From IMG/VR virus record IMGVR_UViG_3300050821_007134, positions 107,074 through 171,073 of that record: 64,000 nucleotides of DNA; one strand, 5' to 3'. Numbering within the stretch: the stretch's first letter is position 1; each line of letters starts with the position of its first letter. Made by a program: the position numbers and the translations under genes. The notes under the pieces are model-generated. The model was not told the DNA's origin, ran no database searches, and was given only the letters and a program-made list of their open reading frames with translations. Of the stretch, positions 1-64,000 are shown in pieces. This DNA comes from a virus.

Positions 1-211
1 TATTTCCTGTGTTATCTTTGATCGTTTTGTATATGGTCCACATTGCATCAACAGGACTGCTGTTACTGTCGGCGTCAATGAATCCCACGGGCATATCGAG
101 GCCGAAAAAAATCTTTATCCAAGACTTTAAATGGGCAGCACTTTCTAGAGGAGCAAATAGTTGCTCCGCCATTTCTTGCAGTTTTTCTGGTGTTTGCTCT
201 CTAAAATTCAT
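1..211 (-). CDS. probable terminase large subunit, N-terminal fragment (runs off window)
   Basis: The minus-strand frame is open from an ATG at 211 to the window edge, giving 70 residues without a stop. It starts MNFREQTPEKLQEMAEQ and contains HLKSWIKIFFGLDMP followed by DADSNSSPVDAMWTIYK. From memory, the order of an amphipathic helix, an (F/L)G(L/Y)D(M/I)P-like turn, an S(N)SSP segment and an aromatic IY helix resembles the region just before the Walker A motif of large terminases in several large myoviruses. The ATPase and nuclease motifs lie outside the window, so this is inference. An SD-like GGAAAAAG precedes the ATG, and the start overlaps the stop of the upstream 59-aa gene as ATGA. 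Confidence 0.5.
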   Translation of the reverse strand, partial: MNFREQTPEKLQEMAEQLFAPLESAAHLKSWIKIFFGLDMPVGFIDADSNSSPVDAMWTIYKTIKDNTGN

Positions 212-387
212 GTGATCTTTTTCCAGGCTACCGTTATCAAATAAGAGATGCCTAACAAACAAAGATGTATGTGCAGTCCTTTTTGATAGCCGCTATGTCT
301 TACGGAATGCTTCATTATGTGAATCATTAAAATCGAATGGTCACCATGCATTTCGCAGGCTTCGATTTCAACTCCTAAGATGTTCAC
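208..387 (-). CDS. small 59-aa protein, unknown
   Basis: A GTG start at 387 overlaps the stop of the 171-aa gene as GTGA. The frame runs 59 codons and its TGA (210-208) overlaps the ATG of the terminase-like gene as ATGA. This exact fit into an otherwise empty 172-base gap is the main support that it is translated. The protein is rich in His and Ile/Leu and ends in a hydrophobic stretch (LCLLGISYLITVAW) followed by KKIT. That tail could be a membrane anchor or a buried helix. An internal ATG at codon 13 is an alternative start. No family is recognised. Confidence 0.55.
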   Translation of the reverse strand: MNILGVEIEACEMHGDHSILMIHIMKHSVRHSGYQKGLHIHLCLLGISYLITVAWKKIT

Positions 388-899
388 TCAGTTTCGCTTT
401 TTGGCATCGTATCAACGACAGGCGTTTCTTTTTCCTTCAAGAAAATATTTACAAGCGATTGAGTGGCTGGAGCCGCTTCTTTAATTGCTTTGTGTCTATC
501 GTTGTACAGCTTTAAAAGTTCGTCAGCACTTGGCTGAGGAATGACTTCTTTTGAAAATGCACGTCTTTGAGTATGATTTGATACTTGCGCATTTCTGGCT
601 ATGATCTCATCTGGAGTCAGTTCCGTGGGTTTCTTTTTAAGGGGTTTTTCTCCCTGACTAAAACCAATGCTAGTTAAATCTAGTCCATTTTGAAGAGCAT
701 ATTTTTTAAGCATGACAAGTGCTAAATGAAGTTGTCTTATCTCTTCATTGGCCTTATCAAGTGCCGCCAAGGCATCATACAACTGAGCCTCGGTGTCCAC
801 GGGAGATTGCTCGACTAGATCGGATTCAGAAACTCCACTTAGACCTACACCTAGATCCAATTGATTCACATTCAATTCTTCTTCATGTTCGTCTGACAT
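384..899 (-). CDS. 171-aa protein between groEL and terminase; possible packaging partner
   Basis: The N-terminus is acidic (MSDEHEEELNVNQLDL). A predicted coiled coil covers roughly residues 40-75 (ALDKANEEIRQLHLALVMLKK). The C-terminal half contains KPLKKKPTELTPDEIIARN near residues 84-102, which closely matches KPLKKSPNQMTTDELLQRN in the 319-aa protein at 14633-15592. Similarity continues loosely to both C-termini, so the two share a domain. The ATG directly follows the groEL stop, with GAGAGG as a plausible SD. Its place two genes before the terminase candidate fits a small terminase or portal-side adaptor, but no sequence motif proves this. Confidence 0.8.
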   Translation of the reverse strand: MSDEHEEELNVNQLDLGVGLSGVSESDLVEQSPVDTEAQLYDALAALDKANEEIRQLHLALVMLKKYALQNGLDLTSIGFSQGEKPLKKKPTELTPDEIIARNAQVSNHTQRRAFSKEVIPQPSADELLKLYNDRHKAIKEAAPATQSLVNIFLKEKETPVVDTMPKSETE

Positions 900-2672
900 T
901 TAGGGCCTCTCATTCGCTTCGTTTACATATTGATCGGCCTGTGATGTCGCTCGACCGAATTCAGCGTCAGCCTTGGCTTCAGATCTTTCGAACTGATCGT
1001 CCCTAGGATGGCATACGATGCCGCCGCAGGTTCCAAGGATGGTTGCGATACTTACCGCATTAGATAAAGATTCCTCCACAGCCTTCGTGGCGTCAAATAG
1101 GCCTAACTCCTCAGCTTTTCCGAATCGTTGATTTTCAATGTCGTAGACTTCGTCAGGACTTTCGATCAATTTCCTAATAACGGCTTCGGCTTCTTCCGGG
1201 ATGTATCCGGAGTTATCCAGAAGCTTATTCGGTAGCGAAAGGAGGGACGGCATGAGTACTTCCCTTGCCGGGTCTCCGGCCTCAAGCTCAGAATCCAGCT
1301 TAAGCGCCATGTCGATTGCGATTCGGCAGCCGCCTGGCAAAGCTCCATGTTTAATGGCGCTTCTGACTGCGCATACGGCGTCTTCGCATCTATCGTGAGC
1401 TTCTTTGAGTTCGCCATTTGAACCCCCATAAATGGTTAATTTGGCAATACCGTTTGTAATTTTACCCAATCGTTCTTGAAGCCATATTCTATCGGCTTCG
1501 GATTCGGCACCTTCCATCATTTTGTTAAGTTCTTCTGCGCGCATTTCTACCAATGTAGTATCGGGGTTACCGATAACTGTGGATCGAAACCTGTAGCATT
1601 CAAAAGACTCTGAACCAACACCAAGTTGACCCATATGTCCATTCTGAACTGGGTCCTTCATACTGAACACTTTGGCCCCAGTAAAGGCGGCCAAATCATG
1701 TAAGAAGTGGAGTTGACTATTAGTGAACTGATGCATTGGCGTAACCAGTGGAACAACATTCAATGTGTTTGGATTGTTCATGTTAAACGCCAATTGCGTC
1801 AGGACTGTTTCGCTAAAACCATGAGCAACGATTACAATATTCTTGTAATCACTGTCACCTTCTTCAACGAACTTTTTTCCGCAGCTGTCTAAAAGGCCTT
1901 GGAAACCCATTAAATCATTTACATTACCGTCATAAAGGATGTAGAGAGGTTTTTCTAAGTAGCATCTTTGGTTGGCTTGATCATTGATGAATGCTGTGTG
2001 AAATTTACCAATACTCTCTTCGTATCCCATAGGAATAGGAAACCCATCGATTCGCTCGACCTTATATCCGGATTTTCCGGAAAGTTCGCGAATTGTGACG
2101 TGGGAACTATCTCCATACCCTACTTCTTCAAATGCTTGGATAACGGCATTGGCCATATCAGTATCGCCATTGGCGCTGACAGTCGCAACCATCTTAAGCA
2201 TTTCTTTATTATCTACGCCGACTTTAATGCTACGAGAACGAATGTAAGGAACCAATAATTCTTTGGTTACTTTTGCAATTCGTCTAGCGGCTTTCTGAGG
2301 GCTGTATTTTGGATTCTTTTTACAGAAATCAAATAAGTTAGCTATAATGTTATAAGAAAGGATGGTAGCCGTAGTGGTACCGTCTCCCGCTTCGGATGCG
2401 GTTCTCTTAGCGGCATCGCGAGCTTGCTCGGTGATCAAATGCTCATATGCATCGATTGCGCCTAGACTGTCAAAAACAGTAACGCCGTCTTTTGTATTTT
2501 TGTTGCCGATTCCAGGGAAATCACTTTCTATTAAAATATTCATGCCGCCGGGGCCAAGCGTTCTTCCAACGGCTTCTGAGACACGGTGCATCGTTTTAAG
2601 AATTTTATTCTGAAGTGTTTTTTTGTCGATCTCATAAACCTTAGGGGCCGACTTCGCTTTTCTATAAGACAT
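900..2672 (-). CDS. groEL: GroEL-type group I chaperonin (60 kDa)
   Basis: A 590-aa phage-encoded chaperonin, slightly longer than the usual ~545. Equatorial-domain signatures are clear: TLGPGG at residues 38-43, KDGVTV at 61-66 and GDGTTTAT at 96-103 (ATP/Mg binding, catalytic-loop region). Further along are an ATVSANGD segment, LQERLGKITNG, ELKEAHDRCEDAV and a KHGALPGGC loop matching EGVVAGGG of cellular GroEL. The C-terminus lacks the GGM repeat tail. The start chosen is the ATG at 2672, preceded by GGAGGA at a good distance. A longer frame reaching 2768 would run through the divergent promoter and lacks an SD. Group I chaperonins occur in some jumbo phages and fold phage or host proteins in an ATP-driven double ring. 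Transcription is probably from the symmetrical promoter at 2692-2729. Confidence 0.95.
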   Translation of the reverse strand: MSYRKAKSAPKVYEIDKKTLQNKILKTMHRVSEAVGRTLGPGGMNILIESDFPGIGNKNTKDGVTVFDSLGAIDAYEHLITEQARDAAKRTASEAGDGTTTATILSYNIIANLFDFCKKNPKYSPQKAARRIAKVTKELLVPYIRSRSIKVGVDNKEMLKMVATVSANGDTDMANAVIQAFEEVGYGDSSHVTIRELSGKSGYKVERIDGFPIPMGYEESIGKFHTAFINDQANQRCYLEKPLYILYDGNVNDLMGFQGLLDSCGKKFVEEGDSDYKNIVIVAHGFSETVLTQLAFNMNNPNTLNVVPLVTPMHQFTNSQLHFLHDLAAFTGAKVFSMKDPVQNGHMGQLGVGSESFECYRFRSTVIGNPDTTLVEMRAEELNKMMEGAESEADRIWLQERLGKITNGIAKLTIYGGSNGELKEAHDRCEDAVCAVRSAIKHGALPGGCRIAIDMALKLDSELEAGDPAREVLMPSLLSLPNKLLDNSGYIPEEAEAVIRKLIESPDEVYDIENQRFGKAEELGLFDATKAVEESLSNAVSIATILGTCGGIVCHPRDDQFERSEAKADAEFGRATSQADQYVNEANERP

Positions 2673-2691
2673 CTTGTGTCCTCCTGTTTCT

Positions 2692-2729
2692 CGCTTTGTA
2701 TATATCACAACTCCATGATATACAAAGCG
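2692..2729. promoter_or_regulatory. symmetrical bidirectional sigma-70-like promoter
   Basis: An 11-bp perfect inverted repeat, CGCTTTGTATA (2692-2702) and TATACAAAGCG (2719-2729), separated by 16 bp. Read rightward it gives TTGTAT (2696-2701), a 17-bp spacer and TATACA (2719-2724). Read leftward it gives the same boxes, TTGTAT (2725-2720), a 17-bp spacer and TATACA (2702-2697). The two promoters fully overlap and should compete. The predicted rightward start falls at about 2731, the helicase ATG. The leftward start falls near 2690, leaving about 18 nt of leader with the groEL SD. The palindrome could also be an operator for a dimeric regulator. Confidence 0.65.
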
Positions 2730-2730
2730 T

Positions 2731-4278
2731 ATGGAATTAATTATTGAAAATCCCGTGAAGGCCGTCATTAAAGGGGCCGATGTACAAACCTTGATTGCTC
2801 TTAAAGAAGAGCTTACCTACGTTAATACGGGGAATAAGCAACAACTTAAACGCCTGGTCCACAGTCAATGGGAGAAAAATAAAGATCCCGAGAAATGGGC
2901 TGCTGACATTGAATGGCTTAAGAACCACATAACTAACGTCCTCATGTTTAAAGATCAACAAAATCAAGTATTTATACGTCCGGGTTCAATTTCATATTTA
3001 ACACAATTTACAGATTACAATTTACAAATTGTAAATCATGTGGAATATCCAACACCTAAGGCGGTGGCTTGGGCTCATAAGCTACCATTTGAATTACACG
3101 ACTATCAACAAGAGAGTGTCGACAAGTTTATTGCGGTGCATCATGGCCATGTAGCACTTTGTACGGGGTCCGGAAAGAGCGCAATCATCCTAAAGTATTG
3201 TAGAGAGACAGGTTTTCGGACTGCCATTGTAGCACCTTCATCTAGCATTTTTAACGAGCTTTATGACAAATTTGAACATCATTTAGGTCGAGTTCATACG
3301 GGCGGTTTCGGGGATGGTAAAAAGAAACTGGACAAAAGATTTACAGTTTGCATTGGCGATAGTTTGGTCAATATAGAAGAGGGCAGCGAAGAATGGGAAT
3401 TTTTCAGTAACCTCGATGCCATCGTTGTCGACGAAAGCCATACATGGGCCGCTGAAACTCTTGACAAACTTTGTCATGGCCTTTTCGCGAAAGTCCCGAA
3501 TCGTATCTTCTTAAGTGGTACGCAGGTTCGCGGAGACGGCGCCGGTAAGCTCCTGGAGAGCATCATTGGCCCAAGGCAGGTAGAACTCACCACTGAAGAG
3601 GCTATCAGGAAGGGTTACATTTGTGACCACGATTTCTCGATTGTAGAGCTTGAGTCAAGTAATCCCAGTTATCAAAATGCCGATATAATGAAAATGAAGC
3701 GCGTTCACTTCCTAAACAATAGAAATATCGCGGCCTTTACGGCCAAGTTCGCAAATGTTATGGCAGCTCAAGGATTACAAACTCTTGTTTTAGTTCAAGA
3801 ATTAAGTCAAATTGCAATGTTCATAAAGCTGCTTAGGCCGGAAACGACGTTTGCTTATGCGCATAGTCAAACATCCAAAAAGGAACTTTTAAAAATAGGT
3901 CTTGAGCCGGTCGACAAAGAAGACGCAGTTGAAAGATTTAATAAAAATGAGATCAAGGTCCTAATAGGAACAAGCTGTATCGCCACGGGAACCAATATAT
4001 TCCCCATGAGACATACATTCAATTGGGTCGGAGGATCTTCCGAGATCAACGCGAAACAGGGGGCCGTAGGCCGCACAGTTCGCCTGTGGGAACATAACCC
4101 CTGGAAAGACAAATGCGTGAGACATACCAAAAAGACGATCTGGGATTTCGATGTCTATGATATAGATGCATTAGGACACCAACTGGTTAAAAGAATTGAA
4201 TATTATAGAGATTCTGGAACCGAAATCAAAAGGATCAATTTAAGTGGCAAAACAAAAGCGTCAGGAGAGGTTCGATGA
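2731..4278 (+). CDS. uvsW: UvsW-like superfamily 2 DNA helicase
   Basis: A 515-aa SF2 helicase. Motif Q-like HDYQQESV lies at about 123-130, Walker A CTGSGKS at 144-150, DESH (DEAH-type Walker B) at 234-237, motif III SGT at 262-264 and motif VI QGAVGRTVR at 443-451. A ~110-residue N-terminal domain precedes the helicase core, as in T4 UvsW, which unwinds branched DNA and R-loops and promotes the switch from origin- to recombination-dependent replication. There is no SD before the ATG, and the codon lies at the predicted transcription start of the 2692-2729 promoter, so the message may be leaderless. No better in-frame start is visible downstream. It is the first gene of the long rightward operon and overlaps the next gene by 35 bases. 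Confidence 0.88.
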   Translation: MELIIENPVKAVIKGADVQTLIALKEELTYVNTGNKQQLKRLVHSQWEKNKDPEKWAADIEWLKNHITNVLMFKDQQNQVFIRPGSISYLTQFTDYNLQIVNHVEYPTPKAVAWAHKLPFELHDYQQESVDKFIAVHHGHVALCTGSGKSAIILKYCRETGFRTAIVAPSSSIFNELYDKFEHHLGRVHTGGFGDGKKKLDKRFTVCIGDSLVNIEEGSEEWEFFSNLDAIVVDESHTWAAETLDKLCHGLFAKVPNRIFLSGTQVRGDGAGKLLESIIGPRQVELTTEEAIRKGYICDHDFSIVELESSNPSYQNADIMKMKRVHFLNNRNIAAFTAKFANVMAAQGLQTLVLVQELSQIAMFIKLLRPETTFAYAHSQTSKKELLKIGLEPVDKEDAVERFNKNEIKVLIGTSCIATGTNIFPMRHTFNWVGGSSEINAKQGAVGRTVRLWEHNPWKDKCVRHTKKTIWDFDVYDIDALGHQLVKRIEYYRDSGTEIKRINLSGKTKASGEVR

Positions 4279-5278
4279 TTCCTTCTATAAATTAGCCGCT
4301 GAGGTTACCCGATCGCTTGAAAAAAACAAGCTTGACGGTACTATCCAAGAACAGCAAGTAGAAGAGCTTTTAGATGCCGAATTAAAATTCAAAGAAGACA
4401 TCCTAAGATACCGACAATCCTCAAAAATTTACGTAAAATTCCTAAATAAGATCTGTGAAACTAACCGAAATATTTTATCCGCAAGGCCCTATTTTCGGGA
4501 AACTGCGCCCACATTTTCCAAAAAAATCACTCCGGCCATTAAAACAAAAGATATCACAATTCTCAAGACTTTTAATATAAATTATCAATTTATTAAGTTC
4601 ATCAGAGAAAATTGGCTTGGTCCATTCCCTAAGAGAGCCCAGGAACTTTATGAAAGGGTTTTCACAGCCCGAACCAAGTTGATTGAAAATAACATGCCTT
4701 TGGCGATAAACCGCGCAAAGTTGTTCTATCGTAAGACTCCAAAAAGTCATCTGACTTTGATGGACTTTATCGGAATCTGTTCCATGGGTCTGGCCGCTGG
4801 TATCGATAAATGGTGCGGCAAATATTCTCCGGTCTTCCGTTCCGTGTGTATTGGTCGCATGGTTGGAAATATGATTGACAGTTATAGCGAAACGATGTTA
4901 CATTTCTACCCATCAGACAAAAGGGTGCTCTATAAAGCCCACACAATTCGAGGCCGAAAAGGAATAGAAAAGATTGACAATTTAACTACTGCGGTCAATA
5001 ATGCCTTCAAACAGGATCAAATTGACGGTAAAACAATTCCGAAAGATGAAATTAACGTGAGCGAACTTAGCGCCCTTATGAATGCAGCCAGTACAGTGTC
5101 AGCGGACGCAACAGTTAACGACGAAGGTTATGGTGTTTATGCATATACGGAAGATACGACTCAAGACACGGAAGCGTCCTACATTAAAAAAGAAGCTACT
5201 GAGAGGATGCTCCACTGTGCGAAAGATCTTCCAATCCTTCATAAAAAAGTTCTTAGGCTAAAAGGCGTTAAGATATGA
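4244..5278 (+). CDS. sigma-70-like factor, region 2 with truncated region 4
   Basis: A 344-aa protein starting at a GTG with AAGGA 9 nt upstream. Residues ~143-215 look like sigma-70 region 2: RTKLIENNMPLAINRAKLFY, then LTLMDFIGICSMGLAAGIDKW and a FRSVCIGRMVGNMIDSY helix. These resemble the LVxxNLRLVVxIA, LDLIQEGNIGLMxAVDKF and YATWWIRQAI helices of cellular sigma factors. The last ~25 residues (CAKDLPILHKKVLRLKGVKI) resemble the start of region 4.1, but the protein ends where the region 4.2 helix-turn-helix should follow. It may need a partner to recognise -35 elements or act like T4 gp55, a small sigma with no -35-reading domain. The N-terminal 140 residues are unrecognised. Confidence 0.6.
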   Translation: MAKQKRQERFDDSFYKLAAEVTRSLEKNKLDGTIQEQQVEELLDAELKFKEDILRYRQSSKIYVKFLNKICETNRNILSARPYFRETAPTFSKKITPAIKTKDITILKTFNINYQFIKFIRENWLGPFPKRAQELYERVFTARTKLIENNMPLAINRAKLFYRKTPKSHLTLMDFIGICSMGLAAGIDKWCGKYSPVFRSVCIGRMVGNMIDSYSETMLHFYPSDKRVLYKAHTIRGRKGIEKIDNLTTAVNNAFKQDQIDGKTIPKDEINVSELSALMNAASTVSADATVNDEGYGVYAYTEDTTQDTEASYIKKEATERMLHCAKDLPILHKKVLRLKGVKI

Positions 5279-5616
5279 AGTTCCGAAAGAAACCAGTTGT
5301 CATAGAAGCCTTTCAATGGTTCATGAATGGTGATCATCCTGAAGATGATGTTTTTAGACCGTTCGAAGATACCGGCGTAGTTCCAAAGGCACCAAGAGAA
5401 GGTAAAATTGTTAGATACTTTAGACATCCTGATATGCCTGGCAATGTAGTCTGCGGAAACTGTGAACAGACCATGCACTTTCATGGCTGGATTGATACAC
5501 TTGAAGGCGGACACAATGTATGCCCAGGTGATTGGATTATTACCGGAGTCAAGGGCGAACGATATCCCTGCAAACCGGACATTTTTGAAATGACTTATGA
5601 AAGGGTAGAAGAATGA
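5275..5616 (+). CDS. conserved phage protein, 113 aa (PGDWIITGVKGE family)
   Basis: Starts MKFRKKPVVIEAFQW and carries the PGDWIITGVKGERYPCKPDIF block near residues 84-104. Both segments are hallmarks of a small protein found in very many phages of diverse bacteria, whose function is not known. Internal CGNCEQ and the late CKP may or may not bind metal. The start overlaps the sigma-like gene stop as ATGA. Confidence 0.85.
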   Translation: MKFRKKPVVIEAFQWFMNGDHPEDDVFRPFEDTGVVPKAPREGKIVRYFRHPDMPGNVVCGNCEQTMHFHGWIDTLEGGHNVCPGDWIITGVKGERYPCKPDIFEMTYERVEE

Positions 5617-6020
5617 GCGACAAAGATTTGGCCGGTAATGGGCCTGAATATCAAATGGATAAAAAAGATACACCAGAAAAAGGATCATACGACAGATATG
5701 TAGCTCCTCCGTTTTCTATCAACAACAAATTCATAGTGGAAGCCTACAATAGCGATAGAGCCCTAAAATCTGTTGAACGCAATGGTTTTGCTATGGTCTC
5801 TCAGAAAGTTATGGTCGTTGGCCTTAAGCTTCTTCTAGATGCGGTCATTAAAGATTATTCGGAGACTTCTCGTTTGGTCCCAAAGGGATCTTTGATCTAT
5901 GTTAAAGAAGAACTTTTACATACCAATCCTGGAATCAAAAGAATATTTGAAAGTGATGCCGTTGAAGGCAAATTTAACATCCTAGAAATGTCTTGGGTTG
6001 AATTCGTGGTGCCGCGATGA
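5613..6020 (+). CDS. GroES-like co-chaperonin candidate
   Basis: A 135-aa protein. After a polar N-terminal ~35 residues, the pattern resembles a GroES-type barrel: NKFIVEAYNSDRAL near 38-51, a GFAMVSQKVMVVGL segment near 58-71, VPKGSLIYVKEE near 89-100 and GKFNILEMSWVEFVV near 119-133. The last matches the EEYLIMxESDILAVV closing strand of GroES. No clear IVL mobile-loop tripeptide is visible, and overall identity is low, so this is inference strengthened by a groEL gene in the same window. T4 gp31 is a precedent for a strongly diverged phage co-chaperonin. The start overlaps the upstream stop. Confidence 0.4.
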   Translation: MSDKDLAGNGPEYQMDKKDTPEKGSYDRYVAPPFSINNKFIVEAYNSDRALKSVERNGFAMVSQKVMVVGLKLLLDAVIKDYSETSRLVPKGSLIYVKEELLHTNPGIKRIFESDAVEGKFNILEMSWVEFVVPR

Positions 6021-6262
6021 AAAACTTAGCGCCGACAATTACAAAAAATAAGCCATATAGAGAGTATGATTTTGCCGATGCCAATGGCAAGACTTTATCC
6101 GGTTTCAAAAAAGGCAAACTTGTTTATGCCGTTTTGGTTCCATATAAAGGAAAAGGAACTCCTAAAGTTATACTTCATGAAGCCCTTCTTATGGGCGAAG
6201 AAGCTTCCTTTGGGTATGGCGGAGGCAAAGCCTGGGTTTTAAAGCCTAAGAGCAAAAGATGA
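6017..6262 (+). CDS. 81-aa hypothetical protein
   Basis: A small basic protein starting MKNLAPTITKNKPYREYDF and ending KAWVLKPKSKR. It has alternating hydrophobic segments (KLVYAVLVPYKG, KVILHEALLMG) that suggest a small beta-rich fold. It is translationally coupled to both neighbours by ATGA overlaps. No family is recognised. Confidence 0.75.
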   Translation: MKNLAPTITKNKPYREYDFADANGKTLSGFKKGKLVYAVLVPYKGKGTPKVILHEALLMGEEASFGYGGGKAWVLKPKSKR

Positions 6263-7266
6263 AAGTGTTGCGGATTGGGGACCCCCATGTAAAATTTAAC
6301 AATCTCGAAGACTGTGAAAAGCTGATGCACTTCATAGTTGATATTATTCTCAAGTATAGCCCAGATCGTGTTGAAATCCTTGGTGATTTATTCCATACTC
6401 ACTACATTGTACGCCTGGAAGTCCTTGATTTCTGGGATGCATGGCTCGATGTTCTAAGCGATGCCTGCGATGTTGTTGTCTTAGAAGGCAATCACGATCA
6501 GCTTGGTGATACAGACGCAAGTATGGGTACCATCCGCGTGTTCAAACGTTTGGCTCAGAATAAGATCCTGAAGAAGAGCCGTACCAGACTGAGAATTGTG
6601 GATTGTCCCCAGTACGATGGAATTATAGCATATATGCCATATGTCCATGATAAGGCCAAGTTTGTCGACATGGCCAATTCAATGGCTTCAGACGCAGGAT
6701 GTAAAGTTCTCGTTTGCCATCAAACATTCGAGGGCGCTACTTATGAAAATGGCATGTATGCTCCAGACGGTATTAATCTTTCCGACCTAAAATACGATGT
6801 CGTAATAAGCGGACATATCCATACATATCAACGGTTTGGCAATCTCATCTACCCCGGAACTATGAAGTGGGATACGGCATCGGATGCAAACAAGGAAAAG
6901 GGCATTTGGCTCTATGAACATGACGATGTAACTGGAAAAATTATCTCAGAAGAACTCATTAGGACCCATGGAGTTATTCCTCCGTTGGTCAGCATAACTT
7001 GGATTGAAGGACAGGAACAGCTTGCGATCCCCAGCGGCGCCCGAGTGACCATCGAACTTATCGGCAGTTCCGAATGGGTCAATAAACAGAAGAATGAGCT
7101 TAAAGGCTTTGTAAGCATCAAGTCAAAAATCACAGACCGAGCCCGGCCCGAAAATAGAAAGACCGGAAAGAACTTGGAAGAATTTGTTAGAGATCATTTC
7201 GAGCCCATTGAAGGCGTTTCTAAAGACGAACTTTTAGCCTACATGAAGGGAAGTTTAAATGTCTGA
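6259..7266 (+). CDS. sbcD: SbcD/gp47-like DNA repair nuclease subunit
   Basis: A 335-aa calcineurin-type metallophosphoesterase. All phosphoesterase motifs are present: GDPHV at 7-11, GDLFH at 42-46, GNHD at 77-80, a single His in CHQ at 154 and GHIH at 185-188. This is the Mn-dependent nuclease of the SbcCD/Mre11-Rad50/T4 gp46-gp47 complex, which trims DNA ends to load recombinase. The ATPase partner is encoded about 2.5 kb downstream at 9727-11883, with four genes in between. The C-terminal ~100 residues would form the capping and partner-binding region. Confidence 0.92.
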   Translation: MKVLRIGDPHVKFNNLEDCEKLMHFIVDIILKYSPDRVEILGDLFHTHYIVRLEVLDFWDAWLDVLSDACDVVVLEGNHDQLGDTDASMGTIRVFKRLAQNKILKKSRTRLRIVDCPQYDGIIAYMPYVHDKAKFVDMANSMASDAGCKVLVCHQTFEGATYENGMYAPDGINLSDLKYDVVISGHIHTYQRFGNLIYPGTMKWDTASDANKEKGIWLYEHDDVTGKIISEELIRTHGVIPPLVSITWIEGQEQLAIPSGARVTIELIGSSEWVNKQKNELKGFVSIKSKITDRARPENRKTGKNLEEFVRDHFEPIEGVSKDELLAYMKGSLNV

Positions 7267-7675
7267 CGAAAAGATGACACCTGAAAAGATCAAAGATATG
7301 GCTAAGTTGGTTCATCTTAGCGGACGCATCAGCGAATTCCATGAGAAGAATCTGAAAATGTATCCTTATGTATTTTTTGACGGCGTACTCGAAGCAAAAA
7401 TAGAATATGACTTTTCCCATAGGCCATCAGATAGCGGTCCAAAGGAATCTCCTAAAACTCCAGATGAATTCTATAAAGAGATTGGTCGGGCTGCCATGAA
7501 CATGAGGTCTGATTCCTATGTGGCCTATAGACTTAAAATTAACGATAATCCTATGCAACCCCATATGGATAAAAGATTTGATGCTCTTGAAAAATCAGTA
7601 AGGAGCCTTTTCTGGAACGATGTTATAGTAAAGGTTTACTTTAACGACAAAATAGTGTATGAGTCACGTAAATGA
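7259..7675 (+). CDS. 138-aa hypothetical protein
   Basis: Begins MSDEKMTPEKIKDMAK, with a helical N-terminus and a central aromatic segment (MYPYVFFDGVLEAKIEYDF). It ends with a probable beta hairpin (DVIVKVYFNDKIVYESRK). The gene overlaps sbcD by 8 bases and the following 28-aa gene by 4. It lies between the two subunits of the SbcCD-like complex, but nothing in the sequence ties it to that complex. No family is recognised. Confidence 0.75.
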   Translation: MSDEKMTPEKIKDMAKLVHLSGRISEFHEKNLKMYPYVFFDGVLEAKIEYDFSHRPSDSGPKESPKTPDEFYKEIGRAAMNMRSDSYVAYRLKINDNPMQPHMDKRFDALEKSVRSLFWNDVIVKVYFNDKIVYESRK

Positions 7676-7758
7676 TTAAAGATATAGCGGTAATGGCAGT
7701 TGCTTTACTTTCAGTGGTTGCATTCTTTACTGCATTCCCAGGAAAGAAGAAGAGATGA
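7672..7758 (+). CDS. 28-aa single-pass membrane peptide
   Basis: A tiny frame, ATG at 7672 to TGA at 7756-7758, encoding MIKDIAVMAVALLSVVAFF then TAFPGKKKR. It is one hydrophobic helix followed by a positively charged tail, so it is expected to insert N-out/C-in. Both ends are coupled to neighbours by ATGA overlaps, which fills the gap exactly. Function unknown. Short phage membrane peptides are often lysis regulators or membrane effectors, but that is only an analogy. Confidence 0.6.
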   Translation: MIKDIAVMAVALLSVVAFFTAFPGKKKR

Positions 7759-8459
7759 GCAAGCTACCAGAGAAGAAAGAAACGTTGCCTGAACCTACTA
7801 CCGACATCGGCGAAGGCGACATGAACCGTCTCACGGCTTTCCTAGAAGCTGGATTGCCAGGTATTGTCAATTTGACCCAAGAAAAGATAAATGACATGCT
7901 AGAACTTTACATGGACGGCGCCAGCTATTCCAGTCTTGCTATGGACATGAAGGTAAAAAAAGAACTCGTTCTTTATGCAGCGTATAAAGGTGATTGGTTC
8001 GCGGTTAGAAAAGACCATTTGGCAGAATTATCCAGCCAATTGGCACAGACTGTAGCGGCCACTAAAATAAGAAATAGAATCACCATGAAAAAGGCCATTG
8101 ATCATAAGCGTAGGATTTTAGACGATCTCATTGGCTATTATAATAGAACTAGGGACCGCATCACCAAAGAAGAGATTGATAAAGAAACCATGGCCTATGC
8201 CAAATTGGTTGAACAATACGAAAAACTCGAAAGCGATGAGTCGAACAAAGCTCCTAAAACCCCTCCATTTGGCCTTCAGGTTGGAGCCACAGGCGTTAAA
8301 ATTACTAATAACCAAACCGGTCAATCAGTGGATGTAACCCCTAAAAAGGAGAGTCCGGGTGCTGCCCTCGAACGTATGGCAGAAGAGGAACGGGAAGAGG
8401 AACGACGTAAAAAGAATGAGAAAATTGTTGACAGTACTGATATAAAAGAAGAAAATTGA
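7755..8459 (+). CDS. 234-aa protein with helix-turn-helix-like segment
   Basis: Residues ~40-90 contain NDMLELYMDGASYSSLAMDM, KELVLYAAYKGDW and a charged helix. The pattern of Y/M-DG-S-LA-M then KGDW recalls the DNA-binding helices of phage small terminase or transposase-type HTH proteins. The middle is a long helix (RRILDDLIGYYNRTRDRI). The C-terminus is highly charged (EREEERRKKNEK). It could be a DNA-binding adaptor or a small terminase subunit. The gene for the probable large terminase is about 7.5 kb away on the other strand, so that assignment is weak. Confidence 0.7.
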   Translation: MSKLPEKKETLPEPTTDIGEGDMNRLTAFLEAGLPGIVNLTQEKINDMLELYMDGASYSSLAMDMKVKKELVLYAAYKGDWFAVRKDHLAELSSQLAQTVAATKIRNRITMKKAIDHKRRILDDLIGYYNRTRDRITKEEIDKETMAYAKLVEQYEKLESDESNKAPKTPPFGLQVGATGVKITNNQTGQSVDVTPKKESPGAALERMAEEEREEERRKKNEKIVDSTDIKEEN

Positions 8460-8491
8460 ACTTTAAAGAACTTTTTAGGAAAGAGGAAAAA

Positions 8492-9478
8492 ATGAAAAAT
8501 CTACTGATCGCATTATGTCTTATTTTCGGCGCCCAGGCGTTCGCCGGAGATCAGATCACACTAACTGTGGACAACACAATCGCCATTAACGATGAGTTTG
8601 ACGGACATTCAGTCTCTCAAATCATCAAAAAGGCACGGGAATTGGATGCCAGAATTCCATCTGGAGATGCCCTTTATCTCGTAATCAACAGCCCAGGCGG
8701 CAGCATTGAAGACGGATTGGAACTCATCGAGAACCTTTCTAACCTCAAACGCCCCGTAATCACAATCACCTTATTCTCGGCCAGTATGGGATTCCAGACT
8801 GTACAAGCATTGGGCGAGCGATACATCACAAATATGGGAACCCTCATGTCACACAGAGCAGCCGGTGGATTCTGGGGCCAAATTCCAGGTTCATTAGGAA
8901 CTCGATACGCTTTCTATTTAAGACGCGTACAAAAACTTGACGAAAATGCAGTCAAGCGATCCAAAGGAAAACTTACAATGGCAACTTATGCCACTCTCAT
9001 TCAGGATGAATACTGGTGTGAAGGCCAAGACTGTATCGACAAAGGTCTAGCCGATAAAATCGTATCTCCTCAGTGCGACAAGAGTTTGACTGGGACAACG
9101 AGTGTTTCAATTTTCCAAGCTCTTATGGGCGCGGTAGTTGAAATTTTCGCAGACTATGATAACTGTCCACTTAACACTAACGTCTTGAAGTACACCCTTT
9201 TGGTGAACGGCGAACCACTCTTTAAAGACGGCGTCAGCATCGAAGAACTTCACAGACTTTTGGGCCAAAAAGAACAGAAAGAAAAAGAAGCGGCTAAAGC
9301 CAAAGAATCCTCTGGTATTTTCAGCTCTTCTTACTTTTCGTCATCTAGCTATGACTATTCTTCTTCTCCCAAGACTCCCATTGATTCTCTGACCAAAGAG
9401 CAAATCCTTGAGATCTGGACCAAGTATCAAGAAGTTAAGAAAAAGAAAGAAAACCGCGACGTTATCAAAGGTTACTAA
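8492..9478 (+). CDS. exported ClpP/SppA-like serine protease
   Basis: A 328-aa protein starting at the ATG at 8492, preceded by AGGAAAGAGG. A TTG at 8456 overlapping the upstream stop would add 12 residues before the signal peptide and is less likely. A typical Sec signal (MKNLLIALCLIFGAQAFA, cleavage after residue 18) leads into a ClpP fold: LYLVINSPGGS near 61-71, FSASMG with nucleophile Ser98, and LMSHRAAGG with His121. The third member probably lies in the WCEGQDCIDKGLADKIV region. Export suggests action in the periplasm, like SppA- or NfeD-associated ClpP-class proteases. A Ser-rich stretch (SSSYFSSSSYDYSSS) precedes a lysine-rich C-terminus. A second, cytoplasmic ClpP-like protein is encoded at 37319-37927. 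Confidence 0.85.
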   Translation: MKNLLIALCLIFGAQAFAGDQITLTVDNTIAINDEFDGHSVSQIIKKARELDARIPSGDALYLVINSPGGSIEDGLELIENLSNLKRPVITITLFSASMGFQTVQALGERYITNMGTLMSHRAAGGFWGQIPGSLGTRYAFYLRRVQKLDENAVKRSKGKLTMATYATLIQDEYWCEGQDCIDKGLADKIVSPQCDKSLTGTTSVSIFQALMGAVVEIFADYDNCPLNTNVLKYTLLVNGEPLFKDGVSIEELHRLLGQKEQKEKEAAKAKESSGIFSSSYFSSSSYDYSSSPKTPIDSLTKEQILEIWTKYQEVKKKKENRDVIKGY

Positions 9479-9726
9479 TGCCTATCATCGCGTACTCTTG
9501 CGAGTGCAAACACTCTGTTAAAAAGTTCTACCGGTCGGCGAAAGACTCGCCGACCGTTCTTATTTGCGATAAATGTCAAAAAGAAATGAAAAAACAGTTG
9601 TCTTCTCCCTCATCTGTGTCTAAGATAGTAGTAGACAATGGGGTTCAGGCCCGCTCGGTAGAAATCATACCGAACATTGTCGAGCTTAATCAGGAAAGAG
9701 CCTCCAAAAATTACAAGGGAGACTAA
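9478..9726 (+). CDS. FmdB-type zinc-ribbon protein, 82 aa
   Basis: MPIIAYSCECKHSVKKF followed by VLICDKCQKEMKKQL gives CxC and CxxC pairs about 20 residues apart, as in the FmdB/CxxC_CxxC_SSSS small zinc-ribbon family, including the SSPSS after the ribbon. The family is often called a putative regulatory protein and its real role is not established. The gene sits immediately before the SbcC-like ATPase and overlaps the protease stop by one base. Confidence 0.7.
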   Translation: MPIIAYSCECKHSVKKFYRSAKDSPTVLICDKCQKEMKKQLSSPSSVSKIVVDNGVQARSVEIIPNIVELNQERASKNYKGD

Positions 9727-11883
9727 GTGTTAAAACTCAAAACTCTACGCATTCGTGCCGTAGGCCGATTCGTGGATCTCCAGACTATCAATGTTGATGC
9801 TCTAGGGAATTTCGTACAAGTAGATGGCGATAATAAAAACACTGGCGGTTCCAGCGGAGCAGCTAAAACTACCTTATTCAGGGCTCATGATTACCTTCTA
9901 GGCGTTAGTGATATCCCCTCCACGATTTTACAATCTAGACTTACAAAAGAAGGAATGCTCGTAGAAGGAGACTATGATTGGGACGGACGAGATCTCACAA
10001 TTTCTCGTGGTAAAAAAGAGGGTCTAACAATCACAGTAGACGGAGAAGTTAAATCCGGCAGTGTTAAACTCTTAGAAGAAGAACTCGATAAAATTCTAGC
10101 TGTCCCCAGAGATTTATTCAGACAGATGTTTCATAAACGACAGTTCGCCAGGGGATTCTTTTTGAGTATGACTCCCAAAGAAACCTATGAATTCCTAACA
10201 AGTTGTCTCGGATTAGAAAAAGAAAAAGCTAAAGTTGACGATCAAGAAAAAGACATTAAAAAATTCACAGAGCATAAAGAATTTTTAAATAAATCCTTAG
10301 AGATTCAAAAACAGGGCAAGAAGGCTACAGAAGATGCCCTCTTATCTTTTGGTCTCGGACCCGTAAAGGACATGCACGAAGAAGTTGTTGCGTCTCTATT
10401 GGAAAAAGTAAATTCATCAAGACAAGCCCTATCAATGGTAGAATACGGCCACAGTAAAGAACTAGAAAAATTAATAGCTACAAAGCCATCTTATAAGGCT
10501 ACGCCGTTTACTTCTGAATCATTTACTGTCGTTCCTTTCGACCGCACCACTTTAAATAAATGTGAAGCGGCAATGAAAGTCCTCGGCAATAAAATGAGTA
10601 TTGCCGTAAAAGCCGAAAATGACAGACAAGCCGAAGTAATGAAAGATATTTCTGAGGCCAAACTTAGATTGGCCGAATATTCTCAAGTCGTAGTCGATAG
10701 CGAAAAAGCTAAAATTGATGCTGCGACTAAGGCTTCACAAATCAAAACTATTCGCGATAGTTTCTGCCCGACATGCGAACAGACATGGATAAATGAAAAA
10801 GCTAAAGCAAAAGAACAGAAACTTTTAGCTGAAGTTTTGGAACTTAAAAAATTAATTATGGCCGGTTCTGAAGCTGAAAAAATAGTTACAATCATCAAAG
10901 GGAATATTGATCGCTTGGTCTTGGACTCTACTCTTAAAAAATCTCCCGAATTCTTAGAAATTGTTGCTAACCAGACCAGACTTAATCAAATGATTTCTGC
11001 CGAAATGAACAAGGAATTTGCTCATTCCGATGCCCAAAGACAAGCTCAGAGAGACCATGATTTAAAGGAATCTAGGAGAAGTCACGCCCATAACGAAGCT
11101 GAAACCAGCCAAAATCGCGCCATTATGGCGGAATACACTCAAAGAGAGAATGATCTTAGGGCCAAACACAAGAGCGAGATCCAACAGGCCGCTGGACAGC
11201 TAGATATCGATTCTAGAGCCCATATGGCAGCCGAAGAGAAGCTTAGGGCTTACAGGACTGCAAAGACCTCCTATGACGCCTCTGTAGGCCGAATGAAGAG
11301 CCAATATGATGGCTATGCAATGGCAGTCGAGGCTTTGTCCAAGGAATTGGAAAAGACAGCCAAAGATTTGATTCTGGCCGAAGAAGCCAAACGCGCCACG
11401 AAGAGCTATATTTCTCGATCATTTGATGATGCCCTGAATACAATAAGCAACAATGCTACTGAGATGATTCGGCATATTCCAGTTATGGCCAACTGTACTA
11501 TTCAATTAGAAGGTCTTAGAGAGACTAAGGATGGCAAAGTCAAAGAAGAAATTAACGCAGTCATCCATATGGATGGAGAAGAAAATATTCCAATCAAGAG
11601 TCTTTGCGGCGGCGAGGAAACTTCTTCTCATTTAGCGATTGACTTAGCGGTCATTGATCTGATAGAACAGAGGACAGCCAAAGGAATAAATATTTTTATT
11701 CTTGACGAACCCTTCACAGGGATGGATACTGTGTGTATTGAAATGGCCCTGGAAGTTTTAAAGAACTCGAACACTAACAAGAAACTGATTATCGTGGATC
11801 ACAATCCTGAAGTTAAGCAAATGGTTCAAAGTAGATTAGTAGTGGTCCGCGATGGAACCACGAGTAACGTCGTTCAAGCATAG
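9727..11883 (+). CDS. sbcC: SbcC/gp46-like Rad50-type ATPase
   Basis: A 718-aa SMC-type protein with a GTG start and GGGAG upstream. Walker A is GGSSGAAKTT at ~40-49. Long coiled-coil arms flank a zinc hook, CPTC at 347-350. The ABC signature region reads SLCGGEETSSHLAID, Walker B is IFILDEPFTGMD with Asp660 and Glu661, and the H-loop is IIVDHNPE. It is the ATPase and tether of the Mre11-Rad50-like complex with the SbcD-like protein at 6259-7266. The signature GGEE replaces the usual SGGE/SGGQ. In T4 this complex (gp46/47) processes ends for recombination-dependent replication. Confidence 0.93.
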   Translation: MLKLKTLRIRAVGRFVDLQTINVDALGNFVQVDGDNKNTGGSSGAAKTTLFRAHDYLLGVSDIPSTILQSRLTKEGMLVEGDYDWDGRDLTISRGKKEGLTITVDGEVKSGSVKLLEEELDKILAVPRDLFRQMFHKRQFARGFFLSMTPKETYEFLTSCLGLEKEKAKVDDQEKDIKKFTEHKEFLNKSLEIQKQGKKATEDALLSFGLGPVKDMHEEVVASLLEKVNSSRQALSMVEYGHSKELEKLIATKPSYKATPFTSESFTVVPFDRTTLNKCEAAMKVLGNKMSIAVKAENDRQAEVMKDISEAKLRLAEYSQVVVDSEKAKIDAATKASQIKTIRDSFCPTCEQTWINEKAKAKEQKLLAEVLELKKLIMAGSEAEKIVTIIKGNIDRLVLDSTLKKSPEFLEIVANQTRLNQMISAEMNKEFAHSDAQRQAQRDHDLKESRRSHAHNEAETSQNRAIMAEYTQRENDLRAKHKSEIQQAAGQLDIDSRAHMAAEEKLRAYRTAKTSYDASVGRMKSQYDGYAMAVEALSKELEKTAKDLILAEEAKRATKSYISRSFDDALNTISNNATEMIRHIPVMANCTIQLEGLRETKDGKVKEEINAVIHMDGEENIPIKSLCGGEETSSHLAIDLAVIDLIEQRTAKGINIFILDEPFTGMDTVCIEMALEVLKNSNTNKKLIIVDHNPEVKQMVQSRLVVVRDGTTSNVVQA

Positions 11884-11891
11884 GGGGAATA

Positions 11892-12125
11892 ATGACTCTA
11901 GAAGAAAAAATGCATAAATACAAAATTTATCACGAAATGACCGAAACAATTTATGAGTTAGAAGCTCACGCGAACAAATTAAAAAGAGAAAGAGACGAAC
12001 TTATTACGGCATTGGGCTTAGAATACAATATAGATTCAAACAAATTTACAGACGACAAAATACTTCAATCAGTTGTTTTTGAAGTTGGACAGACCGAACT
12101 CAAAAGGCGGTCTACAAATGTCTAA
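11892..12125 (+). CDS. 77-aa coiled-coil hypothetical protein
   Basis: Almost wholly helical: TETIYELEAHANKLKRERDELI forms a likely coiled coil in the first half, followed by a short C-terminal domain (DDKILQSVVFEVGQTEL). A GGGGG-containing SD-like run lies 5-9 nt before the ATG. The end overlaps the next gene by 8 bases. No family is recognised. Confidence 0.75.
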   Translation: MTLEEKMHKYKIYHEMTETIYELEAHANKLKRERDELITALGLEYNIDSNKFTDDKILQSVVFEVGQTELKRRSTNV

Positions 12126-12453
12126 CAAAGAACAAGTAGAACGTGACATTTCAGACTATTTGGAAAAAGAAGAAAACTTAACGGAGAACGATAAAAGAAA
12201 GTATTTACGAGCTTTATTTGAAAAACACTTTGAATTCGACAAGTTAGATCATCTGTTAAATTATCACGATTTCCATGACATCATCAGTATGGCCAAAACA
12301 AATTATAATAATGTAAAGCTTGAAATTTCAGGCAGACAGTTGTATCCTTCTGAGGTCTCGCAAGTTGCCATTATCGAAGCGGTTGCGACCCATCTCAATG
12401 CTAAAGGCATTTTAAGAAAGATTGTAAAAATCGATTATAGGAGCCGACGATGA
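12118..12453 (+). CDS. 111-aa hypothetical protein
   Basis: The ATG at 12118 is chosen because AAAGGCGG stands 7-14 nt upstream and the frame then begins MSNKEQVERDISDYLEKEEN, an ordinary phage N-terminus. An upstream ATG at 12073 would overlap the preceding gene by 50 bases. The protein is charged and helical, with KYLRALFEKHFEFDKLDHLL and a C-terminal VAIIEAVATHLNAKGILRK helix. No family is recognised. Confidence 0.7.
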   Translation: MSNKEQVERDISDYLEKEENLTENDKRKYLRALFEKHFEFDKLDHLLNYHDFHDIISMAKTNYNNVKLEISGRQLYPSEVSQVAIIEAVATHLNAKGILRKIVKIDYRSRR

Positions 12454-12689
12454 AATATTTTTTGATTGGTCTAGTTTTCCTCATGGGTTGTACGGATGCA
12501 GAATTTGCCAATTTCACAAGTCTCGGTTCATCTGCACATATCACTTGCTACAGCGGAGATAAAGTTACTTATGATGGTATCTCAACTGGGAAAGTCTCTA
12601 CAGTCACCCATTCAGATGGATGGCAGTTTAAGGATTCAAAAACTGGGAAGTTCATGCGTGTAAGCGGCCCCTGCGTAATTGAGAACTAA
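12450..12689 (+). CDS. small lipoprotein, conserved phage family
   Basis: A 79-aa protein with a lipoprotein signal: MKYFLIGLVFLMGC, with the lipobox Cys at residue 14. The mature part contains CYSGDKVTYDGISTGKVST and ends SGPCVIEN. From memory, this YSGxxxYDGxSTGKV...SGxCVI arrangement occurs in small proteins of many enterobacterial and other phages, with no assigned function. Two Cys in the mature domain may form a disulfide, consistent with a periplasmic location. Confidence 0.75.
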   Translation: MKYFLIGLVFLMGCTDAEFANFTSLGSSAHITCYSGDKVTYDGISTGKVSTVTHSDGWQFKDSKTGKFMRVSGPCVIEN

Positions 12690-12917
12690 ATGAACGTACA
12701 AGATTTAGTGAATGCTCTCTTACAATTCCCTCCTACTATGGAAGTGTATTCCGTGCGAGAGGATTTCAGTAAAACGATAGAACGGTATTCACCAATTGAA
12801 TCCGTTATGATTGGCGAGGCCGCAGTCGGCCAAGCTAAAGACGATCAAGGAAACGACAAAGCATTGTTCAAACAGGCCATTCTCATTAAGGGACTGGTCA
12901 AAAAGGAGACCAAATGA
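12690..12917 (+). CDS. 75-aa hypothetical protein
   Basis: Starts directly after the lipoprotein stop. It opens with MNVQDLVNALLQFPPTMEVYS, a short helix plus FPPTMEV turn seen in small phage proteins of unknown role, and ends with a hydrophobic strand and Lys-rich tail (ILIKGLVKKETK). No function can be given. Confidence 0.7.
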   Translation: MNVQDLVNALLQFPPTMEVYSVREDFSKTIERYSPIESVMIGEAAVGQAKDDQGNDKALFKQAILIKGLVKKETK

Positions 12918-13438
12918 TTTTACGCACATTATTATTTATACTTGGGCTATTGGCCAAAGTTTCTGGGGTTGCAAAGTATGCCAAGAGCAGATTCGATAAA
13001 AACAGAAAGCTTATCGTTTTCGTCGCTCTTTTACCTCTTCGAGATCTTACTCTAAAGATCGCATTTAGAAGCGAAAAGGAAACAGGATGGAGAACATTAA
13101 AAATTACCATTCCTGCTGTTCTTACCTCTAGAGGAACTGGGCTTGGCGTACTAGAAGATATTTTAACTGGTTATTACGGAGAATACGAAGAAGCAATCAC
13201 GGTCCTGAATGTTTCAGGATTTCGTACTCCATGGAAGAAATTCAAAGATGAGCTTGTCGGTGTTAAGTATCCCAAGCTAACATACGAAATGGCTCAATTA
13301 CTGGACGCTTTAGAAGTGGGACCTTACGGTTCTACAAAAGATAAAGTAACTGATAATTCCGCAGAAAATGACAAACTTGCGGAGCAAATAAACGCATTGA
13401 AAAATTTATTAAATAATAAGGAGGCTACCAATGGATAG
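12914..13438 (+). CDS. 174-aa protein with N-terminal hydrophobic helix
   Basis: The N-terminus MILRTLLFILGLLAKVSGVA is a hydrophobic helix that could be a signal anchor. It is followed by a basic segment and a second hydrophobic run (KLIVFVALLPLRDL). The rest is mixed alpha/beta, ending with a helical DKLAEQINALKNLLNN. It could be inner-membrane associated. No family is recognised. Starts by ATGA overlap. Confidence 0.7.
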   Translation: MILRTLLFILGLLAKVSGVAKYAKSRFDKNRKLIVFVALLPLRDLTLKIAFRSEKETGWRTLKITIPAVLTSRGTGLGVLEDILTGYYGEYEEAITVLNVSGFRTPWKKFKDELVGVKYPKLTYEMAQLLDALEVGPYGSTKDKVTDNSAENDKLAEQINALKNLLNNKEATNG

Positions 13439-13709
13439 AGAGAAATTAGAAGACCAATTGGACAAGATCGATCCACGTTTCCGTAAGGAAGCAAATGGAT
13501 TAAGCGCCGCTGAACTTGAATCTAAGATTAACCTCTTAGCAAAAGCCAGCGAAGCCAATGATCAATTGCAAGAAGACGACGAAGACCTCGCAGGAGCTAA
13601 AGCTAAAGCTTCCGAACTTGGCCGTCCTTATCGCGAAGATCGCAAGGCCTACAAACTCAAAACAAAATACTCGATTCTTCTGCTCAAGGAAAAAACCGGC
13701 CAATCATGA
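13431..13709 (+). CDS. 92-aa helical hypothetical protein
   Basis: A strong SD (AAGGAGG) precedes the ATG at 13431. The protein is charged and helical, starting MDREKLEDQLDKIDPRFRKE, with a central acidic run (LQEDDEDLAG) and a basic, Tyr-containing tail. It directly precedes the RuvC-like nuclease gene with a 4-base overlap and may work with it, but there is no direct evidence. Confidence 0.75.
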   Translation: MDREKLEDQLDKIDPRFRKEANGLSAAELESKINLLAKASEANDQLQEDDEDLAGAKAKASELGRPYREDRKAYKLKTKYSILLLKEKTGQS

Positions 13710-14380
13710 GCGAAAGAATTCTCTCCCTTGATATTTCAACCAAAACTGGTTGGTCGCTTGCTTTAAGCGATGCAGATGGTTGTCATATTGCCCACTACGG
13801 GCAGACTGAGCCTATTCCTGAGCCAAAGGGAGAGTACCCATACAGAGTTTGGGACTGGACATACAAATGTTTCTCAGTGATAGAAAAACTCATTAAAGAA
13901 CATCACCCCGATGTATTAGTGATAGAACAGACCTCCAAAGGTAGTAAGGCTTCAAAAACGCAGAAGCTATTAGAATGGATTCATTTTCTCGTGGCCGACT
14001 ACATCATCAAGAGATCCATGAAAAATGTCTATTTACAGACCGGTGAATGGAGATCTTTAGTTGGCTCCAAAATGACCAAAGATGAAAAGACTCGAAACAA
14101 GTATGTTAAGGATTATAAGGCCAAATACTTAGCCGAACACGGACAAGAATATACAATAGGAAAAAATGGCAAGAAAAAGAAGAAAGCCATTGTTGTTTAC
14201 GATGAAGAAGGCGTTCGCATAGGTAAAGTTGGCAAGAAGAATGTAAGTGTTCGAACCGCCAATGAAATCTTTGGCCCACAACTTAAGAGGCCATTACAAA
14301 GAAAAGATGAGGATGCGGCTGAGGCTCTTTTATTGGCTTACGCGTATCATAGGAGAACCAATGCGCTTCAAAAATCTTAG
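13706..14380 (+). CDS. ruvC: RuvC-like Holliday junction resolvase
   Basis: A 224-aa protein with an RNase H-like nuclease fold: ILSLDISTKTGWSL gives the first catalytic Asp (residue 9), VLVIEQTSKG supplies the central Glu, and DEDAAEALLLAYAY near the end carries the closing acidic pair. An inserted Lys-rich hairpin (KNGKKKKK) lies between the last strands. Resolvases of this kind cut branched intermediates before packaging, which suits the recombination genes in this operon. Length is somewhat above cellular RuvC (~173 aa), as in other phage members. Confidence 0.8.
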   Translation: MSERILSLDISTKTGWSLALSDADGCHIAHYGQTEPIPEPKGEYPYRVWDWTYKCFSVIEKLIKEHHPDVLVIEQTSKGSKASKTQKLLEWIHFLVADYIIKRSMKNVYLQTGEWRSLVGSKMTKDEKTRNKYVKDYKAKYLAEHGQEYTIGKNGKKKKKAIVVYDEEGVRIGKVGKKNVSVRTANEIFGPQLKRPLQRKDEDAAEALLLAYAYHRRTNALQKS

Positions 14381-14636
14381 ACACCTAGAAGATGAAATCC
14401 TTAACAAAATATTAAAGCTTGTCCCCGTTCATCTGGACATTAATGTAGGAAGCAATATACATTATTTGGCAGAAGACATGGCTTTATTGTTAACAGAAGT
14501 TCAATCGGAATTAGAGGCTCTACGATATAAGTATAAAATAGAAGATAATGATTTACTTCCTTTAACGACTGTGTTATCAAGAGGTGAATCAATTCCCGCC
14601 CGAACCGTATTACGGGCACTTGGAGAAAAAGTATGA
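14361..14636 (+). CDS. 91-aa hypothetical protein
   Basis: The start at 14361 has AGGAGAA 4-10 nt upstream and gives MRFKNLRHLEDEILNKILKL. A longer frame from 14247 would be antisense-like overlap with the resolvase reading frame and is rejected. The protein is helical, with IHYLAEDMALLLTEVQSELEA in the middle. It overlaps the resolvase by 20 bases and the next gene by 4. No family is recognised. Confidence 0.7.
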   Translation: MRFKNLRHLEDEILNKILKLVPVHLDINVGSNIHYLAEDMALLLTEVQSELEALRYKYKIEDNDLLPLTTVLSRGESIPARTVLRALGEKV

Positions 14637-15592
14637 GCGAATATTGGAATGACGAAAATGACCCAAATGCTGACGGAGACTTCCGGGACATCCCAGAAGA
14701 AACGGTAGAAAATGCCATTATTCCCCAGCCCAGTATAATGCCTCCTCCGAGGGCTCAGGCAGTTCAAGTAGTCGGCCAAGACGCTGAGTACGAAGAGGAA
14801 TATGACGAAGAGTATGACACGACCGCCGATGACGATTTACAACAAAATGAAGTGGCAGAAGAAGACGACTATTCAAACATCCTAGACGATGCTCGATTGA
14901 GACTTGAACAAGGTCGCCTTTACGAAATGGTTATGAAACATAACCCATTCGAACACCTTGATGCAGACCCTAAAGCGGTCATCGTAGTTCAAAAACAAAT
15001 CGTTAAGTTTGCAAAAGAACAAATGGAAATCATGTTGGGAATGAGACAGGCTAAACAACAAAATTTTGACTCAGTAGTCTCTTCTCCATTCAATGATTTG
15101 GAAGTTAAACTCTTAAAAGAATTCGCATCCAAAATGAGTGGCGGAAAGTCCGCCGAAGCTGGCGCAAATCAAGTCGCACAAAAGCTAACTTCAATTGGGG
15201 CTCCTAAACAACAAAGGGCTCCTGCACCAATACCGACTTCTCAGCCTCGGGCTCCTCAGCAAGCTTTACCACAAGCTCCTGGACAGCCTTTAAAACGTAA
15301 AAAGAAAGTGCCAGGCAGCATTGATCGGCTGTTAAGAGAAGGAATGAGTCCAAAAGACGTGGGATATAAACCACTTAAGAAGTCCCCAAATCAAATGACT
15401 ACGGATGAACTTCTACAAAGAAATGAAGAAGCTAAGATAAGACAGGCCTCACAGAAATCAGCCAGGCCAGCTAATGCTACTCCATTACCGACCTATGAAC
15501 AAGAAGAAGCTCTTCATGCTTCGCGGGTTAATGCGGCCAATGGAACCGTGTCTTTGATCATGAAAGCAATTGAAATGAGTAAAAAGAAATAG
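14633..15592 (+). CDS. 319-aa protein sharing a C-terminal domain with the 384-899 protein
   Basis: The N-terminus is very acidic (EYEEEYDEEYDTTADDD near 53-69). A helical domain spans ~75-170 (RLRLEQGRLYEMVMKHNPFE, VIVVQKQIVKFAKEQ). A Pro/Gln/Ala linker follows (PAPIPTSQPRAPQQALPQAP). The C-terminal ~75 residues begin KPLKKSPNQMTTDELLQRN and match the same block of the 171-aa protein beside the terminase candidate. The multi-domain, linker-rich layout suggests a scaffold or adaptor protein, but function is unknown. Confidence 0.8.
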   Translation: MSEYWNDENDPNADGDFRDIPEETVENAIIPQPSIMPPPRAQAVQVVGQDAEYEEEYDEEYDTTADDDLQQNEVAEEDDYSNILDDARLRLEQGRLYEMVMKHNPFEHLDADPKAVIVVQKQIVKFAKEQMEIMLGMRQAKQQNFDSVVSSPFNDLEVKLLKEFASKMSGGKSAEAGANQVAQKLTSIGAPKQQRAPAPIPTSQPRAPQQALPQAPGQPLKRKKKVPGSIDRLLREGMSPKDVGYKPLKKSPNQMTTDELLQRNEEAKIRQASQKSARPANATPLPTYEQEEALHASRVNAANGTVSLIMKAIEMSKKK

Positions 15593-15623
15593 TGACGATA
15601 ATTAATTTAAAAGGAGACAGAAA

Positions 15624-16382
15624 ATGTCAGAAGCAAAAGAAGCCCCAAAAGCAGCATCGGTAACACCAATTGGTGCAAAACCCAATGGAGCCGCTGCAAA
15701 GCCCGCACCCCCAAAAACCGCTGGTCAGCGATTAGACGATCTTGAAAGAGCTATGATGAGTCTTTTTCAAAATATGGATAATCTTGGTCGCGAAACTGGA
15801 ACGATCAAAGAGGCTCTTCGATTGTTAGGTAACAAAGTGGATGCATTGGCAAAAGCCAATCTTCGCGGCGAAGCCCCAACAGACGAAACTCTTAGCCAGA
15901 TCATGATCGATAACAACGTCGAAGAACTCAAAGGCAAAGTTGAAGGGCTTGTAAAAGCTCAGGTATTGGTAGCTACCGATATCGTTGGAGACACATCCTT
16001 TATCGTTGGTCGCGAGATCGCAGCAGATTCAGATAAAGTGATCAATCCTCGCCTTCAGTTCTCTCTCACAGCTTTAGCAAAAGAAGTTGGAGACAAGATC
16101 AGAGGTCATCTCGTTGGTGACATTATCACCATTCAAGAAGGCCAAGTGAGATTCGAAGTGTTGGAAGTTTACAACATTCAGACTCCTCCTCCAGCAGCTC
16201 AACCAACTGCACCTGCAACTGATGCACAAGCCGCCGCACCCGCAGCTGCTCCAGCAACAGACGCAAGTTCAACTCCCGCTGCTACGGCAACAACCGATGC
16301 TAGCGCACCAGCTGCCCCTGCTGCCGCAACACCGGCTGCACAAGATCAAACTCAGACACAGGCTGCGCCCACAGGCAACTAA
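15624..16382 (+). CDS. 252-aa protein with coiled coil and Ala/Pro-rich tail
   Basis: AAGGAG stands 9-14 nt upstream of the ATG. A flexible N-terminus (~35 aa) leads to a heptad-like helix (RLDDLERAMMSLFQNMDNL). A folded central domain follows (VLVATDIVGDTSFIVGREI, LVGDIITIQEGQVRFEVLEV), and the last ~65 residues are almost only Ala, Pro, Thr and Gln. The central part reads like a small beta-barrel and the tail like a tether. Possibly virion-associated or a DNA-binding accessory; no family is recognised. Confidence 0.75.
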   Translation: MSEAKEAPKAASVTPIGAKPNGAAAKPAPPKTAGQRLDDLERAMMSLFQNMDNLGRETGTIKEALRLLGNKVDALAKANLRGEAPTDETLSQIMIDNNVEELKGKVEGLVKAQVLVATDIVGDTSFIVGREIAADSDKVINPRLQFSLTALAKEVGDKIRGHLVGDIITIQEGQVRFEVLEVYNIQTPPPAAQPTAPATDAQAAAPAAAPATDASSTPAATATTDASAPAAPAAATPAAQDQTQTQAAPTGN

Positions 16383-16421
16383 TCTTCTGAGTATGATTAA
16401 CAATTAGGGAATGGGCTCTTT

Positions 16422-18053
16422 ATGGATGGTAAAAATCTTGGTGGCAAAGCTACGGAAAAAGAACAAGAAGCTAAAAGGCTTGCAATTCTTAAGGCTTACG
16501 TAGAACATGTAAAAGCAGGGTCGTTATTTCCGACCAAGGCCGACATGTTTGATAGCGGAATTTCAAGAGAGACGATCCGACATTGGTTCGTCAACATGGC
16601 CAAATTGAGGGCCGCCGCCAAACAAAGATTTCCCGATGAATTCCGAGGAGTTCTAGATATTGAGGATTATACATCCCCAGAATATCTTGCAAAACTTCGA
16701 AGGCTTACTGTCAAAACCAAACGATTCGTAGTTACGACTGCGATCAGCGGACAGAAGGTTCATCAGGAATTTTTAGACTCCATAGATAGTTATTGTAAAT
16801 TAAATGATGCGGAACTCCTTTTAATACCCAGTCACGATCCCGCGCATAATTTGGACAACGAAATCGAGTGGCACATGGATGATCCACTCGTTGATTATTA
16901 CTGGATTTTTCAGAAACTCGAATTTAATAGCAATATTCATATTAGTGACATTCCTGTCACAGCTAAACAGATTAACCCTACAACGGGGCTAGGACGCTTC
17001 GTACAGGGCCAAGGCAGTGCGATCTTCGGGTCACCTAAGCAAAGCCTTGAATTCATTCCAGTGTCGAATGTTAAGTATCCTCACGCTCTTATGTCTACCG
17101 GGGCTATAACAGTCTCTAATTACAAATCTAGCCGTGGAAACAGTCTTAGGACTGCATGGATTGCCGATCACGACCATAAGGTAGGAGCAATTATTCTTGA
17201 AATTCAAGATGATAAGCTCTATCATTTCAGACAGATACAGGCAGATGAAAAAGGTGGATTCTGCGACATTGGTAAATATTACCTCAAAAACAAAGTCAAA
17301 AATGTAAGATCAAAACTTGTCATCGGTGACTATCACTCAGGACAGCACTCTGAAACTGCTCAACAGGCCTGGATTGAAGTTTGTAAGGCGGCCCATGTTG
17401 ATGAGGTCATCTTACATGATCTCCATAACGGCCTTTCTACGAATCACCATGACGCGCATAAAATGGTCACTCAGGCACGAAGGGCGGCCAAAGGCCAGCT
17501 TGATGCAAAAAAAGAGCTTGGGATAACTGGTTCCGTTCTAAATCTTTGGACAAGCCTTGTAGACAAAGTCACAGTTACCAAATCCAACCATGATGAATTT
17601 CTTGAACGATGGTTAGATGAAGCTAGATTCGCAAAAGATCCCTACAACTTCCAGCTCGGATGTAAACTCGCAGATGCAATGGTTGATGAAAAGGACCCAC
17701 TAATCGTTGGTCTGGAACTCTACGGTAACCTGAAACAGCCTAAGAAAATCAACTGGTTAAAGAGAGATGAAGACTACAGAGTTTTTGGTCATGAGAACGG
17801 AGCCCATGGAGACATAGGTCCCAACGGCGCAAAGGGTTCAAAAGCAAGTTTGGAAAAATCATACGGCAGCGCCACCATTGCTCACTCACATACTGCCGGT
17901 ATTCTAAGAAACATTTTCCAAGTTGGAACCACTAGTTGGTTTGATCTGGATTACAATAGAGGCCCTTCATCCTGGATGCACTGCTCATGTCTCGAATATG
18001 AAAATGGCGGTCGCCAATTAATTAACTCTATAAACGGCGAATGGCGACTATAA
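16422..18053 (+). CDS. calcineurin-like metallophosphoesterase, possible T5 A1-like DNase
   Basis: A 543-aa protein. Residues ~35-70 resemble a helix-turn-helix (FPTKADMFDSGISRETIRHW). The core has RFVVTTAISGQKVHQEFLDS near 100-120, DAELLLIPSHDP near 127-138, GDYHSGQHSE near 302-311, LHDLHNGLSTNHHDAHK shortly after, NHDEF near 389, a GHENGAHGD loop near 455 and AHSHTAG near 487. Spaced Asp/His/Asn-His-Asp motifs ending in an H-x-H pair fit a two-metal phosphoesterase. From memory, the overall order resembles the pre-early A1 protein of phage T5, a Mn-dependent DNase that degrades host DNA. That assignment needs a profile comparison. Confidence 0.6.
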   Translation: MDGKNLGGKATEKEQEAKRLAILKAYVEHVKAGSLFPTKADMFDSGISRETIRHWFVNMAKLRAAAKQRFPDEFRGVLDIEDYTSPEYLAKLRRLTVKTKRFVVTTAISGQKVHQEFLDSIDSYCKLNDAELLLIPSHDPAHNLDNEIEWHMDDPLVDYYWIFQKLEFNSNIHISDIPVTAKQINPTTGLGRFVQGQGSAIFGSPKQSLEFIPVSNVKYPHALMSTGAITVSNYKSSRGNSLRTAWIADHDHKVGAIILEIQDDKLYHFRQIQADEKGGFCDIGKYYLKNKVKNVRSKLVIGDYHSGQHSETAQQAWIEVCKAAHVDEVILHDLHNGLSTNHHDAHKMVTQARRAAKGQLDAKKELGITGSVLNLWTSLVDKVTVTKSNHDEFLERWLDEARFAKDPYNFQLGCKLADAMVDEKDPLIVGLELYGNLKQPKKINWLKRDEDYRVFGHENGAHGDIGPNGAKGSKASLEKSYGSATIAHSHTAGILRNIFQVGTTSWFDLDYNRGPSSWMHCSCLEYENGGRQLINSINGEWRL

Positions 18054-18057
18054 TGGT

Positions 18058-18447
18058 ATGGGCAGAACAGACGAACTTGAAAAGGCCTCGACCACAATAA
18101 AGGATGCCGAGAGAAGACGGGACCAAGTCAGGCAGGAAATGTGGGATTTGGATCAGGAAATCAGGCATTTAGATAAGTTCGTTGAGATTCTGGAAGCTAA
18201 CATTAAATTTCTTAAGGATACTCGCATTATAGCGATGGCCAAAGAATTTAAGAAAGCCAGAAAAGATCTTGAAACGGCCAATACTAGAATTGAAATTTTA
18301 AAAAAAGACCGAGATGCGGCAGCTAAGGCATTGAATCATACAGAGATTTTCATTAAAAAGGCCAAAGAAAATCATGAGAAACTGTTGAGGAGTTTTAATA
18401 ACAATGTGGTGCGCGGAAACTTTGGGAGCGGAAATAATGGATCGTGA
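18058..18447 (+). CDS. 129-aa coiled-coil protein
   Basis: Nearly the whole protein is a predicted long coiled coil: RRRDQVRQEMWDLDQEIRH and RKDLETANTRIEILKKDRD show heptad spacing, followed by a Gly/Asn-rich end (NNNVVRGNFGSGNNGS). The ATG is 4 nt after the upstream stop with only a weak SD, so translation is probably coupled. No family is recognised. Confidence 0.75.
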   Translation: MGRTDELEKASTTIKDAERRRDQVRQEMWDLDQEIRHLDKFVEILEANIKFLKDTRIIAMAKEFKKARKDLETANTRIEILKKDRDAAAKALNHTEIFIKKAKENHEKLLRSFNNNVVRGNFGSGNNGS

Positions 18448-18652
18448 TGATGTGACTAAGCGCATCCAGGATGAAGAGGACTACATAAGGTCCCCTAAAT
18501 TCGGGAACTCGTTAACTCGCTTAAAATTAAAAAATCCGGAAGGTGTTGACGACGCCACTATTGCTAAGGTATTAATGATATCTGAAGAAGACGTGCAAAA
18601 GCTTTATGAAGAAGCCGTAGCGATGATTAAAGAAGGTATCGATGATGAGTAG
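18437..18652 (+). CDS. 71-aa hypothetical protein with small HTH-like segment
   Basis: The ATG at 18437 is preferred over one at 18404 because GGGAGCGG stands 6-13 nt upstream and it shortens the overlap with the coiled-coil gene to 11 bases. The protein contains GVDDATIAKVLMISEEDVQKL, which reads like the two helices of a sigma region 4- or LuxR-type turn (DxxIAxxLxxSExxVxxL). It could be a tiny DNA-binding or transcription-related protein. Confidence 0.65.
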   Translation: MDRDDVTKRIQDEEDYIRSPKFGNSLTRLKLKNPEGVDDATIAKVLMISEEDVQKLYEEAVAMIKEGIDDE

Positions 18653-18947
18653 AGAAGAAAAAATAGTCGATTCATTTAGAACACTGATGAACTATTTTTT
18701 ACAATTAGAATTTCTCATTCCCGACGAAGAGCGCCAATTCTTCAGGAGAACTAAAGATCAAGTACTCCCTATTTTGGTTGCAGAAGAACAAAGACGCTGG
18801 GATTTAAGAGGGTTTGACGAAAATACTACAACTTTAATTCAAGATATGAGCGCTTTAACCGACGAACAAAGAATGGAAGTAATCGGTAATTTTTGTAGGT
18901 ATTGTGGATGCAAGAATCCCAGATGCCAATGTTGGAACGACGAATGA
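18642..18947 (+). CDS. 101-aa protein with C-terminal Cys cluster
   Basis: Helical for ~80 residues (EEKIVDSFRTLMNYFLQLEF, EERQFFRRTKDQV), ending in CRYCGCKNPRCQCWNDE, a Cys-dense knuckle likely to bind zinc. The first two codons are both ATG and either could be used. Overlaps the previous gene by 11 bases and the next by 4. No family is recognised. Confidence 0.75.
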   Translation: MMSREEKIVDSFRTLMNYFLQLEFLIPDEERQFFRRTKDQVLPILVAEEQRRWDLRGFDENTTTLIQDMSALTDEQRMEVIGNFCRYCGCKNPRCQCWNDE

Positions 18948-19150
18948 AATGCCAGTATTGTGAGCAAGAAGCAACATGTAAATGTGCTTCATGCCCATTA
19001 AAATTTTGTGACTTTTGTGTTGAAGAACATCTTCACGGAAAAGGAATTCCAAGACGAAGTTGGGGTTCAAATAAAATTATGTTAGAGAAAAAGGGAGAGA
19101 CAGATGCAGGTGGAAGTATACTCAGATGGAAGCGCAACGATCGCGACTAA
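18944..19150 (+). CDS. 68-aa zinc-finger protein
   Basis: The ATG at 18944 overlaps the preceding stop (ATGA) and gives MKCQYCEQEATCKCASCPLK then FCDFCVEEHLHGKG. The spacing C-x2-C, C-x-C-x2-C, C-x2-C with a HxH at the end resembles a B-box or similar cross-brace zinc finger, unusual in phages. The C-terminus overlaps the RNase H gene by 47 bases, so the last ~15 residues are constrained by the other frame. Confidence 0.6.
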   Translation: MKCQYCEQEATCKCASCPLKFCDFCVEEHLHGKGIPRRSWGSNKIMLEKKGETDAGGSILRWKRNDRD

Positions 19151-19841
19151 ACCCGGCGGATATGGGTATGTAGTTGTAATTGACGGAGCACTTGAAAAAA
19201 CGGGCAGCGGCGCAATGCCACTGGCCACGAACAATGATGCCGAACTTGAAGGCGCAATTCAAGGCCTGAAAGCAGCTAAAGAAATCATTTATAATAACCC
19301 AAGACATTTCAATGCAGAATCTTCAGTTACATTGGTTAGTGATAGCCAAATAGTTCTCGGTTGGGTCAGTGGAGATTTGCAATTCAGGCAAGCCACTAAA
19401 CAAGACAAATACATTGAATTGGTTCAATTGGTGAATCAGCTTCGGGTAAAGACTCGTTGGGTTGAAGGTCATTCAGGAGATCCTTGGAACGAGAAATGTG
19501 ATGAACTCGCCAATGAAGCTCGTAAATCTTTGTTGCCTCCAGAAGCAGTAAAGCCTAAAAAAGAGAAAAAGAAGAAACAATTGTCACCCCCTGAAGGTCA
19601 ATTGTCACCCTCGACGGAAAACAATTGTAACCCTCAAGTCAATTTTAGCTGGAATCAGAAACCCGCTCCCGCCCCCCAGACTGAAGTCTGGGACCCTACA
19701 TTACATAAATTCCTTCCCCAACAACAAGACATGAGAACCGATAAAGAAAAATTATTTGCTATGACTGGCGTCTATATCGACACCGCTGTATTAATTAGAG
19801 TGTTACAAGAACTTGTAACTCGCGAGGAAAATCGAAAATGA
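19104..19841 (+). CDS. rnhA: ribonuclease HI with C-terminal extension
   Basis: A 245-aa protein. Residues 1-140 form an RNase HI domain: VEVYSDGSAT with Asp8, TNNDAELEGAI with Glu47, LVSDSQ with Asp80, VEGHSGDPWNEKCDELA with His123 and Asp133. It removes RNA from RNA-DNA hybrids such as lagging-strand primers. A Lys-rich linker is followed by a repeated SPPEGQLSPSTEN stretch and a ~60-residue C-terminal helix region (DKEKLFAMTGVYIDTAVLIR) not found in cellular RNase HI. GGGAGAGA precedes the ATG. The DNA of the linker carries CAATTGT repeats listed separately. Confidence 0.88.
   Translation: MQVEVYSDGSATIATKPGGYGYVVVIDGALEKTGSGAMPLATNNDAELEGAIQGLKAAKEIIYNNPRHFNAESSVTLVSDSQIVLGWVSGDLQFRQATKQDKYIELVQLVNQLRVKTRWVEGHSGDPWNEKCDELANEARKSLLPPEAVKPKKEKKKKQLSPPEGQLSPSTENNCNPQVNFSWNQKPAPAPQTEVWDPTLHKFLPQQQDMRTDKEKLFAMTGVYIDTAVLIRVLQELVTREENRK
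19578..19646 (+). repeat. three to four CAATTGT(C/A)ACCC repeats
   Basis: CAATTGTCACCC starts at 19578 and 19599, CAATTGTAACCC at 19622 and a partial CAATTTT at 19640, with spacings of 21, 23 and 18 bases. They lie inside the RNase H linker-coding region. Each core contains the palindrome CAATTG. The copies could be slippage products in a low-complexity linker or protein-binding sites. Confidence 0.5.
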
Positions 19842-20470
19842 GCGTATATGCACCACTTGATACTGAGACCGGCGGCCTAGATCCTGAAATCGCAGATCTG
19901 TTGACCCTCTACATATGCATTATGGATGATAACTTCAATTTGTTAGATGAGCTTGATCTTCAGCTTAAGCCCGATGGTGGAAGACTCCCGAACGCTGACG
20001 CTGGCGCACTGCGCGTGAATGGCATAAATATTGCGGAGCATATGGCGGACCCTAAGACAATTACCTATTCCGAAGCTAAACCTCTGGTTGTCGCAATGCT
20101 TAAGAAGCATTACAAAAAGATAGGTAAGTCCATACAAACACGTACCATGGGCCATAACCTACCGTTCGACAATAGCTTTATCTGGAAGTATCTCATTCCA
20201 AAAGATGAGTGGACAAAGCTAGTTCACTATGGCATCATAGATACTAAGTCAAATACTGACTTCCTAAAGGATGCCGGATGGCTCCCAAAGGATGTAGGGA
20301 CGTTGATTTCTTTGGTCGAGTTCTTTGGGATACCTAAAAGGGACGCCCATAGAGCTAAGGGTGATACACTTATGTGCGTGGATGTTTATAAGGCCCAGTT
20401 AGGTCTTATGAAGTCTAAAAAGGAGAGCGCACCTCAACAAGACCTTATAAGTTTACTTGAACAGGAATAG
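19838..20470 (+). CDS. DnaQ-like 3'-5' exonuclease
   Basis: A 210-aa DEDD-family exonuclease: Exo I APLDTETGG (Asp8, Glu10), Exo II GHNLPFDNSF, Exo III AHRAKGDTL with the DEDDh His. The C-terminus QQDLISLLEQE loosely resembles a sliding-clamp-binding peptide. Since the DnaE-type polymerase about 2 kb downstream has no exonuclease domain of its own, this is the best candidate for the proofreading epsilon subunit. A second DEDDh exonuclease lies at 58285-58902. Confidence 0.85.
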   Translation: MSVYAPLDTETGGLDPEIADLLTLYICIMDDNFNLLDELDLQLKPDGGRLPNADAGALRVNGINIAEHMADPKTITYSEAKPLVVAMLKKHYKKIGKSIQTRTMGHNLPFDNSFIWKYLIPKDEWTKLVHYGIIDTKSNTDFLKDAGWLPKDVGTLISLVEFFGIPKRDAHRAKGDTLMCVDVYKAQLGLMKSKKESAPQQDLISLLEQE

Positions 20471-20479
20471 GAGAATAAA

Positions 20480-20623
20480 ATGAGCGTTGGTAGTAAATTA
20501 AAAAATCTGGCCGACAGAGCAAAAGAAGTTATGGCAAAATTTCAAGCCAAATCTAAACCAGGCCCGCTTGAAGTTAAAAGATTGAAAAATCGCGCAAAAC
20601 GTCGAAGACAGGGTCGAAGATGA
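20480..20623 (+). CDS. 47-aa basic protein
   Basis: A small frame with AGGAGA upstream, beginning MSVGSKLKNLADRAKEVMAK and ending KRLKNRAKRRRQGRR. It is very rich in Lys and Arg and so probably binds nucleic acid or an acidic partner. The stop overlaps the ATG of the next gene. It fills the gap between the exonuclease and the cupin-like gene. Confidence 0.65.
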   Translation: MSVGSKLKNLADRAKEVMAKFQAKSKPGPLEVKRLKNRAKRRRQGRR

Positions 20624-21126
20624 ACTTGATTGAGCTTTTATTAAAGCCGATCATTTGGTTCTGTATCAAGACTGGTAGGGTATTTAATATTACCGGGACT
20701 GGTCCTGACACTGACATATATCTGATCAGATATTATGTCTTTCAGAACAAATACTTCAATGTTTTCATTCATATCTTCCTAAGATCTGATCGAGACGATA
20801 TGCACGACCATCCGTGGAACTTTGGAACCTATGTTGTTCGCGGAGCCTATAAAGAACAAGTTCCTGACCCTATTGAAGGATCTCCCGACAATTTAAAAAT
20901 TAATAATAGAAGTGTAAATGAAAATCGATGGGCCACGAGAAAAGCTACACAGCTTCATCGCGTTATAGTGAGTAAAGAATTAACATTTGCCCAAAGAGAT
21001 CAAGGAACTATGACCGTCTGTTTCACTGGAAGAACCCGCCGTGACTGGGGCTTTGTTAAAGACGGTCAATGGGTTTTCTGGAAAAAGTATTTAGGACTAC
21101 CTGACGACGCACCGACGAGGGGATAA
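20620..21126 (+). CDS. cupin-like protein, 168 aa
   Basis: The motif order DDMHDHPWNFGTYVVRGAY, ATQLHRV and TVCFTGRTRRDWGFV matches a small cupin-type family present in many large phages, with the conserved HDHPW pair and a second His as candidate metal ligands. The N-terminus (LIELLLKPIIWFCIKTGRVF) is hydrophobic. Enzymatic role unknown. Confidence 0.7.
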   Translation: MNLIELLLKPIIWFCIKTGRVFNITGTGPDTDIYLIRYYVFQNKYFNVFIHIFLRSDRDDMHDHPWNFGTYVVRGAYKEQVPDPIEGSPDNLKINNRSVNENRWATRKATQLHRVIVSKELTFAQRDQGTMTVCFTGRTRRDWGFVKDGQWVFWKKYLGLPDDAPTRG

Positions 21127-21599
21127 TGAAAGTTGCTAGAATTCCAATCAATAGGCTCGCCCTATCTAACGGAATTGAATCTGAAACATTTCAAGAAATG
21201 ATTAAGAACTTGCCTCCCAATTCAAAAATTGTAGGGATGGGAACCTCTTCTCATGAATTGGTTGACTACCTATTCATTGAAAATAACATGTTCAAAGATA
21301 CACCTGATGGTAGTACTCCTCCGGACATAGAAGCCATGTTTTCCCGCAGATATGATGGAAGTACATTTTGTAGCGGAGTCAATTGGAACAACGCCATGCC
21401 AAACCATAGCGCCGCCGCCCCTTCTGCTGTAAGTATCCAGCTCCCTCAAGGAATGAGTATTAATCGACAGGCTTTAAATTCACCTTCAAAATTTTGTGCT
21501 AAGGCCCCGTGGCCAAAAGATGAACACGAATGGATGACCTATGTAAGTCAATTTAAGAGTGAAGAAATTTGTAAGTTTTGTGGTGTTAATAAATCATGA
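21126..21599 (+). CDS. 157-aa hypothetical protein with C-terminal CxxC
   Basis: Begins MKVARIPINRLALSNGIE, has an Ala/Pro-rich middle (HSAAAPSAVSIQLPQG) and ends EEICKFCGVNKS, a lone CxxC. The N-terminal ~60 residues look alpha/beta (NSKIVGMGTSSHELVDYLFI). No family is recognised. Overlaps both neighbours by 1-4 bases. Confidence 0.7.
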   Translation: MKVARIPINRLALSNGIESETFQEMIKNLPPNSKIVGMGTSSHELVDYLFIENNMFKDTPDGSTPPDIEAMFSRRYDGSTFCSGVNWNNAMPNHSAAAPSAVSIQLPQGMSINRQALNSPSKFCAKAPWPKDEHEWMTYVSQFKSEEICKFCGVNKS

Positions 21600-21814
21600 C
21601 CGCCAGAAGAGCATTAGAACTTATTTTACAAGTCCATGGATTGTCTTTGAATGAAGATGGTCTTATAGTCTCCCAAGACTCGGGAGATGTAGTCGGAGAA
21701 CTCCTGACAGTCAAATACGACGAAAAGGGCGGCCTTAGATATAGCATCAAAATGAATACCGCCATTGATTACATAGATTTAGATCTCGATATTGGAGATA
21801 CTCGTGAAAGTTAG
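21596..21814 (+). CDS. 72-aa hypothetical protein
   Basis: Starts MTARRALELILQVHGLSL and is followed by a beta-rich second half (VVGELLTVKYDEKGGLRYSI) and an acidic end (IDLDLDIGD). The 3' end overlaps the dnaE start by 11 bases and supplies its SD (GGAG). No family is recognised. Confidence 0.7.
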   Translation: MTARRALELILQVHGLSLNEDGLIVSQDSGDVVGELLTVKYDEKGGLRYSIKMNTAIDYIDLDLDIGDTRES

Positions 21815-24800
21815 TCCCCATTGCCATGCTGAAAGTCCGCTTACGGGAAGTACCGTTGCGAATTTAATAGCCCGAGCCAAAGAGCTTGGTAGGACTCACT
21901 TTGCTTATACGGATCACGGTCATCTTTCTTCTGTCTTAAAGGCCTATTCACTTTGTAAACCAGCCAAGAAACACAAACTAGAATATATGAAAAGGGGCCT
22001 TACTTTTATTCCTGGTATTGAAATTTATTTCAAAGATCCAAGTTGTCCCATAACAAACGGAACTGAAGTCGCTCGCTGCAAATATTTCACTTTGACTATT
22101 CATTGCCAAGATCAAGATGCCTATCAAGAACTCGTTAGAATCGTCAGTCGCACGGATATGCCGACCATTGAGATCTATGAACAGACTCAACAATTATGGT
22201 CTTGGCCGGAACTTGAGAGAATGGCATCCAAGAATATCACCGTTGTTTTGGGCGGACCCCATGATATCGTCGGCAAGGCTATGTTGGCCGGTAGAGCCGA
22301 TATAAGCGAGAAGACGCTATTAAAGTTAAATACGATTTTCCATAATAAACTTTATGTTTCTTTGATTTGTGAGCCATGGAGCAAGAAATATCACAGTATC
22401 GTCAAGATCGACTATGAAGACGGCACCCATGATTCCATGTTTACTTCTGATCAAGTTCAAACAGATAAAGCTAGAAAAATGCCCGCCGGAGATCTCCTCA
22501 GTAAAAGATTTCACTCAAGGATTGAAGCCAAAACAGTGGGCGGAGTTTTCAATCTAGTCGGTAAAGATATTAAAAAAGTAACTCTACATAAGGGATTTCT
22601 GCCAATGCCTGGCGGAGATTTCATGACCAAAGTAAATAGGCTCCTAAAGGCTTTGGCCAAAAAGCATGGCATCAAAATTCTAGTATCCGACTATGCTTAC
22701 ATGGCCAACAAAGAAGATAAAATCGTTCAAACAATGCGTCTCGAAGGAAATGATAAACTTCAGCCAAATCTCTATATGAAGAATGAAGAAGAGATTTTAG
22801 CTTATCTTACTACGATCATGGGAATTCCCCTGGAAGAAGCCCAAAGTTACCTTAAAAACAACGAAGAATGGGCACATTCCTTTGATCGTGTGAAATTAGA
22901 ATACCCCTGGCGTTTGGCAGACTCGGGCGGCGACGCTTTAAAAATCTGTATGGAAATCATCAAAAAGAATGGCCGTATGAAGTGGGACGATCCCACTTGG
23001 GTCTCAAGACTTCGAGAAGAGTTAAATATCATTTGTCGGAATGGAGTTTATGACTTCACTCCCTATTTCTTACCCATTCGAGACGTTCTTAACCATTATC
23101 TCGAAAATGGCCAACTTGTCGGCCCTGGCCGGGGATCTGCGGGCGGCAGTCTATTCTGTTATCTAATGGGGATCACACAAATAGTTCCCTTTAAATATGA
23201 CCTACCCTTTACTCGATTCTTTTCTAAAGCGCGGGTCGTTAGTAAGAAACTTCCAGACGTTGACGTTGACTTGGAAGACCGCGAGCTTTTAGTTGGTTCA
23301 GATGGCAAATCAGGTTACCTTTATGGCCGATGGGGTAATAAAGCGGCCCAAATTTCGACCCGTACTACCATTCGTCTTAAAAGCGCCATAAAGGACACTA
23401 ATCGGTACTTTAAGGGAAAGGTAGAGGACGAAATAGAAACGTTCACGGAGAGCCTTCCTGCGCCGCCACAGGGTGTTTCTGACCTAGGATTCGTGTTTGG
23501 GTTCGAAGACGATGAAGGTAACCAAATTGAAGGCCTAATCGACCAAAATGAACAGCTTCAAAAATATGCTCAGGATAGGCCTGAAGAATGGGAAATCGTA
23601 AGTAAATCCATGGGATTAGTTCGAGCATATTCAAAACATGCCTCGGCATTCGTTCTATCCAACGTTCCAATCAGTGAAACCCTCCCGACAAAAGAGGGAT
23701 ACATAACCCAGTACGAAGCCAAGGAATGCGAATCGGCAGGCCTTATCAAATATGACTTCCTGGTAGTTAAACAGCTAAAAGACATTCGAATCTGTTTGGA
23801 TCTCATAAATAAGAAAAACAAGGAATATCGAGCCCCGATGTCGCCCGACGATGTTGTTGGTTGGTGGCATCCCGAAAGTGATAGCGGCGTTTGCGCTAAG
23901 TGTCAGAACGTAAGTGAAACAGTAGAGAATCTGGATGGACAAGTAGATCTTGTTTATAGGAAAGAAGCCAGACCAGAACATATTTGCGGAAACCATGATT
24001 GTCAGATTCTATTCAAAGATGTTCGCACGGGCAATCAGGTTGGATGGTTCACCTACCAAGGGAAGAAAACATACATTTGGGATCTTCCAGAAGAAATGGC
24101 CGTATTCCAAGCGATTTGGGGCGGGGCCACCGAAACACAGTTTCAAATTAACTCAAGATCTATGACACCATTTGTCATGAATATTTTGCCCAAAAACATC
24201 ATGGACCTTGCATCTATTCTGGCCGTCGATCGCCCTGGTCCAATTGACTACATAATCGAAGAAAAGGGAATCACAATGGCCGCTGAATACGTAGAGCGAG
24301 TCAAAGGTAATTCCACATCCGACATTCCAGAACTATTGTCTATTTTACCCAACACTTACGGAACGATCATTTACCAAGAAGATCTTGGAAAGATCGCAAA
24401 ACAGCTCGCAGGGTTCTCAGATGAAGATGCAGAACTTCTCCGAGAAAATATGGCCAAAAAGAAGAAAGAAGAACTGATGAACATGAAACCCTTATTCATT
24501 AAGGGTGCCGCAGAAAAATTGTCTCCTGAAGTAGCAGAGAAAATGTGGGAGATGATGGTCACGTTCGCTCGTTACGGTTTCTCGATCATCCACGCTGTTG
24601 AATATGCCATGATTACCTATGCTTGTATGTTTTTGAAATATCACTATCCTTTGGAATGGTGGGCGGCTATCCTCACAAATGCAGAAGAAAAAGAAATCAC
24701 AAGTCAATTTTGGCCTTATGTAAAAGACATGGTCTTAGCTCCTGACATCAATTTGTCTGGAGATACGATGGTCGTGGATTATGGATCGGCTACCATTAGA

Positions 24801-25580
24801 TCAAAACTCGGTATCATTCGCGGTATCGGCGAGAAAACAATCGAGCCGATCGTTTCAAACAGACCATATAAAGACATTCAAGATTTCGTCGACAAAGACG
24901 TTGCAGGTCCAAGCTTATCTCATAAGTTGATTCACGTAGGAGTATTGGATAGCCTTTTTCCCTCTACAGCTAATTTGATTGAAAAATTAAAGCTTTTCGA
25001 GGAAGCCCGCGAGCTGCGAGAATATCGAGATAGGGTAAAAGAAGCACAAGAAAAAGGGAAAACTGTCCGAGCGACCGGACCCAGACAAGCTCAGATTCCC
25101 GAGGATTATCAAAACTTAAGCCCCATAAAAGAAGCGGCCATGAAGAAGTCTGTTCTTACAAGTTTGCCAATCGACCTACACTCTTTGGGCGCCAAATATT
25201 CTAAAGTCATCATGCCATATGTCAATAGGCCTACAGTTATGAGTCCTCGCGGATTCGAAACACTTTTAATCAATGGAGCACAGCTAGATAGACTCGAACA
25301 GGTGCCAGGCGATCAAATCACAAAAAGTGTTTATGTTGCCGCAACATGTTACGTAGTTGAAGCCAAAGAATTTGCATATGCCAAAAATACCAAGAAGGCC
25401 TTGAAGGTAATCATGGACGTAGATGGATTCGTAAGTGAAAAGGTGTTGTGGCCCGATTACAACACTGGCGAACTTATGTATCCGAAAGAATTGAAAAAAG
25501 GCACAATAGCCACAGTGTTCATGAGAAAGAAAGATGGACGAAAAGACATGTCCATCATGGGGATCGTCGTTGAAGGCTAA
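21804..25580 (+). CDS. dnaE: DNA polymerase III alpha subunit (DnaE-type)
   Basis: A 1258-aa replicative polymerase. The GTG at 21804 has GGAG upstream at good spacing; a TTG at 21792 is less likely. The PHP domain begins SPHCHAESPLTG with YTDHGHL, but the site usually reading NDxHY is SDYAYM. Polymerase signatures: GPGRGSAGGS near 440-449, PDVDVD with Asp485 and Asp487, KYDFL with Asp651, plus YSKHASAF, DRPGPID and TIIYQEDLGKIAKQLAGF. Between palm and fingers is an insertion with C697-C700 and C728-C733. The C-terminal ~100 residues look like an OB-fold. No exonuclease domain is present. It is probably the phage replicase, working with the exonuclease at 19838-20470. Confidence 0.95.
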   Translation: MKVSPHCHAESPLTGSTVANLIARAKELGRTHFAYTDHGHLSSVLKAYSLCKPAKKHKLEYMKRGLTFIPGIEIYFKDPSCPITNGTEVARCKYFTLTIHCQDQDAYQELVRIVSRTDMPTIEIYEQTQQLWSWPELERMASKNITVVLGGPHDIVGKAMLAGRADISEKTLLKLNTIFHNKLYVSLICEPWSKKYHSIVKIDYEDGTHDSMFTSDQVQTDKARKMPAGDLLSKRFHSRIEAKTVGGVFNLVGKDIKKVTLHKGFLPMPGGDFMTKVNRLLKALAKKHGIKILVSDYAYMANKEDKIVQTMRLEGNDKLQPNLYMKNEEEILAYLTTIMGIPLEEAQSYLKNNEEWAHSFDRVKLEYPWRLADSGGDALKICMEIIKKNGRMKWDDPTWVSRLREELNIICRNGVYDFTPYFLPIRDVLNHYLENGQLVGPGRGSAGGSLFCYLMGITQIVPFKYDLPFTRFFSKARVVSKKLPDVDVDLEDRELLVGSDGKSGYLYGRWGNKAAQISTRTTIRLKSAIKDTNRYFKGKVEDEIETFTESLPAPPQGVSDLGFVFGFEDDEGNQIEGLIDQNEQLQKYAQDRPEEWEIVSKSMGLVRAYSKHASAFVLSNVPISETLPTKEGYITQYEAKECESAGLIKYDFLVVKQLKDIRICLDLINKKNKEYRAPMSPDDVVGWWHPESDSGVCAKCQNVSETVENLDGQVDLVYRKEARPEHICGNHDCQILFKDVRTGNQVGWFTYQGKKTYIWDLPEEMAVFQAIWGGATETQFQINSRSMTPFVMNILPKNIMDLASILAVDRPGPIDYIIEEKGITMAAEYVERVKGNSTSDIPELLSILPNTYGTIIYQEDLGKIAKQLAGFSDEDAELLRENMAKKKKEELMNMKPLFIKGAAEKLSPEVAEKMWEMMVTFARYGFSIIHAVEYAMITYACMFLKYHYPLEWWAAILTNAEEKEITSQFWPYVKDMVLAPDINLSGDTMVVDYGSATIRSKLGIIRGIGEKTIEPIVSNRPYKDIQDFVDKDVAGPSLSHKLIHVGVLDSLFPSTANLIEKLKLFEEARELREYRDRVKEAQEKGKTVRATGPRQAQIPEDYQNLSPIKEAAMKKSVLTSLPIDLHSLGAKYSKVIMPYVNRPTVMSPRGFETLLINGAQLDRLEQVPGDQITKSVYVAATCYVVEAKEFAYAKNTKKALKVIMDVDGFVSEKVLWPDYNTGELMYPKELKKGTIATVFMRKKDGRKDMSIMGIVVEG

Positions 25581-25594
25581 CTGTATAAAACAAG

Positions 25595-25623
25595 TTGACA
25601 ATTGTGTACCAAAAGGATACATT
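25595..25623 (+). promoter_or_regulatory. sigma-70-like promoter before the subtilisin gene
   Basis: TTGACA (25595-25600), a 17-bp spacer and TACATT (25618-25623) lie in the 49-base gap after dnaE, an unusually wide gap in this operon. The predicted start is about 25630, the ATG of the protease gene. This repeats the geometry of the promoter at 2692-2729, where 6 bases also separate the -10 box from the ATG. Confidence 0.5.
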
Positions 25624-25629
25624 CAAGGA

Positions 25630-26607
25630 ATGAGATGGATAGCGGCAGCACTCCTGACATTGACACCGGCCCTGGGCTTAGCGGGCCAAACCTTTTTACA
25701 AAAACCAATTACTGTCGCAGTGATAGACTCTGGTTTCGGATATAAGGGTTTGGGTCACAATGCAAAACTTTGCAAGTATGGCCACAAAGATTTCTCTATT
25801 GCTCAAGTTTATGATAGTCGATTTAATACATCAGATCCGATCCCCCTGGATGTTTCGGGCCACGGCACAAACGTTGCAGGATTGATTGAAGACTACGCTA
25901 AGGATGCAAATTTCTGTTTGGTCATCATAAAATATGTTAATCATTACAAAAAAGATGATACAAATACAGCACTTATGAAAGCGCTGAAATATGCAGACGA
26001 AATAAAAGTTGACATTATCAATTATAGCGGCGCGAGTATTGGCTACATTCCAGAAGAAGTGACTCTCATCAAAAAATTCATAGATTCTGGAGGGATATTC
26101 ATAACTTCCGCAGGTAACGATAAGAGCGAATTAAACGGAAAAACAAAATATAAAATTTATCCAGCTATGGATGACGACAGAATCATTGTCGTTGGCAGTA
26201 AAAATCCCTTCCCAGTTAAAAATCTATTTGCCTCTGGTGGCGAACTCGAAGAACACGGATGGAAAGTTGAAAATAGAATGCCTGACATCCAAGAAAAATT
26301 AGATAAAAATGGATTTTGTGTTTTAGAGATAGAGGAAGAAGCCAAAGATGTGATACAAGTAGATGACATGAACATTCCAGTTCCTTACAAGTATACGTAC
26401 TATCGAGTTCTCATTAAACATGACGATAAAGTTTTCTTAAAATCTGACTTCTCAAACTGGGGCCAAAGGGTCAATAGATGGGAAATCGGAGATATGCAGA
26501 CCTCGTATGGGATCACATTCAGTGGAACCAGCCAGGCCACCGCTATAGCCACAGGGAAACTTGTGGGTCAACTATACGAAAAGCTTAACAAATTGAGTGA
26601 GAGATGA
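25630..26607 (+). CDS. exported subtilisin-like serine protease (S8)
   Basis: A 325-aa protein. A Sec signal MRWIAAALLTLTPALGLAG occupies residues 1-19. The catalytic triad is complete: VAVIDSG with Asp33, SGHGTNVAG with His78 and SGTSQATA with Ser301. The oxyanion Asn is N164 in TSAGNDK. There is no obvious inhibitory propeptide between the signal and the catalytic domain, and a ~90-residue insertion (ELEEHGWKVEN to FSNWGQ) sits before the Ser motif. The 25630 start is chosen for the signal peptide; an earlier frame from 25534 overlaps dnaE. It should act in the periplasm or outside the cell, possibly in lysis or superinfection control. Confidence 0.88.
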   Translation: MRWIAAALLTLTPALGLAGQTFLQKPITVAVIDSGFGYKGLGHNAKLCKYGHKDFSIAQVYDSRFNTSDPIPLDVSGHGTNVAGLIEDYAKDANFCLVIIKYVNHYKKDDTNTALMKALKYADEIKVDIINYSGASIGYIPEEVTLIKKFIDSGGIFITSAGNDKSELNGKTKYKIYPAMDDDRIIVVGSKNPFPVKNLFASGGELEEHGWKVENRMPDIQEKLDKNGFCVLEIEEEAKDVIQVDDMNIPVPYKYTYYRVLIKHDDKVFLKSDFSNWGQRVNRWEIGDMQTSYGITFSGTSQATAIATGKLVGQLYEKLNKLSER

Positions 26608-26861
26608 ACAGTTACGGAAATAAAAGTCCCTACCATGCATACGAGTTTGCCAATAAAGTCATTCGAAAGACGAAACTTGACAAGGTAACTCTTACAATGT
26701 GCGAAAATCAAATCAGTGGAAAGATTTTTGTTGAATTTTCCACGAGAAGTGGTAAGTTGAAGCTTCAGCGGAATTTCGAAACCTTAGATAAGGCCGAAGT
26801 TTTCGCAGAAAAAATTAAATCGGCAGATGATCTAAAAAAATATTTCGGCCTTGAGGCCTAG
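26604..26861 (+). CDS. 85-aa hypothetical protein
   Basis: Basic in the first half (YEFANKVIRKTKLDKVTLTM) with a probable beta sheet (GKIFVEFSTRSGKLKLQRNF) and a C-terminal helix (DKAEVFAEKIKSADDLKKYF). It is coupled to the protease gene by ATGA. No family is recognised. Confidence 0.7.
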   Translation: MNSYGNKSPYHAYEFANKVIRKTKLDKVTLTMCENQISGKIFVEFSTRSGKLKLQRNFETLDKAEVFAEKIKSADDLKKYFGLEA

Positions 26862-26869
26862 GAGACAAA

Positions 26870-27175
26870 ATGGAACTTTTAATTAATGCAAAAGAAGCGC
26901 AGGGAATTTCAAAACGCAATGGCGGCCTTTATTCTCTTGTCGATAATCTTAAAGTCTATATCACACGAGCTGCCGATCAAGGACTTCGCGATACTTCCTA
27001 CTCAACTTTTGGAATATCGAGAAACGAGACTCTTAAAAAATCAAGAAATACCCTGACCAAGAGAGAATTAAAAATAGTAACAGGCTTATTAACTAAGCAG
27101 GGTTTTAAATTTTCAATTAAAAGAAGCAGAATGAATACCACTGGACTATACGACGTAATCACCGTGAAATGGTAG
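26870..27175 (+). CDS. 101-aa hypothetical protein
   Basis: Preceded by GGAGA at good spacing. Begins MELLINAKEAQGISKRNGG and is basic, with LTKRELKIVTGLLTKQGF then KFSIKRSRM. The last two segments look like a helix followed by a strand. No family is recognised. Confidence 0.7.
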   Translation: MELLINAKEAQGISKRNGGLYSLVDNLKVYITRAADQGLRDTSYSTFGISRNETLKKSRNTLTKRELKIVTGLLTKQGFKFSIKRSRMNTTGLYDVITVKW

Positions 27176-27182
27176 GAAGAAA

Positions 27183-27350
27183 ATGAAAAAGAAAGTAACA
27201 ATCACATTGACAGATCTATATCGCGCATGGAACTATGGCAAAAAGTATTCCGAGAATTATATCGGTAAACGCGCTAGTCAAAGTGCCATGGTTAGTTTGA
27301 TGGCGAAAAAATTGGGCCTTGTAAATAAATCAAAAGTGGAAGGATTATAA
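27183..27350 (+). CDS. 55-aa basic hypothetical protein
   Basis: A small frame with GGAAG 5 nt upstream (TAGGAAGAAAATG). Encodes MKKKVTITLTDLYRAWNYGK then KRASQSAMVSLMAKKLGLV. It is basic and helical, and fills the gap between its neighbours with only 1 base to the next ATG. It may be nucleic-acid binding; no family is recognised. Confidence 0.6.
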   Translation: MKKKVTITLTDLYRAWNYGKKYSENYIGKRASQSAMVSLMAKKLGLVNKSKVEGL

Positions 27351-27351
27351 A

Positions 27352-28122
27352 ATGAATTTATCAGAAATTATCGACGAGATCAAAAAGACAAAACCTCTTG
27401 CAGAAGAAAATTTAGAGACGGGGCATTACTCCACTCTGAACGCTCGTCGAGGCCGACAAGCTCGCGCAATTGAAACCATGAAAGAACTTACCGAAGCATA
27501 TGCACAAACACTCACGCGTAGTTCAGTTTTTGTTCTCGTGGCTGGTGCTTTGAAAAATGATTTCGCATCTCTCGCGCTACAAAAGAAAGATGCCTTTGGT
27601 GCCGATCCTGAAGATTTCTACAAAGAGCTTCTTAAAGAGATCCATCCTAGTATGTATCAATCGGGTCCCTCCAATATTCTTGACATCTTAGGCCGGGTTA
27701 TTGAAAATAAAATGTTGACTCTTAATGTTAGAGAGTATAATCAGATCCAATATAAGGCCACATATTCGAACGCAATTAAAGGCGAAGCAGAAGTACTCCA
27801 ATTGATAAAAGACTCCGTGAATGATCAAATTGGTAGTGAAATCGCTGGCGCCAATGCTATCCGCACAACCATCGTTCCTGAAGCCATCAAGCGCGGCTAC
27901 GGCGGCGGAAAGACCCCAATCATCCTTACCTCTCAAGATGAAAAACTCACATTAAAATTAGTTTCTTCGCTTACTAGGATCACTCCAGATGTTTTCTTGG
28001 TAGTGGCCGGTCGCGCAACCAAAGATTTCAAGATCAAGGGTGCCATTGCCGTCAAAGAGGCAACCGAAGAATCAGTCAATGATGCAATGAAAACCATTAT
28101 GAGTCAGGTGAACCGCGTATGA
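27352..28122 (+). CDS. 256-aa hypothetical protein
   Basis: A strong SD (GGAAGGA) precedes the ATG. Mostly helical N-terminal half (SEIIDEIKKTKPLAEENLET) and a C-terminal alpha/beta part (IVPEAIKRGYGGGKTPIILT, PDVFLVVAGRATKDFKIKGA). A GYGGGKT string resembles a P-loop but lacks the GxxxxGK(S/T) spacing and a partner Walker B. It lies two genes before the ssDNA-binding protein. No family is recognised. Confidence 0.75.
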   Translation: MNLSEIIDEIKKTKPLAEENLETGHYSTLNARRGRQARAIETMKELTEAYAQTLTRSSVFVLVAGALKNDFASLALQKKDAFGADPEDFYKELLKEIHPSMYQSGPSNILDILGRVIENKMLTLNVREYNQIQYKATYSNAIKGEAEVLQLIKDSVNDQIGSEIAGANAIRTTIVPEAIKRGYGGGKTPIILTSQDEKLTLKLVSSLTRITPDVFLVVAGRATKDFKIKGAIAVKEATEESVNDAMKTIMSQVNRV

Positions 28123-28430
28123 AAACAGGAAAAGAACTCGATCGTTCTCTAGAAGAACAAGTGAAAAAAGTTGACTTCTCTAAAGAAATGCCTAAAGATC
28201 TTTATGAAGGAAAACTTTTTTATGAAGTTATCAAGACTGGCCCAGGAGTATTTACCGTGTACGGCCCTCTCGATAACATCTATTACAAAAGGGATCTCGA
28301 TGGATTTCTTCAAGTAATAGACGGAATCCCCAGAGCAGAATTTAGTTTAGATGAAATTTTTGTTACAACGACACCTCTTGTTGGAAGGTTGTCAAAATTA
28401 TACGAAGGAGTATTAAATGAAAATAGGTGA
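28119..28430 (+). CDS. 103-aa hypothetical protein
   Basis: Starts by ATGA overlap. A charged N-terminus precedes a beta-rich centre (GVFTVYGPLDNIYYKRDLDG) and a helical end. The start and end both overlap neighbours, and the next gene is the SSB. No family is recognised. Confidence 0.7.
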   Translation: MKTGKELDRSLEEQVKKVDFSKEMPKDLYEGKLFYEVIKTGPGVFTVYGPLDNIYYKRDLDGFLQVIDGIPRAEFSLDEIFVTTTPLVGRLSKLYEGVLNENR

Positions 28431-29649
28431 TGGCAAGTTTGGGATTGAAAAGAAAACGTACTTTAAACTTAAGGATGGCGATTCAGTATTTCGAATCATT
28501 CCTGCTCTCGGCGATCTAGCCGCTGATGGGATCTGGTCTAAATATTACAAGATCCATTACGGTTATAGGAATACAAAGGGCAATATGCGTGTGTTCCAAA
28601 GCTGTGAAGTTAAGAACAACAAAACCAAAATGGTTGAAGTTCCCGATAGGGCTCTTGAAAGAATTCAAAAGCTTAAGGCTGAACTTGAAAAAGCCAAAGA
28701 AGCCAAGAATGCTCCTATGGTCGAAAGACTCATGAAGCTTGTGGGCGGCCAAAAAGCTATCTACAATCTCGATTCACACCACTACATGAACGCCCTCGAT
28801 ACCCAAGGAAACATTGGTATTCTCAAGATCCGACACAAAGCAAAACAAGCCTTGGATCTTGCAATCAAGAAACTTCGCGATGCTGGTATCAACCCCGTTT
28901 CCGTAAATGATGGACGATATTTCGTGTTCAGCCGAACAGGAAAAGGTCTTGATACTACGTTCCAAGTTACCGTGGCTCAAGAATCTCTTGAAGTTCCCGG
29001 AGTTGGAAAAGTCAATCGTGACATTATTCACAAGCTCACAGACGATGTTATCAACCGTCTCGAAAGAGAAGCTGCTGTTTCCATTAAAGAAAAAGGTAAA
29101 AAAGGCGGACTTGATACTCTGTTCTTCGCACCTACAGCAGAACAGGTTGAAGCCATTGTTGCTCAATCTGATATCTTGACTGGCAAATCAACTGCAATCG
29201 ATGCGATTTTTGATACCAAAGAAACAGCCGACATTGCAAACGATGCTGGTGGAACTGATGAAGAAGAGAGTGTAGCACAAAACAGTACTACACAGGCTCC
29301 TGTAGCACAAACCGGTACTACAACCGCTCAAGGCTCTTCTAGCAATTTGGTGACGACACCTAATATTGCGACACAAGCTGCACCTATTGCGACAGTTACA
29401 GCGGCGCCAGCGGCTCAGGCCCCTGCTCCGACGACTATTGCGACAGAAGCTCCTATTGCGACAACTCCTCAAGTGCAACAACAAACAGCTGCTCCTAGCG
29501 TTCAGGCTTCTCCGACCCCCTCCGAAAAGCCTGTTGTGCAAGCACCTGTTCAGGCGGTAACGTCTGCGCCTTCCCCTGTGCAGACTACCGCCCAAGCTGT
29601 TGCTGAGATAACCGACGCGGATTTTTTGGCGACCCTGAATCTGAATTAA
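28417..29649 (+). CDS. gp32-like single-stranded DNA-binding protein
   Basis: A 410-aa protein. The N-terminal ~70 residues read YFKLKDGDSVFRIIPALG then WSKYYKIHYGYRNTKGN, which resembles the ssDNA-binding OB-fold start of large-phage and T4 gp32-type proteins (KLKDGDNxxRILPP). A charged helix (RIQKLKAELEKAKEAKN) interrupts the fold where gp32 carries its zinc loop, and no zinc Cys cluster is visible. Residues ~285-395 are a Thr/Ala/Pro/Gln linker, ending in an acidic tip (AEITDADFLATLNLN) as in SSBs that recruit partners by their C-terminus. AGGAG precedes the ATG. Located two genes before the UvsX-like recombinase region. Confidence 0.75.
   Translation: MKIGDGKFGIEKKTYFKLKDGDSVFRIIPALGDLAADGIWSKYYKIHYGYRNTKGNMRVFQSCEVKNNKTKMVEVPDRALERIQKLKAELEKAKEAKNAPMVERLMKLVGGQKAIYNLDSHHYMNALDTQGNIGILKIRHKAKQALDLAIKKLRDAGINPVSVNDGRYFVFSRTGKGLDTTFQVTVAQESLEVPGVGKVNRDIIHKLTDDVINRLEREAAVSIKEKGKKGGLDTLFFAPTAEQVEAIVAQSDILTGKSTAIDAIFDTKETADIANDAGGTDEEESVAQNSTTQAPVAQTGTTTAQGSSSNLVTTPNIATQAAPIATVTAAPAAQAPAPTTIATEAPIATTPQVQQQTAAPSVQASPTPSEKPVVQAPVQAVTSAPSPVQTTAQAVAEITDADFLATLNLN
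29271..29463 (+). repeat. short direct repeats in the SSB linker
   Basis: TGTAGCACAAAACAGTACTACA (29271-29292) recurs as TGTAGCACAAACCGGTACTACA (29301-29322), a 30-base period. TATTGCGACA then occurs four times, at 29364, 29385, 29436 and 29454. They encode the Pro/Ala/Thr-rich tether and probably arose by slippage or unequal exchange. Confidence 0.6.
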
Positions 29650-29658
29650 GGAGATGCT

Positions 29659-30213
29659 GTGAATACAGCTGACGACGAAGCACCGGCATTGCCTGCTCCG
29701 GCTCCTGGCGATAAAGCAAAGATGGTAATCCCTGGTTTCCAGGGATCGCCACCGATAGTAATGCCTATCGCCGCAACCAGAGAATCCGAGGCCAGGTTCA
29801 TAGAAGTTAAAACTGTCAATCCAATCACTTATACTGATCTGGAACACACTTTTAACGAATCATACCGGGAATTAAAGCAACATTTGGCAACTATTGGTTA
29901 CCAACTTGAGATGGCCAAAAAGGCCCTCAGGAATGCTCAATCAAGAGTTATGCTCGATTTGTATCCTGATTTCATTAAGGACAAACCGAAAACCTACGAC
30001 AATTCCCATGTTAGGGATGCCTTCTTGATGCGCGATAAAGAATATGCAGATGCAATAGATAGAATCGCCATGCTCACAGCTTTGGAATCCTTCATGGATG
30101 GGCGGATCAAAACAGTAGAAAACGTTTGTAGGTACATGAGAAAAAGAATGGATCTTGTACTTAGAAGCGGCCTTTCTGGCGCGGATCTCTACAACACCGG
30201 AGGACGTAAGTGA
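29659..30213 (+). CDS. 184-aa helical protein next to the SSB; possible recombination mediator
   Basis: A GTG start with AAGGAG upstream. After a Pro-rich N-terminus, residues ~55-175 are helical: LEHTFNESYRELKQHLATIG, YQLEMAKKALRNAQSRVMLD, KEYADAIDRIAMLTALESFM and VENVCRYMRKRMDLVLRSG. Placement between the gp32-like protein and UvsX would suit a UvsY-type loader, but T4 UvsY similarity cannot be claimed from sequence alone. Confidence 0.7.
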   Translation: MNTADDEAPALPAPAPGDKAKMVIPGFQGSPPIVMPIAATRESEARFIEVKTVNPITYTDLEHTFNESYRELKQHLATIGYQLEMAKKALRNAQSRVMLDLYPDFIKDKPKTYDNSHVRDAFLMRDKEYADAIDRIAMLTALESFMDGRIKTVENVCRYMRKRMDLVLRSGLSGADLYNTGGRK

Positions 30214-30506
30214 AAGACTACGAATGTCATATCACTGTAGAAGCCAGTTATAGTTCAGGCCAACGTAAATTTCTCGAAGAAATCGGCGAAGCTAACGGAT
30301 GGAAAACTAGTTTTATTGAAGGTGATCCAGATCTTGGTAAAGGCAGTCGATTCTTTTTCACCGCGCACTACAATAACTTAGATGCTGCATTTGAACACAC
30401 AGAAGCTTTAGATTGGGGCCTGAGAATGCAAGGATTAGTTGTGGCCCGCAAGAAAATTGAAGAAGTTTTAATGGATACCAAAGCTGATACATGGAGAGCA
30501 AAATGA
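30210..30506 (+). CDS. 98-aa hypothetical protein
   Basis: A GTG start overlaps the previous stop as GTGA. Begins MKDYECHITVEASYSSGQRK and contains RFFFTAHYNNLDAAFEHTEA, giving alternating strands and helices of an alpha/beta sandwich such as the ferredoxin-like fold. Two His (ECHITV and FTAHYN) are spaced as in some phosphoesterases, but no HxT/S pair is present. No function is assigned. Confidence 0.7.
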   Translation: MKDYECHITVEASYSSGQRKFLEEIGEANGWKTSFIEGDPDLGKGSRFFFTAHYNNLDAAFEHTEALDWGLRMQGLVVARKKIEEVLMDTKADTWRAK

Positions 30507-30706
30507 GACAAGATAAGGCATTTCCACAAACTATATCTCTTGATGGCATAAGCAGCACTACAGATGGATTGACCAAAAGAGAATTCTTTGCTGCATTTAT
30601 TTTAAGTGGAAGAATGGCTCATGGTGCTACTTCCCTTGATACTGTGGCAGAAGCAGTAGAATATGCAGATGCTCTAATAGAAAAATTAGGAGAAAAAAAT
30701 GTCTGA
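30503..30706 (+). CDS. 67-aa hypothetical protein
   Basis: The ATG at 30503 overlaps the previous stop (ATGA) with GGAGAG upstream, and is preferred over an ATG 12 bases earlier. Contains GLTKREFFAAFILSGRMAHG followed by a helix (VAEAVEYADALIEKL). The KREYFAAxxLxG...A...A...AD pattern occurs in many small phage proteins of unknown role. Confidence 0.7.
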   Translation: MRQDKAFPQTISLDGISSTTDGLTKREFFAAFILSGRMAHGATSLDTVAEAVEYADALIEKLGEKNV

Positions 30707-31805
30707 CGATAAAAAAATGCCAGGTAATCTGTATACTGAAAAAGATAAAGAAAAGAAACCAGGCAATAAATGGACAAAAATGCTAAGGCAATATGAAGAC
30801 ACCGTCAACTACGATTATGATTCTTTTGCGCCCGAAAATTGTCTTTATTCTCCAAGTCCTTATTACAATTGGATTTTTGCAAATAAGTCAAATGGTGTTC
30901 CCAAGAACGCATCAATCTTAATGTTCTCTGAACAGAAAGCTGGTAAATCACTTTCATGTTATGCATTCATTGACGAGATGCAGCGAAGAGATCCAGAAGG
31001 ACACGCACTTTATTTTAACTCAGAACTCAGAGGACAATTACAGCATGACCTCTTTAAAACTATCGACAAAGAGCGAAATACAATCTACGATACCAATGAC
31101 CCGTCGGAAATTTTTGACCGTATTGAAAATGACATTAAGCCTATGGTTCAAGATGGCTTCCCGCTTAGAATTATAGTCCTAGATTCGCTGACTTCCATCA
31201 TTGGTGTTAAGCGTCAAGATGCGGAAAGTGTGACGAATCACTTGATTGGTGACAAAGCTTTGACTTTACAAATTGGCTTGGAAAAGCTGGTTCCCTTCTG
31301 TAAGCGTAACAAGATATTGCTGATTGCCACGGTTCAAATGCGAGCTAATGTTGGTGACACTTCTTGGCACGCAGAGAAGGATAAGGCAGCCGCACAATGG
31401 GCAACTAAACATGCATTTGAGTACTTTGTAAGTCTTAAACGCGCAGGCGGAGCCGATGATAAAAAAGATCTTGCAGGAATCACCTTTGAAGACGAAGAGT
31501 TACAAGATGCACGCGGTAACAAACTTCTTTTGGGCCACAAAATCTATGCGAAGCTGGAGCAATCTTCTTTAGGTCAGGCCGGACGCGCAGGCGTTTTCAC
31601 GGTTGACTACAAAGAAGGCATTATTAATATTCACGAAGAAGTCTTTCATATGGCAAGTAATACTGGCATTATTAAGAGTGCCGGAGCTTGGTTCACATTC
31701 AAAGACTATAAATGGAACGGCAAAAAAGCAGCGGCCATCGCTATCAAAGAAAACCCTAAGCTTGCCGCAGAGTTACTCGAAGCCGTCAAGAAGCTGGATC
31801 AGTAA
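30699..31805 (+). CDS. uvsX: UvsX/RecA-like recombinase
   Basis: A 368-aa RecA-fold ATPase. Walker A is SEQKAGKSLS (residues 77-86), close to the GxxxxGKS consensus with Glu-Gln-Lys-Ala in the middle. LYFNSE supplies the catalytic Glu region near residue 109, Walker B is IIVLDSL with Asp162, and IATVQMRANVGDTSW gives the loop after strand 5. The protein pairs DNA strands in recombination and recombination-dependent replication, together with the SbcCD-like complex and UvsW-like helicase in the same operon. Overlaps the previous gene by 8 bases. Confidence 0.88.
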   Translation: MSDDKKMPGNLYTEKDKEKKPGNKWTKMLRQYEDTVNYDYDSFAPENCLYSPSPYYNWIFANKSNGVPKNASILMFSEQKAGKSLSCYAFIDEMQRRDPEGHALYFNSELRGQLQHDLFKTIDKERNTIYDTNDPSEIFDRIENDIKPMVQDGFPLRIIVLDSLTSIIGVKRQDAESVTNHLIGDKALTLQIGLEKLVPFCKRNKILLIATVQMRANVGDTSWHAEKDKAAAQWATKHAFEYFVSLKRAGGADDKKDLAGITFEDEELQDARGNKLLLGHKIYAKLEQSSLGQAGRAGVFTVDYKEGIINIHEEVFHMASNTGIIKSAGAWFTFKDYKWNGKKAAAIAIKENPKLAAELLEAVKKLDQ

Positions 31806-32017
31806 TGACTAAAAAAGAAAGAGTCGAATTCAATGGCTTCATGAAAGCCAAAAGGCAGATTGCCGCCGCCATAGAAGGCAGAATCGAAGTTCTTGAACAA
31901 AGACGCGGAGATCGCAAAGCTATCGAAAAGCGGGAAATAGAAATAGAAACACTTGAACTTATGAAACACCACATAAGAAATGTCTGTCTTTACAAAGTAG
32001 AATCAAAATCTAAATAG
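31805..32017 (+). CDS. 70-aa helical hypothetical protein
   Basis: Starts on the last base of uvsX. Very charged and helical throughout: GFMKAKRQIAAAIEGRIEVL and KREIEIETLELMKHHIRNV. Likely one coiled-coil hairpin. It could be a small partner of its neighbours; no family is recognised. Confidence 0.7.
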   Translation: MTKKERVEFNGFMKAKRQIAAAIEGRIEVLEQRRGDRKAIEKREIEIETLELMKHHIRNVCLYKVESKSK

Positions 32018-32029
32018 TCAAGGATGCCA

Positions 32030-32962
32030 ATGAACAACGAAATCACCCGTCCTCTTGCAGACAAGCGTAAGATAAGTTCGCGAAATGAATTTGAATTATG
32101 CTACATGAGACATCAATACTTCAGAAGATCTACATACAATCCATCGGCTGAAGAAATGGCCCCCTACATGGCAATTGTGAAAAAGCGATGTAAACACACA
32201 TTTTTCATTCATGCCGGATTGTTCCAAATGGTCGGCTTTGAAAACGAAGACCTTATAAACATAGGAATGATCCATCTAGTTAGTTTCTTAGGGCTTTTCT
32301 CAATGGAAATGATGCCCGAGAAATATGCAAGCTACGTTGAAAAATTCATGTTAGAAAAGGTCGATCCTCCCAGTGAAGAAGATGTTATGTCCAAAAACAG
32401 AGCTAACTTTACGATCTTTTTAAAGCAACGATTAGAAGAAGTTGTACGGGTTTGCAGACAGAAGGTCCGAAATATCAAGGGTATCCCTTTTGAAGAATTC
32501 CAGCCATTCTATGGTCCTAAGAAGCCGCCAATGGATATCATCCAATTAATGGAAAATCATGAATCTCTTGGCTTTCGTAAGATGGACATTGCCGTATTTA
32601 AGACCATAAGAAGAAGAGCCAAGGCTTATGGAAAGAACGCATTTCGTCATGAAAAGAACTGGTACATAATCGTTCCGCTCAAACATAAGAACCTAGGAAT
32701 GTCAGATTTTTCTGGCGCCGGTCTCGATCCCCGTGATAACATTCACAATATGAATCCAGAAGAAATCTTATTCAGATGCGAAGACGAGAACAAGTGGGAC
32801 CGAAAGCGTGCCGCTTATAAGAGCAAATCCAAAAATGAAAAGGCCGCTTTAATAAGTGAATTCATTGATAAAAATAAAAGCAGTAGAATATTTGCCGATG
32901 AATTAAAGACGGCAAAAAGAACACTTCTTAGGATGATGGGGCCATGGATAGAAAAGATCTAA
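32030..32962 (+). CDS. 310-aa protein, possible sigma-like factor
   Basis: The ATG at 32030 has AAGG at proper spacing; an ATG at 32024 is the alternative. Residues ~65-90 read FENEDLINIGMIHLVSFLGLFSM, similar to the yxxEDLxQEGxLxLxxAlxxFd helix of sigma region 2. NFTIFLKQRLEEVVRVCRQK at ~125-145 resembles the following FSTYLxxRIRxxVxDxxRK helix. A C-terminal KSSRIFADELKTAKRTLLRM helix pair could be an HTH remnant. Similarity is limited, so a different DNA- or RNA polymerase-binding role is possible. Confidence 0.6.
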   Translation: MNNEITRPLADKRKISSRNEFELCYMRHQYFRRSTYNPSAEEMAPYMAIVKKRCKHTFFIHAGLFQMVGFENEDLINIGMIHLVSFLGLFSMEMMPEKYASYVEKFMLEKVDPPSEEDVMSKNRANFTIFLKQRLEEVVRVCRQKVRNIKGIPFEEFQPFYGPKKPPMDIIQLMENHESLGFRKMDIAVFKTIRRRAKAYGKNAFRHEKNWYIIVPLKHKNLGMSDFSGAGLDPRDNIHNMNPEEILFRCEDENKWDRKRAAYKSKSKNEKAALISEFIDKNKSSRIFADELKTAKRTLLRMMGPWIEKI

Positions 32963-33498
32963 GCACAGCTGAGATCGTCCGTTTTTGGTACGCCAAATAC
33001 GAAGGAAGAATTCCTAAGGGCAGGAATAAAGAACAGCTACGCGCAATGCGGGGGCTTATCCAGGAAATGGAAAATTCCGGTATCACTGTCGATGACATCA
33101 AAAGTAACTACACGGCATCTTTAGTAGAAAAGGCAGCCGTACACCAAGGTCCAACCAATGAAAGATTTACTAAAGCAAAAAAAGAGAGTTGGATTCACAA
33201 AGTAAAAGATGATTGGGACGTAGCAGTAAGATCTTACATTTTAGAAAAAGAAGCTATGGCCAAGGCTGTTAGGGATTCTTCCCCGGTGGAAGAAATTCGT
33301 GTTCCCCTCCAATTAGTAATCCCTCCTGAAGAGGATATCGATGAATTGGCTAAAAATGTAAAAGTAGGACCTGAAAGAAAAGTTCAGCCCATCAGACCAG
33401 AAGAAATGTTAAATACTGACACCTTAGATATCGACGTAGAAGAAAATACTCTAATAAACAATGAACTCGAAGAATTTGTGAAGAAGCATGGCGGATGA
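32944..33498 (+). CDS. 184-aa protein upstream of the helicase; possible loader
   Basis: A basic N-terminal half (EIVRFWYAKYEGRIPKGRNK, ERFTKAKKESWIHKVKDDWD) and an acidic C-terminal half (LDIDVEENTLINNELEEFV). It overlaps the DnaB-like helicase gene by 11 bases. Helicase loaders are often encoded directly upstream of the helicase and vary greatly in sequence, so that role is possible, but no ATPase or gp59-type motif is seen. Confidence 0.7.
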   Translation: MDRKDLSTAEIVRFWYAKYEGRIPKGRNKEQLRAMRGLIQEMENSGITVDDIKSNYTASLVEKAAVHQGPTNERFTKAKKESWIHKVKDDWDVAVRSYILEKEAMAKAVRDSSPVEEIRVPLQLVIPPEEDIDELAKNVKVGPERKVQPIRPEEMLNTDTLDIDVEENTLINNELEEFVKKHGG

Positions 33499-34624
33499 AG
33501 TAGAGGATTGGAAATCTGATTTCGAAGAGCGAGCGAAAGCCGAAGATAAGAAAGCAGAAGTCCAGGCCAAAAAGTTAATCATCGATGAAAATCGATACAA
33601 TGTTGAGTTGGCTAGAATTGCCAAAACAGCAGACGAAGCCTCACGCGCAAATAGTACCAATTTCGGCCTAATGTCCCCAGAGGCCATCGCAAAAGTTCAA
33701 ACAGACAATATCGAATACATCATGGCCGCAAGAGGAAAGCTTAATTTCATTACGGCCATATTCAGTAAAGTAGTTCCCTTCTTTAGAAAGAATTTGATCC
33801 TGATCGGAGCAAAGTCGGGCCATGGTAAATCTACGACCGTCGCCAACATTGCCCGTGAAACTCTAAGACAGATTGACCCCACTACTGGCAAGCCCCCGCG
33901 AGTTCTTGTAATCACGAACGAAGAAAAAACTGAAGACGTTTATAACAGGGTTACATGTCTCCTTAAGGGATGGCACTATGTAAACCATGATGAATTCACA
34001 GATGAACAAGTCAAGGCATTTAATGACTTTATTCCAGTACTTAGCAAATATATGAATGTGGTCGATGACAATTACAACAATGTGCCCGGAATGACTACGA
34101 GTCTTGAGGGAGTCTGTCAAATTTTTGACAACATGCTTCGAGATGGAACTTATTATCATGCAGTAATTTTTGACTACTATCAAAACGTTACCTATTCCAA
34201 AGACTTCCCAAGTATGACTGAATTCGAAGTTCAAGCGGCCTTATCCCATAAGCTTGACCAATACAAGAACAGCTATCCAGCCCCAATTGTAGTTATGGCT
34301 CAATGCGATCCTCCGGATGAGGCCAACACCCCTTTTATGTTCCGTATCAAGGGGCGAAAACTCATATTCGCTAAGGCAACATTAGCGATGGAAATGGTGG
34401 CCGAGCCCGAAATGCTCAGAACTCAATGGGAAGTATGGAAGAGTAGATTTACTAATTCAATTGGCAAAAAGTTCTACACTGCTTATGATAAGGGCAAAAT
34501 AACAGTTTATGACGATGAATTCGCTAAGAAGGTAATGGCCATGAAAGAAAACGACATGCATGACGCTACGCTCCTTGGCAATTTAGGTAAAAAACCGGTT
34601 GACGATAAAGGAAAGAAAGAGTAG
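33488..34624 (+). CDS. dnaB: DnaB/gp41-like replicative helicase
   Basis: A 378-aa RecA-fold helicase. Walker A is GAKSGHGKST at 107-116, VLVITNEEKTEDV near 139-151 holds the catalytic Glu, Walker B is VIFDYYQNV with Asp229, and IVVMAQCDPP carries the motif 3 Gln. The ~100-residue N-terminal part is shorter than that of cellular DnaB, as in T4 gp41-type proteins. It would unwind the fork ahead of the DnaE-type polymerase, and the AEP primase is encoded about 2 kb downstream. Confidence 0.82.
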   Translation: MADEVEDWKSDFEERAKAEDKKAEVQAKKLIIDENRYNVELARIAKTADEASRANSTNFGLMSPEAIAKVQTDNIEYIMAARGKLNFITAIFSKVVPFFRKNLILIGAKSGHGKSTTVANIARETLRQIDPTTGKPPRVLVITNEEKTEDVYNRVTCLLKGWHYVNHDEFTDEQVKAFNDFIPVLSKYMNVVDDNYNNVPGMTTSLEGVCQIFDNMLRDGTYYHAVIFDYYQNVTYSKDFPSMTEFEVQAALSHKLDQYKNSYPAPIVVMAQCDPPDEANTPFMFRIKGRKLIFAKATLAMEMVAEPEMLRTQWEVWKSRFTNSIGKKFYTAYDKGKITVYDDEFAKKVMAMKENDMHDATLLGNLGKKPVDDKGKKE

Positions 34625-34633
34625 GATTCTAGT

Positions 34634-35188
34634 ATGGCTGAAGAGACACCTACAAATGAACAAGGCGTTCCAGTAGATCCTAATAGCGCTCCTGTAAGGA
34701 TAGCTGAGTTCGTGCTTAAGGAGACCGAAGTCTCAAAACTTAACCTCATGCAAAATGATGTATTAGTTGTAAAAATGCAAGGCATGGATCTAGACCATGA
34801 TTTGATCAAAAGCCTTCAAAATCACTTCAAAAAGGTATTTCCAAATAATAAAGTCCTAGTCTTCTCGCTTAGCGAAGATGCTAAGATGAATCTTGAGGTA
34901 GTCAAGGCAGAAGCATTAGGAGAATCCTGTGCGACGGCTCCTAAAGGCTATTGTGAAGGCTGCGATTGCGGTAAAAAAGAAGCCGCTGAATCTGTTGTAA
35001 CTCCGCCGCCAGCTCCTTACAGAATGGCCACTGGGACCCTAGTTAAGGTAATCGAAGCAGGCCATGCAGTTGAAGGTGAAACAGGATCGGTTGATAGCTA
35101 CATCGGTGGCGGATATTATTTAGTGAGATTCGCCTCTATGGGCGTTATTAAAATGAACGGCTTCGGATTAGAAGAACAGGGGAAATAA
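34634..35188 (+). CDS. 184-aa protein with Cys cluster
   Basis: The first ~85 residues look alpha/beta (NDVLVVKMQGMDLDHDLIKS, NNKVLVFSLSEDAKMNLEVV). A Cys-rich motif CATAPKGYCEGCDCGKK near 95-116 probably binds zinc. The C-terminal ~50 residues resemble a small SH3-like barrel (GTLVKVIEAGHAVEGETGSV, GGGYYLVRFASMG). No family is recognised. Confidence 0.7.
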   Translation: MAEETPTNEQGVPVDPNSAPVRIAEFVLKETEVSKLNLMQNDVLVVKMQGMDLDHDLIKSLQNHFKKVFPNNKVLVFSLSEDAKMNLEVVKAEALGESCATAPKGYCEGCDCGKKEAAESVVTPPPAPYRMATGTLVKVIEAGHAVEGETGSVDSYIGGGYYLVRFASMGVIKMNGFGLEEQGK

Positions 35189-35550
35189 TGGACTTAACAA
35201 AAGACCAAAGAACTGAATTAAATGCCCTATCGAAAGAACTCATGGGATCAGAGAGTAAGTGGAAAAAGCTTCTTGACCGTGGATACCTAGAGACAGTCAC
35301 CGAAGAAAAAGAAGAAGAGATTCCGGGCGAAAACGGTGCTGAACCTACCAAAAGAAAAGTTAGGGTACCGAAGCTTGAAAAGGGCATGGTCGTCCGTACC
35401 GTACAGCGTCACACATATGAATCCCTTAGAAATATGCTAGTAGCTGCAAAGAAACAAAAAGATGAATACACAGCCGCAGTCGCAAAAATCAAAGCAGAAC
35501 ACGACGCCGCTCGAAAGGCTCAAGAAGCCGCCGGAGGATCAGCCGTATGA
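35188..35550 (+). CDS. 120-aa charged hypothetical protein
   Basis: Preceded by GGGGAAATA, close to an SD. Highly charged, with EEKEEEIPGENGAEPTKRKV in the middle and helical ends (ALSKELMGSESKWKKLLDRG, IKAEHDAARKAQEAAG). Likely an extended or coiled-coil protein. No family is recognised. Confidence 0.7.
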   Translation: MDLTKDQRTELNALSKELMGSESKWKKLLDRGYLETVTEEKEEEIPGENGAEPTKRKVRVPKLEKGMVVRTVQRHTYESLRNMLVAAKKQKDEYTAAVAKIKAEHDAARKAQEAAGGSAV

Positions 35551-35738
35551 GTTACAATAAAACTATGATCAGAATTTCAGCTTTCTTCTTAATATTGTGG
35601 ACAGGCTTTGGAATCTACAATTTGACTAAAGGAACTGAATCCGGTTACTGGTTAGCCGCTTTGGAATTCGCAGTCGCGATAATAAATGCTAATAATATTC
35701 GAAGACTTAGGAGAGAAAATGGCACGCCCACTAGATAA
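35547..35738 (+). CDS. 63-aa protein with two membrane helices
   Basis: MIRISAFFLILWTGFGIYNL is one clear membrane helix. GYWLAALEFAVAIINANNI is a second, shorter one, and the end is basic (RRLRRENGTPTR). A hairpin with both ends inside is likely. Function is unknown. Confidence 0.7.
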   Translation: MSYNKTMIRISAFFLILWTGFGIYNLTKGTESGYWLAALEFAVAIINANNIRRLRRENGTPTR

Positions 35739-35991
35739 AATCATAGACATCATATTAAAATTAACACCCGATAATTTTAACAACAAGAAATATCTTAAAC
35801 TGGAATTAGAGTCCATCAAGGAAAGCTACTACTATGCAGCTCCAGAAACCCTAGGTTCTGTATGGCTCAGAGTGGCCCAAGCCCTTCAAGTTCATATCGG
35901 AGATCCAGGTGGAGAAACTTGGAAAAGAGAGATTCAAGGTCTCTTCGCTGGAAAGATTGACTACATGGATTACCTTACGGAGATTATGTGA
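35719..35991 (+). CDS. 90-aa hypothetical protein
   Basis: The ATG at 35719 has TAGGAGAG upstream and is preferred over an ATG at 35686. Starts MARPLDKIIDIILKLTPDNF and is mostly helical. The C-terminus (EIQGLFAGKIDYMDYLTEIM) resembles that of other small phage proteins. Overlaps the previous gene by 20 bases. Confidence 0.7.
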   Translation: MARPLDKIIDIILKLTPDNFNNKKYLKLELESIKESYYYAAPETLGSVWLRVAQALQVHIGDPGGETWKREIQGLFAGKIDYMDYLTEIM

Positions 35992-36248
35992 GAGACTTAG
36001 AAAAAGTTCTGCAAGATGTTCTTTATTACGTTCCACTAAACTTTGAACTTAGACCTCAATTAGAAGATCAATTGAATGCCCTAATCGAAAGACGCAAAAT
36101 ATCGCCCGCTGAGTTAGACCCATTCTTATGGAATGACGCTCGTAATCTTTTAGATCATTATTTAGGATACGAGGTCGGTGATAGGCCTTGGGCGAAATAT
36201 GCCTTATTAAGTTTTTCCGGTAAAAATAAACTTCTTGGAGAGAAATAA
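35988..36248 (+). CDS. 86-aa hypothetical protein
   Basis: A GTG start overlaps the previous stop (GTGA). Helical: RDLEKVLQDVLYYVPLNFEL then RPQLEDQLNALIERRKISPA. The last part is aromatic (WAKYALLSFSG). No family is recognised. Confidence 0.65.
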   Translation: MRDLEKVLQDVLYYVPLNFELRPQLEDQLNALIERRKISPAELDPFLWNDARNLLDHYLGYEVGDRPWAKYALLSFSGKNKLLGEK

Positions 36249-36451
36249 TGAGAATAGAGTACAAAGGGTTCGCACTGGTCGCCAATAGAGAAAAAACAAA
36301 AAATGGAATATACAGAACCTTTTACAGCGCTCAAAACATCGAAACCCGAATGATACTCTCCGAAACTAACGATAACATCAGTATCCAAGACGCAATGGAA
36401 GAACTAAAAACAGACGTAGACACATATTTAAGTGAGACCAATGGAGCATAA
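36248..36451 (+). CDS. 67-aa hypothetical protein
   Basis: Begins MRIEYKGFALVANREKTKNG, with alternating hydrophobic residues suggesting a beta hairpin, and ends in a helix (IQDAMEELKTDVDTYL). GGAGAG lies upstream. It is followed with 1-base overlap by the primase gene. No family is recognised. Confidence 0.65.
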   Translation: MRIEYKGFALVANREKTKNGIYRTFYSAQNIETRMILSETNDNISIQDAMEELKTDVDTYLSETNGA

Positions 36452-37332
36452 TGCACGAACGAGCAATCAAACTCTTAAAAACCATGTTCAGAGACGGGGA
36501 AACTATCTGTGTGTCCGACAGCAAGTATGGGTACCACTCTATCCCGCTTGAGAATGCTTGGAAAGATCCCGTAACTCTTTTTTCGCCAAACCCAGAAATT
36601 AAAATTCAATTTGTAGACAGCGTAAACCTAAATTTAGTTGCGCTCAATCCCATAAAGGGTTTTCGAGAAGATCTCAATTGTACGGCCTTTAGGAACTTCA
36701 TGGTCGAAATGGATATGGGGCCTTTGGCTCAACAGCTCCAATATATCAAAGCCTCGGGAATGCCCTACAGTGCGGTTATATTTTCAGGCAGTAAAAGTTT
36801 GCATTTTTTGATCTCCCTAGATACAGACTTACCAAACGAATCCATTTGGCGTTTATTTGCGGAATGGACGCTTAATATAGTTCCTCTGGCAGACCCACTG
36901 ACCAAGAACCCTAGTAGGTCAATCCGTATCCCGGAATCGTACAGGGAGCCGGATAAACTCCAAAAACTGGTAGAATTCCACGGTCCCGTGAAACTTGATG
37001 ACTTCGCCAACTGGCTCAGGAAGTGGCCATCTGCCAAGCCCGTTGTAAGCGAAAAGAAAAAAATTAAGCCTGGCGAGTTCGACAAGACCAAAGTCAAGGG
37101 ATGGGTCATAAAGGCCCTGGATAAGGGGATTGACCGATCGAAAGGTAGGAACGCGCAATGGTACGCCATTGCTTGCGAATTTGCTTTGGCCGGTTACACG
37201 GAAGATGGTACAATGGCCATATTAGGTGACTACTTCTCGCCTGATAGAGACTTCAAAGAGAGAGAATGGAAAACAACCATAAAGAGCGCTTTCAAGCGTG
37301 TATATGGCAAGGAGCAAAATGAAAAAGGCTAA
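36451..37332 (+). CDS. AEP-type DNA primase
   Basis: A 293-aa archaeo-eukaryotic primase. The catalytic acidic motif is MVEMDMG with Glu86 and Asp88, the SGSKSLHFLISL motif supplies His118, and ADPLTKNPSRSIRIP near 147-161 provides the third acid and the nucleotide-binding Arg. The C-terminal ~75 residues (RNAQWYAIACEFALAGY, FSPDRDFKEREWKTTIKSAF) match a PriCT-like helical domain common in mobile-element primases. It presumably lays primers for the DnaE polymerase. No DnaG/TOPRIM primase is seen in the window, so this is the only primase candidate here. Confidence 0.8.
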   Translation: MHERAIKLLKTMFRDGETICVSDSKYGYHSIPLENAWKDPVTLFSPNPEIKIQFVDSVNLNLVALNPIKGFREDLNCTAFRNFMVEMDMGPLAQQLQYIKASGMPYSAVIFSGSKSLHFLISLDTDLPNESIWRLFAEWTLNIVPLADPLTKNPSRSIRIPESYREPDKLQKLVEFHGPVKLDDFANWLRKWPSAKPVVSEKKKIKPGEFDKTKVKGWVIKALDKGIDRSKGRNAQWYAIACEFALAGYTEDGTMAILGDYFSPDRDFKEREWKTTIKSAFKRVYGKEQNEKG

Positions 37333-37927
37333 TCATGATGATATCGAAAAGTTTCACGATTACAGCATCCATTTGCCCACGCGAACTATTTACAATAGCA
37401 CTGAACACGTAAGCGAATCTGATGATTTCTCCGAGTCAGGTTGCGATACGTCTATGGCCGAACGAATGGTTAAAAACATTCACATTTTGGACCATCTATC
37501 TCAAGAGCCAATCACGATCATCATGAACAACATTGGTGGCGACGAATATCACGGATTCGCTATTTATGATGCTATCAAAGCGGCAAAATCAGAAATCATA
37601 GTAAAAGTTTTCGGCCACGCAATGAGTATGGGTTCAATTATTTTACAAGCTGCCGACAAACGAATCATGTCTCCTACCTCACGACAAATGATTCATTACG
37701 GAACATGGGGTAGAAATGATCATGCTAAGACCAGTCAGAAGTGGGCAGAAGAAGGCCTTAAAATTGATAAGTGGATGGAAAAGATGTACTTAGACAAGAT
37801 CCGCGAGAAGCACCCTGACTTTAAGCTTAAAAGATTGCAAAAATATTTGGACCATGATACGTTCCTGACAGCCGAAGAGAGCGTTGCGTTAGGATTAGCT
37901 GACTCAGTATTGGGAGATGAAGAGTGA
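37319..37927 (+). CDS. ClpP-like serine protease, cytoplasmic
   Basis: A 202-aa ClpP-fold protein. The ATG at 37319 has AAGGAGC upstream. EPITIIMNNIGGDEYHGFAI near 63-82, FGHAMSMGSI with nucleophile Ser103 and MIHYGTWG with His126 match the ClpP catalytic core, and ESVALGLADSVLG holds the usual GL(V/A)D exit. There is no signal peptide, unlike the related protein at 8492-9478. Phage ClpP-like proteins are often prohead proteases, but here the gene sits between primase and unknown genes, so a regulatory or host-targeting role is equally possible. Confidence 0.85.
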   Translation: MKKANHDDIEKFHDYSIHLPTRTIYNSTEHVSESDDFSESGCDTSMAERMVKNIHILDHLSQEPITIIMNNIGGDEYHGFAIYDAIKAAKSEIIVKVFGHAMSMGSIILQAADKRIMSPTSRQMIHYGTWGRNDHAKTSQKWAEEGLKIDKWMEKMYLDKIREKHPDFKLKRLQKYLDHDTFLTAEESVALGLADSVLGDEE

Positions 37928-38235
37928 CCGACGAAGATTCTAAACTGGCCAAAGAGCTTGGCGATCAGATTAAAAAGGGATTAGAGGAACAATTTCTCCG
38001 AAAGCCTAACAGTGAAACTACTAGGCAAAGTGCAATCGCTTACTTACAGGGAATGGTTAACCAATGGATGGAAGAAAATAAAATTGAGCCTGGACCTCTT
38101 CCAATAGTAGATGTTCAAATTGAAGACAGTCAAATGCACGTAAGGTTATTAGATCACGAAACAAAAGAGCCACTAACATGGGGACAGTGGATAGATAAAT
38201 ATTCATACGGAAGGTATTATGGCCGACGAGATTAA
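37924..38235 (+). CDS. 103-aa hypothetical protein
   Basis: A GTG start overlaps the protease stop (GTGA). Helical N-terminus (LAKELGDQIKKGLEEQFLRK) and beta-rich C-terminus (PIVDVQIEDSQMHVRLLDHE) ending WGQWIDKYSYGRYYGRRD. Co-translation with the ClpP-like protein could mean a partner or substrate. No family is recognised. Confidence 0.7.
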   Translation: MTDEDSKLAKELGDQIKKGLEEQFLRKPNSETTRQSAIAYLQGMVNQWMEENKIEPGPLPIVDVQIEDSQMHVRLLDHETKEPLTWGQWIDKYSYGRYYGRRD

Positions 38236-38842
38236 GGAAGAAAAGCTCCCCCCCTTTACGGAATGGGAAACTAAATATCGGACAGAATTGTCCGTATTGC
38301 CCACTTTCCAACGGCTCGCGAAAGCGATTCCCGATCTAAAAGAATTCATTTATGCTTGCGGTCCGGATGAATACAATGTCAGGCCCGATTCTCCTCTTTT
38401 CTTAAGATTCAGAATGGCAGAATATCCTAAGTCAGATCCCATATTTAAGCAGCTCACAATCAAGGGCCGCCCAGTTGGCGCTAAAAATAACATCAAAAGA
38501 AAAGAACCTAATCTCAATGTGAGTGCAAATAGTGCCGAAGAGATTCGTGAATTTATCTCTGAAGCTAATTTCACCTTCAATTTCAAGATCTACAAAGAGT
38601 GTCATATTTACACTTTTGCAGACGCGACAATCGTGTACTACACGGTAAAGGAAGAAGCTGATTCGAAAGAGCATTACTTCATTGAAATCGAAGTCGATGA
38701 AAAAACCATCCACAACTTAACCGAAAAAGAGGCCTGGACAGTCATTGAAAAATATGAGACTATTTTAGCTGAAACAGGTATCACTCCCCAGAAGCGATTG
38801 AGACGTTCACTTTTTGAAATGTTCAAGAAAGACGTAAAGTGA
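38219..38842 (+). CDS. 207-aa protein with CYTH-like segment
   Basis: Residues ~117-195 contain KECHIYTFADATIVYYTVKE, HYFIEIEVDEKTIHNLTEKE and a final RSLFEMF. The FIEIEV strand, a long helix and the closing S-x-F-E-M-F fit the second half of CYTH/triphosphate tunnel proteins (class IV cyclases and thiamine triphosphatases). The first half, where an ExExK motif is expected, is not convincing. It may therefore be a degenerate or circularly arranged member, or a false match. Confidence 0.6.
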   Translation: MADEIKEEKLPPFTEWETKYRTELSVLPTFQRLAKAIPDLKEFIYACGPDEYNVRPDSPLFLRFRMAEYPKSDPIFKQLTIKGRPVGAKNNIKRKEPNLNVSANSAEEIREFISEANFTFNFKIYKECHIYTFADATIVYYTVKEEADSKEHYFIEIEVDEKTIHNLTEKEAWTVIEKYETILAETGITPQKRLRRSLFEMFKKDVK

Positions 38843-39096
38843 AAATAGAAACTATCGTCCATACAAATAAGACTTATGAATTTTATTGTGATTGCGGAGG
38901 ATATTCGCAGGGCCACATATCTTCTTCTGGAATGGGAAAGAAACTTTCATTCACCGTGACTGTAGACTGTCCCTGCTGTGCCAGAGAAAGAACGTATAAA
39001 GGTCCAAATATGGACACACTTAAATTATCGACTGATTTACCGTCTTCAAATTTCCCCATAAAACAAACGTCGAACATACTGGATTTTTATGAGTAA
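38839..39096 (+). CDS. 85-aa zinc-ribbon-like protein
   Basis: A GTG start overlaps the previous stop (GTGA). YEFYCDCGGYSQGH in the first 30 residues and VDCPCCARERTYKG near 52-65 form two Cys pairs that would make a zinc ribbon. Otherwise beta-rich. Role unknown; one of several mini zinc proteins in this operon. Confidence 0.65.
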   Translation: MKIETIVHTNKTYEFYCDCGGYSQGHISSSGMGKKLSFTVTVDCPCCARERTYKGPNMDTLKLSTDLPSSNFPIKQTSNILDFYE

Positions 39097-39250
39097 AAAT
39101 TCTATCATTCTGATTTTATCGCTTGCCCTCGCTTATTCTGCAAGGCATGAGATTGAAGGAGCTATTTTCAATGCTTTCTTTTATCTGTGTGTCCTTACTC
39201 GATCCGAATCATGTTTTGGATTAGTGTGCATGATCTGGAGGGGCTGTTGA
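39089..39250 (+). CDS. 53-aa membrane-type peptide
   Basis: ATG at 39089 overlapping the previous stop by 8 bases, TGA at 39248-39250. Sequence starts MSKNSIILILSLALAYSARH, a hydrophobic helix or signal, then has a second hydrophobic run (AIFNAFFYLCVLTR) and a late SCFGLVCMIWRGC with three Cys. The stop overlaps the TTG start of the next gene, which supports translation. Confidence 0.5.
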   Translation: MSKNSIILILSLALAYSARHEIEGAIFNAFFYLCVLTRSESCFGLVCMIWRGC

Positions 39251-39921
39251 CCAAATGGAAACGTGCCGTTTATCATGCTCCTCCCGCAGACGTACCAGTC
39301 TTGGTGTGTTATGGCAGCGGCCATATGATGGTCTCGTCTGCCACTTATTACAACCAACAAATGAAGGACATGTTCAAGGCTTTAGCTCAAGAGGGTAAAA
39401 TGACACCCGAAATGGCTGAATGTAAAGGATACTTTAAAGAATTCGGCCAAAAAGTCTATCTAGATGACGCCGATGTCTATTGGACAGAACTGCCCGAGCC
39501 TCCCAAAGAAAGCAACACATTAAGCTCTATAACTGAGGAAAAATCTGTGGAAGAAAATGAAGAACAGTCAGGTGGAACTATGACCGTCGAAGAACTGGCC
39601 AAACACTTCGGCGAGAAAACTATCCCAGTTGAAAGAGGCGCTGATGAAATTTATGCCATAGCAGCTAGAGTTAAAAATGCCTGCGTACTACAAGTTGGGG
39701 CCAACCTCACACCAGCCGGTGTAATGCTCTGTAATACATACACCCATACAATCAAAGCTTTCTATGATTTCGCTAAAACTATCAAAGACGAAGATGATCG
39801 CGAGAGACTTAAATCATTCATTATGAGTCAAGAGGGAATGGCCGCCACATTCGTCGGAGCCGCTATGTCCAACGTTAAAGCTCAAGTCGAAGAACAAAGA
39901 AAGAGAGATAAGCAACGATGA
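39247..39921 (+). CDS. 224-aa hypothetical protein
   Basis: The TTG at 39247 is chosen because GGAGGGG lies 4 nt upstream and the codon overlaps the preceding stop as TTGA. Earlier in-frame ATGs (39187, 39211) overlap the 53-aa gene heavily and lack an SD. Contains VPVLVCYGSGHMMVSSATYY, a helical QQMKDMFKALAQEG, an acidic linker (EEKSVEENEEQSGG) and a helical C-terminus (TIKAFYDFAKTIKDEDDRER). No family is recognised. Confidence 0.65.
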   Translation: MTKWKRAVYHAPPADVPVLVCYGSGHMMVSSATYYNQQMKDMFKALAQEGKMTPEMAECKGYFKEFGQKVYLDDADVYWTELPEPPKESNTLSSITEEKSVEENEEQSGGTMTVEELAKHFGEKTIPVERGADEIYAIAARVKNACVLQVGANLTPAGVMLCNTYTHTIKAFYDFAKTIKDEDDRERLKSFIMSQEGMAATFVGAAMSNVKAQVEEQRKRDKQR

Positions 39922-40127
39922 AACAGTTATTGATGACCCAAGAAGAATATGACCAAGACATGCGAACGAACAGAGGAGTTGGTTTCTCAGAAGGATTCGC
40001 CAATTTATTAAACGGTCTGGCGCAAGAAGTCGAAGGCAGAGATATGCGCTGGAGCGGTGATCTTAAGTCTAATCCTCAATTGCAATTAGTCTTAAAATTC
40101 ATTTGGGAAAAACGGGACAAGAAATGA
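39918..40127 (+). CDS. 69-aa hypothetical protein
   Basis: Starts by ATGA overlap. Begins MKQLLMTQEEYDQDMRTNRG and is polar, with a helix (GFANLLNGLAQEVEG) and a basic end (FIWEKRDKK). No family is recognised. Confidence 0.65.
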   Translation: MKQLLMTQEEYDQDMRTNRGVGFSEGFANLLNGLAQEVEGRDMRWSGDLKSNPQLQLVLKFIWEKRDKK

Positions 40128-40264
40128 AAAAGAAATTACACACATGGTACTTAGCGCCGAATGCAAAAAATGCGTACTGCACAAAATGTGGTTATTTTCC
40201 CGGTCCTCCAATTTTGCGGAAAAATGCTAGAGGCTGTTCTCGTCCTGCGGAAAAGACACAATGA
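40124..40264 (+). CDS. 46-aa basic protein with CxxC
   Basis: Coupled to both neighbours by ATGA overlaps. Encodes MKKKLHTWYLAPNAKNAYCT then KCGYFPGPPILRKNARGC. The pair CTKC plus a later lone Cys may bind metal. The frame fills the gap exactly, which is the main evidence. Unknown function. Confidence 0.55.
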   Translation: MKKKLHTWYLAPNAKNAYCTKCGYFPGPPILRKNARGCSRPAEKTQ

Positions 40265-40512
40265 GCGAGTCTCACTACCTGACTTGTCAGGACGAGAATT
40301 GCGAAAAAGCCTACTGCGTTGCTCGAAGAGATTACGAAGCAAAATTAAGCGGTCTTGAAAGAAAAAATAGAGTTTTGCAGGTCAAAATAGATAATTTAAT
40401 AGTGGGAAATCTTAATGATTTCACAGAGATGGAATTAAAGGTCGTAAAGCATCATAGAGATGAGCTACTAACTGAAATAAAACTATTAAAAAATATATTA
40501 AAGAAGAAATGA
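40261..40512 (+). CDS. 83-aa protein, Cys-containing head and coiled coil
   Basis: The first 20 residues carry three Cys (HYLTCQDENCEKAYCVARRD), followed by a long coiled coil (LSGLERKNRVLQVKIDNLIV, HHRDELLTEIKLLKNILKKK). Possibly a small dimeric zinc protein. No family is recognised. Confidence 0.7.
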   Translation: MSESHYLTCQDENCEKAYCVARRDYEAKLSGLERKNRVLQVKIDNLIVGNLNDFTEMELKVVKHHRDELLTEIKLLKNILKKK

Positions 40513-40513
40513 C

Positions 40514-41503
40514 ATGGAATACAAGCACGACTTTGGTTTTGGCGATACTCGCGGAATTCGCGAAATTATGCTCAAACATGCCCCGTTCCTATCTTTGGGA
40601 CTCATGCCTTGGGAAAACTTCGGTTATCCAGCGCACGACGGGAACCCGCTCTTAAAGGCTGAAATTTCCAAACTTATCAAAAATCTCACAGGGAAAAGTT
40701 ACACTTATGTTTTAGTTACTGTCGGGGCAATGCACGCGATAAATGCCGCTATAGCGGCAATTCGGACCCCTAAAACCAAGTTTTTATACACAAACAAGCT
40801 CTATTTCGGCAGATATCCCGGTTTAGCGGTAAATTCAGGCCTCATTCATATCAAAACTGACAAAATGGGTCCCATGAATGGCGACATCGGAATCATCGAT
40901 TCCCCAAGCAATCCCGAAGGAATTCTGTCAAGCCACGGCAATGGAGACAATATCATCTGGGATGCCGCCTATTATTCGCCGACTTATTGCGGCATTGGTA
41001 ACAGGGACAACTTAAAGTGCTATCCCGTTATACCGAAACATGTGGTAATGGCCGGAAGTCTTAATAAACTAACAGGTGTAAATGGGCTAAGAATCGGATG
41101 GCTTGCGACAAACGACCAAAACATATATGAAAAGGCCCTAGGATACGTTACAAGCAACGTTTTGGGCATAAGCCAGCCTTCGCAGTGGGCCGCCTTACAA
41201 ATCCTCACCAAGGTCAATATGAGCGCTTTTTATGCTGAATCTAAGGCCCTTGTCGACTCCAATAAGACAGAATTGCAAAGACTTGACTATCTGTTCGGTT
41301 ATCAGCCTATACCGCGATGCGGTATGTTTGCCCTATTTGAGGTGGACGAGAAGTTGAGGAAATTGCTAGAAAAAGCATCGGTTCTAACCATGCCTGGGAG
41401 TCAGTGCGGAGATGATCGGGATAGCGTAAGATTTAATCTTGGAAATTCAAACAAAGATACAAAAGCGATGGTAGATGCGATCTTAAAAGCTGATGGTAAG
41501 TAG
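40514..41503 (+). CDS. PLP-dependent aminotransferase-like enzyme (fold type I)
   Basis: A 329-aa protein with the class I/II aminotransferase layout: HDGNPLLKAEISKLI (GxxxLRxAIA-like) near 41-55, IDSPSNPEG with Asn133, IIWDAAYYSP with Asp150 (cofactor pyridine N contact), and GSLNKLTGVNGLRIGW with Lys185 as Schiff-base lysine and Arg193. DSVRFNLGN near the end carries the carboxylate-binding Arg. It is shorter than the usual 350-400 residues but keeps all key residues. Histidinol-phosphate aminotransferase and threonine-phosphate decarboxylase are the nearest types by length and layout. Substrate unknown. It is the last gene of the rightward run. Confidence 0.85.
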   Translation: MEYKHDFGFGDTRGIREIMLKHAPFLSLGLMPWENFGYPAHDGNPLLKAEISKLIKNLTGKSYTYVLVTVGAMHAINAAIAAIRTPKTKFLYTNKLYFGRYPGLAVNSGLIHIKTDKMGPMNGDIGIIDSPSNPEGILSSHGNGDNIIWDAAYYSPTYCGIGNRDNLKCYPVIPKHVVMAGSLNKLTGVNGLRIGWLATNDQNIYEKALGYVTSNVLGISQPSQWAALQILTKVNMSAFYAESKALVDSNKTELQRLDYLFGYQPIPRCGMFALFEVDEKLRKLLEKASVLTMPGSQCGDDRDSVRFNLGNSNKDTKAMVDAILKADGK

Positions 41504-41644
41504 GTTGGCCACACATTGATGGGCATTGCATTGCAGGCTTGTCACTACATGCGGAAGATGAATTCCAATCAATGCCAAAGCATCTCCTGGATACTGAATC
41601 AAATGCCACAAATCTGGATTATTCAAAACTGACAAATCATTCAT
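41483..41644 (-). CDS. possible 53-aa ORF in the convergent gap
   Basis: An ATG one base after the stop of the large tail gene opens 53 codons (MNDLSVLNNPDLWHLIQYPG then DALALIGIHLPHVV), ending inside the 3' end of the aminotransferase gene. There is no SD and no recognised similarity. The position is what a last gene of the leftward unit would occupy. Otherwise the 142-base gap at 41504-41645 holds nothing clear: no strong terminator hairpin with a U-run is visible on either strand, only a weak 7-bp GGCATTG/CAATGCC pair. Confidence 0.3.
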   Translation of the reverse strand: MNDLSVLNNPDLWHLIQYPGDALALIGIHLPHVVTSLQCNAHQCVANLLTISF

Positions 41645-41645
41645 A

Positions 41646-44600
41646 TTAGCTAATCGGTATCGCCGAGCTTGAAAAAGAATAAACAGTGCTGCTCGCGAAT
41701 ACCACGTTTCCTAAATCTGGATTCAAATCGCCACCTGTATTACTGTTGAAACCAAAAGTAACATACGAAACGTTCGGTTGAATAGTTACTGCGAATGCCA
41801 CAGAATTTGAATTGTTATGATTCATAGTTCCACAAGATTCGATGGTTCCGTTGATTTTACTTCCCTGAGAGACAAATCCTGGAGGTAACGAAATCTGCGC
41901 TTGCGTTCCTGTGGGAGTTCCAGTTGTCCAGGTTCCCTTAATATGAATTGAATCTGCGCCATCATATTTATACCAGAAAGTTGCTCCAGTAACAGTTCCC
42001 ATTCCAGTAAAAGTTGGCGTATACGCGGTCCAGCTAGATGGACCACTTCCATTACTTAACTGAATTACGGTCCATTCAACAGCATTAACCAGTGTAGTGG
42101 CGCCTAAATTATTTATATGTGCAGTTCCACCAACAGCAGCTAATTCCAGTCTTACTGTTACAGGAGTATTAACTCCAGGAACGTAAATACCAGAAAGTGT
42201 TGTGGGCGTTATTACATCGTTGCCCGTGTTGGTATTATTCATCATGGCTGTACTAATATCTTCAGTTCCGTCGGTTAATTTAACGGCACTGGCGCCATCT
42301 GTAGTGGTATTAAATAATGGAAAAGTAGCGGTTATAAGATAAACCGCATTTGATGTAGGCGGTGTAAAAGTTATTCCGCATACGTTCCCGGCTGCGGCAG
42401 TTAGGTTTATGCCGGATGATTCTCTTATAGTAAGAGCATTCCCGCCAGAATTTGTCGGGTCTACATATGAAGCAGAGGTTGTACTCCAGCCCGATGCGCT
42501 ACCGAAATAAGCTTGAGCGTATGTACCGGCCCCACTGCCATTTCCGCTTCCACTCGCGCCCGCTAATGCACTTAGTGGTTTGGCATATAAGACAGAGTAA
42601 TTAATGGCTTGATCGCCACGATTAGCCCCGCCTACTACTTGAGCAGTGTAAATATGAGTTCCAGCGGGAGGAGAATCTATATATTTAAATGAAGATGCTG
42701 GTATTCCATGAATCTCAATTGCTATGTTATTCTGCATGTACATGAATTGAGAACTTATTAACACGCCATCTCTATAGAAATTAAGAGTTGCAGAACTATC
42801 GGTTGGAGTAGAATCTGTAATAATATAGCTTGGATTTGAAGATCCATCGGCCTGAAATCCAACTTCAACATCTCCACCGTTAGTAGTAACGACTGCCCTA
42901 ACGGGATTTACGCCACCGCTATCGAGAACTGGAATTAGAGTATTCGAGAAACCGAAGACGCCTGTAGAATTTGATTTAGCTATATTTGAAATGCCATCAA
43001 GTTGTCCGCCGTATAGACCTACGATTGGAACAGAGAAATCGAATGCTACCGTATCACTCGTATTGAACATGTTATTTGAATTATTTTTCTCTAAATTATT
43101 AGCGCTTGTTTTATAAGAGAAAAATATTTGATTTGTAGTCGCGCCGTCCGTAAATAAAATGGGCGCATCCGCGTTAGTTATGTTAGGAACAGATCCATTT
43201 TGCGATAACTGTTGAGACCATCCTACTGATTGGGTGTATGTTGTTGGAAGTTTAGTAAAATCTATTACGTAGCCAGTTGGCAACTGAATGTATGCGGTTG
43301 TAGCACTTACGGTTCCGCACTGAAATTGTCCTCTGACCTGAATAGAATCACCAATAACCCTATATTCTATTTCAGAATTAGTTACCGTGCCAAAACCAGG
43401 GGAAGGAGTAAAAGTTAAACTATCACTCCATGGGGTTAAAGGACTTTGAAACTGTCCGCTTAAGCCGATACCTTCGGCGAACATGTAAAAAGGATTACGT
43501 TCACTAGCATCTAAATATACGCCAGATCCACCATTAACTTGACCCTGAATATCAAAAACATAAGTTGTTCCGGCATTTAAAGAATAGACAGACTGTATAA
43601 ATTCATTTGAAACAGTGGGAGGAGTTCCAGCATAAAGAACTGCCTGAGATTCTTGTAATAACGTTGCTCCGCCAGAAGTGTTAAAAACTCTAGCGCCAGC
43701 TATACTATTTGAACCCTGATTATTTAATGGAACGGCGGTATAAACTTTATAAATTCCACTAATTGTGGGAGTAAATGAAAAAGCAGGACTATTATTAAAA
43801 GTTACGAATGAAGTAGAGGCGTTTAAGGTACTAAGAGTTGATACCGCGCTCGAAGCAAAATATGCAAATGCGCTACCTGTTGTTCTACCATTTGGACCCA
43901 TTAAAGCATTGTTAAGCGCGACAGAATATATCCATAAAGTTGTGAGAGCGTTATATACAGTACTGGATTGAGAATTCCAGGTTACTACATCTCCCGCTTT
44001 TAAATTGCCTAGATGTATTTCAGCGGCAGCAATATCACCATTTCGGCCACTTGTATCGAAGAAATAAGTTGTTGCGCCTGCATTTATCGCGCCATTTACG
44101 AAAGGTATGGCAATAATTCCACCAGAAGAAGACTGCGCTGAAAACCCTACTACATAGTCCCCGGCATATGGAACTGTATATTGCCCAGTTGCAGGATTAT
44201 AACCCGAGTTTGAATCGTAAGATACGTTACCTAAAATTATTGTTCCCGAACCAGAGAAAGATCCATAGGCTTTCATTTTTACTGGAAAGTTTTGACTTGT
44301 TAAACTTAAGCCGATACCTTCGGCGTACATATAAAATTGTGCAACATCGCCTCTAATAAAGGCATTCGGTCCACTTCCGGTAACTGCTCCTTGTACGTCG
44401 AAAACGTAAGGGGTACCGGCAACCAATTGATAGGTTGATTGGCAATAGGCACTGTTAACCGTTGCTGGGCTGTCAGAATATGCAACGCCCTGACTCTCGC
44501 TTAATAAAGTTGCACCGCCAGATGTGTTAAAAATTTTACAAACTGCTTCTTGGGTCGAAGAGTTAGTTTCTAATGGAACGCTCGCATATATTTTGTAAAT

Positions 44601-45479
44601 ACCGCTTATGACTGGAGTAAATGTGAACGCTGGACTATTGCTGAAAGTAGTAAATGTTGGAGCGACACTTGCTACTGGACTAGATATTGTATTAACGACA
44701 TTAGAAGTAAAAAGTGCGAATGAACTGCCGCCAGTATTTAGACTTCCATTTAATCCAATTCCTTCTGCGAACATGTAGAAAGGCGTAGGGCTTAATGTAA
44801 GCGTACCACTAGATGCGACCATTCCTTGAATGTCGAAAACGTAAGTATTTCCAGCTATTAAAGTGTAAGTAGATTGAGCATATCCACTAAATCCCGGATC
44901 AGTAACTCCGGCTTTGAACCCAATGGCCAATACTTGAGATTCAGCTAGTAAAGTGGCACCGCCGCTTGTATTAAAAATTCTTCCATAAAAAGGTACGTTA
45001 TCTCCTGGACCTGGAACCAAAGGAAGGGACGCATAAACTTTATACGTTCCGGTGATCGTTGGAGTAATCGTAAAAGCAGGACTCGTGCTAAATGTTTGAA
45101 ACGTTCCTACTGATCCACTAATTGCCGAGCCAGTAACTACTTGCGAAGATTGATAAGTTGCAAACGCAGAACTTCCAGAAGAAAGAAGTGGAGTCTCGAC
45201 ACCAGCAGAATTCAAAATATATGGAATGTTATCATTTTTGAAATAAAAAGAATTACTTCCAGATGGTGGATTCGCAGGAGTGGAAATTTGAGTTAGGGTT
45301 ATGGGATTTGGAGTGCTGCTACCTGATCCTGGAATTGAAACCCAGACGCCATTTACATACCCTCTAAAAGTATTTAATCCAGTGTCATAATAGATATCTC
45401 CATTCCTAGGATTAGCAGGAGCGGTTGGCAACGAGCCAAGATTTATTCCATTTTTGACATACTGAAAGTTATCAGACAT
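41646..45479 (-). CDS. modular tail fibre/adhesin protein, 1277 aa
   Basis: AAGGCGG precedes the ATG. An N-terminal module (VKNGINLGSLPTAPANP, NGDIYYDTGLNTFRGY) is shared with the next two fibre proteins. A ~140-residue repeat occurs three times (about 105-245, 252-393, 536-675), each with SPAF(T/S)xTPxI(T/S)GxYKVY, IFNTSGGATLL, Q-S-x-Y-x-L-x-AG-x-x-YVFD(I/V)QG and F/Y-AEGIGL. Between copies two and three is a C1q/TNF-like domain (395-520). A KSNSTG...YRDG...PPAGTHxYT module lies near 835-970, and a GTVTxxxxxYxxxGDSIxIxG module occurs at ~697-830 and again at the C-terminus. Such repeats are typical of receptor-binding or decorating fibres. Confidence 0.85.
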   Translation of the reverse strand: MSDNFQYVKNGINLGSLPTAPANPRNGDIYYDTGLNTFRGYVNGVWVSIPGSGSSTPNPITLTQISTPANPPSGSNSFYFKNDNIPYILNSAGVETPLLSSGSSAFATYQSSQVVTGSAISGSVGTFQTFSTSPAFTITPTITGTYKVYASLPLVPGPGDNVPFYGRIFNTSGGATLLAESQVLAIGFKAGVTDPGFSGYAQSTYTLIAGNTYVFDIQGMVASSGTLTLSPTPFYMFAEGIGLNGSLNTGGSSFALFTSNVVNTISSPVASVAPTFTTFSNSPAFTFTPVISGIYKIYASVPLETNSSTQEAVCKIFNTSGGATLLSESQGVAYSDSPATVNSAYCQSTYQLVAGTPYVFDVQGAVTGSGPNAFIRGDVAQFYMYAEGIGLSLTSQNFPVKMKAYGSFSGSGTIILGNVSYDSNSGYNPATGQYTVPYAGDYVVGFSAQSSSGGIIAIPFVNGAINAGATTYFFDTSGRNGDIAAAEIHLGNLKAGDVVTWNSQSSTVYNALTTLWIYSVALNNALMGPNGRTTGSAFAYFASSAVSTLSTLNASTSFVTFNNSPAFSFTPTISGIYKVYTAVPLNNQGSNSIAGARVFNTSGGATLLQESQAVLYAGTPPTVSNEFIQSVYSLNAGTTYVFDIQGQVNGGSGVYLDASERNPFYMFAEGIGLSGQFQSPLTPWSDSLTFTPSPGFGTVTNSEIEYRVIGDSIQVRGQFQCGTVSATTAYIQLPTGYVIDFTKLPTTYTQSVGWSQQLSQNGSVPNITNADAPILFTDGATTNQIFFSYKTSANNLEKNNSNNMFNTSDTVAFDFSVPIVGLYGGQLDGISNIAKSNSTGVFGFSNTLIPVLDSGGVNPVRAVVTTNGGDVEVGFQADGSSNPSYIITDSTPTDSSATLNFYRDGVLISSQFMYMQNNIAIEIHGIPASSFKYIDSPPAGTHIYTAQVVGGANRGDQAINYSVLYAKPLSALAGASGSGNGSGAGTYAQAYFGSASGWSTTSASYVDPTNSGGNALTIRESSGINLTAAAGNVCGITFTPPTSNAVYLITATFPLFNTTTDGASAVKLTDGTEDISTAMMNNTNTGNDVITPTTLSGIYVPGVNTPVTVRLELAAVGGTAHINNLGATTLVNAVEWTVIQLSNGSGPSSWTAYTPTFTGMGTVTGATFWYKYDGADSIHIKGTWTTGTPTGTQAQISLPPGFVSQGSKINGTIESCGTMNHNNSNSVAFAVTIQPNVSYVTFGFNSNTGGDLNPDLGNVVFASSTVYSFSSSAIPIS
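43455..45165 (-). repeat. three ~420-bp repeat units in the tail fibre gene
   Basis: Three units encode the same ~140-aa domain, at about 45165-44745, 44722-44300 and 43870-43455. Conserved cores include FNTSGGATLL and the ending AEGIGL. The DNA has diverged enough that the units are not simple tandem copies. Confidence 0.7.
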
Positions 45480-45488
45480 CGATCCGCC

Positions 45489-47552
45489 TTAAGCTAACGG
45501 TCTTGCGAATAAAAGTGTCCATTCTACGAATCCAGTACCGGGGGCTCCACCATCTTGGTTTGCTTCGTAAACTTGAACGGTGTAAGTATGAGTTCCAACT
45601 GGAGGAGTATCTATAAATCTGAATGCAGCAGGAGAAGATCCGCCTCTTTCAAATCCAGTGTTATTCCCGGACATAAAAGCTTGAGTAGAAATCAATGTTC
45701 CATCTCTATAAAATAAAATATTAATCTGTGGCCAAGTATTTACCGCCCCAGTGTGATAAGCTATAATTGTTCCAATATTCCCAGAACCATCGTCTTGAAG
45801 ACCGACTTCGACATCTCCGCCATTACATATTACTGTTGCACTTAATGGATTAACTCCATCAGTTATGGGAGTAGGAGAATTTGGAATTACAAAACTAGCG
45901 CCCGTAGAATTTGATTTAACAATTCTAGAAACTAAAGACGCTGGTACGGCAGAAGATGATATGCCTGCTACCATTGTGGCGACTAGTTGACATCCTATAA
46001 CATTTACGCCAGAAGGAGCCGTGGGAGCACTACTGGACGAATAATATGCGAAAGCAGTATAGGTATGGGTACCAGCTGGCGGGTTATCAGTAAAGTAGAA
46101 ACTAGCAGGAGAAAAACCTGTGATACCTACGCCAATATTGTTTTGCTGACCAGCTTGCTGACTGCAAATCTGCACACCATCTCTATAGATATCTATGATG
46201 CCATAAGCTACAATCCCAGAATTACGGTAAACCTGAATCATCGATCCTTCGGTCACGCCGTCTGGTTCGAATCCAATTCTGACTGCCTGTCCTTGAGTTG
46301 TGATTACACATTGTATGGGGTTGCTGCTGGGATCTGTTATTTGAGCGCCTGGAGCCGTAGTTACAGCCGTGCTGAAACCAGGACTGCCAGTTGAATTGCT
46401 CTTGACTGGTATGTTAAGTCCGAAGGTTGTGGACGGACTTGCGATCTGAACTATGTCTAAATAGTTCCCGACAGTTCCGAGATAAGTGGGAACACTTGCC
46501 GTTCCGTTCCATATACCCTGTACTGTATCGCCGCTTTTTAGAGTGGTGCGTATGTAACAGAAAGCATCCTGAGTCTGGATAGTAGTGCCAGAACCAATTA
46601 CGGTAGACTGAAAAAATGAACTAGCAGATACCTGAACACCATTAACATAAATTCCAATGTATTGGTTGGCACTGTGACCTGGAGTCTGCGCTACGGAAGA
46701 TCCCATGGCGATGATGTAATCTCCACCAGCCGGACATGTCCATGTACCCGTGGAAGGATTATATGCATTAAAGTTGTCTTGGACAACGGTGTCATATATG
46801 ATTGGAGAACCAGAGCCAGGCATAGTAGAACTGAACTCTACGCGGGACTTTACTATGGGACTACCATTTGCACCAGCCATACTATTAGGACTTATAGACA
46901 CGTTTGCAATATTGAAAGTCCAAGCCAAGGCATTGGTCGTAGTAATATGCCAAATAAGTCTATAATTAGTACTGTTGAAATTTGTTTGAAAATATCCGCT
47001 AAAACTTCCAGGCGTAGCAACTCCATTTACGAAATAATTAGGAGTGACCGGTATCAACACAGCGTTAGTGATGTCGTATACCCACATTTGAATATCACTG
47101 TTAGTTCCAAGCACGAAGTTAGCACTTGCTTGATATTCAAAGCTTATGTTGATAACTCCAGGAGAAAAAGCTAAATCACTAGTGAAATCGTATGATAATC
47201 CTTCACCTTGAGCGTTGGCCGCAGCTTTGGATAAAACCCCCATCGTGTGACCGACAAGAGGAGAAGTTTGGGTACTTGTAAATGTGAGATTAGTGACTGC
47301 GCCGCCGGTACCAGTCGTAGGTTGAGACACGGCGCCGTTATTATAGAGATTATAGCCATTGGTCGAGCCAATACTTGGATTAGTATTGTAATTTATGGTT
47401 CCGCTGCCGCCGAGAGGTCCCCAGCTGCCGTTCTCAAAACCTAAGAAGCCCTGGATGGTATCAAAATAAACATCTCCATCTGCGGGATTTGTAGGTGCCG
47501 TCATCCCGTAAAAGCTAATACCTTTACGGACTTTCCAAAAATTGTCTGCCAT
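45489..47552 (-). CDS. modular tail fibre protein, 687 aa
   Basis: GAAGGAAAG precedes the ATG. The N-terminus (VRKGISFYGMTAPTNPADG, VYFDTIQGFLGFENGSW) is the fibre-attachment module seen in its neighbours. A C1q-like beta sandwich spans about 231-370 (NAYNPSTGTWTCPAGGDYII, KSGDTVQGIW). Two KSNSTG modules follow (about 386-525 and 546-675), each with IYRDG or FYRDG, a polar Gln/Asn turn, P-A-(S/A)-F and PP(A/V)GTHTYT. C1q-like heads on phage fibres usually trimerise and bind cell-surface sugars, so this is a likely accessory fibre. Confidence 0.83.
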   Translation of the reverse strand: MADNFWKVRKGISFYGMTAPTNPADGDVYFDTIQGFLGFENGSWGPLGGSGTINYNTNPSIGSTNGYNLYNNGAVSQPTTGTGGAVTNLTFTSTQTSPLVGHTMGVLSKAAANAQGEGLSYDFTSDLAFSPGVINISFEYQASANFVLGTNSDIQMWVYDITNAVLIPVTPNYFVNGVATPGSFSGYFQTNFNSTNYRLIWHITTTNALAWTFNIANVSISPNSMAGANGSPIVKSRVEFSSTMPGSGSPIIYDTVVQDNFNAYNPSTGTWTCPAGGDYIIAMGSSVAQTPGHSANQYIGIYVNGVQVSASSFFQSTVIGSGTTIQTQDAFCYIRTTLKSGDTVQGIWNGTASVPTYLGTVGNYLDIVQIASPSTTFGLNIPVKSNSTGSPGFSTAVTTAPGAQITDPSSNPIQCVITTQGQAVRIGFEPDGVTEGSMIQVYRNSGIVAYGIIDIYRDGVQICSQQAGQQNNIGVGITGFSPASFYFTDNPPAGTHTYTAFAYYSSSSAPTAPSGVNVIGCQLVATMVAGISSSAVPASLVSRIVKSNSTGASFVIPNSPTPITDGVNPLSATVICNGGDVEVGLQDDGSGNIGTIIAYHTGAVNTWPQINILFYRDGTLISTQAFMSGNNTGFERGGSSPAAFRFIDTPPVGTHTYTVQVYEANQDGGAPGTGFVEWTLLFARPLA

Positions 47553-47595
47553 TTTACTTTCCTTCTGTTTCCACTATCCGCAGAGGGTTGATTGT

Positions 47596-49851
47596 TTACC
47601 TTAAGAATCTATGTATGTCGATCCTCATGGTTCTCGCACTGGTGTTAGTAGATGTATATCGTAACTCTATGTTTGAGCCGTTTACGACTGCTGTGAATGT
47701 CACGCCAATATCGGCTGTATCATTCGAAGTATCCGTTAAAGATGCACTAGATCCATCACTATTGGCTACAAGAGACAACTTACCCATTCTAACGATTGTT
47801 GGAGATGAGTTATCGGTCATGTAGTATTCAGCCTGATAACCAGCGTATGTTGCGAATGCGAACGTTGTAGAAGCGTCCACAGCCACAGCCGAAGATTGGT
47901 TATTGGCTAAAGTGATAGAATCGACGTATTGCTTTTCAATGTACCTTGAAGTCGAGGGACCAATTCGTTCCATGTTGACGACAACATTGGGGCTATTTGC
48001 ATTGCTGTCCGTTATAAAACCACTAGGATCACTGAATAATGCTCTATTTGGATTTAACGCAGCGAGTTTAGTCAGAGCAATTGCTGCGGAAGCTGCAATT
48101 TGGGTATTTGAAATACCGCCTGCTTTAACTTCTAACGCGTTGCCACTAATATCGATAGTAGTACCGTCTGGATTAACTGCGATACCTGCGGCGCCAACAA
48201 TAATGGCTCCGGCTGGATCTCTCTTAACAATTAAGCTTCCAGGAGTAGAAGTTAAAGAGTTGTCTCCAGGAGTAACGTCAACATTTTGGCCAGTTTGAGT
48301 TAAGCCGTTTCTGAAAACATATGGATTGACTGATGCGAATTTTGCAAATGTAAGTGCGGTTGCGCCAATGACGATTGTTGCGGGAGCTTGTTGAACCCAG
48401 GCAGTCAAGGCATTAACTGTACCTTCATCTACGAAGGCAGCAGCAGCCAATAATTCAGTAGGAGTATTGGCATCTAAAGAACGAGTCAAAACCCAAGGAA
48501 CACTTACTGTATCCCCTTGTTGACTTAAATAATAAATACCATTGTTTGCTGGATTGGCTTCACCATTAACGATGATTCGATCATTGAGGGCAAGCGTTAC
48601 GCCATCAACAGCAGCGAAGGCAGGGAATGTTCCATCGGCAGATGTTAAAGTTGCGCCTACGCCAGATGCTCCGTTGTTATATGTATTTGTCGGGAGAGGA
48701 GAAGTGCTGATTGCACGAACATGTTGTTTCCAATCAATACCTTGTAAGTATTGTTGCATTTGGCCAAGACTAACGGCATCGGTAAGTGCAGTTGCAGGGG
48801 CTAAGTTATTTATCTGATTTCCGCCCATATTGATAGCGCCAGACATCGTCCCGCCAGCAAGTGGCAAGAATGATGGAGCAACCCAATGGCCAGATCCAAG
48901 AGTATCCGAAGATGTCCAAAGCCATCCTGCGCTACCTTCAGAACCATCTACAAATCTAATTTTTCCTCGTACTGCACCGGCATTTCCAATTTGAAGTATT
49001 ACGTTACCAGAGTTTCCACTTGTAGAAGCTCCAGAACCAAAAGTTGCGTCTCCAGTATTTCCAGTATTGGCATTTCCAGTTGCGATCTGTGCTGGTCCAG
49101 AATTTCCAGAACCGGCAGCCGATCCTGTACCTGCTAAATAATTACCTGTATTGGCGGTTGCAGTGGGATCTGTTACATTTCCGGAAGCTACGTATAGACC
49201 GCCCGTGGGAGCCGTAGCACCAACTGCCGTGTTATCTCCGCTGATTAAATAAACATAAGTTGTCGCAATTGAAGCAACTGCGGTATCAGTGCTACCTATA
49301 ACAAAAACATCTGCATCTGTTCCATTTTGGGAAGAATCGATAAACAAACCAGGAGTTGGTCCGCCCCAAACGTTAACACTTTGAGCCATACTAAAGAAAA
49401 AGTTGTTGTTGAAGAAACGAACATTTCCTTGAGTTGCAGTAGCGCTACCAGGATTTAAGTTGATATTCCCTGAATTACCAGAGGAAGCATTTCCAGACGT
49501 TACGTTTACATCGCTAGAAGTTATTCCATTGGCAGTCATCAAAGCTAATGCGCTTGCGCCAGAATTTACTTGGACTGTATTAACTGAAGACCATCGTAAA
49601 GAGGCACTGCCGATATTGCGAGTTAAATCCGCAGATGGTAGTAAATCTTGATTGATAGACGTAGTCGTTAGGTTGCTTAGAGCAGTATTAGCTCCTGTTG
49701 CGGAAACTAAATTTGTCCATGCTCCACCTATGTATGCACGGAATAAATTGCTGGCCGTATTATAGTAAATTTCCCCGTTAAATCCAACGCCGGGATCGGC
49801 TGCGAGATTCCCTAAAACTATCGGACTTAGGCCTAATTTATACTCGTTCAT
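47596..49851 (-). CDS. tail fibre protein, 751 aa
   Basis: AAGGAA precedes the ATG. Starts with the shared module (YKLGLSPIVLGNLAADPG, GEIYYNTASNLFRAY). A Gly/Asn/Ser-rich repetitive shaft follows (SGNASSGNSGNINLNPGSAT, SGNANTGNTGDATFGSGAST). Then comes the classic fibre motif MSGAINMGGNQINNLAPATA plus DGVTLALNDRIIV and NGIYYL, found in many phage tail fibres. The last ~100 residues form a head domain with NGSNIELRYTSTNTSARTM shared with the next two upstream proteins. Confidence 0.88.
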   Translation of the reverse strand: MNEYKLGLSPIVLGNLAADPGVGFNGEIYYNTASNLFRAYIGGAWTNLVSATGANTALSNLTTTSINQDLLPSADLTRNIGSASLRWSSVNTVQVNSGASALALMTANGITSSDVNVTSGNASSGNSGNINLNPGSATATQGNVRFFNNNFFFSMAQSVNVWGGPTPGLFIDSSQNGTDADVFVIGSTDTAVASIATTYVYLISGDNTAVGATAPTGGLYVASGNVTDPTATANTGNYLAGTGSAAGSGNSGPAQIATGNANTGNTGDATFGSGASTSGNSGNVILQIGNAGAVRGKIRFVDGSEGSAGWLWTSSDTLGSGHWVAPSFLPLAGGTMSGAINMGGNQINNLAPATALTDAVSLGQMQQYLQGIDWKQHVRAISTSPLPTNTYNNGASGVGATLTSADGTFPAFAAVDGVTLALNDRIIVNGEANPANNGIYYLSQQGDTVSVPWVLTRSLDANTPTELLAAAAFVDEGTVNALTAWVQQAPATIVIGATALTFAKFASVNPYVFRNGLTQTGQNVDVTPGDNSLTSTPGSLIVKRDPAGAIIVGAAGIAVNPDGTTIDISGNALEVKAGGISNTQIAASAAIALTKLAALNPNRALFSDPSGFITDSNANSPNVVVNMERIGPSTSRYIEKQYVDSITLANNQSSAVAVDASTTFAFATYAGYQAEYYMTDNSSPTIVRMGKLSLVANSDGSSASLTDTSNDTADIGVTFTAVVNGSNIELRYTSTNTSARTMRIDIHRFLR

Positions 49852-49863
49852 GTTTTATTCCTT

Positions 49864-50214
49864 TTAATTCTTTATGTTTCTTACTGAATACCAAAATCGA
49901 CCAGATTGACTTATATGGGAAGAAATGTATTGCACTTCCAAATTAGGCCCGCTTATAGCCGGTGACAACAATACACCTGTAAGATTCGTTCCGGTGTTGT
50001 CATTCGATAGACTAATATTGGCGCCATTTGTGGAAACCATGATACGACCTATTTCACTCACAGTTCCCCTAATTATTGAATATTCCACGATAATATTGGG
50101 AGAGGTACCAATGGCCAAAGAGAACAATACCGAAGGTGTCACTTGGTTATCATTGATCGTAATAGGGCCTGCAATGATCTGAGTTGGATAGTTTATGTTT
50201 GGCAATAAGGCCAT
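49864..50214 (-). CDS. 116-aa single head-domain fibre protein
   Basis: The protein is almost only the ~100-residue domain found at the C-termini of the flanking proteins: SPNIIVEYSIIRGTVSEIGR, MVSTNGANISLSNDN, SGPNLEVQYISSHI and WYSVRNI. This may be a free-standing fibre tip or trimerisation cap. It begins 1 base after the stop of the 2287-aa gene, so translation is coupled. Confidence 0.8.
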   Translation of the reverse strand: MALLPNINYPTQIIAGPITINDNQVTPSVLFSLAIGTSPNIIVEYSIIRGTVSEIGRIMVSTNGANISLSNDNTGTNLTGVLLSPAISGPNLEVQYISSHISQSGRFWYSVRNIKN

Positions 50215-50215
50215 A

Positions 50216-53200
50216 TTATGCTCTCTTTATAATTTCTACAGTCAAAGGACTGGTTGTAATATCCGCTGTGAATTGAATTTGAGTACTCGAAACTTCAGTA
50301 TAATAAGTTCCACCTGATGGAGGTGTTACCGCAGAACTTACAAATCTTGAAATTCTTTGACCGTTAACGAACACGTCCAAATTACCGACGGTTGATCCGC
50401 CGTTTGATCCAACAGTGTAAGCAAACAGAAGAGTAACGTTAGTCAATCCCAAAACATTGAATGGAGATAGACAATTGTAAGGGGTGCTAGAACCATCTGA
50501 CATAGTGAATGCAGAAGCTAGAACTCCTCCAGGAAGAACAGGAGAATAACTTGGCAATCCAGTAGGACCGGCTCCGCCGTCTGACCATCTCTTGATGGAG
50601 TACTTGAATGTAACGTCTCCACCAGAATTATCGGTTACATAAGAAAGTGAAACGTTTCCACCAGACATCGAGCCTGAGAACGTCACTCCAGTTGCGGCAG
50701 TATAGGCGCCACCAGCAGAAGCTTCTGCTACGATTCCATTATTAGTGAGCCAGATGGTACCTGTTTCTTTGTTTCCACTTCTGAGGATAGAGAAATCTAT
50801 AATGATGTTCTCACTTCCAAGAGCAGTTACAGAGAAAACGTTTCCAGATGTATTATTCAAAAGTGTTGAAGTAATAATGGAACTTTGTTCCCAGAAATCA
50901 ACTCCGTTGAAATATCTTACAGTGTTATTTACTAACCATGTAGAACCGTTGAATTCTGAAATCTGATTTGCAAACTCAATACCTTGAGTGATTACTAGTA
51001 AATCACCGATAGCAGGATCATAGGGAGATGCAAATTCTGGTTGAGGAGTCCAGGATATAGATCCAGGGATAACAGTTCCAGCTAAGGCACTATCATCGAC
51101 GATTACATGATAAAGAGTTCCAGAAGTTAAAGACGTAGTACCTGCGAAGTTAAAGGTGTAGGTCGTAGGCGTAGTCGTTAAAATAGCCGAGTTAACTGGA
51201 GAACTGGTCTCTAATAATGTACCTGGCTGACCGGCGCTATCTGTATAAACTTTAGCTACTAAATTTCCGCTATTTGGGGGAGATGCGGTCAAGATAGATA
51301 ATTGAAACTTAGCATCGGTTAAGAATGCAGTAGATGCAGCCGTAAATGTTTGACCAAGACTTGTTGTATTTGTCGTCTCATTCTCTGTAGAATTGATGGA
51401 TAAATTCTGAGCAATAATAGTCGGTGTCGATCCGCCACCAGAGAAGGGAGGGAATACGTCAAATATATCTGTAACTCCGCCGCCGCCGCTGGACCATGTC
51501 GATCCTGAATTTAAAGTCTGAACTGAACTTGGAGGTACGGATGTTGGAGTTATAATCCAAGCCCCCCAATGAATAGAGTTACCAACACTTATGCCAGTAA
51601 CATTAGTCGGATCAAGAACGATAAAATATACAGTACCGGATGTTAATCCAAGTGTTTGAGGAACTGAATAATTTTGGAATTCAGCCGTTAAAGTACTAGC
51701 GTCAATGAAACTATATTGACTTAGTCTTACTCCGGGTACTCCGCCACTATTGGAATAAATTGAAACTCTAAGATTTCCTTGTAATGCACCTGGAGCTGCA
51801 CCTGTTCCTAATGGAAGTTTAACTGATCCCATCGTAATATTCGAAGGAGCAGTAAAGGGTTGAGCACGCCAGTTAGAAGTAGCAGTGAGAGTTTGAAAAT
51901 TCATCTGCTGACTTGGACCAGGCAATGCAACTGAGTTAGTAGCTATGCGATTCGCATTGACAGCTACGAAATAATGCTGATTAACAGGAGATCCACTATC
52001 CAGCAATGGTGTAGGGAATGTTGCGCCCGTATCAGTCGATTCAATTGCTCCAGGACTTGTTAAGGATGGAGTGTCAGAAGCGATTCTAATTTCGTATGAT
52101 CCACTCACTAAAGTCAAGTGAGCTAGACTGGTTACTAAATGATACGTAGTTCCAGAAACAAGAGTAGCACCAACAAAATTATATGGATTAAAATTACCAG
52201 GAGATGTCGGTATTAAATTGTGTGCGATTGAACTTAAATTACTAAGCAGTGTTCCAGGTTGGCCCGAACCATTATCTGCATAAATTCCTAAAGTAATATA
52301 TCCGTTGTATGTACTGCCGTTACCGATCCAAAGATCTACTGAGGCAGAAACAACATCGCCATTGGCAGATGCAACGAAAGGTTGAGATGTTGCAAAATTG
52401 GTTCCGGTTAATGCATTAAATTGTGTACCGTTATTGTACTGTCCAACTGATGTATCGCCCGAGCCTCTGCTACCGGCAAGAACTGTATAAATAGCAGTTG
52501 TACTTCCAATAATTGGGAATGTCGACCCGCCATCGCTTGATAGACTTAATTCTGGAGGTTGAGTCGCAGCACATGCGCCTGTACCTAAGAAGATAATTCC
52601 TGAACCTCCTAGACCAGTTACGTTTGCGAAATTCCAAAGTATCCAATATTGATTTCCAGCGACTAAAGTTGTCGTTGTAAGTTGAGTTATGATGTAATTG
52701 ATTCCAACGCCTGCATTTGTTAACGTGCTTGCGTTTACGTTTACACTGTTAATTAAAGAGCCTGGAGATCCAGCACTGTCGTTGTAGATACCGACGCTAA
52801 ATGTTCCACCTAAAACTCCACTAGCTCTAGACATTGTGTACATTACAGCAGCAGTTGTCTGAGTAATATTTGGACTAAACGGTTGAGCTGCAACATTACT
52901 TGTCGAAGTAATGCTGATATTATCAGTAGAAGAAACACCGAATACGTTCTCGGCCATTAATCCCGAACTGGTAGTTACGTTGAAATTTGCATTTACACTA
53001 GAATTGACTGACCAAGTTCCGCCGCTATTTGTGGAAGTAAGTAGGAATGGATTAGTCGCACCAGAAGTACTAACCAATAATCGGAGAGTGCTTGCAAAAC
53101 TTACATTGGTTGGATCAATTACCAAGTGATATGTTTGACCAGATACTAAAGATCCGTAAGCAAAGTAAGTGGTTATTGCTGAAGGAGTTTGACTACCAGA

Positions 53201-56200
53201 TGCGGTTGCGCCTAAATCGGCGGTATTAATTGGGGCGATACTACTGATTCTTGTTCCAGGAACGCCAGCATTATCTGTCCAAATACTTAGATCTAAATTT
53301 CCACTTCCGACTGTCGCATCCCAATAAGTTCTGATAGTAACTGATCCTAATGGACCAGAAACAGAAGCAACAAAGGGTTGATCAATCCAATCAACACCCG
53401 AAGTCATGTCAGAGAAAACAAGACCACTTCCACTAAATGAACCTGCTATGGCAGGATTTCCACTACCAGTGGTAATTGTTCCATCGATTGTAAACCACAT
53501 ATCGTTGGCTGGTTGAGCTGTAGCTATGCCGCCTGTAACGACTTCCATATTTCCACCAGCGTAAGGATTGGCGGTGGACATTTGGAATACGATTTGATTT
53601 GGTAAAGTAGGAGATGTACTGCCAGGAGTAACGGCTGCTTCATACACTCTATTGTTGCCACTAAGAAGTTGTGTAAAAACAACTAAATCGTTATTTGCAA
53701 CTGTAACTCCATCAATGACAACGGGTGTAGAAGATGGTAATGCAGTATCTACGCCGTCATATAAATTGACTTTTATTAAAGATCCAGATCCACTTCCAGA
53801 TCCAGAGCCAACTCCGAGTTGAACGATATTAGCTTGAGGGATTGGAGAAATATTTGTACCATCAGAAGATGTAACTACTATTTGTCCAAGAGCAATGCCG
53901 GTTCCGGCAAAAATTGATCTAGGTGCAGCGGCAGCTGAAGCTCCATCGGCGGCAGCGGGCAATACTAGAATATCGCCGCTCATTCTGTTATCGGAACCAA
54001 GAACATTTGGAATTACAACGATAGTAAACCAACGCCACATTCCAGCGGCAGGAATTACAGGAGTAAAGTTAACTCCGGAAACACCACTAATAACGCCTGT
54101 TTGAAAATTGACTGTTGCGCCTGGGAAGTTAAGTAAGAAGCTACTGATTCTTTGGCTTCTGGTTTCGCCAGTAAGCATTGTTACATCAGAATTGCTGATC
54201 AAAATAGTTTGATTATTTGTAGGTCTAACAGCTGAAAGTCTTAATTCACTGAAATATTGATCCAATACTCCAAGAGCGCCATCATTCAGGGAAGCTTCTC
54301 CGTCTAAGAGAGCAAATGAATGTGTGCCAACGATGATTTGAGAACCATTTCTTCGAGCAATAATAACAGTATTGGAATCAAGAGCAACCGAGGCAATGGC
54401 TGCAACGTTTACGGTCAATGTGGCTGGAGCCCCTGAACGATTGATTTCAACATAGGCGACTTGATCATCAGATGCGAGGGTTACACTTCCTGCGGCGATT
54501 CTGTTTAAGTTATCGGCCTGGCCTGGAATTTGAATGAAGGCATCGGCAGACCAACTTAAAACTGGATCTGAGAAGAACCAAGTTCCACCTTTGATTAATT
54601 TTAGATTTCTATCTTGATTGGAAACTTTGATTGAAGTTCCAGCTGCTACATCGAGTTCACTGATTGCAGAAGTTAAATCAATACCTTGAGTAACGATATT
54701 TGTAGAACCATACTGAGGTTGCGTGTCACCTGCGTAAGCTGCTCCGATATATTCTAGAACGGCTTCCATTTGACTACTGTCATCAGAGATAACTTCACCT
54801 TGAGAAATTTCACCAATACCACGGAGATAAATTGTTGCTGTTCCGTTTACTGTTCCATTCCCGGAAGTTGCATCGAGTCCAGTGTTTACAACGGTGAAAG
54901 TATTTGCCGTTGGAGTTGTAATAACTTCATAAAAACCATTGAAAGTTGTATCGGTAACTCCAGCAACCTGTACGCCCTGACCGGCATTGATACCGTGAGG
55001 TCCAGTTGTCGTGAAAGTTGTGATACCGGATACGCGTACTGCGCCAGTAGCAGGAGCGGCGATGCTTGCTGTGATAGAGCCGTTATCATCTCGTTTTGCA
55101 ATCCAATAAACATTCCCATTGGCTGGAACGGAATCTGGATTGGAAACTTGCATTGTATATGAACCAGTATAGCTAAGAGCAATACCGGAAACACTTGCAC
55201 CGATTGGAACTGAACTTGGAACGTTTATGGTGGCCGGTTGACTTAAGGTAATTGCTGCCGTGAGAGCAATTAATCGTCCGTTAACTGTTCCACCAGAAGT
55301 ATTTGTAATTGATGCTTGAGCTATAATTGTACCGACGAATGTCCCTGGGCTACCTACGTTAATAGTAGCTGAACTTCCAATTGCCCAATAAACGTTAGAA
55401 GCTAAAGCTCCACCGGTCAAACTAATTGTGGCAACTCCGCCTGCGCCCGTAGTGAGAGAGGAAGCGCACTGAATGACAAATATGTCAGTTGCAGAACCGT
55501 GGAATGTTAGGGTTGCTGGACCAGATTGTGCCAAAGTAGCTGCACCTGAAGAGAAGCTATAAACACCTGCCGTAAGTGTCTGTCCATCAAGGGCTGAAGG
55601 AATTATTGTTGAAGGTCTGGTCGATAAATCAGTATAGGCAGCTAAAGCTCCGTTCTGAGCAGAATGAGCTGCGGCATTACCTAAATCAGTTGAACCTGTT
55701 ACAGTGAATGCGCCCGTAACAGTACTTCCAGGGTATTCTCCCATGCTACCGTTAACTGTACTTGTTCCAACGCTATTGGTGATCGCTGAAGCGGCCAAAA
55801 TACCGTAGTTTGCTGCGGTTCCTAAATTTGGACTTCCAGGAGGAGGAGTCGGTGCGCTAACACCATATGGATTTGCAAGAGTTATTGTATTCCCAGAAAC
55901 GTTAGTTACCTGGTCGATATTGGCCATACTGTCTGAGAAGAAAACAATATAATCGCCGGGGAAAATTCCAGCTACAAGAGATGAACCCGTAACGATGTTC
56001 GAACCATAAGTGAATGTGAATGTGTTTGAAGGCTGAAAATTATCTGCTCTATTTAAAACTACATAAGCAACTTGATGATCATTTAGGGTAACATTCCCAG
56101 CTGGTATCTTGTAACGTAAATTCCCGATGATCGAATCAATGTACAGATCGCCTGTCCAAGTCAACATACCAGGAGTTACTTTGCTGTGGATGAATTTGCC

Positions 56201-57079
56201 GCGCATAGCCAAGAGACTTGCGGAAGAGTCGAAGAATAGGTCAGTTAAATTGACTCCACCAACAGAAGATGATCCTGCGGTGTACCAAAATGCAGAACCT
56301 TTGATTTCTTTGATGACGCTCATTATGGCGTCTTTCCAGTCCTTTTCGGTGCCGAGCATCTTGTCGCCACCATGGAATGGATTTATTGCATTACTTGAAG
56401 AAATGAATGGGCTTTCAGTGCGCCCTTCAGATTGAGCGGTCCAAGGATATGAGTAAAATGGATTCGGAGTTGTTCGACCGGCGGTACCCAATCTCATCAT
56501 GAGTCGTCGATTGTCTTCAATACTTATGACATTGTTCCCGGCATCCGTGGTGATTGTACAAACAGGAAGAACGTTTGAGGCCCAGGTGCCAGTAGAAATT
56601 ACGATGTTGTACTGTAGAATTTGGGCTCGGGGGATGATCTTAGTTGTTTCATCATTGATGGTCGGGTCCCAAATATAAACTTGGGTCGCGGTAGTATCGT
56701 CAATGAATCGAACATATTCAATACCAACGAAATTAAGAGAACTTGGGGAGAATGATCCCTGTACAATGGGGTTTATAGCGCTGTTAAGGACCTGAGGAGC
56801 TGTTCCAGGCCTTACAACCAGGAAAGTACCTGACTGCTTTGATTTGGAGTGAAGTATGGCGGCCTGGTCAACGTTCATTAGGGCGCCGCTGGCGGCCCCG
56901 CCGATTAAACCGGCCATTGAGATATCGAAACCCCTAAAGATGTACCCTTCGCCTGATCCTAGGTAAAGTGTCTGCAATAACTCGTCAAAGTCATTGGATG
57001 CGGCGGATTCAATAGATCTTAGGTCTGGGACATCGACTCGTTGCTGTGATACCCAATTTACACGACGTTTTACTGCCAT
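50216..57079 (-). CDS. giant tail/baseplate protein, 2287 aa, with DUF3494 domain
   Basis: AAGGGT precedes the ATG. The N-terminal ~400 residues (RRVNWVSQQRVDVPDLRSIE, WKDAIMSVIKEIKG) look like a virion-attachment region of a myovirus baseplate or long fibre. Residues ~418-622 are a DUF3494 (ice-binding-protein-like) domain: LGTAANYGILAASAITNS, LDGQTLTAGVYSF, ASNVYWAIGSSATINVGSPG and IIAQASITNTSGGTVNGRL. A GSGSGSGSGS hinge lies near 1095. Five ~150-residue choice-of-anchor-type repeats span about 1190-2070, each with QPF, a strand pair, D(N/S)(A/G)G(V/Q)PG and L(V/T)SG-x-x-Y-H(L/V)(V/I). A head domain at ~2075-2180 is shared with neighbours. It is probably the main long fibre or baseplate-anchored adhesin. 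Confidence 0.88.
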   Translation of the reverse strand: MAVKRRVNWVSQQRVDVPDLRSIESAASNDFDELLQTLYLGSGEGYIFRGFDISMAGLIGGAASGALMNVDQAAILHSKSKQSGTFLVVRPGTAPQVLNSAINPIVQGSFSPSSLNFVGIEYVRFIDDTTATQVYIWDPTINDETTKIIPRAQILQYNIVISTGTWASNVLPVCTITTDAGNNVISIEDNRRLMMRLGTAGRTTPNPFYSYPWTAQSEGRTESPFISSSNAINPFHGGDKMLGTEKDWKDAIMSVIKEIKGSAFWYTAGSSSVGGVNLTDLFFDSSASLLAMRGKFIHSKVTPGMLTWTGDLYIDSIIGNLRYKIPAGNVTLNDHQVAYVVLNRADNFQPSNTFTFTYGSNIVTGSSLVAGIFPGDYIVFFSDSMANIDQVTNVSGNTITLANPYGVSAPTPPPGSPNLGTAANYGILAASAITNSVGTSTVNGSMGEYPGSTVTGAFTVTGSTDLGNAAAHSAQNGALAAYTDLSTRPSTIIPSALDGQTLTAGVYSFSSGAATLAQSGPATLTFHGSATDIFVIQCASSLTTGAGGVATISLTGGALASNVYWAIGSSATINVGSPGTFVGTIIAQASITNTSGGTVNGRLIALTAAITLSQPATINVPSSVPIGASVSGIALSYTGSYTMQVSNPDSVPANGNVYWIAKRDDNGSITASIAAPATGAVRVSGITTFTTTGPHGINAGQGVQVAGVTDTTFNGFYEVITTPTANTFTVVNTGLDATSGNGTVNGTATIYLRGIGEISQGEVISDDSSQMEAVLEYIGAAYAGDTQPQYGSTNIVTQGIDLTSAISELDVAAGTSIKVSNQDRNLKLIKGGTWFFSDPVLSWSADAFIQIPGQADNLNRIAAGSVTLASDDQVAYVEINRSGAPATLTVNVAAIASVALDSNTVIIARRNGSQIIVGTHSFALLDGEASLNDGALGVLDQYFSELRLSAVRPTNNQTILISNSDVTMLTGETRSQRISSFLLNFPGATVNFQTGVISGVSGVNFTPVIPAAGMWRWFTIVVIPNVLGSDNRMSGDILVLPAAADGASAAAAPRSIFAGTGIALGQIVVTSSDGTNISPIPQANIVQLGVGSGSGSGSGSLIKVNLYDGVDTALPSSTPVVIDGVTVANNDLVVFTQLLSGNNRVYEAAVTPGSTSPTLPNQIVFQMSTANPYAGGNMEVVTGGIATAQPANDMWFTIDGTITTGSGNPAIAGSFSGSGLVFSDMTSGVDWIDQPFVASVSGPLGSVTIRTYWDATVGSGNLDLSIWTDNAGVPGTRISSIAPINTADLGATASGSQTPSAITTYFAYGSLVSGQTYHLVIDPTNVSFASTLRLLVSTSGATNPFLLTSTNSGGTWSVNSSVNANFNVTTSSGLMAENVFGVSSTDNISITSTSNVAAQPFSPNITQTTAAVMYTMSRASGVLGGTFSVGIYNDSAGSPGSLINSVNVNASTLTNAGVGINYIITQLTTTTLVAGNQYWILWNFANVTGLGGSGIIFLGTGACAATQPPELSLSSDGGSTFPIIGSTTAIYTVLAGSRGSGDTSVGQYNNGTQFNALTGTNFATSQPFVASANGDVVSASVDLWIGNGSTYNGYITLGIYADNGSGQPGTLLSNLSSIAHNLIPTSPGNFNPYNFVGATLVSGTTYHLVTSLAHLTLVSGSYEIRIASDTPSLTSPGAIESTDTGATFPTPLLDSGSPVNQHYFVAVNANRIATNSVALPGPSQQMNFQTLTATSNWRAQPFTAPSNITMGSVKLPLGTGAAPGALQGNLRVSIYSNSGGVPGVRLSQYSFIDASTLTAEFQNYSVPQTLGLTSGTVYFIVLDPTNVTGISVGNSIHWGAWIITPTSVPPSSVQTLNSGSTWSSGGGGVTDIFDVFPPFSGGGSTPTIIAQNLSINSTENETTNTTSLGQTFTAASTAFLTDAKFQLSILTASPPNSGNLVAKVYTDSAGQPGTLLETSSPVNSAILTTTPTTYTFNFAGTTSLTSGTLYHVIVDDSALAGTVIPGSISWTPQPEFASPYDPAIGDLLVITQGIEFANQISEFNGSTWLVNNTVRYFNGVDFWEQSSIITSTLLNNTSGNVFSVTALGSENIIIDFSILRSGNKETGTIWLTNNGIVAEASAGGAYTAATGVTFSGSMSGGNVSLSYVTDNSGGDVTFKYSIKRWSDGGAGPTGLPSYSPVLPGGVLASAFTMSDGSSTPYNCLSPFNVLGLTNVTLLFAYTVGSNGGSTVGNLDVFVNGQRISRFVSSAVTPPSGGTYYTEVSSTQIQFTADITTSPLTVEIIKRA
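55215..55828 (-). repeat. DUF3494 domain, copy 1
   Basis: This stretch encodes the DUF3494 domain of the 2287-aa protein. Copy 2 lies at about 63355-63962 in the baseplate gene. The copies share long identical peptide blocks such as AAITLSQP, IIAQASITNT and TTGAGGVATI, and by eye their DNA is also clearly similar, so they come from a recent duplication or exchange. Confidence 0.75.
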
Positions 57080-57216
57080 TTACTTACCCTTAACTTTAGA
57101 CGGTTACTCTTATAAGATTGCGTGGTTGCATATTCTGTTGTTCTTATTCTAAATATCATATAAACTGTCTCTGGCACGTAGGCTGAATCTTCATGGTAAG
57201 AGAATAGGAGATCTTG
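57080..57216. promoter_or_regulatory. divergent intergenic region, likely promoters both ways
   Basis: A 137-base AT-rich gap between the leftward 2287-aa gene and the rightward zinc-ribbon gene. It contains candidate boxes (TTGCAT near 57126, TAAATA and TATAAA near 57150-57168 rightward; TATAAG leftward near 57117), but no pair has both good boxes and 17-bp spacing. The rightward SD is GGAG at 57207-57210. Promoters are inferred from divergence rather than from a clear match. Confidence 0.35.
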
Positions 57217-57609
57217 GTGGGAAAGACGAAACGTGGTGACCGAGAATATTCCAGAGAACAACAATTACTCTATGAAAACAAGAGGTTAAAGAGAGAGAAT
57301 GCAAAATTAAGAAAACTGGCCGCTAGAGCGAACCTAGACAAATTTTCAAGTGCAAAAGACCTAATTGAGCAGAATTATCAAGGAGATAGGGCTCAAGAAG
57401 GCGAAAAAATCGTCGAACAACTCAAGAAAGAATGGGCATGTCGGGAGCCAAGATGCGACGGATATCTAGAAATTTTCACTTACAATAAGATCGATGTGAC
57501 GTGGTATTTTCGAAAATGCTCTAACCCATCGTGTCATAATAGAACAAAAGCCAAACTTTATACGCCAGACGTAACTGGAATCACTAAAGAAACCGCCAAG
57601 TTAGAGTGA
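57217..57609 (+). CDS. 130-aa conserved phage protein, coiled coil plus zinc ribbon
   Basis: The GTG at 57217 sits 6 nt after GGAG; a TTG at 57214 is the alternative. Basic N-terminus (GKTKRGDREYSREQQLLYEN), then a coiled-coil helix (NKRLKRENAKLRKLAARANL), a helix (LKKEWACREPRCDGYLEIFT) and a ribbon with CREPRC and CSNPSCHNRTK. The RGDREYSREQ...ENxRLKRE...CxNRTK layout recurs in large phages as a protein of unknown function. It heads the inverted four-gene unit. Confidence 0.8.
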   Translation: MGKTKRGDREYSREQQLLYENKRLKRENAKLRKLAARANLDKFSSAKDLIEQNYQGDRAQEGEKIVEQLKKEWACREPRCDGYLEIFTYNKIDVTWYFRKCSNPSCHNRTKAKLYTPDVTGITKETAKLE

Positions 57610-57610
57610 T

Positions 57611-57661
57611 TTGACTGTTTACCTTAATTGGGGTATAGTAATACATCACCCTCATGGTGAT
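57611..57661 (+). promoter_or_regulatory. sigma-70 promoter and hairpin before the transglycosylase gene
   Basis: TTGACT (57611-57616), a 17-bp spacer and TATAGT (57634-57639) form a near-consensus promoter. Directly after it, ATCACC (57645-57650) and GGTGAT (57656-57661) make a 6-bp hairpin with a 5-base loop, placed at the expected transcript start. It may be an operator or a 5' mRNA structure. The SD GGAGG follows at 57666-57670. Confidence 0.65.
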
Positions 57662-57677
57662 ATATGGAGGTTTTGTG

Positions 57678-58112
57678 ATGTATTCGAAAATTATTTTACT
57701 GGCCGCAAAAAAGGCCGCAGTCTCAGGTGCTCTTTTGTTGGCAATTTGCTCACATGAAAGCCATCTTAAAAATGTGGCCGTAATGGATGGGAAAACTTTA
57801 AGTTATGGAATTTGTCAGGTAAAACTCGCCACAGCTCAACAAATGGGTTTTAAGGATGCTCCCGAACGTCTGATGATCCCAAAAGAGAATGCTAAGTGGG
57901 CAGCCAAGTATCTTAAGTTTCAGCTTAAACGATACCATGGAAATAACTGTAAAGCCGTAGCGGCCTACAATTCCGGGACCTTCCGAGAAAGTATGTATTA
58001 CCCCGGTATGCCCCGCAATATAAAATATATTCAGTGCGTCAAAGAAAAAATGCCCCCAAGACTTAGTGACAATATAACCTGCTTTCAGGTAAAATACGCA
58101 GAAGCAAGATGA
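57678..58112 (+). CDS. lytic transglycosylase (SLT-like)
   Basis: A 144-aa protein starting at the ATG at 57678, 7 nt after GGAGG (an in-frame GTG lies one codon earlier). A hydrophobic N-terminus (IILLAAKKAAVSGALLLAI) runs into the catalytic motif CSHESHL with Glu27. LSYGICQVKLATAQQMGF and CKAVAAYNSGT are the GxxQ and AYNxG motifs of the goose-lysozyme-like SLT fold. It would cut peptidoglycan either for lysis or for DNA entry. The short length and own promoter favour an endolysin or similar role. Confidence 0.85.
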   Translation: MYSKIILLAAKKAAVSGALLLAICSHESHLKNVAVMDGKTLSYGICQVKLATAQQMGFKDAPERLMIPKENAKWAAKYLKFQLKRYHGNNCKAVAAYNSGTFRESMYYPGMPRNIKYIQCVKEKMPPRLSDNITCFQVKYAEAR

Positions 58113-58288
58113 GTTTAAAAAGAGCCAAAGAACAACAGAAGTACGAAACCAATCCGACGGTTGATAACCGCCTTCGCAGGGGTTTACTCCGTTGTTCTCT
58201 TTGTCCTCCTAATAAACATGAAAATCAAAAATGCCATAAAAAGCATGGTGTCAAAAAGCCAAAATACAAAAACAAAAGGCGAAAATGA
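58109..58288 (+). CDS. 59-aa basic protein with Cys/His cluster
   Basis: Coupled to both neighbours by ATGA overlaps. MSLKRAKEQQKYETNPTVDN is followed by RCSLCPPNKHENQKCHKKHG and a Lys-rich tail. The C-x2-C then H-x4-C-H pattern would suit an HNH-like zinc fold without the catalytic core. Very basic and probably nucleic-acid binding. Confidence 0.65.
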   Translation: MSLKRAKEQQKYETNPTVDNRLRRGLLRCSLCPPNKHENQKCHKKHGVKKPKYKNKRRK

Positions 58289-58902
58289 ACGTAACCTCTC
58301 TTGACCTAGAAATGAACAAACCAAGCGGAAAGATCATCCAAATCGGGGCCGCAGCCTATAAAGCTCGCACGGGCGAACTCATTGAAACATTCATGACTTG
58401 CGTCAATCCAAATGAACCGATTGACCCCTATATTACAGAACTAACCGGAATCACCGACGCTGACGTTAAGAATGCTCCGCAGATCCTAGAAGCTTATCGA
58501 ATGATTGAAGCTTTCCATAAAAAGCACAAATGCTTCATGAACCCTATCGTTTGGGGAAGCGGTCGAAGTAACGACAGTCTTTGGCTTTACGATGAGGCTA
58601 AACCATTTATCGGTGGAGAAGATAACTTCTTTGGTCATCGAGTCGTCGATGCAAAAGCTGTCTTTCAAAGTCTCGCTATGGTCAAAAATGTAGGTGTAAA
58701 GGCAGGCGTGGCTAAGGCTTGCAGTAAGCTCGGTCTTGGATGGAATTGTACTTACGGACCCCCGCATAGGGCATTGGCCGATGCATCAAATACTTTTAGA
58801 ATTTGGTTTCATTTAGTCAGTAGGTTAGGTAATCAGTTTACTTTAAACTTAGGACCTGTCGAGAGCGAACAAGGGAACAATTCCAGCAAAGTCAAAATTT
58901 AA
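58285..58902 (+). CDS. DEDDh 3'-5' exonuclease
   Basis: A 205-aa DnaQ-fold exonuclease: Exo I TSLDLEMN (Asp7, Glu9) with KIIQIGAA, Exo II region around Asp97 (GSGRSNDSLWLYDEA) and Exo III HRALADASNT with His161 and Asp166. Similar phage proteins are called exonuclease A or RNase T-like. It could proofread, degrade host DNA or mature RNA. The last 54 bases run antisense to the end of the tail gene at 58849-59274, so the C-terminus (~18 residues) is constrained and variable. Confidence 0.85.
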   Translation: MNVTSLDLEMNKPSGKIIQIGAAAYKARTGELIETFMTCVNPNEPIDPYITELTGITDADVKNAPQILEAYRMIEAFHKKHKCFMNPIVWGSGRSNDSLWLYDEAKPFIGGEDNFFGHRVVDAKAVFQSLAMVKNVGVKAGVAKACSKLGLGWNCTYGPPHRALADASNTFRIWFHLVSRLGNQFTLNLGPVESEQGNNSSKVKI

Positions 58903-59274
58903 GGTGTAGACACCTTTGGCTGGAGCTGTATGGCTTTCTCTTATGACCTTAGCTCTTGGAATAAAAACAATATCTTCACCACTAGATCTATCAGTCACTC
59001 TAATCGAGATGTAGGGCGAAGCTGCGAAATCTTGGAATAAGGGTCTAATATTGGCAGCCTGAAGTCCACCTGAAAACTTAATTCTAATTCCACTTATAGA
59101 ACCTCGAACACTCACATGTCCGGGCGCGATCTCCTGAGCATATGGGGAATCAATCCCATAAATCTCATTCTCGCCGTAATCTACATTCAACGAGAAAGTC
59201 CTAATAACATTGTAGGCCTTGTTGTTGATATAAATTTTTATCAATGCGCCTGTAAGAACCAATGATTGTGCCAT
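58849..59274 (-). CDS. tail/virion structural protein, 141 aa
   Basis: The ATG at 59274 overlaps the stop of the baseplate gene as TAATG and is preferred over a TTG at 59286. Contains LVLTGALIKIYINNKAYNVI, HVSVRGSISGIRIKFSGG and ASPYISIRVTDRSSGEDIVF, a beta-rich layout resembling small tail-tube-like proteins that follow baseplate genes in large myoviruses. Convergent overlap with the exonuclease gene at its 3' end. Confidence 0.65.
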   Translation of the reverse strand: MAQSLVLTGALIKIYINNKAYNVIRTFSLNVDYGENEIYGIDSPYAQEIAPGHVSVRGSISGIRIKFSGGLQAANIRPLFQDFAASPYISIRVTDRSSGEDIVFIPRAKVIRESHTAPAKGVYTLNFDFAGIVPLFALDRS

Positions 59275-61199
59275 TACGGACCCCAAATCGTAGAGATTTC
59301 AGAATTGGCAGTGCCCCATTCGCCAAGTCCAATATCATTAGGATACAGAATAGTGAAAACAATCGTGATACCGGTTGCTGCAACACTATTGATCAAATCT
59401 TGCGCGTAAATACGGCCACTCACAACATCCGTTAGATAGAAAGGATAATTCGTTCCATCTTGAGTCAATCTAACTGGAGATTTTTGTGCCACGAGAGCAA
59501 CATCTGTTCCAAGAGGATGAACATTCTGAATTGTATAGGCGGGGCTGATCAATAAAGTTGTATTAGAAGGTCTCGAAATATAAGGAATCGGGCCTTCTTG
59601 ATGGCTAGTGCCATATCCTAAAACAATGTATCCCAATGCATCTGGGAACTTAGAGGCATCCTTTACAGTGATAATTCTAGGCGAAGCTGTATTAAGATTT
59701 TGACTCAACAGTGTACCCGTACTACTTATGACAAATGGTTGAGACAAATCATATGCGTAGGGTCCTGGTTGATTGGGTAATAAAGAGGTATTATCGCCAA
59801 GAGGCCCGCTCGCAACTACATTGTCTGAACCCGTATAGGACATGACTAAAGTGTTATTTATGGAATTGTTTAAAACCAAAACTGTGTCGAGAATATCGTC
59901 AATATTATCAGAATCAGATCCAGTATTTGCTATAGCTACTATGTTTGCAGACAAAGCATTAATTGCTGCCACTAGATTATTAACAGTAGTTGGAATATCT
60001 GAACCAATGACAAAGTCCGCCCCAGCTACCAAACTAATCGTAGTCGTAATTTGGAACCTATCTCCAGAACTTGGCTGTTGGAAAAATTTAAAAGTTCCTT
60101 GCGGATCATAATGAATATGAGCAGAACCGATTCTACTTCTTCGAATAACCTTAGTAGATGCGGGAAGAAATATCTGAAGCATTCTTGATTGAACTTGATA
60201 AATGGCCGCATAAGAATGTCTACTATTTAAAGTTTGTTTTGTAGGATTGTAAAACAAAACTGCTGAAGTAGATCCCTGAGTAAATGTGCCGGATACTCCT
60301 AGAGGATTTAGTACTTCAAAATAAGATGCGCCTGCAATTCCACCGACAGAATTGGTGATTGTGTAACTTCCAGAATTAGGAGAGCCCGTGAATCCTCCGC
60401 CAAAAATATTTACATAATTCCCAGCTTGAACTTTACCCAAATTAGGGTTAGCTCCACCAGTCCATGTAAAACGAATAACTCCACCAGGCTGTAAGGAAGT
60501 GGTCCATTGAGTAGATCCGTTACCTCCGGCGGGAACAGCCGTAGGGAATACTAGAACATTTTGTGCGCTTCCACCTTCGATAGTTACCGAAGATGCTGGT
60601 CCAATAGTATCACTTAAAATTTCAACATATGGTCCGTTCCCATCGTTTTTCATGATGGCGGTGCCACCAAATCCAAGATTTCTTAGTTCGGTAACAATTG
60701 CATCGGCTACTTCTTGTGCTTTTGCCATTGCAATATTTTGAAATTGAGATGCGTGAAATGTAACTGTAACAGTAGTGCTTTCATCAAAATTGATAGTTAG
60801 GGTATCACCATCGGTTAAGTGATAAGGCTCAAACATAGTGGAAGACACACTCGCACGAACAAATTCGTCGCCAAAAACAGCGTCCAAAATATCATTCATG
60901 AGGTCTCTGACTTGTTTTCTATTTTTTACTGCGATACCGATTTGTCTAAAAACATCGTCTGATAAACCAACATTAGATGGTCTAACAATACCCGATTTGG
61001 CAAGTAAGGCGTCCAAATATTGAGCGGAAGCTGTAGCAATATATAGTTGGTCATTCACTGCCCTGACATTATTGATCAAATAGGCAGCGTTACCAGACGC
61101 TAAGGCCGTAAGAACGGCATCAACATTGGGACCTTTTATGTAAGGGTTAAGATATGACCGAAGTCTTGCATATTGTTCGGCTACCGTCGTTATCGCCAC
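59274..61199 (-). CDS. baseplate protein, J-like N-terminus, 641 aa
   Basis: A GTG start, with GGAT-type SD, 2 bases after the neighbouring stop. The N-terminus (YARLRSYLNPYIKGPNVDAV, INNVRAVNDQLYIATASAQY, LDALLAKSGIVRPSNVG) matches the start of baseplate J/gp6-type wedge proteins, where the qlyiaTAsgqyLdxla-x-x-Gi-R block is typical. The middle is beta-rich and repetitive (AGNYVNIFGGGFTGSPNSGS, VSGTFTQGSTSAVLF). It probably forms part of the baseplate wedge with the protein encoded next to it. Confidence 0.75.
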   Translation of the reverse strand: MAITTVAEQYARLRSYLNPYIKGPNVDAVLTALASGNAAYLINNVRAVNDQLYIATASAQYLDALLAKSGIVRPSNVGLSDDVFRQIGIAVKNRKQVRDLMNDILDAVFGDEFVRASVSSTMFEPYHLTDGDTLTINFDESTTVTVTFHASQFQNIAMAKAQEVADAIVTELRNLGFGGTAIMKNDGNGPYVEILSDTIGPASSVTIEGGSAQNVLVFPTAVPAGGNGSTQWTTSLQPGGVIRFTWTGGANPNLGKVQAGNYVNIFGGGFTGSPNSGSYTITNSVGGIAGASYFEVLNPLGVSGTFTQGSTSAVLFYNPTKQTLNSRHSYAAIYQVQSRMLQIFLPASTKVIRRSRIGSAHIHYDPQGTFKFFQQPSSGDRFQITTTISLVAGADFVIGSDIPTTVNNLVAAINALSANIVAIANTGSDSDNIDDILDTVLVLNNSINNTLVMSYTGSDNVVASGPLGDNTSLLPNQPGPYAYDLSQPFVISSTGTLLSQNLNTASPRIITVKDASKFPDALGYIVLGYGTSHQEGPIPYISRPSNTTLLISPAYTIQNVHPLGTDVALVAQKSPVRLTQDGTNYPFYLTDVVSGRIYAQDLINSVAATGITIVFTILYPNDIGLGEWGTANSEISTIWGP

Positions 61200-61201
61200 G
61201 T

Positions 61202-64000
61202 TTACGATCCAATCTGAGAAACTGAGATATCCGTAGTAGGATCTAGGATTCTGGCTTTCTCGCTTGGAGCAACAAAAATTAGATCATGTGTTGCATCGTA
61301 TTGAGGACTGCTTATAGCCATGGCGTATACGCCAGGTATTGCATTAACGGCTGAAACGATAGCGCTGATTGCAATCGACTGGCCAACTGGATTGGAATTG
61401 ATTAACGAACTCACGCTACTTCTAACCTGAGTAATGATTTGAGAGAATGCTACGCCCGTGAGGAGTCTTACGACAATACCAACTTGAACTCGTAATGTTA
61501 AAGATTCTTGAACAAAAATTTCTGCACCTGCGGCACCGACGCCGGGATATGTAATTGGATCTCTTGGATCTCCATAAATAATACGGTTCGCTTCTGCGAT
61601 TAAACCAGTGTTGTATCGATAGCTGTCTAATCCCATTCTGATTACAGTGCTAAAATTTTCTTTCCCTAAAGAAACCATTTGAACACCAGCTGATTGATCG
61701 ATCTTTTCATATTGTGCATTTGTATCGAATACGATACTGGTTCTGGTAGGAGCGCCTGGCTGGCCAGCGATTAAGAATGCATGTTTATAGCCAGTGTATG
61801 GGACCCCTTCGGTAACAAAAACTGCACTTTCACTGCCAGTCAAGTTAACATTGTTTGCATTTGCTAATGAAGCATTGACGATTACATTATTTTGATCAAT
61901 AACTTTTGAAATTACCCAGCTTCCTTGATTGGAAGCGCCAAGAACATTGGAAGTAATTGTGAACAAATCGCCTGGAACAGTAGCTTCGTATTCGAAAAAT
62001 TGAAGTTGGGGTCTATGAACAGTCAAGAAACTAGACGTAACAAAAACAGCCGATTGAGGAACAAATGATGCATTATCCACATTTATAAAAGCTCTTCTTC
62101 CTGCCTGTGTTATTGTAATTGAGAAGGGAGAAGGAACGTTAAAATTGCTTGCATGAGTTGTTTCGATAAATCCCGTAGTTGCAATATTTACTAAATTGCT
62201 TAATGAAGAAGCCGTGAAGTCTCCAGCGAAACCATTGATCGCAGATGCAGTTTTGGTAGCTACTTGAGATGAATTATCGCCGCTCAAAATAGCGACCATA
62301 ATACCAGACGTGTAACCTCCAGGAGCGGGATCTGTGTTAGTTCCGTTTACATTGTACCAAACATAGTCTTTATGTACGTTTCCTGCGCTGAATAAGGTAA
62401 AATATGTACCTGCGCCAGATGGCAAGAATCCAGAACCGGCGGGAACAACTAGTTGAGTTAATTCTTGAAGTTTTCCACCAGTGCCAACAACCATAAAAGA
62501 TCCCTGGTTTGCAGAGGCGAAATCTGTACCAAAATTTACGATATCTCCAACTTGAACGTTTGTAAAAGTAGGTTCTGTTCCTACGCCATTCCAGCTAAGG
62601 TGCTCGACGTTATTTAGAGAACTTATATTAAATGAGGTTGAACTATCAAATACAATACTAACAGGATTGAAAGGTAAACTTACTTCTTCTTCAATAACAT
62701 CTGGATTTTCAAACCATACACTGTTGTTGTATTCTCGAATGACTCTGAATTCCCCTTGATTCAAGATATTGAATGGGGCTCCTACGGTCATTGTATCGCC
62801 TTCTTGAACACTAACTATCGATGAGAAATCTCCTGGATCAAAAGAATCGCCCATTAAGGATGATCCACTAGTCGTAACGACTGGAGTTCCGCTATAAGCT
62901 AGAGCGATTGAGGCTGAAACAGAAGTGGCAGTTATTGTAACGACACTGCCTGAAGCTGATGCTGTCACTCCTGGAACTGTGCCGATAACGGCGGCTAAAT
63001 TGAAAGCTGTGATTTGTTGTGTTGCCCCGATAGGGAAATTGGTCCCCGCGACTAACACTGTTGATCCTACAGTAAAAGAATCTCCTGCGGTAGAATTTCC
63101 AGAGAAAGTAAATGTTCCGCTAGAAAATTCATTTTTGGCCAAAGGATTGAGAACTTCAACTGTTTTGCCATCTGCGGAAATACCGGTTACTAAGAAACTT
63201 CCATTGTTTGCAGAATTAGGAAGTCCAGAAACAGTTAAGATATCGCCGATAGACAATGCAACGAAACTAGCATTGCCTGATTCAATGATGTACTGAGAAT
63301 CATTTGAACTCGGTAGAGCAAAAACGTTTATCGTTCCGCCGCCGGGCGAGACGGGGAAAGCATTGATAGTTGTTGGTTGACTTAAAGTTATTGCAGCCGT
63401 AAGGGCAATTAAACTACCATTGACAATTCCGCCTAAGGTATTTGTGATACTCGCTTGAGCTATAATATTACCGTTGAAAGTTCCAGGAGATCCTGAATTA
63501 ATAGTTGCAGAGCTACCTACTACCCAATAAACGTTCTCGGCTGTCGCTCCGCCGGTTAAAGTTATTGTTGCAACGCCGCCAGCGCCAGTGACAAGTGTAC
63601 TTGAAGCTTGGAATATGTAAACACCGGCACCATTAAGAGTGAGAGTTCCAGGACCAGATTGGGCTAAATTAAATGTACCAGAGGCTTCTTTGTAAACCCC
63701 AGGCGTTAAAGTTTGTCCATCTAAAGTAGAAGGAATGGCCGTAGCGGTCATAGAATTCATGCTAGTGAAAGCTGCCAAAGCATCGTTTTGAGCCGTATGG
63801 GCCGCAGCATTACCTAAATTAGTCGCACCAGATACGGTGAAAGCTCCGGTCACTGTGCTTCCAGGATATTCTCCTAGATCGCCATTGACAATACTAGTCC
63901 CAACACTATTAGTGATAGCAGAAGCAGCTAAAAGACCATAAGAAGCTGCGGTTCCTAAGTTAGAACTTCCGCCTCCTCCGCCAGCATCATTAAAATTCAG
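61202..64000 (-). CDS. baseplate J-like wedge protein with inserted DUF3494 domain (runs off window)
   Basis: The minus-strand frame is open to the window edge, so the true start lies beyond 64000; 932 residues are visible. The visible part starts LNFNDAGGGGSSNLGTAAS and enters a DUF3494 domain (LGTAASYGLLAASAITNS, LDGQTLTPGVYKEAS, SITNTLGGIVNGSLIAL). Several beta repeats with a GD-x(3,4)-N(Q/N)G(S/E)F-x-V pattern follow. The C-terminal ~150 residues (EIFVQESLTLRVQVGIVVRL, LINSNPVGQSIAISAIVSAV, AIPGVYAMAI) are the C-terminal region of baseplate J/gp47-type proteins. Carrying DUF3494 in such a protein is unusual and suggests that an adhesive domain is displayed on the baseplate. Confidence 0.8.
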   Translation of the reverse strand: MNFNDAGGGGGSSNLGTAASYGLLAASAITNSVGTSIVNGDLGEYPGSTVTGAFTVSGATNLGNAAAHTAQNDALAAFTSMNSMTATAIPSTLDGQTLTPGVYKEASGTFNLAQSGPGTLTLNGAGVYIFQASSTLVTGAGGVATITLTGGATAENVYWVVGSSATINSGSPGTFNGNIIAQASITNTLGGIVNGSLIALTAAITLSQPTTINAFPVSPGGGTINVFALPSSNDSQYIIESGNASFVALSIGDILTVSGLPNSANNGSFLVTGISADGKTVEVLNPLAKNEFSSGTFTFSGNSTAGDSFTVGSTVLVAGTNFPIGATQQITAFNLAAVIGTVPGVTASASGSVVTITATSVSASIALAYSGTPVVTTSGSSLMGDSFDPGDFSSIVSVQEGDTMTVGAPFNILNQGEFRVIREYNNSVWFENPDVIEEEVSLPFNPVSIVFDSSTSFNISSLNNVEHLSWNGVGTEPTFTNVQVGDIVNFGTDFASANQGSFMVVGTGGKLQELTQLVVPAGSGFLPSGAGTYFTLFSAGNVHKDYVWYNVNGTNTDPAPGGYTSGIMVAILSGDNSSQVATKTASAINGFAGDFTASSLSNLVNIATTGFIETTHASNFNVPSPFSITITQAGRRAFINVDNASFVPQSAVFVTSSFLTVHRPQLQFFEYEATVPGDLFTITSNVLGASNQGSWVISKVIDQNNVIVNASLANANNVNLTGSESAVFVTEGVPYTGYKHAFLIAGQPGAPTRTSIVFDTNAQYEKIDQSAGVQMVSLGKENFSTVIRMGLDSYRYNTGLIAEANRIIYGDPRDPITYPGVGAAGAEIFVQESLTLRVQVGIVVRLLTGVAFSQIITQVRSSVSSLINSNPVGQSIAISAIVSAVNAIPGVYAMAISSPQYDATHDLIFVAPSEKARILDPTTDISVSQIGS
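63355..63962 (-). repeat. DUF3494 domain, copy 2
   Basis: Second copy of the domain at 55215-55828, encoded within the baseplate J-like gene. A Gly/Ser linker (GGGGSS) directly precedes it. Both copies carry the block GEYPGSTVTGAFTV and end AAITLSQP(A/T)TIN. Confidence 0.75.

What the first reader, a model, noticed from the sequence alone, without database searches (positions are those of the whole stretch)
40514..41503. Intact PLP aminotransferase at the end of a phage replication operon
Lys185, Asp150, Asn133 and both Arg are in place. Such enzymes are rare in phages. Possible roles include amino-acid supply, base hypermodification with an amino-acid-derived group, or a cell-wall or capsule sugar step. 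No other gene of an obvious pathway is in the window.
Basis: partly seen in the sequence, partly recalled or inferred. Interest (0 to 1): 0.6.

Follow-up and report, generated by a model that had tools for sequence, protein, structure and literature searches.

The report
Plant-type tryptophan-aminotransferase relative in phages
A gene at the end of this uncultured virus's DNA-copying operon encodes an intact vitamin-B6 enzyme whose closest relatives of known structure are the plant auxin-making enzyme TAA1 and garlic alliinase, and related copies are spread through a whole family of bacterial viruses, a kinship that seems not to have been reported.

Summary
Window 40514-41503 (+) is an intact 329-aa fold-type-I PLP enzyme with all cofactor residues. 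It is the last gene of a conserved replication operon in an uncultivated, Mx1-related myovirus. It is not HisC, CobD or GntC. It scores three times over the Pfam Alliinase_C cut-off. Its best PDB matches by sequence and by fold are Arabidopsis TAA1 and garlic alliinase.

It is not a stray acquisition. Of 31 long contigs carrying this virus family's capsid protein, 23 encode exactly one copy, under purifying selection. Cultured Mx1 and eight contigs lack it. One loss leaves the operon otherwise intact.

Phage copies closer to the plant enzymes match TAA1 at up to 37% identity (E down to 6e-43). In trees all phage copies and the two plant enzymes split from 18-19 cellular and other outgroup aminotransferases. 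The plant pair falls inside the phage radiation (100/99-100; AU test p=4e-5). A 2022 review calls this clade almost exclusively plant.

Base modification is not supported: 15 genomes lack a thymidylate-synthase homologue, and no gene co-occurs strictly with it. Most likely role: stand-alone transamination of a free, probably aromatic, amino acid. Substrate and benefit are unproven. Wider bacterial and eukaryotic sampling is the main missing control.

The parts
40514..41503 (+). TAA1/alliinase-type PLP enzyme, 329 aa. PLP lysine K185; N133, D150, Y153, S182, R193 around the cofactor; Y38 (phosphate contact from the second subunit, by analogy with AspAT); R306 binds the alpha-carboxylate (by homology)
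40261..40512 (+). small ORF (83 aa) directly upstream, stop 1 nt before the PLP start codon; probable translational coupling (inference)
39187..39921 (+). conserved operon protein of unknown function (244 aa), near the PLP gene in about 11 loci
38219..38842 (+). CYTH-like (triphosphate tunnel) protein; ExExK motif; conserved operon gene, present with or without the PLP gene (16 of 17 genomes)
   Evidence: motif; PDB 1yem E=8e-4
37298..37927 (+). ClpP/head-maturation-protease-type serine protease
36451..37332 (+). DNA primase-like protein
   Evidence: phrog_2597
33488..34624 (+). DnaB-like replicative helicase
32024..32962 (+). conserved operon protein, unknown
   Evidence: no Pfam family
30699..31805 (+). 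UvsX/RecA-like recombinase
41646..45479 (-). large convergent structural (probable tail-fibre) gene that marks the end of the operon; convergent genes of this kind follow the PLP gene in most family members

Best explanation
The gene encodes a working, PLP-dependent fold-type-I enzyme of the tryptophan-aminotransferase/alliinase clade, carried as a near-core but dispensable gene by a family of uncultivated Mx1-related myoviruses. Shown: the predicted fold, the intact cofactor site, membership of the clade, conservation under purifying selection, placement in the replication operon, and absence from some members. Inferred: a homodimer binds PLP at K185; R306 holds the alpha-carboxylate of a free amino acid; the enzyme transaminates it (amino donor to a 2-oxo acid), most likely an aromatic or large hydrophobic one, changing the infected cell's amino-acid/keto-acid pool in one step without any phage-encoded partner. 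The exact substrate and the benefit are not known.
For: Family: PF04864 73 bits against cut-off 22; all ten other phage members tested clear the PF04864 cut-off, up to 204 bits over 360 of 363 positions. Closest solved structures: TAA1 and alliinase by sequence, by family profile (156 and 122 bits, next 77) and by fold. Three single phage members match nothing in the PDB but TAA1/alliinase at 1e-5. Up to 37% identity and E=6e-43 to TAA1. Trees; AU test. Signature columns: G220 of TAA1 is kept in all 41 phage rows and W228 in 39 (two AspATs have S/A and Y); W196 and H221 are kept in the TAA-like phages. Active site invariant. Conserved locus; 23 of 31 MCP+ contigs. Stand-alone action: no co-occurring gene; G021 keeps the operon and lacks only this gene. 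TAA1/TAR1 are aromatic aminotransferases with broad specificity (PMC9309667).
Against: No activity data exist. Alliinase, in the same clade, is a C-S lyase, so the reaction type does not follow from homology alone. The window's own sub-clade lacks TAA1's W196 and H221 (S155 and V189 here) and this protein has M73 where TAA1 has the PLP-pocket residue T101, so TAA1's substrate cannot be carried over. The gene can be absent and is absent from cultured Mx1.
Confidence: 0.6

Rival explanations
1. It is a PLP-dependent beta-lyase (alliinase/C-S lyase type) that cleaves a cysteine- or sulfoxide-type substrate, for instance to mobilise sulfur or release a reactive product.
For: Alliinase is in the same clade and is the second-best solved match for the family.
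Against: TAA1 scores higher than alliinase for the family (156 against 122 bits); the alliinase EGF-like N-terminal domain is absent (the protein starts at the fold's first strand); catalytic residues do not separate the two reactions.
Confidence: 0.17
2. It supplies an amino-acid-derived group for hypermodification of virion DNA.
For: The gene lies in the replication operon; the record has a thymidylate-kinase-type and a MazG-type gene.
Against: No thymidylate synthase/hydroxymethylase homologue in 15 family genomes; no gene strictly co-occurs with it; a near relative lacks the gene alone and keeps the rest of the operon.
Confidence: 0.06
3. It makes a signalling or effector metabolite such as indole-3-pyruvate (an auxin precursor) that alters the host or its plant, algal or microbial partners.
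For: Closest known function is Trp to indole-3-pyruvate in TAA1.
Against: The window's sub-clade lacks TAA1's W196 and H221; no YUCCA-type gene was seen in the Pfam scans, which covered part of the genome.
Confidence: 0.09
4. It is a recently captured host HisC/CobD-type or general aspartate-type aminotransferase.
For: It shares the class I/II aminotransferase fold (PF00155).
Against: HisC and CobD models score about a tenth of their cut-offs; the phage family splits from cellular and other outgroup aminotransferases at 100/99-100; 849 genomes of three phyla hold nothing above about 100 bits against the family profile except phage-like genes.
Confidence: 0.02

Closest known systems
TAA1/TAR tryptophan aminotransferases of plants (PDB 3bwn/3bwo; PF04864)
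   Same: Fold, PLP site, KxTGxxGxRxGW-type motif, G220/W228 equivalents, top sequence and fold matches; sister-phage sequences share the YxWPxY and SKxTGHA motifs
   Different: Plant enzymes are about 390 aa; the window protein is 329 aa, lacks the equivalents of W196 and H221, and its substrate is unknown
Alliin lyase of garlic (PDB 1lk9/2hor; PF04864)
   Same: Same Pfam domain and clade; second-best match for the family
   Different: Alliinase is a C-S lyase with an EGF-like domain; no such domain is seen here
GntC, (S)-gamma-hydroxyarginine cyclodehydratase (PDB 8fft; NF041364)
   Same: Same fold; best NCBIfam hit by E-value
   Different: 65 bits against a 415 cut-off; ordinary bacterial aminotransferases score over 300 bits with that model
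HisC / CobD
   Same: Same fold superfamily
   Different: 28 and 24.5 bits against cut-offs of 277 and 291; no his or cob pathway gene seen
Myxococcus phage Mx1 (OR576727), the closest cultured relative of the virus
   Same: Capsid protein 52% identical, portal 47%, GroEL 43%, tail sheath, PolIII alpha and similar replication genes; about 44 shared proteins
   Different: Mx1 has no enzyme of this family

Membership tests
TAA1/alliinase family (PF04864, Alliinase_C) | Score above the curated Pfam cut-off (22 bits) | tested here: met
   73.2 bits for the window protein; ten other tested phage members 35-204 bits
TAA1/alliinase family (PF04864, Alliinase_C) | Groups with TAA1 and alliinase apart from other class I aminotransferases | tested here: met
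   100/100 and 100/99 support with 18-19 cellular and other outgroups
TAA1/alliinase family (PF04864, Alliinase_C) | PLP lysine and cofactor residues (K217, N168, D191, Y194, R225, R363 of TAA1) | tested here: met
   All conserved in the window protein and in 41 phage rows, with one gap at R363
Functional tryptophan aminotransferase | TAA1 residues W196 and H221, near the cofactor residues in sequence | tested here: not met
   S155 and V189 in the window protein; met in 23/23 and 21/23 TAA-like phage members. Their role in substrate choice was not tested
Functional tryptophan aminotransferase | Trp + pyruvate to indole-3-pyruvate + Ala activity | not testable with these tools
   needs enzyme assay
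Alliinase (C-S lyase) | EGF-like N-terminal domain | tested here: not met
   domain absent: the protein starts at the fold's first strand and Pfam reports no such domain
Alliinase (C-S lyase) | C-S lyase activity | not testable with these tools
   needs enzyme assay
Histidinol-phosphate aminotransferase (HisC) | TIGR01141 above cut-off 276.55 bits | tested here: not met
   28.2 bits
CobD threonine-phosphate decarboxylase | TIGR01140 above cut-off 290.55 bits | tested here: not met
   24.5 bits
Thymidine-hypermodification pathway | Thymidylate-synthase-like dUMP hydroxymethylase (PF00303) in the genome | tested here: not met
   none in 15 records; the same search found it in 9 of 14 control genomes; some records may be fragments

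The most novel reading that the evidence does not exclude
The eukaryotic TAA/alliinase family, which gave plants their main auxin-synthesis enzyme, descends from (or shares an immediate ancestor with) phage-borne enzymes: phages are its natural reservoir in the prokaryotic world, and the plant genes are a branch inside the phage radiation.
Probability: 0.3. Interest if true: 0.9.

Novelty: new variant of a known kind. Interest (0 to 1): 0.66.

Why it matters
The Trp-aminotransferase clade is described as found almost exclusively in plants (PMC9309667), its origin is debated, and the prokaryotic homologues cited in that debate match TAA1 only at about E=1e-8 to 1e-6 and 25% identity (PMC4754409). 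The phage enzymes found here match TAA1 at E down to 6e-43 and up to 37% identity. They offer that debate much closer non-eukaryotic relatives, make the origin of the family directly testable, and point to a single-gene metabolic step that a widespread phage family keeps under selection.

Tried and rejected
HisC/CobD/GntC identity: rejected by curated cut-offs and by the non-specific behaviour of the GntC model. Named phages: no relative of the window enzyme, of the TAA-like phage enzymes or of TAA1; three very weak fecal-phage hits, of which the one put in the trees (L011) falls with cellular aminotransferases. Plasmids: the best hit (E=3e-8, Cupriavidus, next to a second aminotransferase) is a general aminotransferase by the tree. 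Patterns from the single window sequence found nothing in viral or genome contigs; the alignment did. Partner-gene hypothesis: no family co-occurs strictly; the CYTH-like gene is equally present without the PLP gene. Replacement by another PLP enzyme of the aspartate-aminotransferase type in six PLP-negative genomes: none found. Defence link: no PADLOC hit for the PLP gene or five other window genes. Literature on alliinase and phage: nothing relevant.

Full report
What is there. Window 40514-41503 (+) is a complete 329-aa ORF, one nucleotide behind the stop of the ORF before it. The window is positions 107074-171073 of a 171,073-base virus record. Pfam gives Alliinase_C (73 bits, cut-off 22) and Aminotran_1_2. 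In the PDB its only matches at 1e-3 are garlic alliin lyase and Arabidopsis L-tryptophan aminotransferase TAA1.

Family. A search with the single protein found no relative in named phages, viral contigs or genome contigs. An alignment with four plasmid-borne aminotransferases opened the viral collection: 20 loci down to 25% identity, 28 with the refined profile, and 26 stretches with a TAA-like motif. Some of these are copies of the same virus, and at least one is a general aminotransferase (L053). In 23 divergent members the PLP-site residues are invariant. AlphaFold gives pLDDT 93.6. The fold search ranks TAA1 first and alliinase next, ahead of kynurenine and aspartate aminotransferases and GntC; no close viral model exists in BFVD.

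Setting. In about 18 loci the gene lies at or near the end of an operon with UvsX-like, DnaB-like, primase, ClpP-like and CYTH-like genes, mostly followed by convergent tail-type genes. Seven genomes chosen for having the PLP gene share 24 gene families, including GroEL, capsid, tail sheath and the PLP gene itself. To avoid that selection bias I searched by capsid protein instead (130 contigs) and tested the long ones: 23 of 31, the window included, carry exactly one family enzyme. Six PLP-negative genomes hold no other aspartate-aminotransferase-type gene, and G021 keeps the operon to its end without this gene. The cultured relative Mx1 shares about 44 proteins with the window phage and lacks the enzyme. 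In other branches the gene sits elsewhere, for instance between a small gene behind GroEL and the SbcC-like nuclease, so it has moved within these genomes. Synonymous sites are saturated while pN is 0.15-0.28.

Relationship to plant enzymes. The family profile scores TAA1 at 156 bits and alliinase at 122; the next solved protein has 77. Three single phage members match only TAA1/alliinase in the PDB at 1e-5, and BLAST of TAA1 against the TAA-like phage ORFs reaches E=6e-43 and, in another member, 37% identity over 253 residues. In the careful trees the phage and plant sequences separate from 18-19 cellular and other outgroup aminotransferases (100/99 to 100/100). The two plant sequences lie inside a phage clade (100/99, 100/100), and the window's clade is its sister (93/82, 93/76). 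Holding the phages together without the plants costs 28 log units (AU p=3.9e-5). TAA1's K217, N168, D191, Y194 and R225 are kept in all 41 phage rows and R363 in 40 (one gapped); W196 and H221 are kept only in the TAA-like phages.

Limits of that result. Only two plant sequences (taken from PDB alignments) and no other eukaryotic homologue were available. Bacterial sampling was 849 genomes of three phyla with the phage profile, 395 of one phylum with the TAA-like profile, plasmids and one GTDB-wide scan limited to one motif. That scan found two phage-like loci, in a Saprospiraceae MAG contig with the phage operon around it and in a bog MAG, plus two weak hits at the level of general aminotransferases. 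The PF04864 search of Bacteroidota was empty, but its controls were empty too. Branches are long. The AU test was run after the tree had been seen. The direction of transfer is not shown.

Function. The intact site and R306 argue for a free alpha-amino-acid substrate. Lack of a co-occurring gene and of a thymidylate-synthase homologue argue for a stand-alone metabolic step rather than DNA modification. Known members are a promiscuous aromatic aminotransferase (TAA1/TAR1; PMC9309667) and a C-S lyase (alliinase). I judge transamination most likely. The window's sub-clade has changed residues beside the cofactor site (S155, V189) and the window protein has M73 where TAA1 has T101, a PLP-pocket residue important for activity (PMC6997161), so tryptophan itself should not be assumed.

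Literature. A 2022 review calls this clade almost exclusively plant and mentions neither phages nor viruses (PMC9309667). The origin of TAA is disputed, with the cited bacterial and archaeal homologues at about 1e-8 to 1e-6 and 25% identity (PMC4754409; PMC5611494; PMC10015382). No held paper links alliinase and phages in this sense.

Noticed in passing
window 38219-38842 (+): CYTH-like (triphosphate tunnel) protein with an ExExK motif, in 16 of 17 family genomes, several copies in G042 and G028; not recognised by Pfam as a single sequence.
   Followed up: partly
window 4244-5278 (+): Homologue of the protein annotated as putative RNA polymerase sigma factor in Myxococcus phage Mx1 (33% identity); no Pfam hit on its own.
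   Followed up: partly
window 900-2768 (-): Phage-encoded GroEL, found in all 17 family genomes compared.
   Followed up: no
window 25534-26607 (+): Subtilase (peptidase S8) gene inside the replication region, unusual for a phage; the window also holds two ClpP-type protease genes (8456-9478, 37298-37927).
   Followed up: no
G000 positions 1-100000 (loci L002-L006): RNA-repair-type set: two RNA ligases, a HAD_SAK_2 domain, Thg1-type guanylyltransferase, also MazG, thymidylate-kinase and CTP_transf_like domains and DUF1643.
   Followed up: no
L021 10052-11470, L079 8570-9982: In other phage lineages the PLP gene directly follows a DUF2201 (VWA-like/metallopeptidase) gene; in L079 an AAA ATPase gene lies close by.
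   Followed up: no
L077 7813-8802, L071 8433-9455, L067 3647-4648: AAA-family ATPase gene close to the PLP gene in several family members (cluster 15).
   Followed up: no
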